From Cyanobacteria bacterium FACHB-63 (GTDB lineage Bacteria; Cyanobacteriota; Cyanobacteriia; Leptolyngbyales; Leptolyngbyaceae), in contig JACJNX010000122.1 in NCBI GenBank assembly GCA_014695255.1, positions 1 through 64,000 of the forward strand: a DNA stretch of 64,000 nt, read 5' to 3'. Below, piece by piece: positions 1 through 64,000 of this stretch; the first letter of the stretch is position 1, and every line of letters begins with the position of its first letter. Below the pieces are notes generated by a model, which saw only the letters and a program-made list of their open reading frames with translations, was not told the origin of the DNA and did not search any database. A program made the translations under genes and the position numbers.

Positions 1-182
1 CGTTGCTTGGTCTCAGTTCTGAAGAAGCGAGGAGCAATTTGTCGAGTCAGGTTTTCCAGATGTTGAGTAGCAGTCTGTAGTGAGTCTAAATGAGGAGAAT
101 GAGTTGTCGAGTTTAATTGAAAGATATCTTGAAATGCTTGTTCTGCCTCTATTTTAGCGAATCCTAATCTACAACTGTCGTA
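1..182 (-). pseudogene. Possible remnant of a protein-coding gene at the left edge
   Basis: The minus strand is open from the window edge up to a TAG at about 183-185, and its translation has protein-like composition (amphipathic, with segments such as RLGFAKIEAEQAFQDIF). It contains no methionine start, so it is either the interior of a gene cut off on its N-terminal side or a decayed fragment. I do not recognise the family. Low confidence. Confidence 0.22.
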
Positions 183-264
183 CTAGTCTTTTAGCGGGAA
201 GGGAGTAATTGCAGGTTGGGGTGGAAACACCTTTGAACATCATCAAATTCGCCAAAATCTCTCA

Positions 265-1308
265 ATGGCACTCTTTCAGGTGGCAGGACAAGTCGGTGGA
301 CAATCCTTGGGACGAGATTTTGTCATGCGGTTGGGCGAGAATGGTTTTACACCAGACCTTTTGTTCTTCAAGGGGCAGGGGCACAATCGTTTGTTCTCCT
401 ATTACCTCGATGGCGCGGCAGAACTGGTGATTGAGATTGTGCGACCTGGGCATGAGTATTGCGATCGTATTCTCAAACGAAACTTTTACGAAGCCGCAGG
501 AGTACCAGAATACTGGATGCTGAACTCGCGCAATCAACAGACTGAATTTTTGCGCTTAGTGGAGGGTCGATATCAGCCGCAAGTTCCCGATTCAGATGGA
601 CGGTATCGACCTGCTTCCGTTCCCGGATTAGCCTTCGCGACAGACACGATTTGGAATGAGGAGAACCTCTACCAAAATTGGTTTGATCGATCGATATTTA
701 TCGTCGAAGCGCCGATTTCAGGACATCAACGGGTTCGAGGAGGCGGAGGTCACGAGTGGGGAAGTCTTCCCTTCAAGCCACGTCTCGATCTTGCTCCTGT
801 ACCGATTCGGTTTGAGGAGTACATTAGCTGGTGTCCAGAAGCCAAGTTTGAATTCTTCGAGGGCAAGCCTCAGATTGGTTACAAGATTGGTAGTCAACAC
901 TTAATCGGGCTATTGCTAATGACGTTCGGGTTAGCCAGTGCGGTACAAGTCTTGCCGCTGAAGGCTTGGATTGCTGCGCTGAGGCATCGGCTTGACCTGG
1001 AACAGCAGGATACGCAGCGCAAAGCGGACTGGTGGAAGATAGCACGGCAAGCAGCGGAATTACTGCGAGAGCAATTCGGGCTGACTCGGATTGGAGTTAT
1101 TGGAGATTTAGTCCGTCCGCAGCCTCTAAATTACTGGTCTGAAATCACGTTGGTGAGCTGGGATCAAGACATTTCAGAGCATTGGAAGATTTATGAAGCT
1201 TTATTGCGATTGAGCCGAGACCCAGAAATCAACTTGCTGAGAGCCGAAAAAGATTATTTAAGAGCCGAAGAGAAAGCCGACATGACTCAAAACCTGGTTG
1301 AAATTTAA
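265..1308 (+). CDS. Uma2 (DUF820)-like endonuclease-fold protein, 5' end probably truncated
   Basis: The first half resembles the Uma2/DUF820 restriction-endonuclease-like fold that is greatly expanded in cyanobacteria. It has an acidic PDLLFF element, the core ELVIEIVRPG and a trailing helix ending VPEYWML. From about residue 180 a second Uma2-like start (PIRFEEYISWCPEAKFEFFEG) begins, so the frame looks like a fusion of two family members or of two remnants. The C-terminus is a charged helix. The reading frame is open upstream of this ATG to about 187 and encodes family-like residues (TFEHHQIRQNL) just before it. The real gene therefore starts further upstream, or its N-terminal 40-50 residues have been lost. 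The biological role of Uma2 proteins is unknown, and here it may be decaying. Confidence 0.6.
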   Translation: MALFQVAGQVGGQSLGRDFVMRLGENGFTPDLLFFKGQGHNRLFSYYLDGAAELVIEIVRPGHEYCDRILKRNFYEAAGVPEYWMLNSRNQQTEFLRLVEGRYQPQVPDSDGRYRPASVPGLAFATDTIWNEENLYQNWFDRSIFIVEAPISGHQRVRGGGGHEWGSLPFKPRLDLAPVPIRFEEYISWCPEAKFEFFEGKPQIGYKIGSQHLIGLLLMTFGLASAVQVLPLKAWIAALRHRLDLEQQDTQRKADWWKIARQAAELLREQFGLTRIGVIGDLVRPQPLNYWSEITLVSWDQDISEHWKIYEALLRLSRDPEINLLRAEKDYLRAEEKADMTQNLVEI

Positions 1309-1358
1309 CACACGTAAAACGCAACTTAATCATGGATCGGCAAGGGTTTTGGTCGGAT

Positions 1359-2552
1359 TTAGCCTTCTTCCATAACTTTTCGAGCGCGTTTCGCATATTG
1401 CTTGACGGTATCGTAGGGTAAATCCAATTCTGCGGCAATATCTGCGATCGCTTCACCAGATTCTTGTCGAACCACGATCGCTGCCCAGACTTCTGCTGCT
1501 TTTTCGGCTCGTTCTCCGCCTTGACGCTTCTTCTTGCTGAGGAAGAACTGTTTAAGTTCGGCTTGTCGTTGCTTGCGCTTCGCTTCGTGTTTGCTAGGTT
1601 TTTCCTGATTTGAAAGAGGTTTTGGAGCGTCTAATTCTGCTACTTTTTTAACAACTGGTTGTGTAGCTTGTGGTAGCTTTTCGAGAGGTCGATCGACAGA
1701 CCATCCTGCGATCGTTTGCCCTAAGCCAAAAGTAACTTTGTGACCTGTACTGAAATAGGGGGCGCAAGCGATTAAAGCATGAACAAGTTGTACGTATTCA
1801 GGTTCGGTTTGGGCTTTTGGTGTGAGTCCAAATTGCACAGCACCGATAAAGCCTGTGACTGAACCTTGTTTTCCGGCTTGTGTTTTTTGTGATCGAATGT
1901 CGTGTCGGAGAATGACAACAAATTCATTGACCCATTCGAGAAACTCATTTTGCTCGAATTCCAAATGGGCAAAGTTGTTCCAGCGGCGGAGGTAGCTGTG
2001 AAAGATGTTCTCGGGAATGGGGAGCGGCATATGATTGCCTCGCTTGCGAAAGCTTGTCGCTGTTGTGAATGTGAGGCTGAGTTGTTGGTCTTTGTTAGAT
2101 GATGAAGTTGTTTCTGCCTCATTCCAGATTGTTTCGTAGGTGGTGGCGGGTAGGCTGACCTCCCAGGTTTGAATGGTGAAGGTTCCGCTACGAAGTTGTA
2201 TTTCTTTTGGAGGGGTGCGGAGCCATTCCTGGAGCCATTTGCAGACTTCATTAGAGAGAGCCGCGATCGACCACTGATAGAGTTCGGTAGGTGTGAAAGT
2301 GAGCGATCGGTTTTTGGGCTGGAGATTGCCTGTGAGAGAGGAGAGGGAGAAGGCTTTCTCGGATTGTCCGTCGTGGAGGTAGGCGGAGAGATCCGGGTCG
2401 ATGAGGCGGACTTGGTTGAGAAACCAGGAGTGGAGTTCGATGGTGTAGTGGGTGGGGGCTTGGAATTCTGATTGGGGTTGGAGGGTGAGGGTGAGGGCGA
2501 TCAGTTCGGTGTTGGGAGGAATTGGGAGAATGGGTTGGCGTTTGCGGGGCAT
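1359..2552 (-). CDS. cas6: CRISPR RNA endoribonuclease Cas6 with a C-terminal helix-turn-helix extension
   Basis: Cas6 cuts pre-crRNA inside each repeat, leaving an 8-nt 5' handle. The tandem-RAMP family signature is the glycine-rich loop GLGQTIAGW at about residues 273-283, near the usual end of a Cas6. This protein continues for about 115 more residues. First comes a very basic helical stretch (about 310-350, with KRKQRQAELKQFF and SKKKRQGGERAEKAAEVW). After it is a sigma-region-4-like helix-turn-helix (about 367-393, EAIADIAAELDLPYDTVKQYAKRARK). The gene lies 34 bp after the membrane-protein gene and on the far side of array 1 from the type III-D operon, so it is the likely processing enzyme for arrays 1 and 2. 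The extension suggests DNA or RNA binding beyond repeat cleavage, possibly autoregulation; that is inference. A fragment of the same extension occurs near 54.4-54.5 kb. Confidence 0.85.
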   Translation of the reverse strand: MPRKRQPILPIPPNTELIALTLTLQPQSEFQAPTHYTIELHSWFLNQVRLIDPDLSAYLHDGQSEKAFSLSSLTGNLQPKNRSLTFTPTELYQWSIAALSNEVCKWLQEWLRTPPKEIQLRSGTFTIQTWEVSLPATTYETIWNEAETTSSSNKDQQLSLTFTTATSFRKRGNHMPLPIPENIFHSYLRRWNNFAHLEFEQNEFLEWVNEFVVILRHDIRSQKTQAGKQGSVTGFIGAVQFGLTPKAQTEPEYVQLVHALIACAPYFSTGHKVTFGLGQTIAGWSVDRPLEKLPQATQPVVKKVAELDAPKPLSNQEKPSKHEAKRKQRQAELKQFFLSKKKRQGGERAEKAAEVWAAIVVRQESGEAIADIAAELDLPYDTVKQYAKRARKVMEEG

Positions 2553-2586
2553 AAGAAGGAATCAGTAACGAGATGAAGGGCATGGG

Positions 2587-3441
2587 TTAGAGAGCGCGAT
2601 CGCCTGCTGCAACATAAGCGGCATCGGCGACCATGCCGAGGAGGGTGATGGGATTGTTGGCGGGGGTAATGTAGCGATCGTGAGAGAGGGTGTAGAGGTA
2701 GTTTACGGTCGCGCGGACGTAGACGACTAAGACGGTGGAACTGCTGAGGATGTCGAGGAGGGGGTCGATTTGGGATTTGGCTTGGGTGTCGCGATCGGGA
2801 TTGATGAGGGTGGAGAAAGATTGCTGGGTGGGAGTGAGCCAGTTTTCTAGGTCGAGAATGACGACGTTGAGGAGATCTTCTGGAGTTTGCTTGCCGACTG
2901 AGCTTTGTAGTTGTCGGAGATCTTTGGGGAAGCGCACATCTCGAAAGCCTCTGGCTTGGAGCAGTTTGAATTCGTTGGGGCGTTGGGGGGAGTTGGGGAG
3001 ATAGTAATGGACGATCGTATTTCGGATGACGCGCTCGCGTTGGAGGGTACGTTTGACGTTTTCGATTTCGGTTTGGACGAGGGTAGTGACGTGGCTATCG
3101 ACTTCTTGACGGATGGCATCGCGGGCGACTTTTTTGGCATCGTCTAGGTTTTTGCCGAAGATGAATGCGATCGCGCCGCCCAGAAATCCGAAGATGACGA
3201 GGACGAATTTCATGGTGTCTACGAATGTTTTGAAGCTGTCGCTGAGGTCTTTGTTGGATTGGGTAATGAGTTCGAGGCGTTTGGTGAAGTCGGCGGTGAG
3301 GCGAGCGTTTTCGCTGGTGAGGAAGTCGAGTTGTTTGCGAAGGAGATCGAGTTCTGAGGAATTGGGGGTTGGAGGTTGGGCTGGGGGGGTTTGGGCGAGG
3401 AGGGTGTGGAGATGGGCGGGGTCGAGGAGAAGCCAGTCCAT
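2587..3441 (-). CDS. Coiled-coil, single-pass membrane protein beside cas6; unknown function
   Basis: I do not recognise a named family. The 284 residues show a proline-rich N-terminus, a coiled coil (about 28-75) and one clear transmembrane helix (about 79-96, VLVIFGFLGGAIAFIFG). A second charged helical stretch follows (about 98-135), then a C-terminal alpha/beta domain with strand-like VVILDL and STVLVVYV segments. The gene lies between array 1 and cas6 on the same strand as both. A TATAAT-like -10 (3468-3473, minus strand) sits about 30 bp before the ATG. The position suggests a CRISPR ancillary protein, and a membrane-anchored effector or sensor is one reading, because several type III systems use membrane effectors. 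The alternative is an unrelated cargo gene. Confidence 0.6.
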   Translation of the reverse strand: MDWLLLDPAHLHTLLAQTPPAQPPTPNSSELDLLRKQLDFLTSENARLTADFTKRLELITQSNKDLSDSFKTFVDTMKFVLVIFGFLGGAIAFIFGKNLDDAKKVARDAIRQEVDSHVTTLVQTEIENVKRTLQRERVIRNTIVHYYLPNSPQRPNEFKLLQARGFRDVRFPKDLRQLQSSVGKQTPEDLLNVVILDLENWLTPTQQSFSTLINPDRDTQAKSQIDPLLDILSSSTVLVVYVRATVNYLYTLSHDRYITPANNPITLLGMVADAAYVAAGDRAL

Positions 3442-3548
3442 AGGTGGAGGGTAGAAAGGGCAGGAAGATTATAAATCGAGTGGCAATGGATGGCGGGATG
3501 TGAGGTGAAAAACTGTGTTTTTGGGTCTTGCAACCTTAGTGGTTTCCT

Positions 3549-3934
3549 GTTTCCGTCCCCCTGCGGGGTAGTGAATTGAAAAACTATCAAATCGGATTGT
3601 TTAGAATTCCGGATTGGAGTTTCCGTCCCCTTGCGGGGTAGTGAATTGAAAAACAGGAGTTGTCACCGTGGTAGGTGCAACACACTGCTTGTTTCCGTCC
3701 CCTTGCGGGGTAGTGAATTGAAAAACACCGCTTCTGGCAGAGTAAATATCTCCGGCATTAAGTTTCCGTCCCCTTGCGGGGTAGTGAATTGAAAAACGTT
3801 GCTTAAAGCTCCCTCTTTAAATGACCAAACGGTTTCCGTCCCCTTGCGGGGTAGTGAATTGAAAAACGTCCGCTAGTGGGTGCTGCGGGAGGCGTATTGT
3901 TTCCGTCCCCTTGCGGGGTAGTGAATTGAAAAAC
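3549..3934 (-). CRISPR. CRISPR array 1 (type III-D associated), 6 repeats, 5 spacers
   Basis: The 36-bp repeat starts GTTTCCGTCCCCTTGCGGGG and ends TAGTGAATTGAAAAAC as read on the plus strand. Copies begin at 3549, 3619, 3691, 3762, 3832 and 3899; spacers are 31-36 bp. The transcribed strand is the minus strand, because the repeat then ends in ACGGAAAC, the 8-nt handle, right after a CCCC-GCAA-GGGG hairpin with a GNRA loop. The copy at 3549 has one mismatch (CCCCCTGC), consistent with being leader-distal. A more degenerate copy may lie at 3478-3513, one 35-bp spacer further out. The leader is to the right. Confidence 0.97.
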
Positions 3935-4250
3935 CCCGGCATCTTTAAAGCCTTACTGTGTAAGGCTTCTAGATACCCAAATCTGAGGGATACATTTTTC
4001 CTAGTCATTAAGACAGGTTTTATGTCAATAAGCCTTCAGAGAAAGAGACTGAAACTGTTGCACAGTAAGCAATCTGAGGGATTTAACGAAGTTATGCAGT
4101 TTTCAAGGTTCGATCGAACTCCACAGATTTTGGGGTTCTCTATAGTTCTAGATAAGCAAAAATGCTCTTCTATTCTATTAGAATTACAGAGCCTAAATCT
4201 GTTTACTTAGCAAGATTATACCTTGCAACTTCCAAAAAATAAAACATCTC
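3935..4250 (-). promoter_or_regulatory. Leader of array 1
   Basis: This 316-bp gene-free stretch lies between the last repeat and the stop of the neighbouring RAMP gene. Read on the minus strand it contains a TATAAT -10 (4215-4220), giving a start near 4208, and then about 270 nt of leader. Blocks such as ACCTTGAAAACTGCATA and AATCCCTCAGATT are also found in the array 2 leader, in the same order. The bases next to the repeat (CCCGGCA on the plus strand) are identical in both leaders. Confidence 0.75.
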
Positions 4251-6479
4251 TCATTCCTGGTGAAGCTTAATTTTATTAAACATTCCATCGTCTTTTAGGG
4301 AAACAACCTCTACCTCCACTGACGCACCAATCTGTAACTCTTGATGCCGCCTATGCTCCGAATTCGTTCGCTTCTCGCCATTCGCCATCCGATAAGTTAC
4401 CTTAACCCCATTCTTACTCTCGATCGTTGCATCCAAAATCTGCCCGATTTCAAATCGCTGAACTGGAGTAGACTGAGACTTCTTCAGTGCTGGCGAGGGC
4501 AAACCGCCACCATCATTCAATCGGCGCTCATCGCGATCGCTCTCCCCCATCACCTGAAACGGCGTTGGCAACACCTTTCGTTCTTTATATTCATTCGGCT
4601 CGATCGTCAGATAGCGAGTTTGTTCCTTATCTGGTAGCTTCGACCAACTAAGCAACAACAGCAGCATTTTAATTCGAGGAACATCCTTCAAAAACTCTGC
4701 TTTCCCCGTTTCAGGATGATCTGTTTCCCCAATTTGATCTAAGATATAGCGCTCAAATTGTGCAACACACTGCGCTCCCTGCTGAGAATCTGTCTTTTCT
4801 CCAACCTGCCAATCCTGTCCATCAAATAGTTTTTCGTAACGGGCTGGTCGATCGCTAAAAACAACCTCATGGGCTAACTTCACTGCTCCCATTCCCAAGG
4901 GCTTGCCCATACCCAATGAAAGCCGATACTTCTCATCCTGAGCAATATCAAGAATCCAGAGAATTGCACCCAGTTCAACAGCACTCAAATTCTCAAAGTG
5001 AATGTCAAAGTCAAAGACTTGAGTAGACGCGATCGGATGGATTTTAGTTTTTTGAGTATCTGAAACAGTTTCATGATCTGCCAACTCGATTGTTGGATTG
5101 CTACCATGATGCCAGTACAGCTTATGTCCTCGAATTACAGTATCTTTATTGGGTTGACTAGCATAGTGTTGCAGATCCTTTTTGTTCGCCAGCTTGTCTT
5201 TTTGCACTAGATAATGCTGGAAGGTAGTAGGTTTTGGACTGCTCAATATCTTTGGGATCAAAGGTGAATCTTCAAATCGTGCCTCTTCCCAACTCTTTCG
5301 ACAAACTGCATCCTCGACAAATACTCTTCCGGAGCGAGCTTGCTGCGCCCCTTCTCGCTTTGTACTTCTAACAAACCCAAAAATTGCATCTGCTAGGTCG
5401 ATCGCATCCGCCTCCCGAAGCGTTTCAGGCAGAAAGTCAATGATCGAACTAACTTGATCTTGCAAAGTATAAGCAATCCGAAAATTTGGATTATGTCCAA
5501 ATCGAGTTATGTGGCAATTTGGCTCTGGTGCACAATAAAAAATGGGTCTACCCGCAATGAGCGCTCCCATCTTTTCATCAAAAGGAGCTTGTTTCTGAAA
5601 ATCAGTCAATGCCTCTCGATAAGCACGAATTGCATCGGCATCAATTTTGATGCGTGTTGCTTCTGAGTCTAAGCTAGGAACAATACAATGATATTTCCGA
5701 TTTGGTTCAGAGGTCGCACCTTCTTGCCGCATATTGCCGCTGGTTACCAATGTCCCTCTCTGCTGATACCGATTAACATTGCCAGAGACTTTCTTGGCAA
5801 AACGACGGTAGTTTTTAACAAAAGTACCCTCGAAGCTAATGGGAATATACTGCGGTAAATATCGATCATCCTCCAGTGGAATGAGAGAGGGCACAGCTCT
5901 GCAAATTTCTGCTTCTTTCACCCAAATGAATGACGACCCATCGACCGTACTCGCCGGATAGATGAACCATTCTCCACCTTCCTGCTCTAAATATCCAGCT
6001 TTTACTTTCTTGGGGATATGCTTGTTATATTGAGCTTTCAGGGGATCATCTTTGTCAGCAGCAACAGCACGAAAGAAAAATTTAGATTGTGCTGACACTC
6101 GATCAATCTTGCTAAAACTGATAATTTCAATCAGCGATCGCAGCATTCCCCGCAAGCTACTTCCCGGAATCGTCGGCTTTGAATTAGCTGGATTGTTGAA
6201 AAATGCTGCTCGTCGAATTCGTTGCTCCTCAGTTTGTTGCTCATAAGGCTTTTCTCCAAATTCGGCATAATCCGCTGGTGTAAAGCCACATCGAATATAC
6301 AAAGGTGATTCCGTTGTAAGCTGACACTTGATTCGTCCTGTGTAGCAACCTCGGTGGTATTGATCATGTGTAGGAAGAGGAAGCTGCGCTGGAACTATCT
6401 TTTCAGGCAGTTCTACAAAGTTATAGGGAGCAACAGCTTTACGATGATTGGGAATATTTTTAGCTTGTTTTGGAAACAT
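4251..6479 (-). CDS. Type III-D RAMP protein, TIGR03986-like (Cas7 group)
   Basis: This 742-residue protein matches the large RAMP family TIGR03986 in its N-terminus (VAPYNFVELPEKIV) and size. RAMP features are visible: a nucleic-acid-binding loop GSSLRGMLRSL at about 104-114 and a glycine-rich segment LSLGMGKPLGMGAVKL at about 518-533. The last 70 residues (FEIGQILDATIESKNGVKVTY onward) look like a small beta-barrel, possibly an OB fold. It should form part of the crRNA-bound backbone of the type III-D effector that recognises target RNA. It is the last gene of the operon, 8 bp after csx19, with an AGAGG ribosome site before the ATG. The catalytic status of its Cas7 domains cannot be settled from sequence alone. 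Confidence 0.82.
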   Translation of the reverse strand: MFPKQAKNIPNHRKAVAPYNFVELPEKIVPAQLPLPTHDQYHRGCYTGRIKCQLTTESPLYIRCGFTPADYAEFGEKPYEQQTEEQRIRRAAFFNNPANSKPTIPGSSLRGMLRSLIEIISFSKIDRVSAQSKFFFRAVAADKDDPLKAQYNKHIPKKVKAGYLEQEGGEWFIYPASTVDGSSFIWVKEAEICRAVPSLIPLEDDRYLPQYIPISFEGTFVKNYRRFAKKVSGNVNRYQQRGTLVTSGNMRQEGATSEPNRKYHCIVPSLDSEATRIKIDADAIRAYREALTDFQKQAPFDEKMGALIAGRPIFYCAPEPNCHITRFGHNPNFRIAYTLQDQVSSIIDFLPETLREADAIDLADAIFGFVRSTKREGAQQARSGRVFVEDAVCRKSWEEARFEDSPLIPKILSSPKPTTFQHYLVQKDKLANKKDLQHYASQPNKDTVIRGHKLYWHHGSNPTIELADHETVSDTQKTKIHPIASTQVFDFDIHFENLSAVELGAILWILDIAQDEKYRLSLGMGKPLGMGAVKLAHEVVFSDRPARYEKLFDGQDWQVGEKTDSQQGAQCVAQFERYILDQIGETDHPETGKAEFLKDVPRIKMLLLLLSWSKLPDKEQTRYLTIEPNEYKERKVLPTPFQVMGESDRDERRLNDGGGLPSPALKKSQSTPVQRFEIGQILDATIESKNGVKVTYRMANGEKRTNSEHRRHQELQIGASVEVEVVSLKDDGMFNKIKLHQE

Positions 6480-6487
6480 AAAAACCT

Positions 6488-7024
6488 CTATAACTCAGAG
6501 AATAGATTCACAAGACGACTCAAATAAATTCGCGCAACACCAGTGTCTTCGTCATAGCAAACATAGTGACGAATACGAAGACGAACTGGACGATGCCCCT
6601 CACGAAAAACAATGTCAGTTCTTGGAACCGCATGATTAAGTCCTTGCTGACCATCTTGTAGCTTCGTAAAATCCTCTTTTACTTCTCCGCTTGTGCCCCA
6701 GAGAATCTGATCTTCCTCAATCCACTCCGTAGAAGCATCCTGCAAAATTAGCCGCGATCGCAGTGTCATTTGATCTCGCCACAGTAGAATCTCTCCAAAC
6801 TCGCTAAAGATTCGGCATTGTTGCAGTGTTGATAATCGAAGTGGTGGAAATTCAGGGAAAACATTATGAGCAATTCTCAAGCGTGACTCAGGAAAATGTC
6901 CCCAAATGATGCCATCTTCCGCATGAGCGAGTAGATAGCAAAGTTGATACTGATCTGCCTGTTGCTCTAACCAACGGTGTAAGGTTTCATCTTGAATTGA
7001 ATCAGTGTTAAGTTCTTCAATCAT
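6488..7024 (-). CDS. csx19: Type III-D accessory protein Csx19-like
   Basis: A 178-residue protein with features I associate with the TIGR03984/Csx19 family of type III-D loci: an internal IIWGHF segment, a mid-protein strand-rich region and the C-terminal signature YDEDTGVARIYLSRLV. Its start codon overlaps the stop of the preceding double-RAMP gene (ATGA at 7021-7024), so the two are translationally coupled. The molecular role of Csx19 is not well defined; in related III-D complexes it is an accessory subunit. The family call rests on motif memory and position. Confidence 0.72.
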   Translation of the reverse strand: MIEELNTDSIQDETLHRWLEQQADQYQLCYLLAHAEDGIIWGHFPESRLRIAHNVFPEFPPLRLSTLQQCRIFSEFGEILLWRDQMTLRSRLILQDASTEWIEEDQILWGTSGEVKEDFTKLQDGQQGLNHAVPRTDIVFREGHRPVRLRIRHYVCYDEDTGVARIYLSRLVNLFSEL

Positions 7025-8460
7025 GCTGCTTCCCCATTCACAAACGCCTTCACAAATTTCTCCAGTGCCTCTGCATCTTGAATTGCTAATTGTTGATCGC
7101 TCTGTTGAATTGTCCAGGTTTCAGGCGTTTCTGTTCCATCGTATAAAGTTAGGGTTGCACTTTGTCCTTGGAGTTTACCCCGCCCGATGCTCCGCGATCC
7201 TCCAACAGTTAGATCACCTGTCCATAGATCTTTCAATAGCAGTAACAGCAAGCCAATCTCTGAGAATTCAGGACAGCGGAGTTCTATGTGGATTTTGATA
7301 CAAGTTTTATTTGTACCAAATAAAGGTTGCTCATTAAATAAAGCACCATGAAATGAACCTCCAGTAAATCGATCGATAGCAACGCGACTTTGAACTAGGT
7401 CTACGGTTTCTCCCTTAATCTCACTTTCATGAATGACCAAACGACTACTTTGAGCCGTTTGGCTCTTTTCATTACCAAATAAAGTATTTAGTAGGCTGGT
7501 TGGTTTGCCAAGAGTTCTTAAAATTCGCTCGGTTCGGTGTCGCAGCACTCCTGCCAAGCTCGTTCCAGATAAGACGGGCTTCAATGCCTCATCACGATAG
7601 GATCTCAACTGCACAACATCAGGCGCACTCTGCGTCAAATAGCTTTCTGCTCGAATCAGGAGTGGACTCGCAAGCCGAAAGGTCGCATCAATGCAAAACC
7701 GTTTTCGCTTATCTATTTCATTCAGCTTTACCCCGATCGCAGCTTCAATTGAGGTATAAACCGGAGCTTCAGCGCGATCGCGATTCGCATGATCGAACCT
7801 GAGCCATTCTAGTCGCTCAGCTGCATGACGTAGATCAAACTTCCACACTTGCCACTGTTTCACCCGACATTGCCCAAAGCCTCGTCGCTTCTTCATGCCA
7901 ATGCCAATCTCACCTAACTCTAATCCGCGTAGAGCAAGTGCGATCGCTTTCAGTAATTTCTCCTCGGTTCCTTCCTCAATCAATAGCTCAAAACTCAGCG
8001 GAAATTCTGTTCCTGCTGCCAATAGTTCTAAATCATATTTCGCTTGGTTCTCTGCTGTTCCCAACTCTGCATTAATCTTAACTCCATCTCGTAATTCAAC
8101 CTTTGGAACCCCAAGGCTAATGGAATCATCCACAATTAAAGGGCTTTGTTCTCCATCATCATCACTTCGCATTCCACCGAATAAAGCAGTGCTAAGAGAG
8201 TTCCGATCTTCTACACTGTGATATTTCAGTTCATACTCCCGCAAATAGTTGCGTAATGCTCCTGCGATCGATGCTCCCGTTAGTAAGGCACGATCGCTAA
8301 TACTATCTCGCAACAAGGATAGATCAGTAAGGCTTGCCGCATCCCCACTCCCTAAACAGGTCGGTGTTTCTAACACTAGATGTCCTCGTACAATCACCCG
8401 TTTGGTGATCAGGCGTTGATGTCTTTGTTTTCTAAACTCAACTTCTGCAAGTTCAATCAT
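7021..8460 (-). CDS. Type III-D double-RAMP (tandem Cas7-like) backbone protein
   Basis: Two RAMP modules are visible in 479 residues. The first (about 20-215) has GSGDAASLTDLSLLRDS, the loop LTGASIAGALRNYL and a glycine-rich KKRRGFGQCRV element. The second (about 245-450) repeats this order with RLASPLLIRAESYLT, LSGTSLAGVLRHR and VGGSRSIGRGKLQ. Such fused Cas7 proteins take the place of several separate backbone subunits in type III-D. They hold the crRNA, and acidic residues in the thumb loops cut target RNA; I cannot assign those residues with certainty. The gene is coupled to csx10 upstream (ATGA at 8457-8460) and csx19 downstream. Confidence 0.83.
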   Translation of the reverse strand: MIELAEVEFRKQRHQRLITKRVIVRGHLVLETPTCLGSGDAASLTDLSLLRDSISDRALLTGASIAGALRNYLREYELKYHSVEDRNSLSTALFGGMRSDDDGEQSPLIVDDSISLGVPKVELRDGVKINAELGTAENQAKYDLELLAAGTEFPLSFELLIEEGTEEKLLKAIALALRGLELGEIGIGMKKRRGFGQCRVKQWQVWKFDLRHAAERLEWLRFDHANRDRAEAPVYTSIEAAIGVKLNEIDKRKRFCIDATFRLASPLLIRAESYLTQSAPDVVQLRSYRDEALKPVLSGTSLAGVLRHRTERILRTLGKPTSLLNTLFGNEKSQTAQSSRLVIHESEIKGETVDLVQSRVAIDRFTGGSFHGALFNEQPLFGTNKTCIKIHIELRCPEFSEIGLLLLLLKDLWTGDLTVGGSRSIGRGKLQGQSATLTLYDGTETPETWTIQQSDQQLAIQDAEALEKFVKAFVNGEAA

Positions 8461-9986
8461 GCGTCTTCCTCCTTTTTGATTTTTTTTGCAACCGCGATGA
8501 TTAAACGCAATGTATATTCTCTAGCAAGCTGAGCGCTTAGTTCTAATCTCTCGTTTGCGATCGTGACCACGGGTGAATTTGTTATCCAGCCTGAGGGATG
8601 CTCTAACCAATGAAGTATTTGCTGATCAAAAGATCGACCGCCTTGCTTCACCTTAGTTCGCTCAAACTGTTTTCCTGCATTTGCAGGTAACTGACTGAAC
8701 AAGGCTTGGATTTGATTCGATGGATTCTTGCTCTGCAATTCTTGTCGTGCCAGCAACATTAATCGCGAAAGCTGAGTGTTCGTGATTGCCTTGGTTTCTA
8801 GTTCAAATCGTCCAACTTGATCTCGGACTAATTGCTCTAATTTTTGCCGTAACAATCTTTCTGCCATCGCGACCGCAATCTGCCTCGATGAATCGCTGAG
8901 TTGAACGGAACCAAACGATATTTTTTCTTCAGGCACTGTGCCGTAAAACCGATCATGTTCTTCTAACCAATTAATCGCAATTCGACCGAACCCTTCTACG
9001 ATGCGATCGCCAAAACTTTGTTCTTCAAGCGCCTGAACCTGCTCACTTGATAGTTTAATCGGTTCACATACGAATACGCTCCCTGCGGCGATCGCTTGCA
9101 CTTGTGGGAGCGGCAACCCCCATTTGCGGTTAAATCCACCCACTAGGGTACTACGAGTAAAGCTTTGATTGAGCTTTAGTGAATGACGCAGCTCTGCTCC
9201 CAACATTTGAATCAAGATTTGAGAATCAGCAACAGTTTGTCCCCACTGATCTCGCAGAATCAAATCACTGAGCAATGTAATTGTTAGCCTCTGTCGGTCT
9301 GTCCGTTCTGTTGATGAAACATTAATTTCAGCCCAACGATCGCAAACCTTCACATCCTGAATTTGTGTGTGTCCGTACCCTGCACTTTGAGAGCCTCCAA
9401 GCCACAAATCAACAGGATCTAGCAGGCTCTTTAATGTTGCAATATCAGCTTCTTCACACAAAATTACAGCTTGAAAAGTCTGTCCAGCGTCAATCGCATC
9501 ATATCGAAAGATTTCACCTGAGCCATCTACCGATCGTCCCCGTCTCCGATTGCGTAAATTATGAATGTTAATTCGTCGCTGCTCAGCGTAGAAAACTGCC
9601 TGCTTTCCATAGACTATACAAAACGATTGTGAAACTGACTTTTTCTCTTCAAGCGCAGTTTGCACAAGATTGTAGACGGAGCAGGGAAGGTCATCAGATT
9701 TAGATTGGCTCCAACTGAGAGGAACGGGAAGCGATCGTGCCTCTCCAGTAAATAAATAAGCGTTCAAATAGCGAGTTGTTCCGTCAAAAAACAATCTTCT
9801 GACTGTGGAATCTTGTAGAACCTCACTGTCATGAAGTGGGTAATGCTTGAGATAACGACCAATGAGCGCCCCACGTATCATGCTACCCGGAAGATAAGCA
9901 TAAGACACATCACTGTTTGGATCGCCTTGAAACGAAGTCGCTAAAACAGGCTGCTTCGTCTGTAATAACAACGTGATTGCCTTCAT
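8457..9986 (-). CDS. csx10: Type III-D RAMP protein Csx10 (Cas5 group)
   Basis: The N-terminus is the recognisable Csx10 signature: QTKQPVLATSFQGDPNSDVS followed at once by YAYLPGSMIRGALIGRYLK. Csx10 is the Cas5-like subunit that marks subtype III-D and caps the crRNA 5' handle. A second RAMP-like half follows, with SAGYGHTQI at about residue 200 and a glycine-rich GDRIVEGFGRIAINW at about 328-342. The C-terminal third is helical. The length (509) suits the family. The start overlaps the previous gene by 4 bp. Confidence 0.9.
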   Translation of the reverse strand: MKAITLLLQTKQPVLATSFQGDPNSDVSYAYLPGSMIRGALIGRYLKHYPLHDSEVLQDSTVRRLFFDGTTRYLNAYLFTGEARSLPVPLSWSQSKSDDLPCSVYNLVQTALEEKKSVSQSFCIVYGKQAVFYAEQRRINIHNLRNRRRGRSVDGSGEIFRYDAIDAGQTFQAVILCEEADIATLKSLLDPVDLWLGGSQSAGYGHTQIQDVKVCDRWAEINVSSTERTDRQRLTITLLSDLILRDQWGQTVADSQILIQMLGAELRHSLKLNQSFTRSTLVGGFNRKWGLPLPQVQAIAAGSVFVCEPIKLSSEQVQALEEQSFGDRIVEGFGRIAINWLEEHDRFYGTVPEEKISFGSVQLSDSSRQIAVAMAERLLRQKLEQLVRDQVGRFELETKAITNTQLSRLMLLARQELQSKNPSNQIQALFSQLPANAGKQFERTKVKQGGRSFDQQILHWLEHPSGWITNSPVVTIANERLELSAQLAREYTLRLIIAVAKKIKKEEDA

Positions 9987-10639
9987 ACTCGCCCTCCAAA
10001 GCCAGAAAGATATTGCTGAGTAATATTCCTTTCACATGAGTCGAACAACTGACACTGCACATGACCCCGACCCCGATTTCTTCCACTCCCGACTCGTCGG
10101 AGTGCAGCCACCCCAGCAGCTAACAATGACAACATTTCATCTGTCGGTTGAGTATCGAAAAAAAGAGAGGCGGTGAAACATAAATCCCTCAAAACCACTC
10201 GCGCTGATCGCAAACTATTGTGATCAGCAACGCCCGTGTCAGGCGCGATCGCAGTTTGCCACCGGATTGTTGTTAAAGACTCCAAAATCTCTGTAGCGGC
10301 AATGCTCTGAGTGGATCGAAGCTGGAGTGCAACCGCATCTCTCAAGTCTGTGGGCAAACAAGCATCGCCAACGTGCATAATCGACATTTTATGCAAGGTA
10401 CTTGCCGGAACACCAAACAATTCAGCAGCGATGCTCTCCCAATGATTTCGCTCAGTTTGCAGGGTGACAACCAGGTTATCACACTCCTCGCTGAGTAATC
10501 CTTTCAAGGTTCGCCCTCGTAGATAAGGAAATCCGTCCGAATCATGCTCAACTTCTTGATCAATCAGTCCAGTCACCCCATCTCCGCGCCCAAACGTCGT
10601 ATCACTCAGAAGCTTAATTTGGATCTTGTAAATGCTCAT
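9983..10639 (-). CDS. Csm3-like Cas7 RAMP subunit
   Basis: This is a compact single-module Cas7 of 218 residues. The N-terminal strand IQIKLLSDTTFGRGDG is followed by YLRGRTLKGLLSEE, the RAMP loop, and a C-terminal glycine-rich GSGRNRGRGHVQCQL. It should be a backbone subunit of the III-D complex. The start lies inside the end of cas10 (26-bp overlap) and the stop overlaps the csx10 start (ATGA), so the four central genes of the operon are tightly coupled. Confidence 0.85.
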   Translation of the reverse strand: MSIYKIQIKLLSDTTFGRGDGVTGLIDQEVEHDSDGFPYLRGRTLKGLLSEECDNLVVTLQTERNHWESIAAELFGVPASTLHKMSIMHVGDACLPTDLRDAVALQLRSTQSIAATEILESLTTIRWQTAIAPDTGVADHNSLRSARVVLRDLCFTASLFFDTQPTDEMLSLLAAGVAALRRVGSGRNRGRGHVQCQLFDSCERNITQQYLSGFGGRV

Positions 10640-12257
10640 CAGTCTGCTCCTGAATTCCTAAGTAAAACTCCATCACTTCGATCGCATCAAAGTAGCCACA
10701 TACTCGATCCAGCCACCCCTCTGCTGCAAGCTTCTTTTCTACATTGGGAAATGGTGGCAGTTCTAGAGGTTCATAAGCACTCAGGAATTGCCTGACAGCA
10801 TCTTTACCTTGACGTAAAATTTCTCGTAATGCCATCACTTTATTTTTACGATCGCGCCATTCTTCCGCTTGAAGCGCTCTGACAACTTGAGCGAATCCAT
10901 CCCAGGTGCGCCATTCTTTAGTATTGCTCAAGGCAACTGGTCGTAAAGTGAGGCTCCCCTCTTTTACCTGATACTCGCGCTTGCGAATCTCTGCGATGCT
11001 GCCAATCAAACCGCTACTTGCAAGATGCCAATCGAGTGCAGAAACATTAGACTGTTTCTCCTGGCGAAACCGTTTTGCCTCACGACAAAGTGCGTCGCTC
11101 ATTGCGTATGCTCTTGCAAACGGATAATGCGTTTTCACAATACAGACTCCAGCAGAAGCGGTAATGGGTTTGCCATCTGGAAGCTTCTGCTGCTCAAACT
11201 GGCGGAGAAACTCTGCCGCTAATTCTAACCCCAGTCGTCCATCACAGACAAAAGTAACATCGTCTCCTCCATAAACTAGGGGACGGAATGGCAAGTAGTT
11301 GTCTTTTAGCGCAAATCGCCCCAAACTGCCAACGATCTCGCCATTCTGTAGGGAATGGGTCAGCTTTTTGACGACCAGCTTTAGAGCTTCTAAACCTGCA
11401 TGATTGATTGCTTCGGAGAGTTCGCGCATGGCAATGATGTAATCACGATTCGACTTATCTTTGCCGTAGTTCCGAAAACGCTCACCCATTCCATTTCCGT
11501 CTGCGTGAACAACTGCGATGTAGCTTGATTCAGTCGGGGTTCGTCCCATATCGTCTACATCTCTGGGAAATTCACAGTCTGTTGCAGATTCAGCAAATGC
11601 AAGTCTCAGTTGTGCGTTGAGTCGCTTATTTGCTCGCTCAACAGCACGGAGCTTTTCTCGAACTTCTCTCGAAATTGTGTAGGCTGCGTCTTTGGGAACG
11701 CCATATCGATCGCTAGTATCCACTGCAGCAAGGCGTGTAGAAATGCAGTCTGCGCTAACCCCTAAACCCAGTAGAGGAGCCGATGGAACTTGCTGCTGCT
11801 TCTGTTGCTCTAGCTTGAATCGCAATTGCTGTAACACTTCAAAGAGGGAGTCATCCCAGCTAAATTCTTGGTGAGCAACAACTAGGGTTAAACCAGGAGC
11901 GCCTTTTAATGCTCGGAGTGTAAGAATTTTAGTAAACTGGATCGCATAATCTAGACATCTAAATAAAACGATCGCATTTCCGCCACCTGTGTAAAGTAGC
12001 TCTGCGGCAAGATTATCACTTGGTGTTTCGATATAAGGTTTTGCAGATGAATCATTGATGCGAGTATGAACTGCAAAACTAGGCTTGCCGTCTTTTCTAA
12101 GCTTCTGAGATAGCTTGCCCAATGCTTTTTCAATCCAGGAGCTAGTTGCTTCGGTCACTAGATGAGACGCGCCGATGTTTTCGCGTAAACGGTTACTGCC
12201 AAAGATGTAGGGTTGAATACCGCTAGTATCAACGATTGTGGCAACAAAATTACTCAT
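10614..12257 (-). CDS. cas10: Type III-D Cas10 (cyclic oligoadenylate synthase subunit)
   Basis: Cas10 is the large type III subunit; on target-RNA binding its Palm domain makes cyclic oligoadenylates. The Palm core GGDD (in LVYGGDDVTF) is intact at about residue 328, which supports cyclase activity. An earlier degenerate Palm element YTGGGNAIVLF lies at about 89-99. No N-terminal HD nuclease domain is visible: the protein begins directly with the Palm1-like strand ATIVDTSGIQPYIFGS and is only 547 residues. DNase activity is therefore not expected and signalling through the CARF neighbour is the likelier output. The start overlaps the CARF gene by 8 bp. Confidence 0.88.
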   Translation of the reverse strand: MSNFVATIVDTSGIQPYIFGSNRLRENIGASHLVTEATSSWIEKALGKLSQKLRKDGKPSFAVHTRINDSSAKPYIETPSDNLAAELLYTGGGNAIVLFRCLDYAIQFTKILTLRALKGAPGLTLVVAHQEFSWDDSLFEVLQQLRFKLEQQKQQQVPSAPLLGLGVSADCISTRLAAVDTSDRYGVPKDAAYTISREVREKLRAVERANKRLNAQLRLAFAESATDCEFPRDVDDMGRTPTESSYIAVVHADGNGMGERFRNYGKDKSNRDYIIAMRELSEAINHAGLEALKLVVKKLTHSLQNGEIVGSLGRFALKDNYLPFRPLVYGGDDVTFVCDGRLGLELAAEFLRQFEQQKLPDGKPITASAGVCIVKTHYPFARAYAMSDALCREAKRFRQEKQSNVSALDWHLASSGLIGSIAEIRKREYQVKEGSLTLRPVALSNTKEWRTWDGFAQVVRALQAEEWRDRKNKVMALREILRQGKDAVRQFLSAYEPLELPPFPNVEKKLAAEGWLDRVCGYFDAIEVMEFYLGIQEQTDEHLQDPN

Positions 12258-13437
12258 TGGACTGAGCCTCTCGATCGCTCCTGATGATCCAAGCGGCGAT
12301 CTGATCTGCTAGATTTACTAGATGTCGTCGTCCAAATACTGCAATCTGCGGATTTTCTAGCATAATTTCTAGTCTTGTTTTGAGAAGTTCAGGTTTGTCT
12401 GAGCAACACACCAAAGCCACTCGCGCCTCGTCGCCTCCAAGCTGCTTTGCTCTCAGATAGGCCTCAAATAACTTGTATTTGCACGGCGGTGTACGATCAT
12501 CAGTTGTGCAAGACAGCGCAAACAACTGATATCCTCGTGTAAACGCTACGTCAAGCTCAAAGAATTCATCTCTAGAAGATGGTTTTTTTGGATCTTCAAC
12601 CCTAAATGAGGTCGCGCTATCAACAATGCTCAAGCTTTCAGGTAGAGTTTGAATTTGCTGCAAGGTATACTGTTCTAGCCATTTTCCATCCAGCCATGTT
12701 TCATCTAGTAACGATCGAATCTCTTTTTTCTGAAGTTCGGTTGCAAAAATTGCTGGACAGTGTTCTTGCAAAAACGCCTCTATTTCAGTAGGAAGTAGCT
12801 TAAGATCTAGAGTCTCTTCTTCATTAGTTGAACTCTTTACCCGATTACACCATTCTCGCCAGACCTTCGCTATATCTGGGCTCGAGTGCAGGTGCGCCAG
12901 AGCGATCGCGGCTTCTGGTTGCTTTGGAGTGGTTAATGCAGGTTCAATTAGGCTTAGCTGATGGAGATCAAAGATTTCTGTCAAAGTCAGACTAAGTGAT
13001 ACCTTTTCATGAAAGCGTGTTCCATCTTCTCTATCGATGCACATCTCCAGTCGGCGAGAATCAAGATAGCTAAAAATAGCATTGGGTCTTTCTTTAATCA
13101 GAGTGCGATAGACGTGTACTGCCATCGCTTTTGTTCCACCTGTATAATGCAATCCAATCGAGTCTTGCGGTAACTGTGTAACGATCTCTCTTACGTCTTT
13201 TTGAATGTAGTAGCTATCAGATTCATGCCCATCGATCGATTTCAGTTTTGCAATGTACCCCAAGTTCTCAATGCAGTCCCTGAGCCTTTCAGCCTGCCCT
13301 TTAGTATGAGAAGTATAAAATAAGTAGCTAGTACCACCAGGCTTAAGAAGGGTTCTTATAGCAACGTAGTTTGGTAGTGGATTCTCTCCAATGAGCAACA
13401 AAAGGTACTGTACCTGATACTGTTCAAATTTGTTCAT
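12250..13437 (-). CDS. CARF-domain protein, Card1/Can2-like, with an atypical nuclease motif
   Basis: The N-terminal half (about 1-160) looks like the CARF ligand-binding domain of Card1-type (DUF1887) proteins: YLLLLIGENPLPN, then LHYTGGTKAMAVHVYR at about residues 98-115. The C-terminal half (about 260-390) resembles the Card1 PD-(D/E)XK-like domain with FELDVAFTRGYQLFALSCTT. The position that should carry E-x-K reads S/C-T-T, so the classical catalytic pair is absent. It is the first gene of the III-D operon and so is the expected receiver of the Cas10 messenger. It could be a nuclease with a variant site, a ring-nuclease-like regulator or a catalytically dead sensor. A -10-like TATAAT lies about 100 bp upstream. 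Confidence 0.75.
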   Translation of the reverse strand: MNKFEQYQVQYLLLLIGENPLPNYVAIRTLLKPGGTSYLFYTSHTKGQAERLRDCIENLGYIAKLKSIDGHESDSYYIQKDVREIVTQLPQDSIGLHYTGGTKAMAVHVYRTLIKERPNAIFSYLDSRRLEMCIDREDGTRFHEKVSLSLTLTEIFDLHQLSLIEPALTTPKQPEAAIALAHLHSSPDIAKVWREWCNRVKSSTNEEETLDLKLLPTEIEAFLQEHCPAIFATELQKKEIRSLLDETWLDGKWLEQYTLQQIQTLPESLSIVDSATSFRVEDPKKPSSRDEFFELDVAFTRGYQLFALSCTTDDRTPPCKYKLFEAYLRAKQLGGDEARVALVCCSDKPELLKTRLEIMLENPQIAVFGRRHLVNLADQIAAWIIRSDREAQSNE

Positions 13438-13755
13438 AAGATCACAGGTAGATTAGGCTGGGCAGGCAATCTATGTTCAGGCGAAATGCTACCGGGGTCT
13501 ACAAGAATTTTCCGTATTTTCCGGAGGATTCAAGAAAATTATACAGTTTCGATTAATACTTAAAGAAAATATAGCCTGAATAGCAAAGTTGCGATGAAGT
13601 AGAACTCATACCGTAACTCATATAAATTGAACGATTTTTTGGATCTGTACTCGAATGCCGACCTGTGAGGATGGAAATGTCAGGAAAGCGAAGTGATTGA
13701 CCTTGTTTGATTATCACGCTCTCCTGCGTTCTCTATATTCATTCTCACGAAGCAC
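13438..13755. promoter_or_regulatory. Divergent promoter region between the III-D operon and cas1
   Basis: No gene is seen. On the minus strand a TATAAT -10 (13539-13544) faces the CARF gene. Just downstream of it are two ATTTTCCG direct repeats (13507-13514 and 13516-13523, 9 bp apart). This placement in the early transcribed region could be an operator. On the plus strand only a weak TATATT element precedes cas1, and cas1 has no strong Shine-Dalgarno sequence. Confidence 0.4.
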
Positions 13756-14739
13756 ATGACTACAATTTATGTCGCGCAACCCCAGACGGAACTGAAAATC
13801 CAGTCTCGACAGCTTCAAGTTTTTCATCAACAACGATTCTGTTTTTCTGTGCCATTGAACCGAATCAGCCAAATGGTGATTTTGGGACAACAGCCTTGGT
13901 CACGAAAAGCTGCAAATCTGGCGTTGTCGCTTCACATTCCCGTGCTGTACTTTGAACCGGATGGGCGCTGTGTGGAGTATCTGAACCCCGGAAATCTTGA
14001 ATCTGCAAAATATTTGAAGGTTCAGATGGAGCGAGCGCAAAACCTGGATTTTTCTCACAGCGTTGCTGAAAGTCTTGTTCGCGCAAAGCTTCACAACTCA
14101 AAAATCTTGCTGCTGCAACTCAGTCATGATCCTCGACCTGCGACGGTGCAACAGGTTCTCAATCTCCTACAACGGCTGATCGATGATCTGCCGCTGGCTT
14201 CTTCTGTAGTTGTGCTTAAGAGTTATGAAAGTACGGGTTCTGCTTTTTATCGAGCTGCATTGAGTCGGCTGTTGCCAGAGGAGTTCCGAAACCGCAATCT
14301 AGGTCTAAATCCAATTCAGCGACTCAGCAATTTAGGCACAGCACTTTTGAGTCAGAGAATTCAGAGCGTTTTGCAGTCGATGGGGTTGGATCTTGAAATC
14401 GCGAATTTGCATTTTGATGCGGTGACTCGTCCGCCGTTGGTGTGCGATTTCTTGAGTGAATTTCAAGGGGCGATCGTCGATCGAATGGTCATCGAACTGC
14501 TGCAAAGTCGTCAGATTGCTCCGGATGACTTTATCTGGGTTGGGCAGGGTATTTTCTTGCAGCCTTCTGCTTTGGAACGGTTTATCCAACATTGGGATGC
14601 AATGTTATCGAGCCGAGTTGAGCATCTCTATGCAGGTGAGATCAGCTATCAACAATGCCTGAAAGTTCAGGTGCAGGAGTACATCGCTTGTTTGTTGGAA
14701 GACCAAACGTTTTACCGTCCCATGCTGTTGAAGGGGTAG
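13756..14739 (+). CDS. cas1: CRISPR integrase Cas1 (stand-alone, intact)
   Basis: Cas1 with Cas2 inserts new spacers at the leader end of an array. The protein (327 residues) has the beta-rich N-terminus with LPVLYFEP-type spacing and an intact catalytic set: Glu in KSYESTGSAFYR (about 160), His in ANLHFDAVTR (about 220) and Asp in PLVCDFLSEFQ (about 232). It opens a plus-strand unit with cas2 5 bp downstream, divergent from the III-D operon. It is clearly different in sequence from the Cas1 domain of the RT fusion 3 kb away, so the locus carries two Cas1 lineages. Confidence 0.93.
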   Translation: MTTIYVAQPQTELKIQSRQLQVFHQQRFCFSVPLNRISQMVILGQQPWSRKAANLALSLHIPVLYFEPDGRCVEYLNPGNLESAKYLKVQMERAQNLDFSHSVAESLVRAKLHNSKILLLQLSHDPRPATVQQVLNLLQRLIDDLPLASSVVVLKSYESTGSAFYRAALSRLLPEEFRNRNLGLNPIQRLSNLGTALLSQRIQSVLQSMGLDLEIANLHFDAVTRPPLVCDFLSEFQGAIVDRMVIELLQSRQIAPDDFIWVGQGIFLQPSALERFIQHWDAMLSSRVEHLYAGEISYQQCLKVQVQEYIACLLEDQTFYRPMLLKG

Positions 14740-14744
14740 GCAAG

Positions 14745-15029
14745 ATGTTTTATTTGGTCTGTTATGACGTGATTCATGACCGACGGCGCGATCGCGTTTC
14801 TAGGTTGCTCGAAGGTTATGGGCTACGAGTGCAGAAATCGGTGTTTGAGTGTGTGCTGACTCCGGATCAGTATGACCTGCTGAAGCGGCAATTGCAGACG
14901 AAACGGTATCTCAATCCAGCCGAGGATCAAATTCGGTTTTACCCGATGTCGCCACGGCATCGCCAGCTAGTGCTGATTTTAGGAGTGCAGCCGCAGCGCC
15001 AGGTGGATGATTCGGTGTTCATTGTGTAG
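14745..15029 (+). CDS. cas2: CRISPR adaptation protein Cas2
   Basis: This small 94-residue protein begins FYLVCYDVIHDRRRDRVSRL, the standard Cas2 first strand with its Asp, and has QKSVFECVLT and a basic middle. It forms the dimer bridging two Cas1 dimers in the integration complex. The start is the ATG at 14745, 5 bp after the cas1 stop with a GTAGG-type ribosome site; longer frames upstream would overlap cas1 and lack family residues. It is the only cas2 in the window, so it may serve both Cas1 proteins. Confidence 0.92.
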   Translation: MFYLVCYDVIHDRRRDRVSRLLEGYGLRVQKSVFECVLTPDQYDLLKRQLQTKRYLNPAEDQIRFYPMSPRHRQLVLILGVQPQRQVDDSVFIV

Positions 15030-15037
15030 GGGGAGCA

Positions 15038-15436
15038 ATGGAAAATCCATTTGTGATTAGTTATCGGGAATTGAGGGTCTATCAGACTGCGTTTGAAAGT
15101 GCAATGCAGGTGTTTGAAAGTTCCAGGGAGTTTCCCACTGAAGAGCAAGATCAACTAACAATGTTTATGATTCGAGCCTCTCGGTTGGTGTGTGCAAATA
15201 TCGCTCAGGCATGGCAGAAGCGGCGGAGTCAGGAGGCGTTTATCGCACGATTGAATCAGGCGGAAACGGAGGCGGCAGCGACTCAGGTTTGGATTGAGTT
15301 TGCGGTGTTGTGTGGGTATCTTGATGCGGAAACGGGTCAGGAGTTGCATCACGAGTATCAACAGGTGCTGGGGGATTTAGCTCGATTGATTGAAAATTCG
15401 GCGGCTTGGGTGGTGTCGGTGAATGCTGAATCTTGA
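15038..15436 (+). CDS. Four-helix-bundle protein (S23/Avd-like)
   Basis: The 132-residue product matches the four-helix-bundle family related to the 23S-rRNA intervening-sequence (S23) protein and to Avd of diversity-generating retroelements. It starts SYRELRVYQTAFESAMQVFE and has helices through ANIAQAWQKRR, ETEAAATQVWIEFA and LHHEYQQVLGDLARLIE. A strong GGGGGAG ribosome site lies 8 bp after the cas2 stop. Avd binds RNA and helps a reverse transcriptase, and a reverse transcriptase-Cas1 fusion lies 3 kb away. A role in RNA-templated spacer acquisition is therefore an attractive but unproven inference. Confidence 0.75.
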   Translation: MENPFVISYRELRVYQTAFESAMQVFESSREFPTEEQDQLTMFMIRASRLVCANIAQAWQKRRSQEAFIARLNQAETEAAATQVWIEFAVLCGYLDAETGQELHHEYQQVLGDLARLIENSAAWVVSVNAES

Positions 15437-15445
15437 GGAGAACGC

Positions 15446-15940
15446 ATGGTTAGACGTAGCCGAAAGCGGCGAAAGCTGTTTACTTGTGGTCATCGGGGAT
15501 TTGGGCAGTATTGTCATCGGTGCAATGCCTTTAGTACGCGGCAACGTGACCGCACAATAGATGTCCAGCCTGTCGTGGTGGATGCTGTTCATCGTGCGAA
15601 AAAGTCAAAGCGCGGTTCCTGCGGAGTTGCGCTTCGCGCTAAACGGAAATGGCAACACCAGTTTGAGCATGATTCGATCGATTTGAAGCATCTACCAAAA
15701 CCGATCGTGGTCAAAACTCGGCGCATTCTGGATTTGCTCAATCGAGGTGTTGCGCCGGGAGAGCTGAAAGGGAGGCGGTTTAATTTCGATCGTACTTTAC
15801 TGCGAATTCCGGTGTCTTATCGATATCGATTGCTGTGTCGCTGGCAGGCTGATCGAATTGTGCCGTTACAGGTGATGACGCATGAGGCTTACAATGCGAT
15901 TTCTCGAAATAAGAAAGCACCCCGACTGGAAAAAGGCTAG
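15446..15940 (+). CDS. Zinc-ribbon protein with a RelE/ParE-like C-terminal half (DUF7682-like)
   Basis: The N-terminus is very basic, followed by a compact metal-binding pattern CGHRGFGQYCHRC at about residues 13-25. The C-terminal part (about 75-150) has the helix-then-strands pattern of small RelE/ParE-type folds: VVKTRRILDLLNRG, then LRIPVSYRYRLLCRWQADRI and a final VMTHEAYNAI. A GAGGAG ribosome site lies 9 bp after the previous stop, so it is the fourth gene of the cas1-cas2 unit. I recall such zinc-binding proteins near cyanobacterial type III adaptation genes, but the function is unknown. Possible roles are RNA binding or a toxin-like nuclease. Confidence 0.6.
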   Translation: MVRRSRKRRKLFTCGHRGFGQYCHRCNAFSTRQRDRTIDVQPVVVDAVHRAKKSKRGSCGVALRAKRKWQHQFEHDSIDLKHLPKPIVVKTRRILDLLNRGVAPGELKGRRFNFDRTLLRIPVSYRYRLLCRWQADRIVPLQVMTHEAYNAISRNKKAPRLEKG

Positions 15941-16121
15941 GGCGATCGAGTTTTGTGCTTTATCAGATCGCTCTATTTTCTAGATTCGGTGGGTGTTCTC
16001 TCAATCTAATCCACAGCCCTCGGACTCTGAGCATCTGGGGGCGATTTATTTTGAGCGCCTCGATCGTTGGTGATGTAGCGGATTGATTCAGATATTCGCG
16101 ATCATCGGTGATTCAGCGCTT

Positions 16122-16562
16122 TTATTCTATCGTGTTGGGTTTTGAGAGATAGGGTACGATTTTGCTTTGCCAGTCGGTGACGGTTTTGGGTGGGAGAATG
16201 CGTTTGTATTCGAGGCGCGATCGCCCGAAGTTGAAGAGGAGTCCGACGGGGGCTTGAGTGGCAGCAAGGTAGGCGATGATTTGGGCGAGTTCTTTGTTAC
16301 CGAGATTACGAGTAAAGGCTTTGTCTTCGATGACAATGCAGTCGTTGACCCAGTGATCGAGGTAGAGGTTGCCGAGCCATTGGTTTTCGGTGTCGTGGAC
16401 TTGAACGGAGTATTCTTCGATCGCGGTGAGTCCGATGCGCTGAAGTTCGTGGGTCAGGGCACGTTGGTAGTGTTTTTCGCGCAGTCCGCGTGGGGTTTTG
16501 CGGTGGACGCGCATGGCGGCTCCGATGATTTGGTAGGTGAGATCTTGGTGAGGGATGGTCAT
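16122..16562 (-). CDS. GxxExxY family PD-(D/E)XK-fold protein
   Basis: The motif GLREKHYQRAL gives the family its name (GxxExxY). It is followed by strand LYLDHWVNDCIVIEDKA, whose final E-x-K fits a PD-(D/E)XK nuclease core, and by the family ending RSRLEYKRILPPK. I chose the ATG at 16562 (MTIPHQDLTYQIIGAAM) because family similarity begins there. The frame is open upstream to 16757, but that part is a proline/serine-rich shadow. These proteins are often beside restriction or mobile genes, with unknown function. It lies between the adaptation genes and array 2 on the opposite strand from cas1-cas2. Confidence 0.75.
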   Translation of the reverse strand: MTIPHQDLTYQIIGAAMRVHRKTPRGLREKHYQRALTHELQRIGLTAIEEYSVQVHDTENQWLGNLYLDHWVNDCIVIEDKAFTRNLGNKELAQIIAYLAATQAPVGLLFNFGRSRLEYKRILPPKTVTDWQSKIVPYLSKPNTIE

Positions 16563-16799
16563 GGGGGTGCGATCGAGGTTCTGGGTTAGTGTGCCCAGGG
16601 ATGGAAAATGCGGCAACGGATGGCGGGTGGGTGGAGAGGGAGAGGGAATGGGTGAGGATGGATGAAACGGATGGTCGATCGGTGTGCTCATGGGTTCTCC
16701 TATTCTGGTGCGTCTCTGGCACAGACCAATCACCCATCCGTTTTTCCTTCGTAACAATTTGAATCACAACGCAGACAGACTAATCATCCGTTGGCTCTC

Positions 16800-17619
16800 G
16801 TTTCCGTCCCCTTGCGGGGTAATGAATTGCTGATCCGTATCCGTTCTTATATAAAATGGGCGCATAACAACGGGTTTCCGTCCCCTTGCGGGGTAATGAA
16901 TTGCTGATCAACATCGATTGGAAATATGTGGAGAAGCTTACAGACGGTTTCCGTCCCCTTGCGGGGTAATGAATTGCTGATCAATAAAATCGCATCCTTT
17001 AATACGCGGAATGGTAGTTTCCGTCCCCTTGCGGGGTAATGAATTGCTGATCAGAAATTCCCTCTGAAATACTTAATCCTCTAGCAGTTTCCGTCCCCTT
17101 GCGGGGTAATGAATTGCTGATCCGTCGATATCATTCTCACGTTGAGAATGACCGGCAACGTTTCCGTCCCCTTGCGGGGTAATGAATTGCTGATCGCGCT
17201 CATCTTTTGTGTCCATCCTTGCGGTTCGGGTTTCCGTCCCCTTGCGGGGTAATGAATTGCTGATCTAGATGAGAAAAACAAGATGCGTCCTACTTTTGTG
17301 TTTCCGTCCCCTTGCGGGGTAATGAATTGCTGATCCAATGATATCGTTTCTTGAAACGCGTTATGGGCAAGTTTCCGTCCCCTTGCGGGGTAATGAATTG
17401 CTGATCACGCTACCAAGAGTTGCCTACAAATCACGAAGGCTAGTTTCCGTCCCCTTGCGGGGTAATGAATTGCTGATCCCGAAGCTTGATCGTTTTATGG
17501 CAGATACAGAGGTTTCCGTCCCCTTGCGGGGTAATGAATTGCTGATCCGTGACCAATGTCACCCAAGGAGACGAGGCACAAAAGTTTCCGTCCCCTTGCG
17601 GGGTAATGAATTGCTGATC
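16800..17619 (-). CRISPR. CRISPR array 2, 12 repeats, 11 spacers
   Basis: The 36-bp repeat begins GTTTCCGTCCCCTTGCGGGG and ends TAATGAATTGCTGATC on the plus strand. Starts are 16800, 16874, 16947, 17017, 17087, 17160, 17230, 17300, 17371, 17443, 17512 and 17584; spacers are 33-38 bp and copies are essentially identical. As in array 1, the minus strand is the crRNA strand, with the CCCC-GCAA-GGGG hairpin followed by ACGGAAAC. It differs from array 1 at one internal base and in the last six bases, which are at the 5' end of the repeat RNA. The leader is at the right, next to the RT-Cas1 gene. Confidence 0.97.
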
Positions 17620-17848
17620 CCCGGCACTCCGAAAGCATTACGCAGCAATGGTTTGAGATGCCCAAATCTGGGGGAAGCATTTTTACTTACTCAACAATGA
17701 GGGTTTATTCTCAATAAGCCTCACGGAGAAGAGGCTGAAATCTATACTGGAAGCCTAATCTGAGGGATTCAACGAAACTATGCGGTTTTCAAGGTTCGAC
17801 AGTTTCCCTCAGACTAGCAGGTTTTCTATGGTTCGGGAATAAGTATAT
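17620..17848 (-). promoter_or_regulatory. Leader of array 2
   Basis: The 229 bp between the last repeat and the RT-Cas1 stop share blocks with the array 1 leader in the same order: CCCGGCA next to the repeat, CCCAAATCTG, then ATCTGAGGGATT and ATGCGGTTTTCAAGGTTCGA on the plus strand. A -10-like TATACT (17842-17847, minus strand) lies at its outer end, almost at the RT-Cas1 stop codon. Confidence 0.72.
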
Positions 17849-19845
17849 TTACTCCTTCCATCGCATCGGACGATACGCCTCACGCTCCCCGGTCAGACAG
17901 CCAATATACTCCCACACCTGCAACTCAAAACAACGACGGTAATTCACTTTCAGCCCTGAAGTTGGATGCACAATTTGCACCTGTAACCGCTTCTCCCAAT
18001 GCGTCAAAAATCGCTTTAATCCGTCCGGATGCAAATACACTCCACCCCGTTCATCCGGTGGCGTAAAATCCTCTGGCACCAACACTCTCTTATTCACCAA
18101 ATAAGCCACCAACGAATCTACCACCAACGCCCGAAACTCCTCGATCAAATCCGACACCAGCGCCGCATGATTATCGCGAGGAACGTGCAAATTCCCAAAA
18201 TGCGTATGCAGTCCCGACACTTCCACCATCGAATGGAGATTCTGTGACAACAACGTATACCCCAAACTCAACAAACTATTCACCGGATCAGTCGGCGGTC
18301 GCCGCACCCGCTTCGCAAACTCCCACTCCCCCTTCAACAACGACCCAAACGCCGGAAAATACAAACTCGCCCCCTGTCCTTCATATCCCAACAGCCCCTC
18401 CACCGATTCCGCCAACTCCGCCAACGTCATCAACTCCGCCAATGCCGCGATCGCACTCGTCGCCACTTCAGTCTTGCGCCGTCGATTCAGCCGCATCAGC
18501 ATCACCCGCGAATTATGCAACTTCGCCAACACGATCGCTCTTGCCTGCCGCAAAATGAACTCCTGATCAAACGATCGCTGCACCTGATAAATCAAATACT
18601 GCACCTGTGCCTGTCCAGTCGTCTGCAACTGCCCAAAATACTTCCCGTTGCTCGACAAATACAGCACCGGATCTTATGCAACAAACACAGCGACACCGCC
18701 CCATGCGACAAATTCGAGCAACCAAACAACACAATGTGCGTCACCCGATTCACCGGAACACTACACTTGAGTTCATCCCGCAAAAACACCTGAAACTGCT
18801 TATTCTGCACCCGCACATAAGCCCCCAAATCCGTCACATACAGCGTCGTCATCGGTTCCCTCCAATATCCATCTGAAGAACTGCTGCTTGATTTCGGCGA
18901 TCGCACAATGCTGCAAACCTTTGGCGGTCTGCCCCCCGATTTACTCGATTTACGTTTCGATCCCTCAATCGCTTTCGTCGCTCTCTCTGGCGCTTCCACC
19001 TGTCCCGCCGCAAATCGAAACCCCAAAAACGTAAACGCCTCATCCGGTGCAAAAATCTGCGTCTTCTCCGGCTGCAACGTCAAAAAACTCTCCTCCAACC
19101 ACCCCTGCATCAGACCCAACGCCCGATTCGCCCCCACCCAACTCTCCGTCACCACCAAACAATCATCCCCATACCGCACCAACGGCAACCCCACCTCCAG
19201 ACAACGCCTATCAAACTCTCGCAAATACAAATTCGCCAACGCCCCCGACAGCACCCCACCCTGCAACACCCCCTGATTCATCCGCACATACCGCCGCTCA
19301 ATCACCATCCCCGCCTTCAACTGCTGCTCAACCCACCGCACCAAAATCGGCTCAATCCCCAACCGCTCCACCTCCCCCATCAGCACCGCCCAACAAATGC
19401 GATCGAAGAACTGCCGAATATCCGTCTTCAACACCCAAACCGGATGATTTCGATACACCTCCATCACCCGCTCTACCGCCATATAAGTCGAATACCCTGG
19501 ACGATACGCATAAGCCACCGGACTCAGAGCTTGATCCAACTGCGGATAAATCGCCTGAAGCAAATAGCGCTGCAAAATACGATCGCGCACAGTCGAAATC
19601 CCAACCAGCCGCCGCCCACCGCTCTTTTTCGATAGATAAAATCCCTTTGCTGGACTTGCCTGATAAGTCTCGGAGCGCAATTGTTTAAACAGCGATCGCA
19701 TCTGTTCCTCAACCACTCCCGCAAACAAGTCCACCGTCATTCCATCAATTCCAGCCGATGGACTTCTCTGCCGTACCAATTCCCAAGCCACCCACAACTG
19801 CTGCTCCAAAATCCGAAATCGTTCTGGGGTTCGGTCTGCTTTCAT
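17849..19845 (-). pseudogene. Reverse transcriptase-Cas1 fusion with a single-base frameshift
   Basis: The N-terminal part (17% to 70% of the first frame) is a group II intron-like reverse transcriptase: GIDGMTVDLF, FDRICW, QGGVLSGALAN and the catalytic RYGDD. A serine/lysine-rich linker leads to a Cas1 domain starting MTTLYVTDLG. The frame breaks near 18665-18680, where Cas1 continues in another frame (VLYLSSNGKYFG). That second frame retains the Cas1 catalytic Glu (GYEGQGASLYF), His (GNLHVPRDNH) and Asp (LVSDLIEEF). The whole span is 1997 bp, one short of a multiple of three, so restoring one C at the ATCCGG stretch gives 665 codons. RT-Cas1 proteins acquire spacers from RNA. The break is either real inactivation or an assembly error. 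The gene lies beside the array 2 leader. Confidence 0.85.
18858..18863 (-). promoter_or_regulatory. Internal Shine-Dalgarno GGAGGG before the Cas1 part of RT-Cas1
   Basis: Within the RT-Cas1 linker the minus strand reads GGAGGG, five bases before the ATG at 18852 that begins MTTLYVTDLGAYV, exactly where a stand-alone Cas1 would start. This could allow separate translation of the Cas1 domain from the same message. It may instead be chance or an ancestral trace of two joined genes. Confidence 0.5.
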
Positions 19846-19952
19846 CGCGCACCTCTTAACTCGATGCTTTCATCATCGCGATCGCAGATCCGGCTCTCGA
19901 TCTAAGTTCAAGCCAACCGTGTATAACTTTGTATATGAGTTAAATCCTGACG

Positions 19953-22900
19953 ATGGCAAGGCGCACTCTCAAGGCATCACAACCCGGCATCGAAAAAGCA
20001 AAACGTGCCCTGAAGCGTCTCGGACTCGTGCAAAAAGATTTGACGATCGATCCTCTGATCGCTTCTTGGGGAACTATCAACAACTTCTTCAACGGTCGTG
20101 CCATTGACCATACCATTTTCAAAGAAATCTGCTTTCATCTCAATCTCGACTGGCAGGATATCTACGAGCCACCCGAAGACGATACGCCACTTCAGAGCGC
20201 AGAGCCAAAAACTCAACCTATCCCTGAATCAACTCAAACCGTCGAAGATGCGCTTCTACTTGCAGTTCAACAGCAATCAAACGCTGCTCGTGAAGCGCTG
20301 ACCCCCAGAATTCTAGAACGCATTCCCCGCGAAGTCGTGCGTAAAAAGTACCTTCCCGCTATCGATCGCGGAGTTAACGGCGAACAACAGCGCATCATTC
20401 CGATCATCGGTGCAGCAGGCTATGGAAAAAGCACAATCTTGGGTGATCTCTACGATGAACTGACTCAAGCTGAAACGCCTTGGGTTGGACTAATCCTATG
20501 CAATGCGCTCTCGATGTCTGCCGCAGTGCGATCGTTCGTCTCTTATTCCGTTGTTGCCTCAACTCTAGTCGGCGTAACTGGGTACAATCCTGCCTCTCCT
20601 TCCTCCTACCAAGCCTCGATCGTCGAGACGGGCTTCGGTCAGAGCTTATGCGGAACCTCTCGCTCCATTCTCGAAGTTACTGAACATCTCAATCGTACCT
20701 ATGGTCGGGTGTTCTGTTGATCGACACCCTGGATTTAGTCATCAGCCGAGACTTCATTTCTGCACTTGTCCCAATCCTAAGACAGCTTTTAGAGCAAGGA
20801 ACAACGGTTGTATTCACCTGCCGAGACCATGAGTACAACGACTACTTAGAGCCAACTCGTGAACGCCTTCCTGGAATTTCTCAAACCCTCGATCGTCATA
20901 CTGTCCCCAACTTCACAACGGCTGAGATCCGCACTGCTGCCGAAGCTTTTTTCCAAAAAATCGATCCTGAGCGCGGACGAACGTTTGCCAATAACATTCT
21001 GTCGCTCTCAGCCGATAATCGTTCACTCAGAGACATCATCGAAAATCCCCTACTCTTAGCCTTACTGTGTGATCTGTTTGCTCAAGAAGGCAATGTTCCG
21101 CCAGATTTAACGGTAAGCAAGCTATACAAACGATATTGGAGTGAGAAAATTGCCTACAGTCGTGCCGATCAGAGTCATTTCAAGCCGTTAGCGATCGAGA
21201 AAGAAAACCTCTGTTTAACGATCGCTCGTGTCTTGTTTGGAATGTCTGAATCCCGATTGTGGGAATGGATTTACCGTGATGAAATCGGAGTGCAATTTAC
21301 TGAGTTTACCACCCAAGCTTATGCAGATTTATTCAGCGAAGGTGTACTCGAAAGTCTTCCTTCCAGCAAAATTCACTTCTTCCACCAAACTTTGTTGGAA
21401 TATGCAATTGCATATTGGCTCACCCGCCACACTGCCGAATCTCAGCGTAACCATTGGCTTGAAACGCTCAAGAATCCTGCGACTCGATCGATTAGTCACT
21501 GGTATCCTGTGTTGCGTCAATATCTCACGATTGTTGAAACCGAGGACGAATTTGAACGACTGGTAGAACAATTAGGAACCAGCCATCTGGGTATCTTTAG
21601 TGCGATTGTTTTCGCTGCTGCAAGTCGCGATCGTCCTGATGCACTCCTCAAACTTTTGCCAACTGCTCTAAAATCTGGTGAATCTTATCAGAAGCGATTG
21701 CAGCAAGCTTTAGAATCTGCACCTCGACAGTTAGCTGAGGAAGTCTGGTCAGTCATGGTGTCACTTCTGGAACAAGGAAGTCATTCGATCGCCGTTAACA
21801 CTGCCCGAACTTTGAATGCTCTTGTAACTCGATGGTGGGATCAATTAGGGTCACGGTTAGCCGATGCGATCGCGTCTGTCGCCCAACGCTCCGAACAATC
21901 CTCAATCAAAGAACGAGCAATCATCTTAGGATGGTTGGTTCAAGACAGTCTAACTCTCCTACAGCAGCACCCCAAGCCAACGCTTCTAAATGCTTTACGG
22001 CGATTTTATCCATTGTTCGGCTCAGGAAGTTGCGTGAAGATTGTTCAACTTCATCTAGAAAGTTCTGTTTCACCTGAAGCTCAGAAAGAACTGTTAACAA
22101 GAATGCTTCAGCAGCCTATTCCGGATAATGTGGAATTAGAGACTATCAGCGCACAGTTTTTGGCTGTGGTCATGGAGCATGAAACCGCGATCGGAAGCGA
22201 CAGAATTTGGTCTTCATGGCGTAAAGCTCTCCATCAGGTACACCCGCAAGGATGGGATGTTGTACAAGCAAAAGCGATCGGACTTTGTGCCGTCAAAAGC
22301 CCTGAAATCATTGCTGTAATTTTGCAAGATCTACTCAATGGTCAGCCTGCTGAACCTCGAAGAAATGCGATCGTCTTATCTGAAGCTGTTCGTCAAGGAG
22401 CCGCTAACCAAGTCGCCCAATCTCTTCTTCAATGTTCATTTGAGCAACTTGAAGCCCGCTATTTCAGTACCATTACAAGCTTCCTTAAAATGCAGGGACA
22501 TCTCTTCTCTGCTAAGGATCAAGAAGCGATCGCCCAAAAACTTAAATCGTTTGCGACCCAGTATCCAGATCGTCTTCGTCCAGTATTCGATACTCTGGCA
22601 GATCAGTCCCTGACAGCGCGTGAATTATTTCGACAATTGGTATCACAACTTTCAGCCGAAAAGCAGGCAGAGTATGAGGGGCGTTTCCTTCGCTTTGTGC
22701 CAATTGATCAACATCCGCCACTAGACACACTCGATAAGCAATCACAGCTATTTTTGCTCAAGCTCTACCGGACTGCTGTTGCAACCTCTCCGAGGGCAGT
22801 CGAGCAAATTCTACAGGTCACACACTCAAAGTATAAAGAAGTTGCGGTTGCAGCTTCCCAGAACTTGTATTCTCTGTTAGGAAAGCAGCTATCTTTGGAC

Positions 22901-23566
22901 ACTGTAATTGCACTCTTACGATCGCGATTTCTGGGAGTACGGGAGAATGCACTCACAGCGATCGCAGAAATGGCGAAGTGCGGTGAAAACCTGAAAGCAG
23001 CGAATCTGACCGAAATGGCGATGGCGCTGAAGAATGAGGATAATCAAGCCATTGTCTGTTCATGGTGTGAAATTGCCGCGAATTGGATACAACAGAATCG
23101 GCAAGTTCCGCCTTATGTTGCGGATGCAGTGGGTGGCGCACTACTTCGTTTAGCTCAGAAAAAAGACTTGGATGGAGGAAGCACTCGGATATTGCTGGCA
23201 GCACTGAAAGCGATCGCTCAAAGTACAGACAATCAAGCCGATGAAACAGTTAACGTTGAAGAGCTAAAAGATTGGGTAATCACCTTACTCATGAGTATTG
23301 ATTTGATTCGCGTCATCAACAGTGAAGCAGAAGTGATTGATTTATTGAGTGCAATTCATCGTTTAGATACAGCGTTTATTGTAAGGTTGGTTGAACATGA
23401 ATGTGCAATATTCTCACAGCGAGGTTGGTTGAAGAACATTATCCCGATTTTGAAGACGATTCGACGAATTGATCAGGCGAGATCGCCGTTATTCGAGCAA
23501 GTTCTTGCAAGTGAGTGGTGTACTTCGGCGATAGAGGGAATGATACTAGAAATTCGAGGAATCTAA
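19953..23566 (+). pseudogene. STAND/NACHT-like ATPase with HTH N-terminus and HEAT-like repeats, split by a frameshift
   Basis: Two frames make one protein. The first (19953-20720) has an HTH-like start (SWGTINNFFNGRAIDHTIF), a linker and Walker A GAAGYGKST at about residue 154. The second (20717-23566) begins at Walker B (LLIDTLDLVI) and continues with the arginine sensor TCRDHEYNDY, a winged-helix region and a long helical-repeat C-terminus. The combined length 3614 bp is one short of a multiple of three. One base added after CGGGTG gives RVxLLIDTLDL and a 1204-residue protein. The alternative is two genes overlapping at TTGA, but an ATPase split between Walker A and B is unlikely to work without reassembly. 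STAND ATPases often act in phage defence. A decayed partial copy lies at 54.6-56.35 kb. Confidence 0.72.
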
Positions 23567-23729
23567 CGATCGCTCCGCTGCGTTCTACTGAAGGAAGTGC
23601 AACGGAGTTCTTTATGTGAGCAATTTCTAAAAAATCATTCGATCTCAAAAACTGAGCAGTGCGAAATTCATTAGCCAAGTAATCTACCCGCTAATCGAAC
23701 TTCTTTACACATGCGTAGAATTCCGTAGT

Positions 23730-23999
23730 TCAGGCTTTGTGACGTATCCGACCCTGTTTTTTCTGATTGCTCAAAAGATTAGCCTGGTAATGCTCGATCG
23801 CTCGTTGGTGTGCGATCGGATCTTGGCAGTTGTGCAACCAGTCTTGAATCAGTTCTAAGTTGTACCGCACACACCGTTGGTTAATACGTACCCAGTGAAT
23901 ACCTTCAATCCAAATTCCTTCCAGTCGATATTTTTTCAGCGTTGTATTGCTGAGATTGAAAGATTGCGAGGCTTGGCGCTTGTCAATGAAGGTATTCAT
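23730..23999 (-). CDS. Small excisionase/HTH-like DNA-binding protein
   Basis: I start at the ATG 23999 (MNTFIDKRQASQSFNLS), preceded by AGAGGATG; the longer frame upstream lacks a ribosome site. The 89-residue protein has a MerR/excisionase-like helix-turn-helix (ASQSFNLSNTTLKKYRLEGIW) followed by HWVRINQRCVRYNLELIQDWLHN, a wing with the usual 'R-Y' strand and a helix. It is the last gene of the long minus-strand conjugation operon, so it may regulate transfer or copy-number functions. Confidence 0.6.
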   Translation of the reverse strand: MNTFIDKRQASQSFNLSNTTLKKYRLEGIWIEGIHWVRINQRCVRYNLELIQDWLHNCQDPIAHQRAIEHYQANLLSNQKKQGRIRHKA

Positions 24000-24036
24000 A
24001 ACATCCTCTAGAGTGATGATGAGGGGAGACGGACAA

Positions 24037-24855
24037 TTACCGTTCAGCTTGTTTCGAGCGGTGTTGCTGACGTTGAGGCGGAGCAGGGCGACGTGATTGA
24101 ATATCTTGAACCTGAGCAACGGTTCCTCTGGCGTACTGTTCGATCGTGGCAGGCTTGACTTTCTTTACCTCAACTTGGAACCGCGAATAGGGGCTTTGCT
24201 GCAAGAGGGATACGATCGCTTCGACAGATTCTCCAGCTTGTAGGGCGGCGGCAGCGACTCTTTGATCCAGTTGAATCGCGGTGAGGTCGCTGCCAATGTG
24301 TTCACGGTATAAGTCGGGATAATTCCAGGTTTTCCCAGTGATCGCATTCGCATATTCGACATAGCGCTGTTGTTGTATCTCATCCACGATCGCTTGCGAA
24401 TATTGCAGCATTCCTGGAATTGCCGCTTTTTTCTGCTCCGGTGTGAGACTTTGGGTTTGATGTTGCGTGAATGGACCTTGGGCAAGCAGTTGAATCACAA
24501 TTTTCGGTTCGGTTCCAGATTGCAGCGCCAGTGCCGCTACAGATTGATCCAGCGATCGTGCCTCCTGAAAATTTGCAGCATATCGTTGATAGAGCGTCTC
24601 ATAGCGCAACTCAGCATCATTGAGAACAGCTTGGGCAAGGGCAAGATACTGCGATCGCGCCCACCGTCCTTTTTCTGTTTCAGGTTCGCGTGGTAGGTTG
24701 GGCGTTAAGACGCTGCCTGTTGCCAACTCAGTCGCATCATCGATCCTATCGCCATCGGTGTCAGGGCTATCTGGATTCGTTCCGGCGATTAATTCTTCGC
24801 GATCACTAAGTCCATCTCCATCTTGGTCGAGTGTTCGCTTTCTCGGTCTTGCCAT
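24037..24855 (-). CDS. Plasmid protein with thrombospondin type-3 calcium-binding repeats
   Basis: Residues 8-46 hold two acidic calcium-loop repeats, DQDGDGLSDREELIAGTNP and DTDGDRIDDATELATGS, of the thrombospondin type-3 kind. The rest (about 60-270) is helical and contains two related segments ending in ALALQSGTEPKIVIQLLAQGPF and AAALQAGESVEAIVSLLQQSPYSR, an internal duplication. There is no signal peptide, so the calcium loops may be intracellular. A GGAGG ribosome site precedes the ATG. It lies in the conjugation operon, and I do not know its function. Confidence 0.6.
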   Translation of the reverse strand: MARPRKRTLDQDGDGLSDREELIAGTNPDSPDTDGDRIDDATELATGSVLTPNLPREPETEKGRWARSQYLALAQAVLNDAELRYETLYQRYAANFQEARSLDQSVAALALQSGTEPKIVIQLLAQGPFTQHQTQSLTPEQKKAAIPGMLQYSQAIVDEIQQQRYVEYANAITGKTWNYPDLYREHIGSDLTAIQLDQRVAAAALQAGESVEAIVSLLQQSPYSRFQVEVKKVKPATIEQYARGTVAQVQDIQSRRPAPPQRQQHRSKQAER

Positions 24856-24864
24856 AACTGCCTC

Positions 24865-25317
24865 CTAACTCAACGCTTCAATCAACTCATTCAGCACTGC
24901 CTTATCAATGGCAAGAGCAGTATTCAAGAAGGCTGAATGGCTCTCGCGTTCTGGTAGGTGTTTTGAACGATCGTCTGCTGAGTGAATGGTTGAGTGAGAA
25001 TGTTGGTCAGCAGTCAAGTTGAAGTGCAGCCGCAGAAATTGGATCTGTGCTTCCAATTGCCAGATGCAGTCTTGAGCGACCTGGCGTAACTCTGCTTCGG
25101 AATACTTGCCGCTCTCTTGATAAGCGATTGGCAGCCAGAAAGAACGCGCTGCTACCGCCGCTTTCTCCTTGCCCTCGTAGGTATCGTGAATCAGCCAAGT
25201 AAAGGTGATGCCATTGAGAGAAGAACGACCTGGTTCAAATATAAATCGCACTCGCTCCTGTTTGCTGGTCTTACGAGTGCCAGTTTTGGCTGAGTTTTCA
25301 ACAGATTGGCTGACCAT
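24865..25317 (-). CDS. Plasmid protein, paralogue of the ParM-partner gene at 50.2 kb
   Basis: The first 95 residues align with the product of 50232-50684: ERVRFIFEPGRSSLNGITFTW here and KRVRFTFEPRGNTAHGMVFEW there, then SFWLPIAY/AFWLPFAC and YSEAELRQVAQDCIWQLEAQIQ/HSEAELREIAQQSIRHLEDQIQ. The tails differ. A GGGGAG ribosome site precedes the ATG. The intergenic DNA upstream carries GGCTGAAT repeats also found upstream of the paralogue's operon, so the family may bind DNA. No named domain recognised. Confidence 0.55.
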   Translation of the reverse strand: MVSQSVENSAKTGTRKTSKQERVRFIFEPGRSSLNGITFTWLIHDTYEGKEKAAVAARSFWLPIAYQESGKYSEAELRQVAQDCIWQLEAQIQFLRLHFNLTADQHSHSTIHSADDRSKHLPERESHSAFLNTALAIDKAVLNELIEALS

Positions 25318-25352
25318 TGCTCCCCTCAGTTGAGTAAACTATTTCAATAGTA

Positions 25353-25390
25353 GGCTGAATCTATTGAGAATGGCGGAGCTAAGGCTGAAT
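25353..25390. repeat. Two GGCTGAAT direct repeats 30 bp apart
   Basis: GGCTGAAT occurs at 25353-25360 and 25383-25390, upstream of the paralogue gene at 24865-25317. The spacing is close to three helical turns. The same octamer occurs twice, 40 bp apart, upstream of the parM-like gene. Confidence 0.55.
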
Positions 25391-25472
25391 AAATTTCAAA
25401 GTCATGTACGGACACTGCAAGTCGTTCGCCATCAATCAAACAGGCACTTTTAATAAAATCCGGTGAAAACTT

Positions 25473-25943
25473 TTACAGACAGGTATGAATACCCTCAACT
25501 TTCCCTGGCAAACAAGACGGCATATTCTCACGTTGAGCCTGTTCGATTGCTTGCTCGATCGCTTGCGCTTCAACCGTCTTTCCCGCTTTCTGATACATTG
25601 CTTTAGCTTTCCCATAGTCTTGTAAGCCAGCCTTGAGCTGACGTTTGCGAATCAAAATGCTCCCACGAGTCACATAAGCACGAGTCAAGTTGGGGTCGAG
25701 TTTGATAGCTTGTTGAATGTTTTGTAGGGATTTATCGCAATCCATTGGTGTGGCGCAGCTAATCGCACGATCTGCAAAATCTTCTGCTGTTTTAGGCTCT
25801 GAAGAGCGCTGACCCACACGGGGGGTTCCGAAGAGAAGTCCAAAGAGCAATCCGACGGCTAGCAATCCCACTGTGCCTTTTGCCATTTCTGGGATTGCCA
25901 GGTGCATCTGTAATTGTTCAAAGTTCCACCGTGCCATATTCAA
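25473..25943 (-). CDS. Membrane-anchored tetratricopeptide-repeat protein
   Basis: Residues about 22-39 form a hydrophobic helix (GTVGLLAVGLLFGLLFG), after which a short spacer leads to TPR-like helices: SLQNIQQAIKLDPNLTRAYVTRGSILIRKRQLKAGLQDYGKAKAMY. The size is 156 residues. It sits among conjugation genes on the same strand, so it may be a scaffold in the transfer apparatus; that is inference. Confidence 0.55.
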   Translation of the reverse strand: MNMARWNFEQLQMHLAIPEMAKGTVGLLAVGLLFGLLFGTPRVGQRSSEPKTAEDFADRAISCATPMDCDKSLQNIQQAIKLDPNLTRAYVTRGSILIRKRQLKAGLQDYGKAKAMYQKAGKTVEAQAIEQAIEQAQRENMPSCLPGKVEGIHTCL

Positions 25944-25956
25944 CCCCTGATTTCAA

Positions 25957-27174
25957 TTACTCCAATTCCACATTACGTTGCTGTTTTGATGCTCCATTCT
26001 TTCCATTCTGATGGATAGAAACCGTGTTCTGAGACTGTCGAACTTGATGTTGTTCGAGGCGGCGTTTGAGTTCGTCAAAGTGTTCAAAATCCTGCCACGT
26101 TAGCCGAGTCGTGACCGAATGAGTATCCACAGATTCCTTCGGTCGTCCATGTACCTGCCCTCGGCTGTCCTGCTTCGAGAAAATTAAAACCCGACCATCC
26201 TCAGTCAGTTCTAAACGAAATCTACCGCGCTCCGCATCCCAGACGGGCGTTTTCATAAAGGTGAGAAAATCCCGCACGGTCTGCTCGGTTTCTCTCACTT
26301 TGAATGCGTATTCTGCTTCGTGGCTGCCTTGAGCGGGAAGCTGATTGAGATGATTTAAGGTGGCTTGGAATTGAGCGGGAGATAATCGATCGCTAACGTT
26401 TAAAACCCTGATCCCCTTGCGCGTCTCTCTCAGGCGCATTAACTCGCCACTGGTATCTGCCAAAATGTACTGATTCTTCCCGTGTTGAGCAATCGAAAAA
26501 TCTCCAACTTGATAAGTGTTTTCCTTTGTACTGTCATAGCCACGATGAAAAGCTTGCAATGCGGCTTGAGCAATGGCTTGATGATGCCATCGCTGGGATT
26601 GACCTGATAGCCAATTCACGCCGTTCTGCATTAGCGATCGCAAAAAGCTCTGAAGCTTTGTTCCAGGTAGTCTCTGAATTTGCTTTCTGGCAATAGTGTT
26701 GGGCTGTAGGGATTGGCGTTGTGCTTGGTGTCCGTCTGAATTCTCTAAAGCCGTTAATCTTTGCTTCTGTTGCTGGATCTCGTTAATCGTCACAACCCCA
26801 TCTCGTTCTTGTCGATAAAGCGTTGTGTCTCCAATCTTGATTTCGATTGCAGGTCGGCGGCGATGATAGTGCGTTGGATCGATGTTCTCGTTCGCAGGTA
26901 GCTGCAAGGCATCGAGCAAAATTCTCATACGCTCTTGAGTGAGATCATTCCGATGTTGACCGTTTGCCATTGGACCAAAGATTTGCCGCAAGACTCGCTC
27001 GTCTTTGCCGCTACTCATCCAGATTCGCAGAGCATCTTCAGGCTTTTCTTTTTGTCGTTGAAGTGTTGCCCACTGGAGCGAGTCGTGAAGCAATTGTCCA
27101 AAAATGTCGAAAAATACGTCGATATGACGGCTCATTGCATCCGCATCGCTTGCATGTACAGTTGAATGAACCAT
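25957..27174 (-). CDS. Plasmid-specific hypothetical protein of the conjugation operon
   Basis: No family recognised. The 405-residue product is soluble, rich in Gln, His and Arg. A central segment (about 215-260) reads HRGYDSTKENTYQVGDFS and NQYILADTSGELMRLRE, a small beta-rich unit seen in relaxase-associated plasmid proteins of cyanobacteria as far as I recall. The C-terminus is low-complexity. The start has a GAGGA ribosome site placed at the end of the preceding gene, 3 bp away, so the two are probably co-translated. Confidence 0.5.
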   Translation of the reverse strand: MVHSTVHASDADAMSRHIDVFFDIFGQLLHDSLQWATLQRQKEKPEDALRIWMSSGKDERVLRQIFGPMANGQHRNDLTQERMRILLDALQLPANENIDPTHYHRRRPAIEIKIGDTTLYRQERDGVVTINEIQQQKQRLTALENSDGHQAQRQSLQPNTIARKQIQRLPGTKLQSFLRSLMQNGVNWLSGQSQRWHHQAIAQAALQAFHRGYDSTKENTYQVGDFSIAQHGKNQYILADTSGELMRLRETRKGIRVLNVSDRLSPAQFQATLNHLNQLPAQGSHEAEYAFKVRETEQTVRDFLTFMKTPVWDAERGRFRLELTEDGRVLIFSKQDSRGQVHGRPKESVDTHSVTTRLTWQDFEHFDELKRRLEQHQVRQSQNTVSIHQNGKNGASKQQRNVELE

Positions 27175-27177
27175 GAT

Positions 27178-27570
27178 TTATTCCTCCAATGCTTCGTTCA
27201 ATTCGGCGATCTGCTGCGCGAAATCACTCATCAATTCCATTCGATTGACAACAATCTCACCCTGCACGTGAAATAAGGCTGTCTGCCCATCAAAGCTGTA
27301 CTCCACAAACGGGGGATCATAATCTGCTGAACAAGGGCGCTCATATATTGGCGAACTCTTTCCCTGTTCCCAACGACGGAAGGGAATGTCGTCAAACAAT
27401 TCTTCGATCACGCAAGGCACATAGTCTGGGGAAAAAGGAGATAGCGATCGCGCTTCTTGCAAATTGGCAACCACTTCGGGTTCTTTTATCAGAATTGAGA
27501 TCGCACGTTCCGACAGACCCCAATCTCGTAATAGGACTTGAATTTCCTGTGGTTCTAGTAATTTCGTCAT
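27178..27570 (-). CDS. Small hypothetical protein next to the coupling-protein gene
   Basis: A 130-residue acidic protein, with a helical start (LEPQEIQVLLRDWGLSERAISILIKEPEVVANLQ) and a beta-rich centre. No named domain is recognised. A GGAG site lies 8 bp before the ATG and the gene begins 12 bp after the coupling protein, in the same operon. Confidence 0.5.
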   Translation of the reverse strand: MTKLLEPQEIQVLLRDWGLSERAISILIKEPEVVANLQEARSLSPFSPDYVPCVIEELFDDIPFRRWEQGKSSPIYERPCSADYDPPFVEYSFDGQTALFHVQGEIVVNRMELMSDFAQQIAELNEALEE

Positions 27571-27582
27571 CTAAAAAACTCC

Positions 27583-29349
27583 TTAGACAAATTCCTCGAA
27601 CTCTTCCTTGTCCGCTTCTGACTTGGATTGTTTCTGCGGCAGTGGAAACAATCGTTCTGCCATTGATTGGCGCACTTGTAGTGCTGCTCGAAGTGAATCC
27701 TGATCGGCGTGATGAGGTGCGACAACTTCGATTAAGCGATCGCGCATCACAGTCCACAGTTCTTCACTTCGTCGTTGAGTCGCTCGATCTTTTTCGGGTA
27801 GACGTACCTTCAGGCGCAGCGGAACTGACGCTTCTCCATGCCCTCGATAAGCAGGATTGATCACGATGCACTCACCTTGGTCAAATTTCACAAAATCTTC
27901 CGCTGAGACTAACGGACACCGTTGATATTGCTCAGAGCGACTTCGGCTGCCATTTCGTCCATAGCTCTGAGACTGACTATAAAATCGAACTTCTTGATCT
28001 CCCAAATAGCGCGAGAATCCCGCCGCTGTTTCGTAGTCGCGTGGATTAAAAATAACTTTGGTTCCGCAGGCAGCAAAGATCGCTTGGGCTAGGTCACGTT
28101 GATAGATGTGCTGAAGTTGTGAGGCGTTCTGATAGCCAAGAATCGGAGCGAAGCCTAGCGATCGGAACTCATTCACCCACTTTGGCAAATCCGGTAGATA
28201 CAGCGTGGGTAATTCGTCGAGCGAAACCACGAGCGGTTCTTTACGAGAACGAGAGAAATTGCGGGTAATCACCAGATGTAGAATTGCAGCCAACAATGGC
28301 ACAATGACATCTCGCTTCTCCAAATCAGCTTGCAAAAATAGCATTTGCTTGCCCTGTAAATCTAGCGAAAAACTTGTCGTCCCGCAAACACTGGAAAGTA
28401 GATCGCGCTTAATGAATGGACTAACAGCGCGGTTAGCAGTTGCGAGAATACCTGCAACAGTTTTTTCGGAATCCGCAGATAGCAGTAATTGTTGGAAACT
28501 CGGTTTCACAAAATCGTCCAGTCGTCCCTCATTGTGAGCCGCTTGAATCCGTGCAGAAAATTGTGAGAGTCCGAGCAAGCTATACGCCATTGCAAGATCT
28601 GGGTAGGGTGTACCTTTCGCCAACAGAAAGACACCTTCTACCACTTGCTCTCCAGCGTCTGCGAAAAATGGATCTTCTTTGACTCCAGAGAAGCGTTGGG
28701 TATTGCGATTGATGGTGACTGCAAGCTGACGAGCCATCAACGCATCACCATCGTTTGCGATAAAGTCGAGCGGGTTAATCACACTGCTGTAGGCTTGACC
28801 AGGAGCGAAAACGTGAACGATGTAGCCTCTTGATGCAGCATAGGCTGCGTGAGCTTCGAGTTGTGAGCCTTTGTAGTCGTAGCACACGATCGGTAGCCCT
28901 TGCTCGATCGCAGAACGAATCGCGGGATCAATGATCGAGAAGGTCTTTCCGCTATTCGGCGCACCACAAACGATCGTGCCTTGCTGTGCGTGGGGTAGGT
29001 AGAGCGTGGGCATTGTGTCAAGCAACAAGGGTTTTGTTTGCGCCCACAAATTCTGAACTGTTGGAGTGCCAGACCAGAGCGTGACTTGATTGGATTTACG
29101 ATCGCGCAATTGTTTCTGGGCTTCTCGCACCGCTGCCCATTTCTCCCACCGTCCGCCGAATCGTCCTTGTGCGATTTTGCCTTTCTTTTGTTTGCCGAAT
29201 ACTGACATGAAGACGACAAAGACGAATCCGATCAACAGCATGACTCCTACTTCAGAACGCAGGAGGTTCAGCATCGTGTGACCCAGACTATTCAAGGGTT
29301 GCTGCGCGGCTTGAGTGAATTGTCTGCTCTGATTGGATGCTGCACTCAT
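27583..29349 (-). CDS. virD4: Type IV secretion coupling protein (VirD4/TraG family)
   Basis: This ATPase brings the relaxase-DNA complex to the transfer channel. A hydrophobic N-terminal helix (about 33-50, VGVMLLIGFVFVVFMSVFG) precedes Walker A CGAPNSGKTFS at about 126-135 and the typical QGLPIVCYDYKGSQLE. Walker B is LVVSLDELPTLYLPDL near 377, and a TraG-like FAACGTKVIFNPRD lies at about 430. Only one membrane helix is seen where VirD4 often has two. I start at ATG 29349, which overlaps the upstream stop (ATGA), indicating coupled translation. The C-terminus is acidic. Confidence 0.85.
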   Translation of the reverse strand: MSAASNQSRQFTQAAQQPLNSLGHTMLNLLRSEVGVMLLIGFVFVVFMSVFGKQKKGKIAQGRFGGRWEKWAAVREAQKQLRDRKSNQVTLWSGTPTVQNLWAQTKPLLLDTMPTLYLPHAQQGTIVCGAPNSGKTFSIIDPAIRSAIEQGLPIVCYDYKGSQLEAHAAYAASRGYIVHVFAPGQAYSSVINPLDFIANDGDALMARQLAVTINRNTQRFSGVKEDPFFADAGEQVVEGVFLLAKGTPYPDLAMAYSLLGLSQFSARIQAAHNEGRLDDFVKPSFQQLLLSADSEKTVAGILATANRAVSPFIKRDLLSSVCGTTSFSLDLQGKQMLFLQADLEKRDVIVPLLAAILHLVITRNFSRSRKEPLVVSLDELPTLYLPDLPKWVNEFRSLGFAPILGYQNASQLQHIYQRDLAQAIFAACGTKVIFNPRDYETAAGFSRYLGDQEVRFYSQSQSYGRNGSRSRSEQYQRCPLVSAEDFVKFDQGECIVINPAYRGHGEASVPLRLKVRLPEKDRATQRRSEELWTVMRDRLIEVVAPHHADQDSLRAALQVRQSMAERLFPLPQKQSKSEADKEEFEEFV

Positions 29350-29903
29350 GGCTTTTGAACCTCCGCATCCACAAATCGATACTGTTGTCCGTCGTAGCAC
29401 CACCGCACGACTTCAATCTGATTGCGCTTTAAGTCTCGCTGATTAAATTTCAAACAGGGTAAGCCGTTTTGTAAAGTCGCGGTTGGTTCAATCAATGGTT
29501 TCCCTTGCGGGGGATTGGGATTAAGATAAACGGCTAAAACTCGCTTGTATCGATCGTTAGTTTGAATATAACCTTCAAATTCGCAGCCAGCTTTGCCACA
29601 TCTCGGATTAAGATGTGTTCGATTTGGTTCAAGCGCAACACGACTATCAATTAGATATAGTGCTTTTTCTTGTCCAGATCGGCGAATCTTAAGGACTCGC
29701 ATTCTACCGACATCTACAGGCACTCCAGATTGCTGATAGCCCTGCTGAAGCTGGGTCTGTAACTTAGGTATGGATGATTGTGAGAGATACGTCCATTTCA
29801 AATCGCCCTGAGCGATCGCGGAGGAAGTGCAAGCGATCGCAAGCTGGCTCACCAGAAACACGAGGATCAGCAACACATAGGATCTCAAAGAGTGTTTTGC
29901 CAT
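29346..29903 (-). CDS. Exported protein of the transfer operon
   Basis: From ATG 29903 (site GGAG) the product has a signal sequence SYVLLILVFLVSQLAIACTSSAIAQG, ending either in a lipobox-like LAIAC or in a SAIA-Q signal-peptidase site. The mature part is beta-rich with two cysteines in NPRCGKAGCEFEGY and two near the C-terminus (PCLKF, RWCYD), plausible disulphides in the periplasm. No named family. Its stop overlaps the coupling-protein start. Confidence 0.55.
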   Translation of the reverse strand: MAKHSLRSYVLLILVFLVSQLAIACTSSAIAQGDLKWTYLSQSSIPKLQTQLQQGYQQSGVPVDVGRMRVLKIRRSGQEKALYLIDSRVALEPNRTHLNPRCGKAGCEFEGYIQTNDRYKRVLAVYLNPNPPQGKPLIEPTATLQNGLPCLKFNQRDLKRNQIEVVRWCYDGQQYRFVDAEVQKP

Positions 29904-29911
29904 AGAATCTC

Positions 29912-30493
29912 CTACACTCCTGTTCGTGAATTCAGAATTTTGTAGGTCTTCGGAATCTGGATGTCTAATTGCTGCAACGCCCAAACCTGCTCCGGAGGCA
30001 AGAAATGAGGAATCTTCGGATCAGCCGCACGAGCCGTAAACCTTCTTTGAAATTCTGCTTTGCTTCCTGCTTTTGCGATCCAGAATCGATATCGTTGTAA
30101 TTCTAGGTTTCTCGCAGCTGCAATCGGTATATACGTGCTGAGTGGCTTCAATCCAGAGCCAAGGTGATGCAGCAGCAAACAACCAATGGCATCAGATTGA
30201 ATCAGAGCATCCCAGTATTCTGACGTTGCATTGGCAAACTCATAGATTGATAACAAGTGATAAATGACTGTGTTGTCTGAAACTGTACCCAGAACGTCAA
30301 ACATCGCTCCTTCTGCAGGAATGCAGGAAACAATTTGCGGAGGAACGATTGTTCCTTTCGCTGGGATCGGTTGATTGGGTTGAAGAGTTTGTGCTTGGAG
30401 GGATGACGAGGTAGGCAGGGACGAGAACCTGGAGATCGCAATGACAAAGACGATCGTCGCGCCACTAATCCATAACCATCGAAGTCTTCGCAT
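29912..30493 (-). CDS. Membrane-anchored or exported protein of the transfer operon
   Basis: I start at ATG 30493 (MRRLRWLWISGATIVFVIAIS), an N-terminal signal or anchor; the longer frame overlaps the M23 gene. The mature part has VSCIPAEGAMFDVLG, a helical middle, and the ending QVWALQQLDIQIPKTYKI. I do not recognise it. It lies 10 bp after the peptidase gene and just before the exported protein gene, so it is probably a periplasmic transfer component. Confidence 0.5.
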   Translation of the reverse strand: MRRLRWLWISGATIVFVIAISRFSSLPTSSSLQAQTLQPNQPIPAKGTIVPPQIVSCIPAEGAMFDVLGTVSDNTVIYHLLSIYEFANATSEYWDALIQSDAIGCLLLHHLGSGLKPLSTYIPIAAARNLELQRYRFWIAKAGSKAEFQRRFTARAADPKIPHFLPPEQVWALQQLDIQIPKTYKILNSRTGV

Positions 30494-30503
30494 TACTTGC
30501 CTC

Positions 30504-32774
30504 CTACTTTCGTAAATACGGCATTGGATCAACCGGAGTTCCATTCTTGCGGACTTCAAAATGCAGATGTGGTCCGGTTGAGCGTCCTTCGGCTCCCACA
30601 CCGCCAATAGTTTCACCTTGAGCGACTTTTTGCCCGGTCTTGACTGAGATCTGGCTTGGATGTCCGTAGTAGGTTTTTAATCCGTTGCCATGATCGATAA
30701 TGATTAACGTGCCATATCCATCGGGATCAGCTCTGCCTGCGAATTCTACGGTTCCGCCATCAGCAGCTTTAATTGGTGTCCCCATCGGAACGGCGAAATC
30801 CAAGCCTGCGTGAGAGTGGTCACCGCGATCGGCACCGAAGTACCCACCTGATGGAATCGGAGCATTGGCTCCATGAGGATAGATCATTTTTCCAGTTGCT
30901 TTACCAGAACCAACACAAGTTCTCCCTTTCTTTCGCAAAGCAAGCTGATAGTGTTGCACTAATTCCTTCCCGTAACTATACATACTCAGACGACCGTGAA
31001 TATCTGATGCTCCACTATCTATCAAGTCTGAATCAGAGCCACCAAAATGAATCTGCCCTAGTCGCTCGATTAAGCGTGTTCCGGTGAAAGGCCGCCCTGT
31101 TTTTGGATCAATCTGTTGCATTGCAATGCGAATATTGTTGCGTTGATCCTGCTTAAACAAAGCGTCTTGGTCTGCTTGAGTGAAATATTGAGGCAACTCT
31201 CGTTCCAGAGCGGCACGGTAACTCTGAGAATTGTTGTTGACATCTGCACGACTGAGAAAATCCGCACCACCAGGACGCTTTTGAATAATCGCTCTTACAT
31301 CGCTTCTAAAAGTCATGTATTGATAGCGTCCCAACCCTCGCCCACCAACTTCGGGGTCATAATATCCTGCTGAGTTGTAACCGCCTTCGATCCCACTAAT
31401 TCCTTCTGCTAGCGCTGATAAATCAACGGTTCCCGAACTTTCTCCACATAAAGAGCTATCTGAGTCATTCCAAGTCGGTGAGCCATCATCTAGTGGAACC
31501 CCTGCTGCCCTCGCTTTCTCGAAAACTTCCTCTGGAATCGAAGCTTGTGTCGTTGCACCGCCTTGATCATCAAGAAATCCAACCAGAATCGGGTCGCGTT
31601 CGTGATAGCTCATGAACGGAATGGGACCGATGAAATAGGGTGTGCAGCCGAGGTCGGCAAACAAACTTCGCTGACAAATACGAAAAAATAAAGCGGTGTC
31701 TACTCTACCTTCGGATTCGACAACATCCCAAACGACAACTTTGAAAAGTTTGCCGAACGGATGTCGTCCGGTTGGTTCTTTACCGCCATTGACTTCCCCC
31801 AACAAACCACGTCCTCCTCGCACCTTCTGAAATTTGCCAGAAATCCACTGTTTACCGTGCAATGTCTGTGATCCGGTTAATTCAGCGTAGGCGCAGTTTT
31901 CTCGGCATGGAACTTGAAATCCCTGAACATCGCTGCCTGTGATCGTATTGGTGCGGTTCGCTTCTTTTGAGCCATAAGCAATATCAACAACTCCGATCGC
32001 GCCCCCTGCAATTAGAGAAGCCGGAAACTGGCTGAACGGGAGATCTTTAAGTCCGGGAACTTGGCTAATGGTTGCATTCTGCCAGTTCTGTAAATTGCTG
32101 AGTGGAATCTCTTTCAAACCTGGAAGATCCGCGATGCTAAAGCGATCAAGCTTAATCGCTCCCAACTTAAGATCTCTGAGTTCTGGTTTCCATTCCAGTA
32201 TTTCCTTCAATGTTCGATCGAAGATTGATCCGTCTAATTGTGCATACTTGAGTAATGCTTCAATCGGAGGAAGTTGCCTAATCCTGAAATCAGCAAGTCC
32301 TGGTATAGCTTGAGAAATACTCTCTAGTGTTTGCTGTCGTATCAATTCAAATCCTTCTAACGCTGCCTCGAATAAGTCATAATCTGCCTGGGAAGATGCA
32401 GCAATAGTTTGTAAGTTGAGTTGCTGTACATACAAACTGTCCTGAAAATCTCCCAGTTTCAGATATTGATCAAGTGTTTGCCCCAGCTTCCATCGTCGAG
32501 ATAGCTCATACCCGATCGCATTCGACCAATCAGCAGGAGAAATAAATTCACCTGATTGCGAGATTGGTGGTAAAGAAGCAAAGGTAATCTGTGACCAATC
32601 TGGTGTCATGGCATGAAGCCCTTCTTGCTCATGAATCTGATAAGGAACAGTGCTGATCGGAGCGGCGACTGCAACTTGCGGGAAAGACAAAAGATGTAGC
32701 GTGAAAGTCGAAATAAGAAATAGGAAACTGAGTACAAATGAAAACAGAACTTTGATGACAGTTGAACCTTGCAT
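30504..32774 (-). CDS. M23-family murein endopeptidase of the conjugation system
   Basis: The N-terminus is a signal/anchor (VLFSFVLSFLFLISTFTLHLL). A long middle carries five short repeats of the LPGLKEIPLSNLQ kind (about 165-260). A transglycosylase-like segment (ISGIEGGYNSAGYYDPEVGGRGLGRYQ, about 455-485) comes before the C-terminal M23 domain with metal ligands HSHAGLDFAVP (about 648) and GPHLHFEVR (about 735). The enzyme should open peptidoglycan for the transfer channel. The combination of a lytic-transglycosylase-like part and an M23 part fits a VirB1-type role. I prefer ATG 32774 over an upstream TTG at 32801. Confidence 0.8.
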   Translation of the reverse strand: MQGSTVIKVLFSFVLSFLFLISTFTLHLLSFPQVAVAAPISTVPYQIHEQEGLHAMTPDWSQITFASLPPISQSGEFISPADWSNAIGYELSRRWKLGQTLDQYLKLGDFQDSLYVQQLNLQTIAASSQADYDLFEAALEGFELIRQQTLESISQAIPGLADFRIRQLPPIEALLKYAQLDGSIFDRTLKEILEWKPELRDLKLGAIKLDRFSIADLPGLKEIPLSNLQNWQNATISQVPGLKDLPFSQFPASLIAGGAIGVVDIAYGSKEANRTNTITGSDVQGFQVPCRENCAYAELTGSQTLHGKQWISGKFQKVRGGRGLLGEVNGGKEPTGRHPFGKLFKVVVWDVVESEGRVDTALFFRICQRSLFADLGCTPYFIGPIPFMSYHERDPILVGFLDDQGGATTQASIPEEVFEKARAAGVPLDDGSPTWNDSDSSLCGESSGTVDLSALAEGISGIEGGYNSAGYYDPEVGGRGLGRYQYMTFRSDVRAIIQKRPGGADFLSRADVNNNSQSYRAALERELPQYFTQADQDALFKQDQRNNIRIAMQQIDPKTGRPFTGTRLIERLGQIHFGGSDSDLIDSGASDIHGRLSMYSYGKELVQHYQLALRKKGRTCVGSGKATGKMIYPHGANAPIPSGGYFGADRGDHSHAGLDFAVPMGTPIKAADGGTVEFAGRADPDGYGTLIIIDHGNGLKTYYGHPSQISVKTGQKVAQGETIGGVGAEGRSTGPHLHFEVRKNGTPVDPMPYLRK

Positions 32775-32828
32775 GTCACGCTCGATGCTTGAAAACTGCA
32801 ATGAATCGTAGAATGCACCCGATTTGGT

Positions 32829-34399
32829 TTAGTTGTCGTTTGCGATCGCATTCTGCTGATCTAATTCTGCTAACTCAGATCTAGCAGGCAGAGTTTTAGC
32901 TCGTGAATGTATTTCTGTAGTTAGCACAGCACCAGGTAATTGTGTGTTTCTCACAGCTTGAGAAAATTCTGACGGTAGCTGAACCGGATGGTTGATGTAA
33001 ACCTCAACGGGAGTTCCTGCGTTTAACTGATAGATATCAGGACGAGCTTGTAATTCGGCGATCGCACGTTTGTTTCGTTCAGCAGCACGATCGATCAGTG
33101 ACTCAGATACTCCCTGAAGTATCCCTGCCAAGATATCCGAACCAGATTTGCGATTACCTGAGACAATACTGCCGTTGTTGATGATGAGATTGCTATCAGA
33201 TCGAGTATAAATTTCTGATGCTCGACGAATGCCATTCAAGGCAATCATCTCAGTATTTCGCGAGGCAATCTCTGACTGCTTATCGTCACGACGATTGGCG
33301 ATTAGGGGCGTTCCTTCTCGACCTCGAATTTGGATGGTTCCGGCAGGCAGAGCAATTTCTGTCCGCTGACGATCGTGAATCACGATCGTCAGCGGACAGA
33401 AATTGCATCGAGTTTAATTAGCCCGTTATTCGAGACGGAATTAATTTGGGCAACAACCTCAGTCCCAGCAGGTAATGCAATAGTGCGATCGTGAGCCTGC
33501 AAAGGTTCAGATAAAACGACAACAAATCGATCATCAGAGATATTTTGACTTGCATCCGTTGCGATCTTCGGTTTCATCAGGGTTTTCTGTTGGATTGGCT
33601 GATCGACGACGATCGGCGTTTGTAAAACTCCTTCGGCTTTGGTTCCTGTCGTCATCAATTGAAGTGGTTCTCCTTGAGCAATGACGATCGCTGTTCTTGG
33701 CTTTACGACTCCATCTGTTAGAGACTGGGTTGAACTTTCCTGATCGATAGGAGATTGAAGTCGAGATTCTGGTTTTTGCGCCTGTGTCAAACTTGATTCT
33801 GGTGGCAATGGCTCAGAAGATTCAACTCGTTTTCGGGTAACGTTGCGAACGACAGGCTTCACAATCTCTGGAGGCACAGCTGCAATTCTCTCAGGGGGTA
33901 TCACAACACGAGGCATTGGTTGAGGTGGTGTATAGCTGGATGGCGCTACCGCAACGGGACGATTTGCGCTGGGTTGCGATTGTGTGGTCGATCGTGCTAC
34001 GGACTTTTGGATAGGCTTATTAGAAGATGCCTGTCTCAATCGCTCCAGTTCAATCCGCTGCTTTTCTAGTGCTAGTTGTGCCTGTGTTTGACCGAGTTTC
34101 TCGCGTTGATTGACTTGAGCTTCAGGTAATGGAGAAGCACTTGGCGGAGTCGAAGCAGTGGGTTGAGGATTCTGGTTATGGATTCCTTGCCGACTTCCCA
34201 GAAATATACCCGCAAACAGAAAGATTGGCAAAAGACAACCACCGACGATCGAAAGTTTAACGATTGGATGACTTGAGAGCGGTCTTGGCTGTCGTGCCTC
34301 TTCTGGATCAAATTCTCGTTCGTTCAGCAGCGGCTGATCAACTTGTGGCGCTCTCGCAAGATTTCGGAGTTCTTCAGGTGTAGGTGCATTCTGGTTCAT
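32829..34399 (-). pseudogene. virB10: VirB10/TrbI-like channel protein, frame broken at a palindrome
   Basis: Frame one (33389-34399) has a cytoplasmic start, a membrane helix (about 46-67, VKLSIVGGCLLPIFLFAGIFLG), a proline-rich periplasmic stretch and the VirB10 core beginning FVVVLSEPLQAHDRTIALPAGTEV. It stops at KLDAISVR. Frame two (32829-33383) continues the core with TEIALPAGTIQIRGREGTPLIA. Removing 11 bases (CGCTGACGATC, minus strand) at the palindrome restores a smooth AISVVIHDRQRTEIALPAG and 519 residues; the span of 1571 bp minus 11 is divisible by three. VirB10 links the inner and outer membrane parts of the channel, so this copy may be non-functional unless the break is an assembly artefact. 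It overlaps the VirB8-like gene by ATGA. Confidence 0.78.
33352..33406. repeat. Near-perfect palindrome, 27-bp arms with a one-base centre
   Basis: The left arm (33352-33378) begins GCAATTTCTGTCCGCTGACG and its exact reverse complement occupies 33380-33406; base 33379 is the centre. It lies at the break in the virB10-like frame. Without 11 bases on one side it would be an imperfect hairpin with 12-bp and 4-bp stems. Confidence 0.97.
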
Positions 34400-35169
34400 G
34401 GCTTTTCTCCCTCAAATGGTAAGATTTTCTCGATTTCTAGTCCGCGTTGTCGCAATTGATAAATGACTTGCTGATAATCTGAAGCAGGATCAGGCAGCGG
34501 AGTTTGAGGTGGCTCAACGGCACGAACAAAATAAGCATGGTTCCAGGGAATTGTGATCCCTGCGGGGTGATTGCGATCGACAACAATCAGATTCGCCACC
34601 AAATTGACCTGCCAGCGTCCGGTTGTACCTGCTAATGCTTGTGGCTCGGATACGTGCTGAACTACCAAAACCGTTTTTGTATTGCCCGCAAGTACGCCTT
34701 CGAGATGTGGCATCTTCGTTAGTTCTTCGAGAAAAGCTTCTCGAAAACTTGATTCCGAATCACTCGACAGCAGAAAAGACGCTTGCCACGCAACAGTCGG
34801 AACTCGTTTGCTTTTAACTTTGATGCCTTCGTCTTTCGCAGGTGATTGTGCTTTACCTGCGATCGTAGTTGTGGTCTTGCCTGACCAAGTGTAGGTAAAT
34901 GTTGCCCACTCTTGTACCAGTTGGCGAATGACTTGTGGTTCCCGGTAGTCGTAATCTGTCGATCGCACCGTAAAAGCTTGTCCATCTACTTTCTGTACAA
35001 GCGTTGGAGCGGGTTTTTGCGCGATTTGACTGATCGAGTGCCCGATCCAAATTAGCCCAACTGCGAGAAGCATTTCTCCGATCGCGAGTCCTACGAATGC
35101 CAAAGGCAAAATGTCACTCGAATCGAGTGTCGATCGCTTCAATCGTTTCCTAAGTTCAGAGATTTGCAT
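34396..35169 (-). CDS. VirB8-like inner-membrane protein of the transfer channel
   Basis: A short cytoplasmic start is followed by one membrane helix (about 22-46, PLAFVGLAIGEMLLAVGLIWIG) and a periplasmic domain of about 200 residues. This is the topology and size of VirB8. The order virB6-virB8-virB10 around it supports the call, though direct sequence motifs are weak. VirB8 nucleates channel assembly. The stop overlaps the virB10-like start (ATGA). Confidence 0.55.
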   Translation of the reverse strand: MQISELRKRLKRSTLDSSDILPLAFVGLAIGEMLLAVGLIWIGHSISQIAQKPAPTLVQKVDGQAFTVRSTDYDYREPQVIRQLVQEWATFTYTWSGKTTTTIAGKAQSPAKDEGIKVKSKRVPTVAWQASFLLSSDSESSFREAFLEELTKMPHLEGVLAGNTKTVLVVQHVSEPQALAGTTGRWQVNLVANLIVVDRNHPAGITIPWNHAYFVRAVEPPQTPLPDPASDYQQVIYQLRQRGLEIEKILPFEGEKP

Positions 35170-35177
35170 GATAGTCC

Positions 35178-36302
35178 CTATTTCAATCTAAGTCCAAACG
35201 AGGTAGCTTCTCTTGCAACATTCCAAGTTGTCGCGATGATTTGCAATGCTCCATGAGCGAGCGCACGGTACACTGCAAGCCCTCCACCTGTTGCTAATGC
35301 GACTGCAAGGATTGGAGCCAAAATCGATATCAGTACCACAAAACCAAAATCACTTTCATGCTGTGCTTCGGCTTTCACAATGACTGTCGCAATTAAGCCA
35401 ACGATCACGTTGTAGTAAAACTTGACCATTCCTAACGAAAATAATCCAATCAACCAAGCCCAGAGGGGACGAACTCCAATTGGTAACACTGAGCCAGCAA
35501 CCGCGATCGGTCCTGTTAATCCTGTCATTAGCAACGCTGCTTCCATCAGATTAGCAAACGCCCATTGCCACGCTTTGAGGATCTGCCGAGCAGCAGCTTG
35601 TTGAGCAGTGTTCGTTGTTGAAATAATACTGGAGTGAAGCAGGACAAATGGATCAATATTTGCGATCGCTTCCGGTTCTCCAGATTCTTTCTTCAGGGAT
35701 TCTCGGATCTTCAGCACATTATCCCACCAGCGTCGCAGTCCGTTGAGTGTGCCTTTTCCCCATCCTTTTTCGTACTGCTCAACAATTTTCTGGGCTTGAT
35801 CTGTTGTCTTGTCGAAGCATTCGATTTGAGCCTTACCCGTTTTTGCTTGACACTCTCCATACAGCGCTCGGATGGTATTTTTAGCATCTGCTGTCAGCAC
35901 TACGTCTTGTAGAGCATCTTGCAGCGTTAACTTACCTAGTTGGATCGTAAGGACTTGTTGTGTCTCTGTTTCGATTAAACGGTGAATTCCCAGAGTTAGC
36001 GATGACAACAATTGTCCGTTATTCCAAAGGAGGATTAGTACCAAGATAAGCCATGACAATCGATCAACCGCAGGCAACAATCCGTTTGTCACCATTTCGC
36101 GAGTCCAAATGACGATAAAGAACAGGAAAGCACCGACGGCAATAATGCTGGCAAATTGATTAATGCTCAAATACAAACCATTTTCATCTGAGAAGGCGCT
36201 CATCCAATTCCGCTGCCATGCTTCTGAGATCGCTTGACTTGATGCTAAGCTATCTCCAACGAAATCGTTACCTCCAACAGCACCAAAGAGAGAAGTAATC
36301 AT
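35178..36302 (-). CDS. VirB6/TrbL-like polytopic membrane protein
   Basis: At least five hydrophobic helices are visible: FASIIAVGAFLFFIVIW and LSWLILVLILLW near the start, then LMEAALLMTGLTGPIAVAGS, LWAWLIGLFSLGMVKFYYN and FGFVVLISILAPILAVALA in the C-terminal half. A charged loop (about 115-235) lies between them. The pattern and the position between VirB5- and VirB8-like genes fit VirB6, the inner-membrane part of the DNA path. The start overlaps the upstream stop (ATGA at 36299-36302). Confidence 0.62.
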   Translation of the reverse strand: MITSLFGAVGGNDFVGDSLASSQAISEAWQRNWMSAFSDENGLYLSINQFASIIAVGAFLFFIVIWTREMVTNGLLPAVDRLSWLILVLILLWNNGQLLSSLTLGIHRLIETETQQVLTIQLGKLTLQDALQDVVLTADAKNTIRALYGECQAKTGKAQIECFDKTTDQAQKIVEQYEKGWGKGTLNGLRRWWDNVLKIRESLKKESGEPEAIANIDPFVLLHSSIISTTNTAQQAAARQILKAWQWAFANLMEAALLMTGLTGPIAVAGSVLPIGVRPLWAWLIGLFSLGMVKFYYNVIVGLIATVIVKAEAQHESDFGFVVLISILAPILAVALATGGGLAVYRALAHGALQIIATTWNVAREATSFGLRLK

Positions 36303-37294
36303 TGTTTCTCTCCTGACATCGAATCTGAGTAAAGTCCAGGCATATAAAGTGGCGATCGTGCAGCCGCAGCCGCTTCAATTAATCGATCCGATCGCTGTCG
36401 TCGATTCATCTCATCAATTCCTTCGCTTAAATTGGCTTGATTGAGAAGCAGCATGGCTTGTTCTTGCTGCAATCCCAGTAGCGAAGCGTGAACCTTGCCG
36501 TTCAACACCGCCTGGTCGAGTAGCATCTGCGCCATCAGCCCCTGCATTTGACTGCTATTCTTGACCACATCCTGCGTAACCGATAGTGTTTTCGAGTTTT
36601 CTGCGAGTTGCTGAACTTGTTGTGCCGATCGCTGACTTCGCTGAATCGTCTCACCTGTGCTTCGAGTCGCGTTTAACATCCATTGCGTTCCAGTTTTACC
36701 AACCATTGGAGCGGCTGTGGAACGTGACAGCGTTTGGTCGTACAAGTTAGACAAGTCGCGCTGACGAACGACGGGATTGAGTGTCAAGACATCTTGAATC
36801 GGAGCAGTCTGGGGCGGTGTTGGAGTTTCTCCCCGTACTTCTGTTGGATTTGGTCCGGTTGTTCCTAATGTTGCTATTCCTGTTTCAGTCTGTCCATTCG
36901 GTACATTCACAGGTTGATTGCTTAATACTGGGGCGCAATGCGTGCTGGGTAAACCAGGAATGGAGACGGGTAATGAACCAACATCGCCAATTAATTGACA
37001 AATGAGATAATTCTCGATCGTTCCCTGAATTTGCCCTGGGATTCGCTCAGACCAAGGAAAATCATGACGACCCAGATCATCAAAGATCGAGCCGATGGAT
37101 GCGGGAGTTGTGGTATCTGATGGTCGAGGAACCTGTTCAGACCACGGATACTGATTGCCTTGGCGATTTAGGACACGGTTCATTGTGCTAAAAATATCAG
37201 GTGCGCCTGGTAAAAGCGAGGCAAACGCGAGCGAAGACAACAAAACTGAGCTGAGAGTTATTCCGCCGTATAGGAGCCGTTGTTTGAGGTTCAT
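36299..37294 (-). CDS. Exported VirB5-like protein
   Basis: From ATG 37294 the product has a signal peptide (LLYGGITLSSVLLSSLAFA), then a duplicated QYPWSEQVP / DFPWSERIP motif (about 48 and 79). A long helical C-terminal half (about 195-320) is rich in Gln and Ala (TIQRSQRSAQQVQQLAENS). An exported helical protein at this operon position suggests a VirB5-type minor pilus subunit. Similarity is structural rather than a clear family match. Fourteen bases separate it from virB4. Confidence 0.5.
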   Translation of the reverse strand: MNLKQRLLYGGITLSSVLLSSLAFASLLPGAPDIFSTMNRVLNRQGNQYPWSEQVPRPSDTTTPASIGSIFDDLGRHDFPWSERIPGQIQGTIENYLICQLIGDVGSLPVSIPGLPSTHCAPVLSNQPVNVPNGQTETGIATLGTTGPNPTEVRGETPTPPQTAPIQDVLTLNPVVRQRDLSNLYDQTLSRSTAAPMVGKTGTQWMLNATRSTGETIQRSQRSAQQVQQLAENSKTLSVTQDVVKNSSQMQGLMAQMLLDQAVLNGKVHASLLGLQQEQAMLLLNQANLSEGIDEMNRRQRSDRLIEAAAAARSPLYMPGLYSDSMSGEKQ

Positions 37295-37308
37295 TTGCTG
37301 TTCCTCTC

Positions 37309-40077
37309 TTATGCAACTGAATGGGTTTCTGGTGATGTCAAAACTAGGGGATGCCGTGGCTGTCCGATCGTTTTGAGAGAAATGCCAGAGCGAACAGCAT
37401 GGCTGTACTGTTGAGCAAACGCAGCCCAACCCTCAAACTTGTTGGAGTATTGAGCCATGACCCGCGATCGCGCTTGTTGCTCAATCGGATTATTCGCAAC
37501 TGCTGCTAATACTTCAGGTGATGGATAGTAGTCACACTGCTGTAATCGCCCATCGATATCAAGAAGCCAGTGTGAGCAGAGACGCGATCGGTCGGGTAAA
37601 AAGCTTTCATCGGTGTTGGGAAGAAGCATCGAGCGATCGTAGCCAAAAATGCGGCAGCAAGACTCTATCGCTGTCGATTGAATCGCGCCAATTAATCGAG
37701 TATTTAGGTTCTGTAAAATCTGCTGACCTGCGGCAGAGTGATAAACAGCATCTGGATCTTGGCTGATGACAATCGTACGAATGCCTGCTTTTCCTCCAGT
37801 TGCACAGATCTGCCCAATGATCTGAGAAATACCATCGTACTTATACAGTACAGAGCTTTCATCGATCACCAGTAGACTATCAGAGCATTCCAGCGCTCGA
37901 CGCAATGCTAATGCTTGAGCAGACAAAGCTAGGACAGCCGCTTCATCGTCATTCGTTAGATTTCGCATGGCATAAATCAGCAGTTGAGCATCAGAGCGAA
38001 TCGTACTGGGTTGTGCGATCGCTCGACCAACCGGACTTTCAACCCAAGCCAACAACTGCAATCGAATTTCAGCGAGTGCTTCTGCGATGCTACCAATAAC
38101 TGTTAATCCAGATAAATCCAGACGCTCAAGTAGATTGAGAAAATCCATAATGGTTGGCATATCTTGCCATGCTTCGGAGCCAAATCCTTGACTATAGGCA
38201 TTCTCGTATCGCTGCTGAATTTCTGGTGTTGCAAAAAATGTAGTTAATGTCTTCCATAAAATTGCATGAATGCGTTTGCCGATTCGTTTATCGCTGTGAG
38301 CGCCAAGAATCATTACTTCCAAAGAGCGAACTAAAAAGGCGAGATAGCTATTTTTACGAACCTCTTGCTGCTCTGGTTCGAGTTGGCGAAGATCAGGCAT
38401 CTCAAACAAATTATTAGCAGCAGTGCCAACATCAAACCATGCACCATTCTTATCAAACATATTCACGAGATCGGTGAAGGTGGTTGTGCCATCTTCACGG
38501 GCATAATCCAAGCCCACTACGTTGAATCCATGGGCCATCGCCATGATGATTATTTCTGTTAGTAGTGCGGACTTCCCAGTTCGAGTTTGCCCAATGATAA
38601 AGAGACTGCGATGTTGCCTCACAAAGTCGATATAAGTTGGCATTCCACCTGTATGAGCAAGTAACTCAACGCCGTATTGATCAGTTGTACGGGTACAAGC
38701 GAGAGGCATTAATCCGATCGCTTCATCAGTAAAGTAGAGCTGTCTACGATCGTCGAGTAACCTGCGCCAAGTAATCGGTAACGTTTGTAGCCAAATCTTC
38801 CAAGCGATCTCCGTTTCTCGGTTTAATTCACCGTTGCTGAAACAATTACTCAGCTTCTGACACGCTTCATCGAGTTCTTCAGGCGTGTTTCGATGAACCA
38901 GCGCGACTACTGCAATCCAGACCGGAGCAGCACCCTCCCAAATCTTGGCTTGTGCTTCGGCTCCTCCTTGTGCCTTCAGTTGAGCAACGACATCAATGTT
39001 ATTTTTAGCTTGGGCACGTTCGGTTAGCGTCAAATTTTGGCGAGTGAGAAGCTGCAAACTGGCGCGAGTTGCGTGTTGATCTGCGCGGCTAATTTCACAA
39101 ACAAACTCGCAGTCGGGAAACTGAGCCGCTGCTTGCCAGAGGTAATACAACTGATGTTCACCACTTGTAAATCCACCAGGCTTAGCATCCAGTGTCAGAA
39201 CTCCGACGAATTTGTCTTTGACGTGAATCCATCTGCGATCGCTCTGCGGTGTCGATCGTCGTCCTCGTTCTCCCCGAATCGCAACAGTCACTGCATAAAA
39301 CTGATCGTTGACTTCCTCGGTTAGATAGGATTTTTCGCCGATCTGCTCACGTAGAATCAAGCATTGAGGAATTTGCGGGGATGCGGAGTGGTTGAACTGT
39401 GACCAAAGTGCTTGCCACAACTGTTCTGCAGTTAATGGAATAGCATTCAATCCCATTCGGGTATTCAGTTGTTGCTCCCAATGCAAAAATCCCGCTTTGA
39501 AGCCCTCTGTTAACACATACAAATAACGCTCTGCTTCAAGCTGGGGTTTACGTCCTTTAAGGGCTTCATAGTGTTCCACTAACCATGCGATCGCGCGTTC
39601 AATTCGATCTGACGTTCCTGCTTTGCCGGGTTCGAGGGTGTAAGTGACGAACAATAGAATCTGCTTGGATTGGCGAATGTGCTGTTCAGTTAACTCACGG
39701 ACATGGCGCTGTTGGCTAAATAGTAGGAATTGAAGTTCTGGGTAAAGTGTTTGATTAACTAATTCAGCAAGGTGCTGCTGGCGGAGTGAATCATCCGCAA
39801 AAGATCGAAAATGAATCCGCAAAGATTCCCCTTCTGGCAATCCTCGCAATCCTTCTTCTAGCCGATTCAGCACCGATTCAACTTGATCAACAGGCATGAA
39901 AGTATGAATGCCAGGAATTGAGAAGGCAAATCGCAAGAGAAAGCGATCGTTCCCCTGTCGCAGCAAATAAGCACCGATATCTCTGCCACGAAGTTGTAGT
40001 GAGCAAAGACATTCTAAATCTGATTCATCTTCAAACGGCTTAAAAACGAGCTTTTCGACTCCGAGTTTGGTCGGCAT
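37309..40077 (-). CDS. virB4: VirB4/TraC-family ATPase of the conjugation system
   Basis: A cytoplasmic ATPase of 922 residues driving pilus assembly and transfer. Walker A is IIGQTRTGKSALL at about 495-507, followed by FNVVGLDYAREDGTTTF. Walker B with downstream residues is DSLLVIDESSVLYKY near 735, and a VISQDPDAVYHS sensor-like segment follows. I start at ATG 40077 (MPTKLGVEKLVF), which places a short 38-bp overlap with the virB3-like gene; the upstream extension is a shadow of that gene. The size suits the VirB4 family. Confidence 0.82.
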   Translation of the reverse strand: MPTKLGVEKLVFKPFEDESDLECLCSLQLRGRDIGAYLLRQGNDRFLLRFAFSIPGIHTFMPVDQVESVLNRLEEGLRGLPEGESLRIHFRSFADDSLRQQHLAELVNQTLYPELQFLLFSQQRHVRELTEQHIRQSKQILLFVTYTLEPGKAGTSDRIERAIAWLVEHYEALKGRKPQLEAERYLYVLTEGFKAGFLHWEQQLNTRMGLNAIPLTAEQLWQALWSQFNHSASPQIPQCLILREQIGEKSYLTEEVNDQFYAVTVAIRGERGRRSTPQSDRRWIHVKDKFVGVLTLDAKPGGFTSGEHQLYYLWQAAAQFPDCEFVCEISRADQHATRASLQLLTRQNLTLTERAQAKNNIDVVAQLKAQGGAEAQAKIWEGAAPVWIAVVALVHRNTPEELDEACQKLSNCFSNGELNRETEIAWKIWLQTLPITWRRLLDDRRQLYFTDEAIGLMPLACTRTTDQYGVELLAHTGGMPTYIDFVRQHRSLFIIGQTRTGKSALLTEIIIMAMAHGFNVVGLDYAREDGTTTFTDLVNMFDKNGAWFDVGTAANNLFEMPDLRQLEPEQQEVRKNSYLAFLVRSLEVMILGAHSDKRIGKRIHAILWKTLTTFFATPEIQQRYENAYSQGFGSEAWQDMPTIMDFLNLLERLDLSGLTVIGSIAEALAEIRLQLLAWVESPVGRAIAQPSTIRSDAQLLIYAMRNLTNDDEAAVLALSAQALALRRALECSDSLLVIDESSVLYKYDGISQIIGQICATGGKAGIRTIVISQDPDAVYHSAAGQQILQNLNTRLIGAIQSTAIESCCRIFGYDRSMLLPNTDESFLPDRSRLCSHWLLDIDGRLQQCDYYPSPEVLAAVANNPIEQQARSRVMAQYSNKFEGWAAFAQQYSHAVRSGISLKTIGQPRHPLVLTSPETHSVA

Positions 40078-40378
40078 GAGACGTTCCTGCCAATAAATGG
40101 TGATAGGTTTTGAACTTACATCGCCACTGAGGGACGGACACAAACTTGTTCAGTAGTTTCCAATTGTTGTCGCCTGTCAAAATCCACCAGCTCGCAGCTC
40201 CCCACAAGGCGAACAGCGCCACCCAGGTCAATCCCCAACCGAGCAGCATTTCAAAAACGAGGTAAGATACACCGATGCTGATACCGATCGGAAACAGTTG
40301 CCCTACAGGAATTGGGCCAAAGTTTGGATTTCGTCCAAGGCTTTGATTAATCGGTCGAAATCTCTTGGACTGAGACAT
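40040..40378 (-). CDS. VirB3-like small membrane protein
   Basis: A 112-residue protein with two adjacent hydrophobic helices (IGISIGVSYLVFEMLLGWG and WVALFALWGAASWWIL) and a basic C-terminus. It sits immediately before virB4 with overlapping frames, where VirB3 is found in nearly all such operons. The call is by topology and position. Confidence 0.6.
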   Translation of the reverse strand: MSQSKRFRPINQSLGRNPNFGPIPVGQLFPIGISIGVSYLVFEMLLGWGLTWVALFALWGAASWWILTGDNNWKLLNKFVSVPQWRCKFKTYHHLLAGTSHADQTRSRKARF

Positions 40379-40395
40379 CGCTATGACTTATGAGA

Positions 40396-40971
40396 TTAAC
40401 GAGGTGTAGAAGCAGTTGTAGAAAGGAACAATGTAGACATTCCTTCAACTAGAACAACCACCATCAAGACTGCAAAAGCGTTCCAAGCAAAGGGTTGCCA
40501 GTTCTCACCATGCCTTGCTTTTTCAAGTGCAAGCAGAACAAAAGCAGCTCCCAGAATGAATGCGCTAATTCGTAAGAATCCGAAAATTAGAGTGATCATA
40601 CTGGAGTCAATGTAACTTCCAAAGATCTGATTTGTATATTGTTCGGCAGTGTCAAAAATTGCGGCATCAGCAGGCGCTGCGATCGTTGCAAACAAACTTG
40701 TGCCCAACCATATTCCAATCCAGGTTCTATCAAGGCGCTGATGCAAGATGGCAGTGGTTAGACGCAAACAGAGCAGTCCAAACGTGATGTAGGCAATCAG
40801 GATGAAAAGCGCGATCATAATTTCTGAAAGATTGAGAACATTCCCAACCGATAAAGCGATCAAAGCAGTCAAGACAACGATGACCCAAGGTTGCGTGATG
40901 AACTTGAACGAAGTCTGAATCGAAATAGACTGCGCTTGGACATATCGTTTCTGCAAGGCATTGTGTGACAT
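40396..40971 (-). CDS. VirB2-like pilin or membrane protein at the head of the transfer operon
   Basis: Starting at ATG 40971 (a GGAGG site lies 5 bases before), the product has two helices in the first 70 residues, then a signal-like GIWLGTSLFATIAAPADAAIF with a possible cleavage after ADAA. Two further helices follow (MITLIFGFLRISAFILGAAF and FAVLMVVVLVEGMSTLF). The last 90 residues resemble a TrbC/VirB2 pilin (two helices, small). The extra N-terminal membrane part is unusual for a pilin. It is the first gene of the operon. Confidence 0.5.
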   Translation of the reverse strand: MSHNALQKRYVQAQSISIQTSFKFITQPWVIVVLTALIALSVGNVLNLSEIMIALFILIAYITFGLLCLRLTTAILHQRLDRTWIGIWLGTSLFATIAAPADAAIFDTAEQYTNQIFGSYIDSSMITLIFGFLRISAFILGAAFVLLALEKARHGENWQPFAWNAFAVLMVVVLVEGMSTLFLSTTASTPR

Positions 40972-40974
40972 CAT

Positions 40975-41667
40975 TCCTCCTTGGAAACAGAGCGCGGACA
41001 ATGGATTCAATTGTTGAACGTCAGTCCCTATCAGGACTGAACGAATGTAAGCAAATTTTCTGTAAGCAGATAGCTAACGTGCAAAGCTTTATGCTCGGTC
41101 AGTTCTGAGAAGCTCAAATTAGATAGTCAAATTTCGGGCTTGAAGTGCGATCGCAAATCCAAGTGAGCGAGGTCAAAGGAACCAAGCGATCGCTACTAGA
41201 GGCAATATAGGCTACACCAATCGAACTTATTTGGAAAAGTTGGTGCATGAGAAACAAAACAAGCGTACTTAATGGCAGATGCTTTTTATCTTTGTACTAA
41301 AATCTAAACGATTTCTCAAGCATTTAAACACTTTCTTTAGATTTACCGGAGGTGCGTCACTACGATTACAGTCGGAAAGTTAAGGAGAGTGCCTAGAATT
41401 TAAGCGATTTTCCTGGTCTTAAGCAGTGTTCCCTAAGTTCTGAATGAAGTTCTCTAAGCGTTAGAACTCCGCCCGCAATGCGCTGTGTGATCCCCTTGAC
41501 ATAAGAATTCCTACGCTTAGCGAGATCGAGATGTCTGCCCTGTTTTATTGCAAAGGGACTTATGCGATCACGATGAAAGCTCGGATATTTTCGACGTGGC
41601 TGAGTTTGACTCAATCAATTCACGGTTGATGCTCTCCGTCTGTACTCGAACAGATTGAAGGGGAATG
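40975..41667. promoter_or_regulatory. Control region before the transfer operon; otherwise no supported gene
   Basis: A TCAGTCC-CTATCA-GGACTGA hairpin or operator (41021-41040) lies about 50 bp before the first transfer gene. The rest, to the HNH gene stop, holds scattered HIP1-like GCGATCGC sites. A 73-codon minus-strand frame (41393-41614) has no ribosome site and unremarkable composition. I see no convincing gene. Confidence 0.45.
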
Positions 41668-42618
41668 TCAAGCGATCTGCCAGTGATCACGATGCCATTG
41701 CAAGGATTCGATTCTAGGTTGATACTCCGGTTGCGTGGGCATCAGGATTGGCTCTTCGTGAAAGTCTTGCATTGACTTTGTGTGTATCGGAGACTCTTCG
41801 TAGAATCGATCTCTCGGCACAATGATTTTGTAGTCGTTACCAATGCCAAACCAGCCGCGATCGAATGCCCAGTGATGGTTCTTACACAGCGAGATGCCAT
41901 TGTCAAAGCGATCGTCGCGGAACTCAGAAAACGGTTTAATGTGTGCGCCATCGACGATATTCTGGCTATCTTGACTAATGATTTTTAATCGACAGAACGC
42001 GCAACGCTGTTCGTACAAGGAGACAACTACTCTTCTGAATGCAGCATTTCTGACAAAAATCTTTTCCTCATCCTTTAAGTCTTCGACCTGATAGGTTGCA
42101 CCGCCCTGTTCATGAAGCTTGTTCTGAATCTCTTGGAATTCATCGACTTGATAAAGCTTCTGGACTTGTAGCACCTGAGTTGGAAACCAAGCCTGAATCA
42201 AGATCTGAGTCAGATGAATCCGCGAGGCAGGCTGTTGTAGTAGCTCAAATAACTCATTGTCTACATAGGCATATTGAGTTGAATTTCTGAGAGCCTGTAG
42301 GCTGGGCTTAATGGATGCGATGTTGCCTTCGTATCCAGCGTGGAGAGCTAGGTGCCAAAACTTATCGCCCCTAAGATGAAAGAACGGTAATGCAATGTTG
42401 GATTGATGATTTGTTGTCACTAAATTCGACCAATATTTGAGAAAAGTCGCGATCAGTTCGGGAGATAGTTCAATTTGGTTGTGCTTGATCTTCTGCTGTT
42501 CAATGAGTTCGATCACCGAGAGGAGCAATATCGGCTTATGTGGTGCAGGAACACCATGATTTCTGTTGACATTGAGCGTTGCGAACTTTCTCGAATAGTA
42601 GTTTTGGTCTTTGTCCAT
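41668..42618 (-). CDS. HNH endonuclease with an SBD-like N-terminus (modification-dependent type IV restriction)
   Basis: The C-terminal part has the HNH fold: zinc pair QRCAFCRL, then VDGAHIKPFSE (the first His), DNGISLCKNHHWAFDRGWF (Asn and His). The N-terminus reads HGVPAPHKPILLLSVIELIEQ, a pattern found in ScoMcrA-like proteins that recognise phosphorothioate DNA through an SBD domain. Such enzymes cut invading modified DNA. It stands alone between the transfer operon and the next gene. No Dnd sulphur-modification genes are seen in the window. The sulphur-binding assignment is by pattern; generic HNH is certain. Confidence 0.75.
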   Translation of the reverse strand: MDKDQNYYSRKFATLNVNRNHGVPAPHKPILLLSVIELIEQQKIKHNQIELSPELIATFLKYWSNLVTTNHQSNIALPFFHLRGDKFWHLALHAGYEGNIASIKPSLQALRNSTQYAYVDNELFELLQQPASRIHLTQILIQAWFPTQVLQVQKLYQVDEFQEIQNKLHEQGGATYQVEDLKDEEKIFVRNAAFRRVVVSLYEQRCAFCRLKIISQDSQNIVDGAHIKPFSEFRDDRFDNGISLCKNHHWAFDRGWFGIGNDYKIIVPRDRFYEESPIHTKSMQDFHEEPILMPTQPEYQPRIESLQWHRDHWQIA

Positions 42619-42696
42619 GCGATCCTAACCCTAGAACGTTCTTGAAGCGATACGAGGCTTGATAATGACGCTTTTGATGTCTACGGAGGAGTGTAC

Positions 42697-43188
42697 TTAG
42701 TCCCACCACATTGCAAGCACAGGGGCACAAGATTGACGGGTCTTCCAGCGATCGATGTGACGCTCCATTTTTTCCGGCTCTATCACTTCCTTGAGCAACG
42801 TCATGCGTCCCAGAATTTCAGCGAGTTGAGCGCGATCGTAAACTTGACAGTCATCCGCTTGCCATTGCTTGGCGAATCCGAGTAATGCAGGAACAAACTC
42901 ATCATCTGCGCTCTGGATATATAGCACATCGTTTTTGTGTAGCCGTTCATCCTGAGCATAGACCAGCATCTCTAACAGTCGAGTAATGGGTGCTTCACGA
43001 GTGTCCTGATAGAACTCTATGTCAAAAGTTAGCCATCCTAACCAAAACTTCTGCCAGAGTTGGGGCTGAGCATAGAGATCTTGCACAATGCGTTCTGGCT
43101 CAAACTGGTTGAATCGACGCTTTAGCAGGAGTGCAGTCCATAAGTCCTGTGCCGTTGCTGCTGCTAAAGATTTAGTCGGGTCATACAT
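42697..43188 (-). CDS. Hypothetical protein of 163 residues
   Basis: No domain recognised. It has protein-like composition and Trp-rich helices (LYAQPQLWQKFWLGWLTFDIEFYQD), an acidic middle and the end KMERHIDRWKTRQ. It has no clear Shine-Dalgarno site and is followed by a 78-bp gap to the HNH gene on the same strand. It may belong to the same cargo unit. Confidence 0.45.
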   Translation of the reverse strand: MYDPTKSLAAATAQDLWTALLLKRRFNQFEPERIVQDLYAQPQLWQKFWLGWLTFDIEFYQDTREAPITRLLEMLVYAQDERLHKNDVLYIQSADDEFVPALLGFAKQWQADDCQVYDRAQLAEILGRMTLLKEVIEPEKMERHIDRWKTRQSCAPVLAMWWD

Positions 43189-43415
43189 CTGAATTTTAGA
43201 CCAAAAACAATACGGGCATTCTAGCGACCAGTATATTGACTCGCTGATTCAGTCATTATAAATACAGAGCCATAGACTCTCCACTGAAATTCCTTATTGT
43301 TAGACGCGACTACAATGACTGGAATAGCGATTCGCGACTAAAGCCAAAAAAGTCGGTCAACTAATCTTGAAACAAGTACTGCTTCTCTAGGTATCGCAAT
43401 CTGCTGGCTATCTAT

Positions 43416-46400
43416 TCATCGTTCAAGGGCTGATTCATTTTGAGATGGAAGCTCCCGTGCCTGTTGACGAAGACGATTCGCTTCCTGACTGAAGCGCTGT
43501 AGGTCTTTTCTTGTGATTAGGGGCATTTCAGAGTTTTGCGCTAGCTTCGCTCTACAAAGTGTTCGCTGATCTAACAATGATTGCCCTGCTTTTTCTACGG
43601 TCAGTTTTTGCGATTGGCAATAATATCGCAGCGTGTAATCTGCCACTTGCGATCGATACTGATAAATCGGTTGCTCATCTACTGTTGCAAATTGCCCTTT
43701 GTATTTGATGATCGTTTTTGCATCTTTAGCAAACTGATCAACCAGTGTCTGATAGTTGTTCGCGTCGATTTTCATATATGCGGTCGCACTATCTGACAAC
43801 TTCACATCCGAGTTGCGAATCGCATCATCGCTCAGGGATTCTGGCGTTTTCGCTTTGAAATCTTCAGCAAGTGCCTGAATTCGATCGAGATAGGGCTGGC
43901 TTCGCCCTGTTTCTCGTGCATAGAAATACCAGCGTCTGAAATCTAGCAAGCAAGGAATAGATGAATCTGCTCCGGTTTGATCGGAGGATAAGTTTGGCTG
44001 AGACTGACTCACACTCTGCGCTACAACACCCTGTGAAACGATTTCTTTCTGTTTGTCTACTTTTTCAGCGGGAAATTGCCATCCATCCTCTCTTGCCCAT
44101 GCACCGAGCGTTCCAAGAGTTACTCCTCCGCTCTCGTGAAATCGATTCCAAATATACTCACACTCTCCAGGCTTGTACTTCGTGCTTTGGGCACTCCAAC
44201 GATCCCATTCCGTCAAAAGCGTTAAATCGGCACTGTGTAACGCCATTCCAACTTTGAGCCACGTTTCACGATCGTCTGCCCGTTCAGGATGCAATGCCGC
44301 CAAATAGCTCATCGCCCAATCCCGATCGCTCCACTGAGCGTGATGTTTAGAAGGTGTGTAAACAGTGGGTTCATGAGTTTGAGCAGGTTGAACGATCATT
44401 TGCTCGATCATCCAGTTTGGCGCGATCGCTATTTCTGTTCGGTCAGGCGCGTTCAACCACTGGTACTGTCCAGTTGTCGGGTGAACCGAAGGCGGCAGCA
44501 CTGAGAGTAACCCTTGCCAGCGAAATTCAACCAGTTCTCCCTTCCCATCATCACCTTTGATTCCGGTTGGAAACTTTCGACTCTTAATCTGTGACCAAAC
44601 TTCTTGTGGAACTTGGAAGAGATGTTGAGATCGCCCTGGTCTACCCGATGTAAACGAAACGGTTTCAGGCAACGTTAATCCGCCAGACAATTCGAGAAGT
44701 TTTGCTTGAGCCGATGCGCCATCAAGGTCGATCGCGACAATTCCACCCGACACTGTACCCAGTCGAAGCGCGTATCCTTTTGCACCTTGCGCGATCGCGT
44801 CAATCAGTTCTGTTGCCGATAGGGGTGGCTCTGTCTGCCAGCCAGCACGATACGGCGCTTTGTGGTCATCCACAGGGGTCAGTGCCCAAGTTGGCGGAAT
44901 CTGATTTAATCCGTTGATGAGGCTTTGCTGGAGCAAGCTTGCATCAGCGTGAACAGTCTCAAGTATTTCTGTTGCTGTCGGTGTATCTTCAGCAAGATTT
45001 GAAACAACCTCAACTGATTCAGTGTTCCACGTTGGATCAAGAGTTGCGGTGTCGGATTGGGCAAAGTCAACGGTGTCGAAGAGGCGACCCTGCTCCATTT
45101 CTTCGTCGTTCTGTGATGCTGATTGCTCATGATGGTTTGCAATGTTTTCAAGGGTTGTTGATTCGGTTGCGGTGATTGAGATTGCTGGCAAATTGAGGAT
45201 TATAGCTGGAGGTTGTGGGCGCTCTACTTTTTGCATTTGTGGCAAGACGATTCCCAGCATTTCTCGCGCTTTGTGTCGCTGCTCAAACGCCAGCAATCTC
45301 AAACTTTTCTCATACAGATACGTCACCACAGTTTCAATCCGCTCTGGTGAAACGGTGAGCGTCATTGCATCACCTGTAGAGACAAATTCACCATCAGCCG
45401 CTGTCATCAGTTCTTTGTTCAGGAAATACTCACCGCCCTCAGCTCTGGAGCGTGGTGTTTGAAGAACAATGCCATCCCCTTGCCGTTTGCGCTGCGCCTT
45501 CAGAATCAATCCCTTGTCTGGGGTTTTGAGTTGCCCTTTACGATCGCTCCCTTCAAACAGGAACTGAATTGCTTCCTGCGGGGATGGCATCACGACAGGT
45601 TCACTTTCTAGGACTTCCTCGATATCGAAATCATCTGGTGTCAAAACACCTTGGCAAAACTCACCCTGCTCGGTTGTGTAGTTAATCAGCTTGCCGTTAA
45701 ACTTCTCCATCGCTCGCAGCACATTTCCAGTGAAAATCTGCCGTTCCTGACGATTCTTCGTTTGGCGCTGATCAAACAGTTCATAAACAGGGGTATCAAA
45801 TAGGTCTTTGGATTGCCGACTGACAAAGATGGCGTTACCACCACTCAGATTGATTTGCGACAGAGGCAGCGTTAGCTCTTTAGCAGCGTCAGCCAGAAGA
45901 AACTGCTTTTTCCAATTGGCTGGAGCCGTAGGATTGCCCGTACCATCGATTTGCCAAATTCTCGCAGATACTGCATAGAATGCACTGTTCTTTGCCGTGA
46001 CAATTCGGACTGGAGTTCCCGGTGGATAGAGATCCAGCATTTGGCTGACATGAGTCAATTGTCGATCGAGCCGAGTATTGAATTTCTCGATCGCATGAGC
46101 CGCTTTTAATCGAGTGGGCGTATCTTCAGAAGCCAGTTTTTGCTCAAACTGACTTTCGTGCTGCTGGCGATACGTTTCGACGGTTTGCCGTAATGCCTGG
46201 ATTTGAGCTTGAGCGCGGTTCGATGCGATCGCTTGAATGTTCTCCTGAATCGCCTCTAAATCATGCGTCTGCTGTTCGTTGAGTTCAGCTAAGTTTAATT
46301 CTCGATGCACTATGTTGATCACTTCTAATGTGGTCAACGGTTTTCGTAGTGTTTTGACATCAACGACTTCTAGATAGACCGGACTGGTGAATCGGCTCGG

Positions 46401-49400
46401 TAACTCTGCATCTGCTTCGATCACTTCCATGCGCCCGATGATTCGAGCATCGAGATCCAGAGATTGCGCTTCGAGAATCGATTCCCCGATCGACTCTTGC
46501 CGCTCGACAAATTCGGCGTATTCCCGTTCGATGCGATCGTACAAAGCTTCTTGTTGGGCGATCGGCAATAGTGGAATCCGCCCCGTCACCTTACGAATTG
46601 CGGCTTCTGGTTCATCGCCTTCATCTAGGAATTTGAGCGGTGTTCCCAGTCGCGCATGAAGGTCTGGCTGGCTCAGCATGATTTCACTTACGACCGCATC
46701 CCCATACTCATTCATGAAGTCGGGCACATTGTTTAATGTAATTTCGCTTGATCGTGCCGCAGTAGTATTTGCATTGAGCGATGCCATTTTCTTTGCTAAC
46801 ACCGCACCCGGTCGTTTCTCGGCTGGAATGTCTGCACAAAGCAGCGTATAGCTTGGCGGTACAACCTGACCATAGCGATGAATCCGCCCCAACATCTGCA
46901 TGAAGTCATCGATATTGCGTTCCGCCTGCGCGATGATCATGTGACGTGGACGCTGATCCACAAACGTTTCCGACGCATGAAGCGAAATTCCGGTCGAACC
47001 CGCTTGGTTGAGAATCATTACATCGATATCGCCCCGATTAAAGGCGCGAACATTCTCGATCGAGGCTCTCGTGCTGCGGTCAGCGGGAGAGCGCACTTGA
47101 TAATATTGTCCGCCTTCTAAGGTGTACTCGATTTGATGTTCTCGTCCGGTGACCTCACTCACCCGATATCCAGCCGCTTGCAGTCGAGATTCTATGTAGT
47201 CGATCGGAGAAATCGGTAAGCTAGAGAAATCCGTTTCTGCAATCATCGCTAAGGTTTCTTCGTAAGCCTCGATGCCGTCAACATCCAACTCTTCATCGGT
47301 GAGCCGATAGCAAGGTTGTCCATCGCTACGGGTGGCATTGAACTGTCGATTGCCGTAAGCATCTTTGAGAATAATTTCACGCGATCGTTCCAGGTATCGC
47401 GCCAACATTGCCCCGAAATCAAGATCAAGCGCATCACCAACCTGAATCCCTTGAGCGGCAGCATAGTTGCCAATGAACGAACCCATCGTATTGGCAACAG
47501 TAATGACAGGTTTTTCTCCTTGACCCAACAGGGAGAGCGATCGTTCAACCGTTGCCGCCGCCTTCAGTGAGAGCAACATCTGATCAATCAAGTTGTGCAT
47601 AATCGAGGCAAACTCGATGCTTTTGGCTCCAGCTTCTCCGGTTGAGATATCCAGCTTCAGAGCTTTGGCTTCGCGTTTCAGTTGCTTGTTCATGTCCTTG
47701 ACCGCAAGCTGCTTGATGCGATCGAATTCCATAATCCGACTCATAATCGCTGCCACTTGTTCGGCAATGTCACGATCGACCGGAACCACATCAGCAACGA
47801 AGCTGATTCCCTCATACGATCGTTCTCGTCGGATATACTGCCCTTCTTCGGTCAGCATCGTGGCAAGGGCTTGCTGTCCCGGAACGCCCATTTTCTGAAT
47901 CAGAGAAACGAGTGTTTCCATGTGCCCCACCGCCAATCGCATATTTGTTTTGCGATAAAGGGTCATGACTTCGGGATTCTTGGCGTATGTTGCACTGGAA
48001 TAAAGAACGCCTTGAGCTTGGTCGATTAGTTCACGGGTAAAGTCAGCGCGATTCGCAACTTTACTGGGCTGATTGTTCATCGAGCCACCCGCCATGTGGC
48101 TCTCGTCGAGCAATAAGATTGAATTTGGGGCGAATCGACGTAGCAGCGATCGTCGTTCCGGTTCTTTGTCGTTAATCGCTTGAAATTGATAATACGTGCT
48201 GAAGATCCCGTCATAGCTGCCGAGATTCCCAGATTGTGTCAGCGCTCGGATTTCCTGTTGATGAGTGTTGCCACCGGTGCGAAGTTGTCCGCCGTTTGGC
48301 AGTGGAACTCGGATATTTTCATTCGTCACAAAGGGCTTGAAGTCTCGAAAGTCGATATCTGCGAGATCTCGCATCATATCGGCATAGAGATCTGGTTTCT
48401 TGGTGACAAAGATGGGCATCTTACCGGATAGCTTGGCATAGCGGATGAGGCTTGCCACCACCCGACCTTTCCCCACTCCGGTTTGATCACCCAGAATGAA
48501 GCCAGAGCCTTGCTCGATGTTGTGAATGGCAAGCGCGATCGCATCGACTTGTTCAGCCGTGAAATAGCGGTGTAGCTCTTCGGTGTTGGAATACACTAAC
48601 TTCTGAGCAACATAATCGTCGATCGATCCGACTTGTTCAGCAAGGTGTTTGAGTGCGTTCGAGGCTGCCGTTTGCATATTGACAGGCAAGAGTGTTCCAG
48701 CCCGATTGCCTGTACTGTGCGGCGTATACGGTACTTGTTTTAGCGATGATTCAGCCATAATCCGATTCTCCTGATCGAGTGTGTCAATCGGTGCTAGTCC
48801 TCGGTCGGTTGATAGGTCATGCTTTGCAGCCATAGTTCTAGAGGAGTCTGCTGAATGATTTCCAATGCTTGTGGAGAGTTGAGAGTTGGTAGGGGGAAAT
48901 CCCACTCGCAGCGAATCGTCATTCGCAATCGCAGCTCTGAATTGTCGATCGTGATCGCTTGCGCCCAGTCTTGGGGTTCGTCCTCTGGATCGGGCAGATT
49001 CCAAATCTGATGATCCATGCGTCCCTCTGCGAGATAGCGATGAATCATGCGGCAAGCTTGTTTGCGGTCTGGCTCCTGCTGAATCATCCATTCCACGCGG
49101 CGGGAGAGCAATTCGAGATAGTTGTCCCAAGTCGCGATTTCGCTCTGATTCGCGGGAACGAGAACGGTTGCCAGCACGGGGGATAAAGCTTGATCGGTGG
49201 GAGGAGTCCAAAGTTGTTGACTGTTGAAGTAAAGCGTCATAAAGCACCTCTTTGAGTGAGTGAAATGAGTCGTAAATGTTGGGAACATCTGCGGCAGGCA
49301 GGTCGCGTTCAGATTTGCCTTGCCCGTTGATCACAATGAGATCGATCGGAAAGTTAGCGCCCTGTTTTCGGTAAAGATGACCGTCGATCGAGATGTGTTG

Positions 49401-50189
49401 AGTTACGCGGTAGTGGTTGTAGAGCGTGTAATAGAAAGCTCGACTTTCGCGGGAATGATAGCGATTCGATCTGCGGTCTTCGTCGTTTGTCAGTTTGCCA
49501 CCAAGAATTAGAACCGCTTTGCCATCGGGCTTCATGGCTTTAAGGGCGTGAAGTGCGATCGCATGATCGATCTGTGTGGTTATGTATGCACCTGTTTGAA
49601 ATCGTTTGAGTTTTCCATTCTCCAGAATCGAATTGAAGGGTGGATTGAGAATAACGACATCCTGTAATTGCTCCGGTAGATACAGCGTTGCATCTTGGGT
49701 CGTGACTCGATAGCCCTGACGTTGTAGATCACTAGCGCGATCTGGATTGAGTTCATTAACAGTGGCGTTCTCAGGATTGGCGGCTAAGAGAAGTGCCCCA
49801 TTTCCCGCAGTCGGCTCATAGACCGTTGTTTCTGAGTCGATGCCTGCTAGGGTTGATGCAAGAAGTGCGATCGGTAATGGTGTGCTGTAAGCTTGCTGTA
49901 ATACGCTGGTCGAAGTTCGTGTTCCAAGTCTCGGTTGACGTTCATAAAGCTCCACCAGTTGGTCATAAGCTTGCAATGGTGCAGCCGCTTGTACAATGCC
50001 TTTCGCAACTCGAACTAAACTACGCTCAATACACTCCTCGATCCATTTCGCGTCAGCCGTCCCTGATAAAATCGGTTGCTGCAACACTTGTGCTGCAAAT
50101 TGTCGCGCTTCGACGATCGTAGTAAATCCTTGTCCTGCTCGGAAGCGATCGTAAAATGCTCGAATTAATCTTTCTTCTGAGTCTGCCAT
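43416..50189 (-). CDS. Giant N6-methylase / strawberry-notch helicase / primase-polymerase frame
   Basis: A single open frame of about 2257 codons. Residues 1-300 are an N6-adenine methyltransferase (EPTAGNGALL at 126-135, NPPF at 183-186). Residues about 330-470 are a Ser/Arg-rich stretch read opposite a better-looking nested gene. From ATG 48758 (residue 478, with AGGAG 8 bases before) comes a superfamily 2 helicase: GDQTGVGKG near 570, DESH near 697, and the strawberry-notch C-terminal half with GSTGISLHAS and MLGRIHRYGQ. The last third holds a primase-polymerase (VAIDLDG, FRWQGLLSVLPPS) and a PriCT-2-like helical domain. Size and first two parts recall phage P1 DarB, an antirestriction protein; the primase is extra. 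The frame could be one polyprotein or two genes whose stop was lost. Confidence 0.78.
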   Translation of the reverse strand: MADSEERLIRAFYDRFRAGQGFTTIVEARQFAAQVLQQPILSGTADAKWIEECIERSLVRVAKGIVQAAAPLQAYDQLVELYERQPRLGTRTSTSVLQQAYSTPLPIALLASTLAGIDSETTVYEPTAGNGALLLAANPENATVNELNPDRASDLQRQGYRVTTQDATLYLPEQLQDVVILNPPFNSILENGKLKRFQTGAYITTQIDHAIALHALKAMKPDGKAVLILGGKLTNDEDRRSNRYHSRESRAFYYTLYNHYRVTQHISIDGHLYRKQGANFPIDLIVINGQGKSERDLPAADVPNIYDSFHSLKEVLYDALLQQSTTLDSSHRSSFIPRAGNRSRSRESERNRDLGQLSRIALPPRGMDDSAGARPQTSLPHDSSLSRRGTHGSSDLESARSRGRTPRLGASDHDRQFRAAIANDDSLRVGFPPTNSQLSTSIGNHSADSSRTMAAKHDLSTDRGLAPIDTLDQENRIMAESSLKQVPYTPHSTGNRAGTLLPVNMQTAASNALKHLAEQVGSIDDYVAQKLVYSNTEELHRYFTAEQVDAIALAIHNIEQGSGFILGDQTGVGKGRVVASLIRYAKLSGKMPIFVTKKPDLYADMMRDLADIDFRDFKPFVTNENIRVPLPNGGQLRTGGNTHQQEIRALTQSGNLGSYDGIFSTYYQFQAINDKEPERRSLLRRFAPNSILLLDESHMAGGSMNNQPSKVANRADFTRELIDQAQGVLYSSATYAKNPEVMTLYRKTNMRLAVGHMETLVSLIQKMGVPGQQALATMLTEEGQYIRRERSYEGISFVADVVPVDRDIAEQVAAIMSRIMEFDRIKQLAVKDMNKQLKREAKALKLDISTGEAGAKSIEFASIMHNLIDQMLLSLKAAATVERSLSLLGQGEKPVITVANTMGSFIGNYAAAQGIQVGDALDLDFGAMLARYLERSREIILKDAYGNRQFNATRSDGQPCYRLTDEELDVDGIEAYEETLAMIAETDFSSLPISPIDYIESRLQAAGYRVSEVTGREHQIEYTLEGGQYYQVRSPADRSTRASIENVRAFNRGDIDVMILNQAGSTGISLHASETFVDQRPRHMIIAQAERNIDDFMQMLGRIHRYGQVVPPSYTLLCADIPAEKRPGAVLAKKMASLNANTTAARSSEITLNNVPDFMNEYGDAVVSEIMLSQPDLHARLGTPLKFLDEGDEPEAAIRKVTGRIPLLPIAQQEALYDRIEREYAEFVERQESIGESILEAQSLDLDARIIGRMEVIEADAELPSRFTSPVYLEVVDVKTLRKPLTTLEVINIVHRELNLAELNEQQTHDLEAIQENIQAIASNRAQAQIQALRQTVETYRQQHESQFEQKLASEDTPTRLKAAHAIEKFNTRLDRQLTHVSQMLDLYPPGTPVRIVTAKNSAFYAVSARIWQIDGTGNPTAPANWKKQFLLADAAKELTLPLSQINLSGGNAIFVSRQSKDLFDTPVYELFDQRQTKNRQERQIFTGNVLRAMEKFNGKLINYTTEQGEFCQGVLTPDDFDIEEVLESEPVVMPSPQEAIQFLFEGSDRKGQLKTPDKGLILKAQRKRQGDGIVLQTPRSRAEGGEYFLNKELMTAADGEFVSTGDAMTLTVSPERIETVVTYLYEKSLRLLAFEQRHKAREMLGIVLPQMQKVERPQPPAIILNLPAISITATESTTLENIANHHEQSASQNDEEMEQGRLFDTVDFAQSDTATLDPTWNTESVEVVSNLAEDTPTATEILETVHADASLLQQSLINGLNQIPPTWALTPVDDHKAPYRAGWQTEPPLSATELIDAIAQGAKGYALRLGTVSGGIVAIDLDGASAQAKLLELSGGLTLPETVSFTSGRPGRSQHLFQVPQEVWSQIKSRKFPTGIKGDDGKGELVEFRWQGLLSVLPPSVHPTTGQYQWLNAPDRTEIAIAPNWMIEQMIVQPAQTHEPTVYTPSKHHAQWSDRDWAMSYLAALHPERADDRETWLKVGMALHSADLTLLTEWDRWSAQSTKYKPGECEYIWNRFHESGGVTLGTLGAWAREDGWQFPAEKVDKQKEIVSQGVVAQSVSQSQPNLSSDQTGADSSIPCLLDFRRWYFYARETGRSQPYLDRIQALAEDFKAKTPESLSDDAIRNSDVKLSDSATAYMKIDANNYQTLVDQFAKDAKTIIKYKGQFATVDEQPIYQYRSQVADYTLRYYCQSQKLTVEKAGQSLLDQRTLCRAKLAQNSEMPLITRKDLQRFSQEANRLRQQARELPSQNESALER
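48794..49240 (-). CDS. Nested gene inside the methylase-helicase frame
   Basis: Read in another frame of the same strand, this 148-residue product looks like a folded protein: LYFNSQQLWTPPTDQAL, YLELLSRRVEWMIQQEPDRK and WDFPLPTLNSPQALEIIQQ. The giant frame over the same bases is Ser/Arg-rich and disordered, like a shadow. A GAGGTG ribosome site lies 5 bases before ATG 49240. It ends 35 bp before the internal helicase start at 48758. The simplest reading is an original order methylase - this gene - helicase/primase. I do not know the family. Confidence 0.55.
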   Translation of the reverse strand: MTLYFNSQQLWTPPTDQALSPVLATVLVPANQSEIATWDNYLELLSRRVEWMIQQEPDRKQACRMIHRYLAEGRMDHQIWNLPDPEDEPQDWAQAITIDNSELRLRMTIRCEWDFPLPTLNSPQALEIIQQTPLELWLQSMTYQPTED

Positions 50190-50231
50190 CACAACCTCCA
50201 GAGATTGCGGGAGGTGAATGGTAGATGCCCC

Positions 50232-50684
50232 TTATCGAATTACGTCCCCAAAATCACCCAGCATTGCTTCATCCACATCGGTGTCAATTCCTGTGAAAAA
50301 TTGAGCTTCAAGTTCATCAGCATCCATTGGCTCAGGAATCTTCGTTGCTTCAGTAGTAAGCTCTTTTGATGAAGATACGGGTACTGAAAGCGATCGTGGA
50401 GCTTCAATACCAAAGGATTCTCGAATCAGTTGAATCTGATCTTCAAGGTGGCGAATTGATTGTTGAGCAATTTCGCGTAATTCCGCTTCAGAATGCTTTG
50501 CTTTACTTCGACACGCGAAGGGAAGCCAAAATGCTTTGACTGCCAGACCAACTTTTGACTTGCCATCAAAGGCTGTGTGGATAATCCACTCAAAGACCAT
50601 GCCATGTGCAGTATTGCCGCGTGGCTCAAAGGTGAAGCGCACTCGTTTTTCTTCGGCTGGTTTAGGCTTCGCGGGTCTTGCCAT
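50232..50684 (-). CDS. ParM-partner candidate (ParR-like role), paralogue of 24865-25317
   Basis: I start at ATG 50684, preceded by GAGGAG; its ribosome site overlaps the end of the actin-like gene, so the pair is co-translated. The first 95 residues (KRVRFTFEPRGNTAHGMVFEW, AFWLPFACRSKAKHSEAELREIAQQSI) match the paralogue in the transfer operon. The C-terminus is acidic. In ParM systems the second gene encodes the centromere-binding adaptor ParR. That role is inferred from position and the upstream repeats, and no ribbon-helix-helix motif is obvious. Confidence 0.5.
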   Translation of the reverse strand: MARPAKPKPAEEKRVRFTFEPRGNTAHGMVFEWIIHTAFDGKSKVGLAVKAFWLPFACRSKAKHSEAELREIAQQSIRHLEDQIQLIRESFGIEAPRSLSVPVSSSKELTTEATKIPEPMDADELEAQFFTGIDTDVDEAMLGDFGDVIR

Positions 50685-50694
50685 CACTGTCTCC

Positions 50695-51783
50695 TCATGC
50701 ATTCACTTGCCGACTCATTGCCCAAGTTGCAGCAAAAACGGCATACACATCTGCTAATCGTAACGGTAATCGATTTTGATCCGGAAACCCAGAATCCTTC
50801 TCCAACACCGTCGAGATCTGCTGCTGAATAGAGTCAGCGAAACTGACTCGCTCAGACAATTCCATTTGCCGCAATAGCTCCACCAATTCTGTACGAATTG
50901 GCGCGATCGCACCCCCAGCAACAATGATTTCATAATCACCACCTGGAAGATGATTTTCTAGATAGCTCTTGACTTGCTTCCAATAGGATTCTCGCGCTGT
51001 CGCATTGATCGATTCCATATCCAACGGAGTCAATTGCCCTGCGACTCGCAGTTGAGACAAGTTTTGAGCGATCGTTTCCATCAGATACGGTGTCGATGCT
51101 GATAATCCTTTGAGGGATGCAGCGACTTCAACAGCATTGAGAAAACCAGGACCATCGCTGCGAGATTGATTTTGCAAAACCCCATTTTTGAATACGAGAA
51201 TACTCAAATTGCGATGCCCAAACATCACAACTGCGATCGTTCGAGTGCGAGGGTCAATCTTCTGGGCTGCAAGTTCACCTCGTCGTGTGAGGAACAATCC
51301 AAACCCTTCAGGAAAAATCTGAAGTTTCTCAAACGCGATCGACAACTTCTCGCCCCGGAAAACAAACGTTTGAGCAGCTTCATACAAGGCCTGTTGTAAC
51401 ATTCGTCGATCATTGAATTCAGTAATCGGCAACGTCACCGCAAGATTAGCCGTGATAGAGCTTGAGAATTCTAGCTTGAATTGCATCGCACCCAGCATTG
51501 CCAGGATTTTGTGAATGGCACGACGTTCCTTGCGTTCCATCAGTCCAGCATCACCCGAAAAGTTTTGAGCAAACTGCCCAACAGCCGTAGTCTCTTCTCC
51601 AATTTGCACCCAGGCTACCTGATTGGGTTCCGCATCACGATTGAAATTGTGCATTTTCGCCAGTAATTCGGGTTGTACCCAAGCAACTTCAGGAGCCATC
51701 AGCAAGGGGTGAGGAGCGCCTTGATTGAGGTAGAAACTTTTGGTCAATGAACTGCCGAGATCGATCGCTGCAACTAGCATCAT
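50695..51783 (-). CDS. parM: ParM/StbA-like actin-family plasmid segregation protein
   Basis: Actin-fold signatures are visible: phosphate-1 loop AAIDLGSSLTKSFYL near residue 5, the thiamine TLPITEFNDRRML segment near 115, phosphate-2-like VVMFGHRNLSILVF near 195 and an adenosine loop EIIVAGGAIAP near 285. Such ATPases polymerise to push plasmid copies apart. The two adjacent ATGs at 51783 and 51780 share a GGAGACAG site. Phased GGCTGAAT repeats lie 60-110 bp upstream and could be the centromere or operator. Family boundaries among plasmid actin-like proteins are loose, so the parM symbol is approximate. Confidence 0.72.
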   Translation of the reverse strand: MMLVAAIDLGSSLTKSFYLNQGAPHPLLMAPEVAWVQPELLAKMHNFNRDAEPNQVAWVQIGEETTAVGQFAQNFSGDAGLMERKERRAIHKILAMLGAMQFKLEFSSSITANLAVTLPITEFNDRRMLQQALYEAAQTFVFRGEKLSIAFEKLQIFPEGFGLFLTRRGELAAQKIDPRTRTIAVVMFGHRNLSILVFKNGVLQNQSRSDGPGFLNAVEVAASLKGLSASTPYLMETIAQNLSQLRVAGQLTPLDMESINATARESYWKQVKSYLENHLPGGDYEIIVAGGAIAPIRTELVELLRQMELSERVSFADSIQQQISTVLEKDSGFPDQNRLPLRLADVYAVFAATWAMSRQVNA

Positions 51784-52288
51784 GTTCTGTCTCCATATGG
51801 TGCAGTTGAGCTAATGCTAGAACGACTTCTTGAAAAATGGCAGAGTTTTGGCTGAATTATGGCGATAAATTTTATTAATCTAAAATTTTGGCTGAATTAT
51901 GGCTGAGCAAAACTTGGATTTTTTACGCGGTAACTACTTCAGGAGACATTAATTTCGCAAATTTATAACGCTCTAATGTGAAAGATGAGAGCGATCGCAA
52001 TTCTTTTTTTTTAAGAAATCGCGGAAACGTTCTGTAAGACAACCATTTAGCGATCACAATTCCAAAATCGTTAAATGAGAGCTTTCGCCTCAATTTAGCA
52101 GAAGTTTGCAGAACTGAATATTTTGAAACTTCGTTTTTGAGCCTAACTTTGTAGGCTAGAAGTCATCTCGATACAGCCAATGTGGTTCTCGACGCAGCTT
52201 TCTCGTTACCGCATCATCTCGCACCGTCCAGTGTGATCGGCTTGATTTTTCAACCTAGCAAGCAATCGTTTTAACCGGACAACTTCCT
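51784..52288. promoter_or_regulatory. Divergent control region of the segregation and mobilisation genes
   Basis: No gene is seen in these 505 bp. Two copies of TTTTGGCTGAATTATGGC lie 40 bp apart near the parM-like gene. Nearer to mobC there is a hairpin AGCCTA-ACTTTG-TAGGCT (52140-52157). Relaxase genes begin at once to the right, so an origin of transfer would be expected here, but I cannot identify a nick site. Confidence 0.4.
51847..51904. repeat. TTTTGGCTGAATTATGGC direct repeats
   Basis: Two identical 18-bp copies start at 51847 and 51887, with GGCTGAAT at 51850-51857 and 51890-51897; a partial GGCTGAGC follows at 51901. The 40-bp spacing is about four helical turns, as expected for a protein bound on one DNA face. 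Confidence 0.75.
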
Positions 52289-52630
52289 ATGACTCCTCAA
52301 AAACGCTGTCGGATTGAATTCCGAATCTCTCCTTCTGAACGCGATCGACTTCTGGCGTTAGCTGCTGAAGCAGGATTGAACGTCAGCGATTATCTCCGCG
52401 ATATTGCAATTAATGGAAAAGTTCCACCCGTTACAACTGATGTTGCAATCCGCACCTACTGGGAACTTGGCAAAGTTGGTAACTCGTTAAATCTTGTCGT
52501 CCCCCTAATGCAGAGCGCTCTACAGCGAGGTCAGGCTGTAAATATGCCTCCTCAATTAGTTCGAGATCTGCACAATGTTCTGCAACAAATCCGTGCTGAG
52601 ATTGCAGGGATTAAACGCGCTAAATCATGA
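52289..52630 (+). CDS. mobC: MobC-like relaxosome accessory protein
   Basis: A 113-residue protein with a ribbon-helix-helix-like start (CRIEFRISPSERDRLLALAAEAGLNVSDYLRDIAI), typical of MobC/MbeC proteins that bind the origin of transfer and help the relaxase melt DNA. A C-terminal helical part (LHNVLQQIRAEIAGIKR) completes it. The relaxase gene follows 6 bp later, so they form one unit. Confidence 0.8.
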   Translation: MTPQKRCRIEFRISPSERDRLLALAAEAGLNVSDYLRDIAINGKVPPVTTDVAIRTYWELGKVGNSLNLVVPLMQSALQRGQAVNMPPQLVRDLHNVLQQIRAEIAGIKRAKS

Positions 52631-52636
52631 ACACCT

Positions 52637-54364
52637 ATGCTTGCCAAAATTACCAAAGGTCGAGAGTTCTACCGCTGTCTTTCCTACGTTCTAAACAAGT
52701 CAGGTGCAGAAATTTTAGAGAGCAATATGGTGGGAAAGACTGCCTCAGAACTTGCGATCGAATTTCAACTCAGCCAGCAACAGCACCAGCGCCAACCCAG
52801 TCCGCGTAAAACTCAAAAAATTGTTTGCCATGTTAGTTTGAGCGTGGAAATTGGCAAAAACTTAGATTCAGAAACTTGGATCGCGCTCGCGAAAGATTAT
52901 CTCGACGCAATGAGCTTTGATCAAAATCAGTACGCTCTAGCACGTCACACCGATACTGAGCATGATCATGTCCATCTCGTCATTTCACGGCTTCGCATCG
53001 ATGGTTCAACTGTCCCAGATTGGCTAGATTATCGGCGAACTGAGACTATTTTGAGAACGCTTGAGGAAAAATATCAGTTGCAAGCGGTGCAATCTAGTTG
53101 GGAAACGACGATTAAGCCACCGACTGTTGCAGAAATTCGCCAGTTTCGTCGAACTCAGCAACCGAGTGTGAGAACTATCTTGCAGGTTGCGCTCGATGAC
53201 GCTGCTGAGGGCAATCCATCTTTTGAGGTTTTCAGTGACCGTTTGAGAAACATGGACGTTTCGTTCCGTCTACGCCTCACTCCAGATGGAGTCAGAGGAA
53301 TCTCCTACAAGTTTCATACGATCGCGTTTCCTGGCTACAAGTTAGGCAAGCGCTACACCTGGCAAGGATTACAAACTTATTTTGGAGTGCAATATGAATC
53401 AACCCATGCGCCAACGAGCCAAGAAGATTTTACAAGAAGCGACTTTACAACCAGAGCAGGAGACTATGAGTTCGATCACACTTTTGCAGTCACTAATAAG
53501 CCAACTCGAACAATTAGAACATCTGGAATTTCAAACCAGTCAGTTACCGAACAAACTCAAACATCTTCAAGCGCTAGTCAAAGCCGTCGAAAAGCTAACA
53601 CCAGAAGCACAACTCCAGTCGCAAATCGAGGAGTTTCAGGTGCGATCGCAAGCTCAACTAGAGAATCTAAATCAGGAGTTGACCAATCTACGTCAACTTT
53701 CCGAGGAGGGGATTACTCAGATGAACAACTCCTCGAAGATTTTGGAGGATACAGCGATCTTGGTCGCAGAGCTGATCAGGGGCTTACAGACAATCAGCGA
53801 CAACCTGCCACAACTCATCGAGCAGGTGAGTGCTCAGACCGAACAGCAGCAGAAGCAGTTGGATGCGATCGCGAAAACAGTCAGCCAACTGCGTCAACCC
53901 GTCCCAATCAAACCCAATGCGATGCAGATTTGCGGACTGCTAGCACTTTACAGCCTCTCGACCGCTTGCAGCGTAATCCTGATGATCCGATTCGGACTGC
54001 CTCAGATCAATTCACAAGAGATCGCACCCCATCCTCAACTGAATCAAAAGAGCCACAAGTAGCAAGTCATGAAAACGATGACGCTGATATTCTCTGGCAG
54101 CTTTACAGTAAGAATGTACAGACGAAGAATCCTGTAGAGAAGGATCTGGGCGTGGCTTGGAAGGCACTTCAGGATGGATGCAATCGTTCCAAAGTTGCAA
54201 GCATTTTGTGGAAAAGCCCTTACGTAAGATGGCTATGGGAGACTCAAGGAAGTGCCAGCAGTCAAAGCTATGTGAATTTGACAATCAGGGCTGTTAGTGC
54301 ATCCGAGAAACGATCAAGGGCTGAAAGACCTACTCGACAAAAGCAAAATCAGGAAGTTCTGTAG
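52637..54364 (+). CDS. mobA: MobA-like relaxase (MOBP type)
   Basis: The relaxase nicks the origin of transfer and stays bound to the transferred strand. The N-terminus LAKITKGREFYRCLSYVLN and the three-histidine motif HTDTEHDHVHLVISRL (about residue 96-111) identify the relaxase fold (PF03432). The catalytic Tyr is probably in the first 20 residues. From about residue 250 to 475 the frame is low-complexity, with a second gene nested there, and a conserved-looking end follows (ILWQLYSKNVQTKNPVEKDLG, SKVASILWKSPYVRW). Confidence 0.82.
   Translation: MLAKITKGREFYRCLSYVLNKSGAEILESNMVGKTASELAIEFQLSQQQHQRQPSPRKTQKIVCHVSLSVEIGKNLDSETWIALAKDYLDAMSFDQNQYALARHTDTEHDHVHLVISRLRIDGSTVPDWLDYRRTETILRTLEEKYQLQAVQSSWETTIKPPTVAEIRQFRRTQQPSVRTILQVALDDAAEGNPSFEVFSDRLRNMDVSFRLRLTPDGVRGISYKFHTIAFPGYKLGKRYTWQGLQTYFGVQYESTHAPTSQEDFTRSDFTTRAGDYEFDHTFAVTNKPTRTIRTSGISNQSVTEQTQTSSSASQSRRKANTRSTTPVANRGVSGAIASSTRESKSGVDQSTSTFRGGDYSDEQLLEDFGGYSDLGRRADQGLTDNQRQPATTHRAGECSDRTAAEAVGCDRENSQPTASTRPNQTQCDADLRTASTLQPLDRLQRNPDDPIRTASDQFTRDRTPSSTESKEPQVASHENDDADILWQLYSKNVQTKNPVEKDLGVAWKALQDGCNRSKVASILWKSPYVRWLWETQGSASSQSYVNLTIRAVSASEKRSRAERPTRQKQNQEVL
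53394..54062 (+). CDS. mobB: MobB-like coiled-coil membrane protein nested in the relaxase gene
   Basis: This frame runs inside mobA in the +1-type frame. It starts at ATG 53394 with GGAG 6 bases before. The 222 residues form long coiled-coil helices (QLEQLEHLEFQTSQLPNKLKHLQ, QSQIEEFQVRSQAQLENLNQELTNLRQ) and end in a membrane helix (MQICGLLALYSLSTACSVILMI). In RSF1010 the mobB gene also lies inside mobA and its product is a membrane-linked helper of transfer. The composition is far more protein-like than that of mobA over the same bases. Confidence 0.72.
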   Translation: MNQPMRQRAKKILQEATLQPEQETMSSITLLQSLISQLEQLEHLEFQTSQLPNKLKHLQALVKAVEKLTPEAQLQSQIEEFQVRSQAQLENLNQELTNLRQLSEEGITQMNNSSKILEDTAILVAELIRGLQTISDNLPQLIEQVSAQTEQQQKQLDAIAKTVSQLRQPVPIKPNAMQICGLLALYSLSTACSVILMIRFGLPQINSQEIAPHPQLNQKSHK

Positions 54365-54427
54365 CGTGGTTTTGCGTATCAATAAATTTGGTTATCCGTT
54401 TAGCAAACAGGATTATGAGCGATCTCG

Positions 54428-54546
54428 GAGATCGCTTTGCCTGATTCTTGTCGAGCCACGATCGCTGCCCACACTTCTGCCGCTTTCTCGGCTCGCTCTC
54501 CGCCTCGACGCTTCTTCCGGCTGAGAAAGAATTCCTTCAGTTCTTG
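54428..54546 (-). pseudogene. Remnant of the cas6 C-terminal extension
   Basis: The minus strand translates to ELKEFFLSRKKRRGGERAEK and AAEVWAAIVARQESGKAIS, nearly identical to residues about 325-370 of the Cas6 at 1359-2552 (ELKQFFLSKKKRQGGERAEK, AAEVWAAIVVRQESGEAIA). The DNA is roughly 85% alike over 120 bp by eye. No start, no Cas6 core and no full helix-turn-helix remain. Confidence 0.85.
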
Positions 54547-54581
54547 TTGTAGATTACTGGGATTTTCCTGTTCCTGAACAG

Positions 54582-56350
54582 GCGTGCGCTGGTGGGATCA
54601 GTTAAGTTTGCGTTTAGTTGATGCGATCATCGCAGTCGCTCAACGCCCTGAGCAGTTCTCCGCGAAAGAGCGAGCGATGATTCTAGGATGGCTGGTTCAA
54701 GACAGTCTACCGCTGCTTCAACAGCGATCGAGTCCAGGACTGCTTGCAGCACTTCGGCAGTTTTATCCCCTATTCGGTTCAGGAAGCTGTGTCAAGATTA
54801 TCTAACTGCATTTGACAAGCAAGGCTACTCCTGAAATGCAGGAAGAATTGCTAACTGTTATGCTTCAACACGCACTTCCAGACGATGTGGAGTTAGAAAA
54901 TATAACTGTTCAATTTCTAGCAACCTTAATCAAGAATGGAACTGCGATCGGAACTGAAAAACATTGGTCTTCTTGGCTAGAAGCTTTGCATCAAGTGAAC
55001 TCACCAGGATGGGATGTCGTACAAGCAAGAGCGATCGGACTTTGTGCTGTCGAGAATTCTAAAATTATCGCCTTAGTTCTACAAGATTTGCTCGATGGCA
55101 ATCCTAGTGAACCTCAACGTAACTCAATTGTTCTATCTGAAGCAATTCGTCAAGGTGCTGCTGCACAAGTTGCTGAGAAGCTACTTCAATGTCCTTTTGA
55201 GCAACTTACCCTTGCTTACTTCAGCACCATAACCAGTTTTCTTAGGATGCAGGGACATCTCTTTTCTGCTGAGGATCAAGAAGCGATCGCCCAAAAACTA
55301 AGACCATTTGCACCCGAATATCCAGATCGTCTTCGTCCAGCATTTGATGCACTCGCAGATCACTCGGTTACAGCGCGTGAAATGTTCCGGCAATTGGTTG
55401 CCGAGCTTCCGGTTAACAAGCAAACGGAGTATGAGGGGCGATTCCTCAGATTTCTACCGATCACTCAACATCCTCCGCAAGAAACACTCAATAAACAATC
55501 ACAGCTCTTTCTGCTCAAGCTCTACCGCGCTGAAGTTGCAACCTCTCAACAGGCAGTCGAGCAAATTTTGCAGGCAACTCATTCAAAATATAAAGAGGTT
55601 GCAATCGCAGCTTCCCAGAAGCTATATCCTCTGTTCGGAGAGCAGTTATCTCTCAATTTTGTCATCGGCTTATTGCGCTCAAGATTTCCAGGAGTGCGAG
55701 TCAATGGATTAACAGCAATCGTCCAGCTGATCAATCAAGGGAAAGCATTGCAAGCCACTGAGTTAACCGAGATTGCGATCGCGCTGAAGCATGAAGATAA
55801 CCAAGCAATTGTTTGTTTATGGTGCGATATTGCAGCGAATTGGATTCAGGCGTATCGGCAAGTTCCGCCTGAGGTTGCAAATGCGATTGGTAGTGCGATT
55901 CCACGCCTAGCTCAGAAGAATCAATTGGATGGGGGAAGCAGCCGGATTTTACTCTCTGCCCTAAAAGCGATCGCTCAAAGTTTGAGGACAGATCAATTTA
56001 TTGAGACGGTAGATCTCGTCTTGTTCAAAGAATGGGTTGTTACATTGCTCATAAGTATTGATCTCATTCGCGTGATTAACGGTGAGGCAGGGGTCATTGA
56101 CCTGTTGAGTGCTCTGTATCGATTGGATTCAGTGTTTATTCTGCGGTTGGTGGAGCAAGAATGCCCAATGTTTGTACAACGGCGATGGTAGAGAAATGTG
56201 GCTCCGATTCTGAAGACGATTCGACGGGTTGATCAAGTGCGGTCACGCTCGCGTGTGCCGAAGGCAAGGTCATTATTCGATCAAATTCGGTCAAGTAAGT
56301 GGTGTACTCCAGAAGTTGAGGGGATCATTTTGGAAACTCAGGGAATTTAG
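54582..56350 (+). pseudogene. Decayed partial copy of the STAND/HEAT protein gene
   Basis: From RWWDQLSLRLVDAIIAVAQR onward the sequence parallels the last ~575 residues of the protein at 19953-23566. The frame is interrupted by TAA at 54803 (CAA in the intact copy) and TAG at 56189 (TTG in the intact copy). A 24-bp in-frame insertion (RVPKA) lies near 56250. No HTH, Walker motifs or upstream promoter are present. It starts about 35 bp after the cas6 fragment, so the junction is a recombination scar. Confidence 0.9.
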
Positions 56351-56719
56351 CGTCAGGCTCTTGTGTTGCTCTTCTGCTAGATTTTTCCATTAGGAGGATG
56401 TGCCGCTGCTTGAGCCATAACCGGATTAGCATTTGTCCTGAGAGGAGTAAAGACTATTGTTTTGATTCAGTCGGCTTATTCAGAGAATTTGTTTTGAACT
56501 TCAGCGATCGTTCTATAATGAAGTGAGATTTTGGCAAACCGAAGCGAGGACGAAAACCCTGGGAGGTTTGCCAAAACGCTAGAACCAAGACAAGTGAATA
56601 CTTTTAGAAGATGAGTAAACTGCCGCAACCGTAGAAAAAAGGCTGGGATCATAGTTTCAGATGACCTTTGCCAAAAGCGGTTGTAGAACCTTTTTTCAGT
56701 AAGGGTTCTGAAGCGCGGA
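56351..56719 (+). promoter_or_regulatory. Leader and promoter of CRISPR array 3
   Basis: A perfect TATAAT (56514-56519) predicts a start near 56526. Just after it lies a perfect 12-bp inverted repeat, TTTTGGCAAACC (56529-56540) and GGTTTGCCAAAA (56565-56576), with a 24-nt loop; a third TTTGCCAAAA lies at 56667-56676. The leader transcript would be about 195 nt and start with this hairpin. No gene is seen. The first 160 bp after the pseudogene hold nothing recognisable. Confidence 0.72.
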
Positions 56720-59700
56720 CGCTCAAACACCTAAATCCCGGCAACGGGACTGAAACATCGATGAGCAATTGTCAGAAATGCGATCGCCCTGCTCGCTCAA
56801 ACACCTAAATCCCGGCAACGGGACTGAAACTCTGCTACCTGCGTACTATCGAATAATCCAGACGTACGCTCAAACACCTAAATCCCGGCAACGGGACTGA
56901 AACCTAAGACTTCTGATACACCATTGAGGATCATTCCGCGCTCAAACACCTAAATCCCGGCAACGGGACTGAAACAACACAACATCGCGATAGATGAGGG
57001 CGTTCGGGACGCTCAAACACCTAAATCCCGGCAACGGGACTGAAACCTCCTCAACTTCAACACGCTCGATCAAAACGTCCGACGCTCAAACACCTAAATC
57101 CCGGCAACGGGACTGAAACAAGAGTAAGAGATCTCCACTCAAAACCATTAAGCAAACGCTCAAACACCTAAATCCCGGCAACGGGACTGAAACAGTCTAA
57201 TATCTGGCTAAACATCGTGTTAACTCCTCACGCTCAAACACCTAAATCCCGGCAACGGGACTGAAACCGTAGATTCTGCGATAAACGTCGCGAGTGCCTT
57301 CCCGCTCAAACACCTAAATCCCGGCAACGGGACTGAAACCTTTCCTGCATTCGCCATCCTAGAGAGTGCATGGCGCTCAAACACCTAAATCCCGGCAACG
57401 GGACTGAAACGCAGTCAGTAGCGGAGTGTTGCCGTACTGCGCTAGAAGCGCTCAAACACCTAAATCCCGGCAACGGGACTGAAACGCTTCACGATACTTC
57501 TGTTCTTTCAAAAGCGACTGCGCTCAAACACCTAAATCCCGGCAACGGGACTGAAACTCGAATGCTTAATCCCTCACAACTACGATGTAATCCGCTCAAA
57601 CACCTAAATCCCGGCAACGGGACTGAAACTACTCAATTACTACTCGTAGCCTTATTTATTCTATACGCTCAAACACCTAAATCCCGGCAACGGGACTGAA
57701 ACTCTCACTTACCTCGGAACTGATTGAGGAGATCGAGCGCTCAAACACCTAAATCCCGGCAACGGGACTGAAACCATCTGGAGGGATGTAAGTCGAAGCC
57801 GATCGCAGAGTTGGATCGCTCAAACACCTAAATCCCGGCAACGGGACTGAAACTACATTCGCCTCTGATTAAGCGCAGGGGCAACGCTTTGCGCTCAAAC
57901 ACCTAAATCCCGGCAACGGGACTGAAACTCATCATTTGATGTTGGAATCGAAATTAATGCGGGCGCTCAAACACCTAAATCCCGGCAACGGGACTGAAAC
58001 TCCTGTAATAATCTCACTTAAAAGCTTCTTATAATAACGCTCAAACACCTAAATCCCGGCAACGGGACTGAAACAGCCGGGGCTGTGGGATGAGATGAGT
58101 GCCGAAGAGCGCTCAAACACCTAAATCCCGGCAACGGGACTGAAACTACTTTCTTGATCTCTGAGACGTTGTAGGTGTCTAACGCTCAAACACCTAAATC
58201 CCGGCAACGGGACTGAAACTTGAGACCCTCCAGGCCGCTACGGACTCTAGGGAACCGCTCAAACACCTAAATCCCGGCAACGGGACTGAAACACAGTGCT
58301 TAAGGGTTGTAGAACAAGGTTTGTGATTCCGCTCAAACACCTAAATCCCGGCAACGGGACTGAAACGTGATGCTCCCCCTCCTGACGGTGGAGATGGTGG
58401 TGGCGCTCAAACACCTAAATCCCGGCAACGGGACTGAAACAGTTACCGTTACGCCGTGAAGCGGTTGAGTTCCAGCGCTCAAACACCTAAATCCCGGCAA
58501 CGGGACTGAAACTTAACAATGAGTCTTGAAGATTACTACCGGCAAGACGCTCAAACACCTAAATCCCGGCAACGGGACTGAAACATTTTGTCTGTCATTT
58601 CTCCGATACCTCTAAAATTGCGCTCAAACACCTAAATCCCGGCAACGGGACTGAAACGTAGAAGAGATCTCCGAGAGCGCACAGCAAGTAAGCGCTCAAA
58701 CACCTAAATCCCGGCAACGGGACTGAAACTGCACCAAAGCCCAACCGTTGCTAAATGGGTTTAGCGCTCAAACACCTAAATCCCGGCAACGGGACTGAAA
58801 CGCGATCGTCCAGCACAGATAAAAGCTGATTCACTTCGCTCAAACACCTAAATCCCGGCAACGGGACTGAAACAATCCTTTAAGATCCCTAATAAGAAAA
58901 AAACCAGGTCGCTCAAACACCTAAATCCCGGCAACGGGACTGAAACCTCCGATCCAAGCCTTTATCGATCAGCCTGACTCAGCGCTCAAACACCTAAATC
59001 CCGGCAACGGGACTGAAACTGTCGAGCGTTAATCCGTTCAGTCTTCCGTTGCTATCGCTCAAACACCTAAATCCCGGCAACGGGACTGAAACCGATTTTT
59101 CCCGTAAATGCAAAATCTTACGATCGCCGCTCAAACACCTAAATCCCGGCAACGGGACTGAAACGTTAACCTGCAATTTCTTCTTAGAGCGGCATTCAGC
59201 GCTCAAACACCTAAATCCCGGCAACGGGACTGAAACCGATCGTTGGATGAGAAGCGCGAGAAGAAAGCTTCCGCTCAAACACCTAAATCCCGGCAACGGG
59301 ACTGAAACTGAGTTTTGAGCCACCCTGCACGATCGCGTCAAGCACGCTCAAACACCTAAATCCCGGCAACGGGACTGAAACTTCCGACAAAAAAAATGGT
59401 CATGATCGCTCAAGTTGGCGCTCAAACACCTAAATCCCGGCAACGGGACTGAAACTTTCAGTTGCAGAATTGAACCGCATGATCACAAGCGCGCTCAAAC
59501 ACCTAAATCCCGGCAACGGGACTGAAACATACTTTAGCTGATCATTGCCTGCTGAGATTAAACGCTCAAACACCTAAATCCCGGCAACGGGACTGAAACC
59601 GCGGAATGCAGGAGGAACAGCGCTACCCATTGTGCGCTCAAACACCTAAATCCCGGCAACGGGACTGAAACGCATCCAGGACAGTCAGCAAAAATCACCG

Positions 59701-60689
59701 AAGACGCTCAAACACCTAAATCCCGGCAACGGGACTGAAACAGATCACTTCGTCAAGAACTTCCTTGGCGATTTCCTCGCTCAAACACCTAAATCCCGGC
59801 AACGGGACTGAAACCCCGACTTTTAAGGGGGTGTCAATAGCGCATCTCACGCTCAAACACCTAAATCCCGGCAACGGGACTGAAACAACTGAGAGACTAT
59901 CTCTATCCGGGTCGGGAAAAGACGCTCAAACACCTAAATCCCGGCAACGGGACTGAAACTCTCTGTCCCTCTGATTAAAATTGCTAACGGACGGACGCTC
60001 AAACACCTAAATCCCGGCAACGGGACTGAAACAAGGTCTGAGGGAGGCGGAACGGTCAAGAAGCGTAACGCTCAAACACCTAAATCCCGGCAACGGGACT
60101 GAAACTCACTGCAACATCTGCGAGTACACGACCGAAGCTGACGCTCAAACACCTAAATCCCGGCAACGGGACTGAAACCAATTGGTGAGGATTATTATTG
60201 CTGTCAAGTTTGGCGCTCAAACACCTAAATCCCGGCAACGGGACTGAAACGTTCCCGTAACGGTTTGAGTGGTTGTCTGAGCGTAACGCTCAAACACCTA
60301 AATCCCGGCAACGGGACTGAAACGGCAACGTTAACAGAGCCAACCTTAGGGATCGAGACGCTCAAACACCTAAATCCCGGCAACGGGACTGAAACAACGT
60401 TTGTTGAAAGGTAAGAGAGCGCTAACTCAGACGCTCAAACACCTAAATCCCGGCAACGGGACTGAAACTAAACCGAAAGCGATTAGGGCAAGCAATTCTC
60501 GGCAACGCTCAAACACCTAAATCCCGGCAACGGGACTGAAACTATTCTCTGGGGGAACGTTACCGATACCCTGTTTTTCGCTCAAACACCTAAATCCCGG
60601 CAACGGGACTGAAACTCCAAATCCTGACCGAGATCAAAGGCTTATTTCGGAGCGCTCAAACACCTAAATCCCGGCAACGGGACTGAAAC
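56720..60689 (+). CRISPR. CRISPR array 3 (type I-D), 55 repeats, 54 spacers
   Basis: The 37-bp repeat begins CGCTCAAACACCTAAATCCC and ends GGCAACGGGACTGAAAC. The first copy is at 56720-56756 and the last at 60653-60689; I counted 55 start points, with spacers of about 34-39 bp. On the plus strand a CCCG-GCAA-CGGG hairpin is followed by the handle ACTGAAAC, so transcription is rightward from the leader on the left. Copies look identical even at the far end, unlike array 1. The neighbouring WYL, cas3 and cas10d genes assign it to type I-D. Confidence 0.98.
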
Positions 60690-60694
60690 GCTTT

Positions 60695-61627
60695 TTATTT
60701 ATAGCAATCGCTAGCCCGACTCAACTCTTGAGCGATCTGCTCGACTAACCAAGATGGACTCAGAAGCTTAACACTTGCACCATATTGCAAGATGCGCTGA
60801 CGAAACCAAAACAGATAATCTTCTTGCGCCTCAATCCGCACCCAGCTATTGTCCTCTGCACGATCGACCACACGCTCATGATTCCGTCGAGGTTGATAAG
60901 TCGCGAGTGGACCGCTCATTCGGTAGCAAATCGAGATTCTCGGAAACTCCAAAATACCCCACGGAATTTCTGAAGCAGCGCCGATCGACAAAATGCGATC
61001 GACCCGAAAAATCTGATTCTTTTCAACCGGGTGATGGCGAACAAAAAAATCTGGAGCATGAGCAAACAGATAGAGCACTCCATTATGTAAACGCAGTTCA
61101 GAACGATCGAGATCCCAATTATTTTCATTACCTTGGCTGCTGCGATAGCGAATCGTATAGCGACGGCGTTGGCGAAATCGGTCTTGTAGAGTGGTGACGA
61201 TCGCGTTGAGCCGCTCCTCGCTGTAATCCGCAGGAGGACTAAAATTGACGCGAACGGTATTTGGTCGGAGGGGTTTATCTAGATTCGCGATTTGCAGCAC
61301 GGATGAAGCTTGCTGAGAAAAACCCATATCAGATAGAAAATAGGCTGCCATTGCTAAGGCTTCTCGCTGTTCAGACGAAAGAATGACCGGAAAATTGGAA
61401 TGAATCAATTCATACGGACGATTCGGCGCACTGCGAATCTCAAAGCCACAATCGCGCAATTTACTAATCATTCGGCTTAACTTTTGAGAAATGTCCTCTA
61501 CAGTGTGTCCCTGCGCTGCTAAATATTCACTCAAATGCGAACTCAATTGCTCTCGTTTATGAGGGCGTTCAGCCAAATGTTTAAGAATCTCAAACGCAAA
61601 CGCGATTTGATTGAATCGTTCTGGCAT
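60695..61627 (-). CDS. WYL-domain transcription regulator of the type I-D locus
   Basis: A DNA-binding winged-helix N-terminus (RFNQIAFAFEILKHLAERPHKREQL and SRMISKLRDCGFEIR) is followed by a WYL core (YTIRYRSSQG, LRLHNGVLYLFAHAPD, RVDRILSIG) and its C-terminal extension. The Synechocystis homologue Sll7009 represses its type I-D array. It is divergent from cas3, so it can control both. I prefer ATG 61627 (MPERFNQ), as the family starts there; an upstream ATG is at 61663. The stop lies 5 bp after the last repeat, so transcription of the gene runs into the array from the opposite side. Confidence 0.83.
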   Translation of the reverse strand: MPERFNQIAFAFEILKHLAERPHKREQLSSHLSEYLAAQGHTVEDISQKLSRMISKLRDCGFEIRSAPNRPYELIHSNFPVILSSEQREALAMAAYFLSDMGFSQQASSVLQIANLDKPLRPNTVRVNFSPPADYSEERLNAIVTTLQDRFRQRRRYTIRYRSSQGNENNWDLDRSELRLHNGVLYLFAHAPDFFVRHHPVEKNQIFRVDRILSIGAASEIPWGILEFPRISICYRMSGPLATYQPRRNHERVVDRAEDNSWVRIEAQEDYLFWFRQRILQYGASVKLLSPSWLVEQIAQELSRASDCYK

Positions 61628-61685
61628 ATCAGAATCCTGACAATTCTTGAATGCAGCTATCATATGACAGCGCTCTAAGATGTTG

Positions 61686-61696
61686 TCAAATTTTGA
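61686..61696. promoter_or_regulatory. Palindrome TCAAATTTTGA between the WYL gene and cas3
   Basis: A short palindrome with 5-bp arms lies in the 87-bp divergent spacer, with a TATATT-type element (near 61718) between it and cas3. It is a candidate operator for the WYL regulator; the motif is AT-rich and could be chance. Confidence 0.3.
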
Positions 61697-61750
61697 TGCT
61701 ATCTATTTTCAAGTCGGGTATATATTGGCTCCAGTACGAGGTTAAACCCG

Positions 61751-63865
61751 ATGAAAGTATTTCTTCAGCCTCTTTATTCTAGGCTCAATCCAGGTATCGG
61801 GAACTGCTCACTTGGGTGTGAGCAAAAGTGCCGTATTATTGAAGCCGCGCCAGACTTTCAGCCTGCTTTAGGCTACACTTGTCCTCTGTCAGTTCATCAA
61901 GCGGAAACTTATGCGGCGGTGACAACAGGCGATGCAGATATCATTTTTAATACCGCAACAACCGGAGATGGAAAGTCATTAGCTAGCTATTTGCCAGGAT
62001 TGCTAGCAGGTTCGATTCGGATCATGGGACTTTATCCCACAATCGAGCTTGTCGAAGATCAAACTCGTAGCCAACGCGAGTATCACGAGAAATTCAACTT
62101 AGACGCAGACTCGCGAATCGATCGTCTCTTTGGACAAGAACTAAGTCGTCGAGTTGAAGCCTCTGCAAGCAATCGATATCAAGAACTGCGGCTGACAATC
62201 GAGAATAGCCCAATCATCCTGACAAATCCCGATATTTTTCACCTGATTACGCATTTCCAATATCAAGACCTAGCTTATGGGATAGTAGACTTACCGCTTT
62301 TGCTAGCAGAATTTCCAGATTTGTGGGTTGCTGATGAATTTCACATCTTTGGTGCTCACCAAGAAGCTGCAATGCTGAATAGCTTGAGTTTCATTCGGCG
62401 ATCGCAACAACGCAAACGTCGATTTCTATTCACATCTGCTACACCAAAAGAGAAGTTTATTCAGCAACTTCAAGCCGCAGGACTCAAAACGAAAATAATT
62501 CCCGGTCATTATGCGAATCAGCCTGAATCTGGATATCGCCAAATTTTGCAAGCGATCGAGCTTGAATTTGTTCAACTCAAGCGACAGGACACATTAGATT
62601 GGCTGCAAGCGAATATTGCTGACATTCAAACTGCACTGACTTCTGAATCTCCGGGTCGTGGCTTGATCATTCTCAATTCGGTTGCTCAAACAGGTCGGGT
62701 CGTGAGGCTTTTGAGAGAGTTAATGCCAGATGTTCAAGTCGAAGAAATTAGCGGTCGAATGGATCGCGCTTCACGAGAAAAGACTCAGGGAGCATTGCAA
62801 TCCTCTGATCGACCTGTTCTGGTCGTTGGTACTTCTGCTGTTGATGTCGGTGTTGATTTTAGAATTCATTTGCTTATCTTTGAAAGCAGTGATTCTGCTA
62901 CTGTGATTCAGCGCTTGGGCAGATTAGGTAGGCATCCAGGCTTTAATTGGTATCGAGCGATCGCACTGCTTCCAAGTCATGCCCCTTGGATTTATGAGGA
63001 ATTGAAAAACCATCTAGAAGATCAGGCATCAGTTCCACGGGAAACATTACGAGATGCAGTGTTAGCCGCCTTCGATAGTCCGAATGAATTTGAAGACTAT
63101 CGTAAAGAATGGGGGGCATTACAAGCACAAGGAATGCTCTGGAATATGAGCCAAAAAAATCGAGCAGTAATGGCTCCTGTTCGCGATCGCATTCTGGAAG
63201 ATTTACAGCCGATTTATGGAGTTTCGGAATTAGAAACAGCCCGAAAACGTTGGGCAGCACTGGGACATTCCGAGACTGGAAGGGCCACACAATCAGAATT
63301 ATTGCGATTCAGAGGAGGGACTGCTTTACAAGCAGCCGTTTGGGATGAAAATCGATTCTACACTTATGATCTCTTGCGATTACTTCCTTACACGCTGGTC
63401 GAAATCATGGAGCAAGACGAATTCCTGCAGATTGCAAATCAGCATGGACATCCAGCTTACACATTTCAATATGCTCAAGTGTTTCTAAAAATTCGGCGTT
63501 GGATGGATGAACGGATTGATATTGCCTTGAGATGCGATCGTGATAGTAGTGAATTAATGTGCTGTGATCTGATTCTATTGAAATCATTCAGACTGGTAAA
63601 TCATCCTCAAGCAGAAGTATTGAATTGCCTAAGTCGTAAACAAATTCTCAGCTTTCTCATCCCGGTTGATTCCAAGAATCCAGCAAGTCATTGGGAAGTC
63701 GGCAAAATGCTCAAACTGACTCCGCTGTTTAGCTTATATCGCTTAGTGGACAGTTCAGAGCAATCTTATGCCTGCGCTTTTAATCAAGATGCTCTACTGC
63801 TCAAATCGCTTCGTCGCAAGCTGACTAAACTTTGCCGTTACAGTTCCACCTCACTGATTTTTTGA
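61751..63865 (+). CDS. cas3: Type I-D Cas3 helicase (Cas3')
   Basis: A superfamily 2 helicase that unwinds target DNA. Walker A is ATTGDGKSLAS (about 69-79), the DExH box is VADEFHIFG (about 193-201) and motif III is FTSATPKEK (about 227). Motifs V-VI are VVGTSAVDVGVDF and IQRLGRLGRHPG. Four cysteines in the first 45 residues (NCSLGCEQKC, YTCPL) resemble a metal site. No HD nuclease domain is present; in type I-D that domain lies on Cas10d. The next gene starts 1 bp after the stop. Confidence 0.92.
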   Translation: MKVFLQPLYSRLNPGIGNCSLGCEQKCRIIEAAPDFQPALGYTCPLSVHQAETYAAVTTGDADIIFNTATTGDGKSLASYLPGLLAGSIRIMGLYPTIELVEDQTRSQREYHEKFNLDADSRIDRLFGQELSRRVEASASNRYQELRLTIENSPIILTNPDIFHLITHFQYQDLAYGIVDLPLLLAEFPDLWVADEFHIFGAHQEAAMLNSLSFIRRSQQRKRRFLFTSATPKEKFIQQLQAAGLKTKIIPGHYANQPESGYRQILQAIELEFVQLKRQDTLDWLQANIADIQTALTSESPGRGLIILNSVAQTGRVVRLLRELMPDVQVEEISGRMDRASREKTQGALQSSDRPVLVVGTSAVDVGVDFRIHLLIFESSDSATVIQRLGRLGRHPGFNWYRAIALLPSHAPWIYEELKNHLEDQASVPRETLRDAVLAAFDSPNEFEDYRKEWGALQAQGMLWNMSQKNRAVMAPVRDRILEDLQPIYGVSELETARKRWAALGHSETGRATQSELLRFRGGTALQAAVWDENRFYTYDLLRLLPYTLVEIMEQDEFLQIANQHGHPAYTFQYAQVFLKIRRWMDERIDIALRCDRDSSELMCCDLILLKSFRLVNHPQAEVLNCLSRKQILSFLIPVDSKNPASHWEVGKMLKLTPLFSLYRLVDSSEQSYACAFNQDALLLKSLRRKLTKLCRYSSTSLIF

Positions 63866-63866
63866 T

Positions 63867-64000
63867 ATGACACTCCTACAATCTCTTCTTACTACAACGC
63901 TTGAAGTTGACCCTGATCCGATTCTTCAGGCATACATCGATACGATCGTTCCAGCAATGGAAAAAGAATTCGGTTCAATTCCAGCGCTAGGCGGCTCTGA
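63867..64000 (+). CDS. cas10d: Type I-D large subunit Cas10d/Csc3, start only
   Basis: The first 44 codons (TLLQSLLTTTLEVDPDP, QAYIDTIVPAMEKEFGSIPA, LGGS) match the N-terminus of Cas10d/Csc3, the hallmark of type I-D, which carries the HD nuclease. The gene runs off the window. The ATG follows the cas3 stop by one base, so they are one transcription unit. Confidence 0.85.
   Translation, partial: MTLLQSLLTTTLEVDPDPILQAYIDTIVPAMEKEFGSIPALGGS

Follow-up and report, generated by a model that had tools for sequence, protein, structure and literature searches.

The long frame P0001 and its setting

The window, which means here the whole analysed stretch of 64,000 nucleotides, lies on contig C27 in a genome of 7.2 Mb. 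This genome is taken to be cyanobacterial because one of its own class (G058) has, at identical coordinates, the plasmid match of Picosynechococcus PCC 7117. On its minus strand it holds an uninterrupted frame of 2258 aa (P0001, 43416-50192), stop-free throughout, with GTG as start codon and ATG as second codon. A first-pass annotation had read a methylase, a strawberry-notch helicase and a primase-polymerase in one open frame, its strand unstated, and the Pfam domain search bore this out. The N-terminal part (residues 1-330, 49203-50192) contains an adenine methylase with NPPF at 183, and N6_Mtase was matched at residues 175-230 with E 3.5e-4 and 20.4 bits, which is exactly the Pfam cut-off. 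Both halves of the helicase were of the strawberry-notch type and well above the cut-off, namely AAA_34 in the N-terminal half (residues 561-807, 47772-48512, E 4.7e-21) and Helicase_C_4 in the C-terminal half (residues 1010-1233, 46494-47165, E 1.5e-26). They are followed by a conserved region that has no Pfam match (residues 1300-1660, 45213-46295) and forms the end of a chassis common to the relatives. The added PrimPol and PriCT-like parts were recovered as well, as Prim-Pol PF09250 (residues 1769-1927, 44412-44888, E 6.2e-26, over the cut-off) and PriCT_2 (residues 1962-2033, 44094-44309, E 1.7e-22). A C-terminal tail module of about 50 residues (43764-43952) is common to relatives with other cargo. 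LPD36, which with its GXGU motif is an N-terminal domain of the DarB-like class, was absent from the Pfam matches of P0001 up to E 1. A search of PDB sequences up to E 0.01 yielded nothing related to P0001, and chance rows only for the PrimPol part.

The translation displays the strings NPPF (183), GVGKG (572), DESH (696) and GRIHR (1102) in the methylase and helicase parts, and DLDG (1822), SGRPGR (1849) and EFRW (1889) in the primase part, all of which we take to be functional motifs. The acidic residues of the PrimPol part, presumably the catalytic ones, were well kept across 31 aligned matches, some of them duplicates: D1822 and D1824 in 30 each and E1889 in 28.

Just upstream of P0001, on the same strand, a 156-aa protein is encoded (50232-50702), with no NCBIfam match and one weak PHROG match (E 0.0034), and then an actin-like protein (50695-51783) with ALP_N and a distant NCBIfam match to FcmB. 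The window also contains a MobA/VirD2-type relaxase (52637-54364, plus strand) and a TrwB/VirD4-type coupling protein (27583-29403, minus strand). P0001 therefore sits on a mobile element with conjugation genes, in line with the plasmid setting that had been proposed for it. Elsewhere in the window (4251-19845), type III CRISPR genes were found, including RAMP proteins, a Cas10-like palm domain, a Card1-like CARF protein and a reverse transcriptase-Cas1 fusion (18592-19845). They are adjoined by a frame of 949 aa (20717-23566) that had no Pfam match at E 0.01.

The own genome holds at least four copies or remnants of the chassis, on contigs C27, C148, C31 and C134. The C148 copy includes a PrimPol, over which its frame is open too, and it shares 67% identity with C27 in the PrimPol and 78% in the helicase. 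Its frame begins inside the methylase (L005 553-1763), beside transposase genes that appear IS630-like by eye, and it probably lacks an intact methylase. The C31 copy showed no primase match and two tails, while C134 is a 3.8-kb contig with a chassis end and a Toprim primase. When C27 and C148 were compared, the uncorrected pN and pS values were 0.14 and 0.71 for the helicase, 0.21 and 0.73 for PrimPol and 0.18 and 0.91 for PriCT_2; the ratio for PrimPol is as would be expected under purifying selection. The linker between methylase and helicase was unlike the other parts, with a pN of 0.37 and a pS of 0.31 (also uncorrected). This led to a check of its reading frames, and from there to the nested gene described below.

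Chassis, cargo and tail

A tblastn search with P0001 matched 789 plasmid and 44 phage records, none of which covered 80% of the query. In the best plasmid rows the match ended near residue 1650-1670, which argues for a chassis that spans residues 1 to about 1660 and for a remainder that is exchangeable cargo. The chassis part was also found in 59 loci of bacterial genomes and in 113 viral contigs, the best 80 of which were retained as viral relatives. Methylase, helicase and third chassis segment were present together in one frame in 52 of the 61 homologous frames that have the third segment. Relatives with separate methylase and helicase genes, named beforehand as an observation that would speak against the fusion, do exist remotely, but they have no bearing on the P0001 frame. 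In the Persicobacter plasmid pPP10 (L250 2902-7778), methylase and strawberry-notch helicase are two genes with a 4-base overlap and no match to the nested profile, and one Leptolyngbya locus (L075) has methylase and helicase split between overlapping frames. A Thalassospira plasmid carries a frame of 6162 codons (L010 2130-20615) with the methylase-helicase chassis in its interior.

The cargo was evaluated by Pfam in 52 of 62 C-termini, which include four cut ones and a duplicate (L066 of L009); those omitted were L011 (very long), L093 (very short) and eight cut by contig ends. DUF6908 was found in 37, MutS_I in 17, DUF3991 in 15, Toprim_2 in 14 and Prim-Pol in 2, both of the latter belonging to the window's own genome (contigs C27 and C148). 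When the best candidates of each of 386 genomes of the window's phylum were scored, 7 genomes had the chassis and 29 had PrimPol relatives, with the chassis-PrimPol fusion in the own genome only. Among the relatives examined, a fused PrimPol was found only in the two copies of the own genome. An unfused counterpart of P0001 was found in Nodosilinea nodulosa PCC 7104, where a separate Prim-Pol frame with the same tail lies downstream of the chassis gene. It follows that gene directly at one locus (L057, Prim-Pol frame 16303-18252), and at the other (L058, Prim-Pol frame 17868-19808) a MutS_I-tail frame intervenes. The presence of two unrelated primase folds on one chassis, together with a PrimPol that is a neighbour when unfused, argues that chassis and primase act together.

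Of the 45 cyanobacterial chassis frames whose end is complete, 35 had the tail, regardless of cargo, and in 2 of the 10 remaining ones it was carried by the next frame. It was found in none of the 80 viral loci, the best of the 113. The tail also occurs on some proteins of neighbouring genes and on proteins of 1.1-2.4 kaa in other genomes of the phylum (L221-L233), and a Pfam scan of five of these (L221, L225, L226, L229 and L230) gave no clear domain. At another locus (L235 3398-10765), a TrwC relaxase of 2456 aa combines a helicase, DUF3854 and a DUF3991/Toprim_2 primase with the same tail. The idea of a universal transfer tag is unsupported, as the tail was not found on the window's own relaxase. 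Since it is also missing on 2 of 6 plasmid records, a role of the tail in transfer, or in recruitment, is a guess.

The nested frame in the methylase-helicase linker

The nested gene occupies positions 48794-49240 of the minus strand, in the +1 frame of the linker, where it would encode a protein of 148 aa. Its ATG is preceded by the Shine-Dalgarno-like sequence AAAGAGGTGCTTT. The +1 frame of the window's linker is open over 178 codons, and in most homologous linkers over about 100-230 codons, with mostly 20-80 for the third frame. In a codon-permutation test of this openness, p < 0.05 was reached in 49 of 125 linkers and p < 0.01 in 12; openness by itself is weak evidence for a nested gene.

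The translation of this frame recurs widely. The 143 linker rows yielded 126 distinct +1 segments that are 60 codons long or longer. By phmmer, the window's nested copy matched 47 of the 143 rows, itself, duplicates and viral rows included. A profile built from the +1 frame of nine cyanobacterial seeds, not iterated, matched 90 of the 126 distinct linkers and 40 of the 63 viral ones, while the main-frame profile from the same seeds and spans matched 7 and 0, respectively. After iteration, which is partly circular, the nested profile matched 113 of the 126 linkers, from bacterial and viral contigs (55 of the 63 viral), leaving 13 without a match, and it gave zero matches to decoys made of the third frame, the main frame and reversed sequences.

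Selection was evaluated in pairs of homologues. Homologues are not independent, though no sequence entered more than one pair. The analysis covered the 30 most similar of 42 independent pairs and obtained values for 27. The median main-frame pS was 0.12 in the linker against 0.56 in the helicase. The linker was lower in 26 of the 27 pairs, with L089/L163 as the sole pair lacking a synonymous drop. Identity was higher in the +1 frame than in the main frame in 26 of the 27 as well, the exception being L057/L058. For the nested frame, the medians over the 27 pairs were 0.12 (pN) and 0.33 (pS), indicating purifying selection. Sliding pS profiles of five pairs displayed a dip over the nested frame in four, and the linker of the fifth was outside the range covered. 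The viral pair L130 and L133 has another region in which main-frame pS is low (0.31-0.37); it lies away from the nested gene, at codons 670-792 of L130.

The start of the frame is conserved. Among 105 resolved homologues, an ATG was found at most 5 codons from the start of the nested profile in 93, with a start choice that preferred ATG. The chosen start had a Shine-Dalgarno core in 74 (24% for random positions), and any nearby ATG behind such a core was present in 98, compared with 31% for matched positions within that region and 20% for matched ATGs of the +1 frame in other parts of the gene.

The window's nested protein is acidic (net charge -12), with a predicted helical fold. In 76 aligned homologues of 126-175 aa, the pI was below 6 in all (median 4.46), the mean net charge was -10.5 and the hydrophobic content was ordinary. 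AlphaFold2 predicted a confident fold for the nested protein (pLDDT 90.3, pTM 0.86), while the control, for which the same 65 codon spans were read in the main frame, reached a pLDDT of 55.9 and a pTM of 0.14. Fold comparison gave best values of E 1.8 (Foldseek, PDB), E 0.55 (Foldseek, BFVD) and Z 2.0 (VIA), which cannot show that a fold is new; the modelled fold is perhaps one not yet seen. Sequence searches gave no convincing relative either. Pfam yielded a best single row of E 0.004 for the 76 proteins and no family with hits from more than 2 of them, PDB sequences a best E of 0.048, PHROGs no match for the 2 members searched, and INPHARED nothing for one viral copy.

The main frame over the nested gene is a predicted disordered spacer. 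About 57% of the main-frame linker consists of G, S, R, A and P, W and C stand at 0.0%, and the composition changes abruptly. This odd composition at 48.8-49.2 kb, where the first-pass annotation had allowed for a sequencing error, is attributed to the second gene in the +1 frame, which had been missed.

When 386 genomes were searched with the nested profile and the best candidates of each were scored, all 10 strong matches were inside chassis genes, in the same 7 genomes that had the chassis, with no standalone nested gene among them; two weak rows had values of 0.002 and 0.008. The nested gene occurs in contigs of cyanobacteria and Desulfovibrio and in many from uncultivated viruses. Plasmid pAQ6 of Picosynechococcus PCC 7002, a widely used laboratory strain, also has it (L263 3692-4198). 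Gloeobacter pGMOR1 was the only record among those examined in which the frame is annotated, as a hypothetical protein (L007 8941-9390). There, the start of the methylase-helicase gene was placed downstream of the nested frame, though its own frame is open from 7926. The gene tables that PLSDB gives for the PCC 7002, PCC 7117 and Chroococcidiopsis records do not list the nested frame, but tables of PLSDB are incomplete. A literature search in open-licence PMC papers for a nested gene in genes of this type gave none among the matches listed. The nested gene is almost certainly a real, selected coding frame, which would be expressed as a small protein.

Interpretation and comparison with known systems

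By its architecture, P0001 is assigned to the DarB-like methylase-helicase polyvalent proteins. According to the consulted part of Iyer et al. 2017 (PMC5512222), these proteins occur in phages and conjugative elements and fuse an NPP(Y/F) adenine methylase to a SWI2/SNF2 ATPase, along with various other domains of disparate kinds. P0001 resembles them in having an NPPF methylase followed by a C-terminal SNF2/strawberry-notch ATPase, on a mobile element. It differs in that PrimPol follows the methylase-helicase, in a cyanobacterial element. In the same part of that paper, the only polyvalent proteins reported to contain PrimPol come from Tn1549-like elements of Firmicutes and Fusobacteria, and on that account the domain order of P0001 is a new variant; a second gene in the linker is not mentioned there (PMC5512222). 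The methylase-helicase-PrimPol-PriCT_2 fusion is real and of modest novelty, a new domain order of a known class.

The likeness to phage P1 DarB that had been pointed out holds for the class, and close kinship was not supported. P1 DarB is a virion-borne anti-restriction protein, in the portion of PMC9024508 consulted. According to the record annotation it also joins methylase and helicase in one protein, of 2255 aa compared with 2258 aa for P0001, but at E 1e-3 phmmer matched none of its frames to the window's methylase or helicase segments. The nested profile had no match in eight other DarB-like records, P1 included (L010, L247-L253). A nested gene in P1 darB was considered and rejected: a +1 run of 177 codons exists there, but 50 codons precede its first ATG, the encoded sequence looks Arg/Ser/Thr-rich by eye, no synonymous dip was seen against D6, and D6 has no matching run. 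The ND6 plasmid of P. putida (L252) has a +1 run of 186 codons over the linker, also with no match to the nested profile. P1 further has Ulx, a 17 kDa protein that is listed, in the same portion of PMC9024508, as aiding the localisation of DarB. Ulx is likewise a small protein tied to a DarB gene, but it is encoded by a separate neighbouring gene, whereas the window's small protein is nested. A relationship between the two was rejected for lack of profile similarity (hhalign probability 0.2%). As far as the consulted accounts go, overprinted genes of bacteria and viruses generally share with the nested gene that a second protein lies in an alternative frame of an older gene; the nested gene differs in its place within a predicted disordered linker and in its occurrence in cyanobacterial, Desulfovibrio and viral contigs.

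It has been proposed, in the consulted part of PMC5512222, that the methylase-ATPase shields entering DNA and that polyvalent primases prime transferred single strands. The earlier suggestion that the primase could work on single strands as they enter agrees with that proposal, and it fits the two unrelated primases found on one chassis. Primases transferred by conjugative plasmids include TraC1 of RP4 and SogL of R64, as stated in the same part of the paper (PMC5512222). They are comparable to P0001 in that their primase could in principle act on incoming single-stranded DNA, as proposed here. They differ in being Toprim primases, whereas that of P0001 is a PrimPol, although some relatives of P0001 carry Toprim. 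To our knowledge, TraC1 and SogL are not joined to a methylase.

The locus is probably best explained as encoding two proteins, a DarB-like entry protein and an overprinted, acidic, helical partner. P0001 would most likely be carried into the recipient cell, or made early there. Its methylase-translocase part would protect the entering DNA against restriction and its PrimPol would prime the complementary strand, in an order of reactions that we infer, while the tail may have a recruitment function. The nested protein would be initiated at the internal ATG behind the Shine-Dalgarno-like sequence, on the same mRNA as P0001, and would most likely serve the big protein as its partner or chaperone. 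That its role is tied to the entry protein seems reasonably likely.

Several other explanations concern the frames themselves. An artefact of sequencing or assembly that joined two or three genes into the long frame would account for the abrupt composition change in the linker, but this is a negligible prospect given the second PrimPol-bearing copy on C148 and the 52 of 61 homologous frames that keep the three chassis parts together. The low synonymous rate of the linker could instead reflect a DNA or RNA element, such as a transfer origin, an RNA structure or a regulatory site, and no second protein; synonymous depression alone cannot separate coding from non-coding constraint. Such an element is nevertheless very improbable, because the +1 translation is conserved as a protein, with the identity and the pN and pS values given above, is recognised by one profile across bacterial and viral contigs, begins at a start with a ribosome-binding site and has a confident predicted fold that the main frame lacks. 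The +1 frame could also be read by programmed frameshifting, giving a methylase-nested domain product instead of or besides the long protein, and in many homologues it does open upstream of the nested ATG. Frameshifting needs neither an ATG nor a Shine-Dalgarno core, so that the conserved start (93 and 98 of 105 homologues, the latter against 20-31% in the controls) counts against it and makes it unlikely.

Other explanations concern function. P0001 could be the plasmid's own primase-helicase for vegetative replication, with anti-restriction and delivery uninvolved. This would suit the phage primases that match its PrimPol part and the adjoining actin-like gene, of a kind used in partition, but we regard it as fairly doubtful, since a primase domain was present in a minority of the chassis relatives (Toprim_2 in 14 and Prim-Pol in 2 of 52) and 37 carried DUF6908, which is no known primase. 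The conserved core is accordingly the methylase-helicase. The main rival for the nested protein is an independent anti-defence factor, for example a DNA mimic that inhibits restriction enzymes. Its consistent acidity would suit such a factor, as would the location of all 10 strong matches inside a gene of anti-restriction type. The fold comparison, with the Foldseek values stated above, gave no match to a known mimic, which decides little either way. Acidity is common among partner proteins and chaperones too. An independent anti-defence factor is a possibility of some weight, though on the unlikely side, and the partner or chaperone role is favoured.

The nested gene is the more surprising result, compared with the fusion. 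There is a fair likelihood that many DarB-type genes of plasmids and phages are two-protein genes, in which an old overprinted frame in the linker encodes an acidic helical chaperone, regulator or anti-defence factor that works or travels together with the entry protein. If so, a recurrent class of plasmid and phage genes for entry and anti-restriction would hold a second gene that annotation skips, and whose frame can accompany a misplaced start of the big gene, as in Gloeobacter. The modular tail and the exchange of Toprim and PrimPol on one chassis would give a concrete handle on delivery with conjugating DNA. The nested gene itself would then be an overlooked component of entry systems, a widely shared overprinted gene with a role that can be tested.
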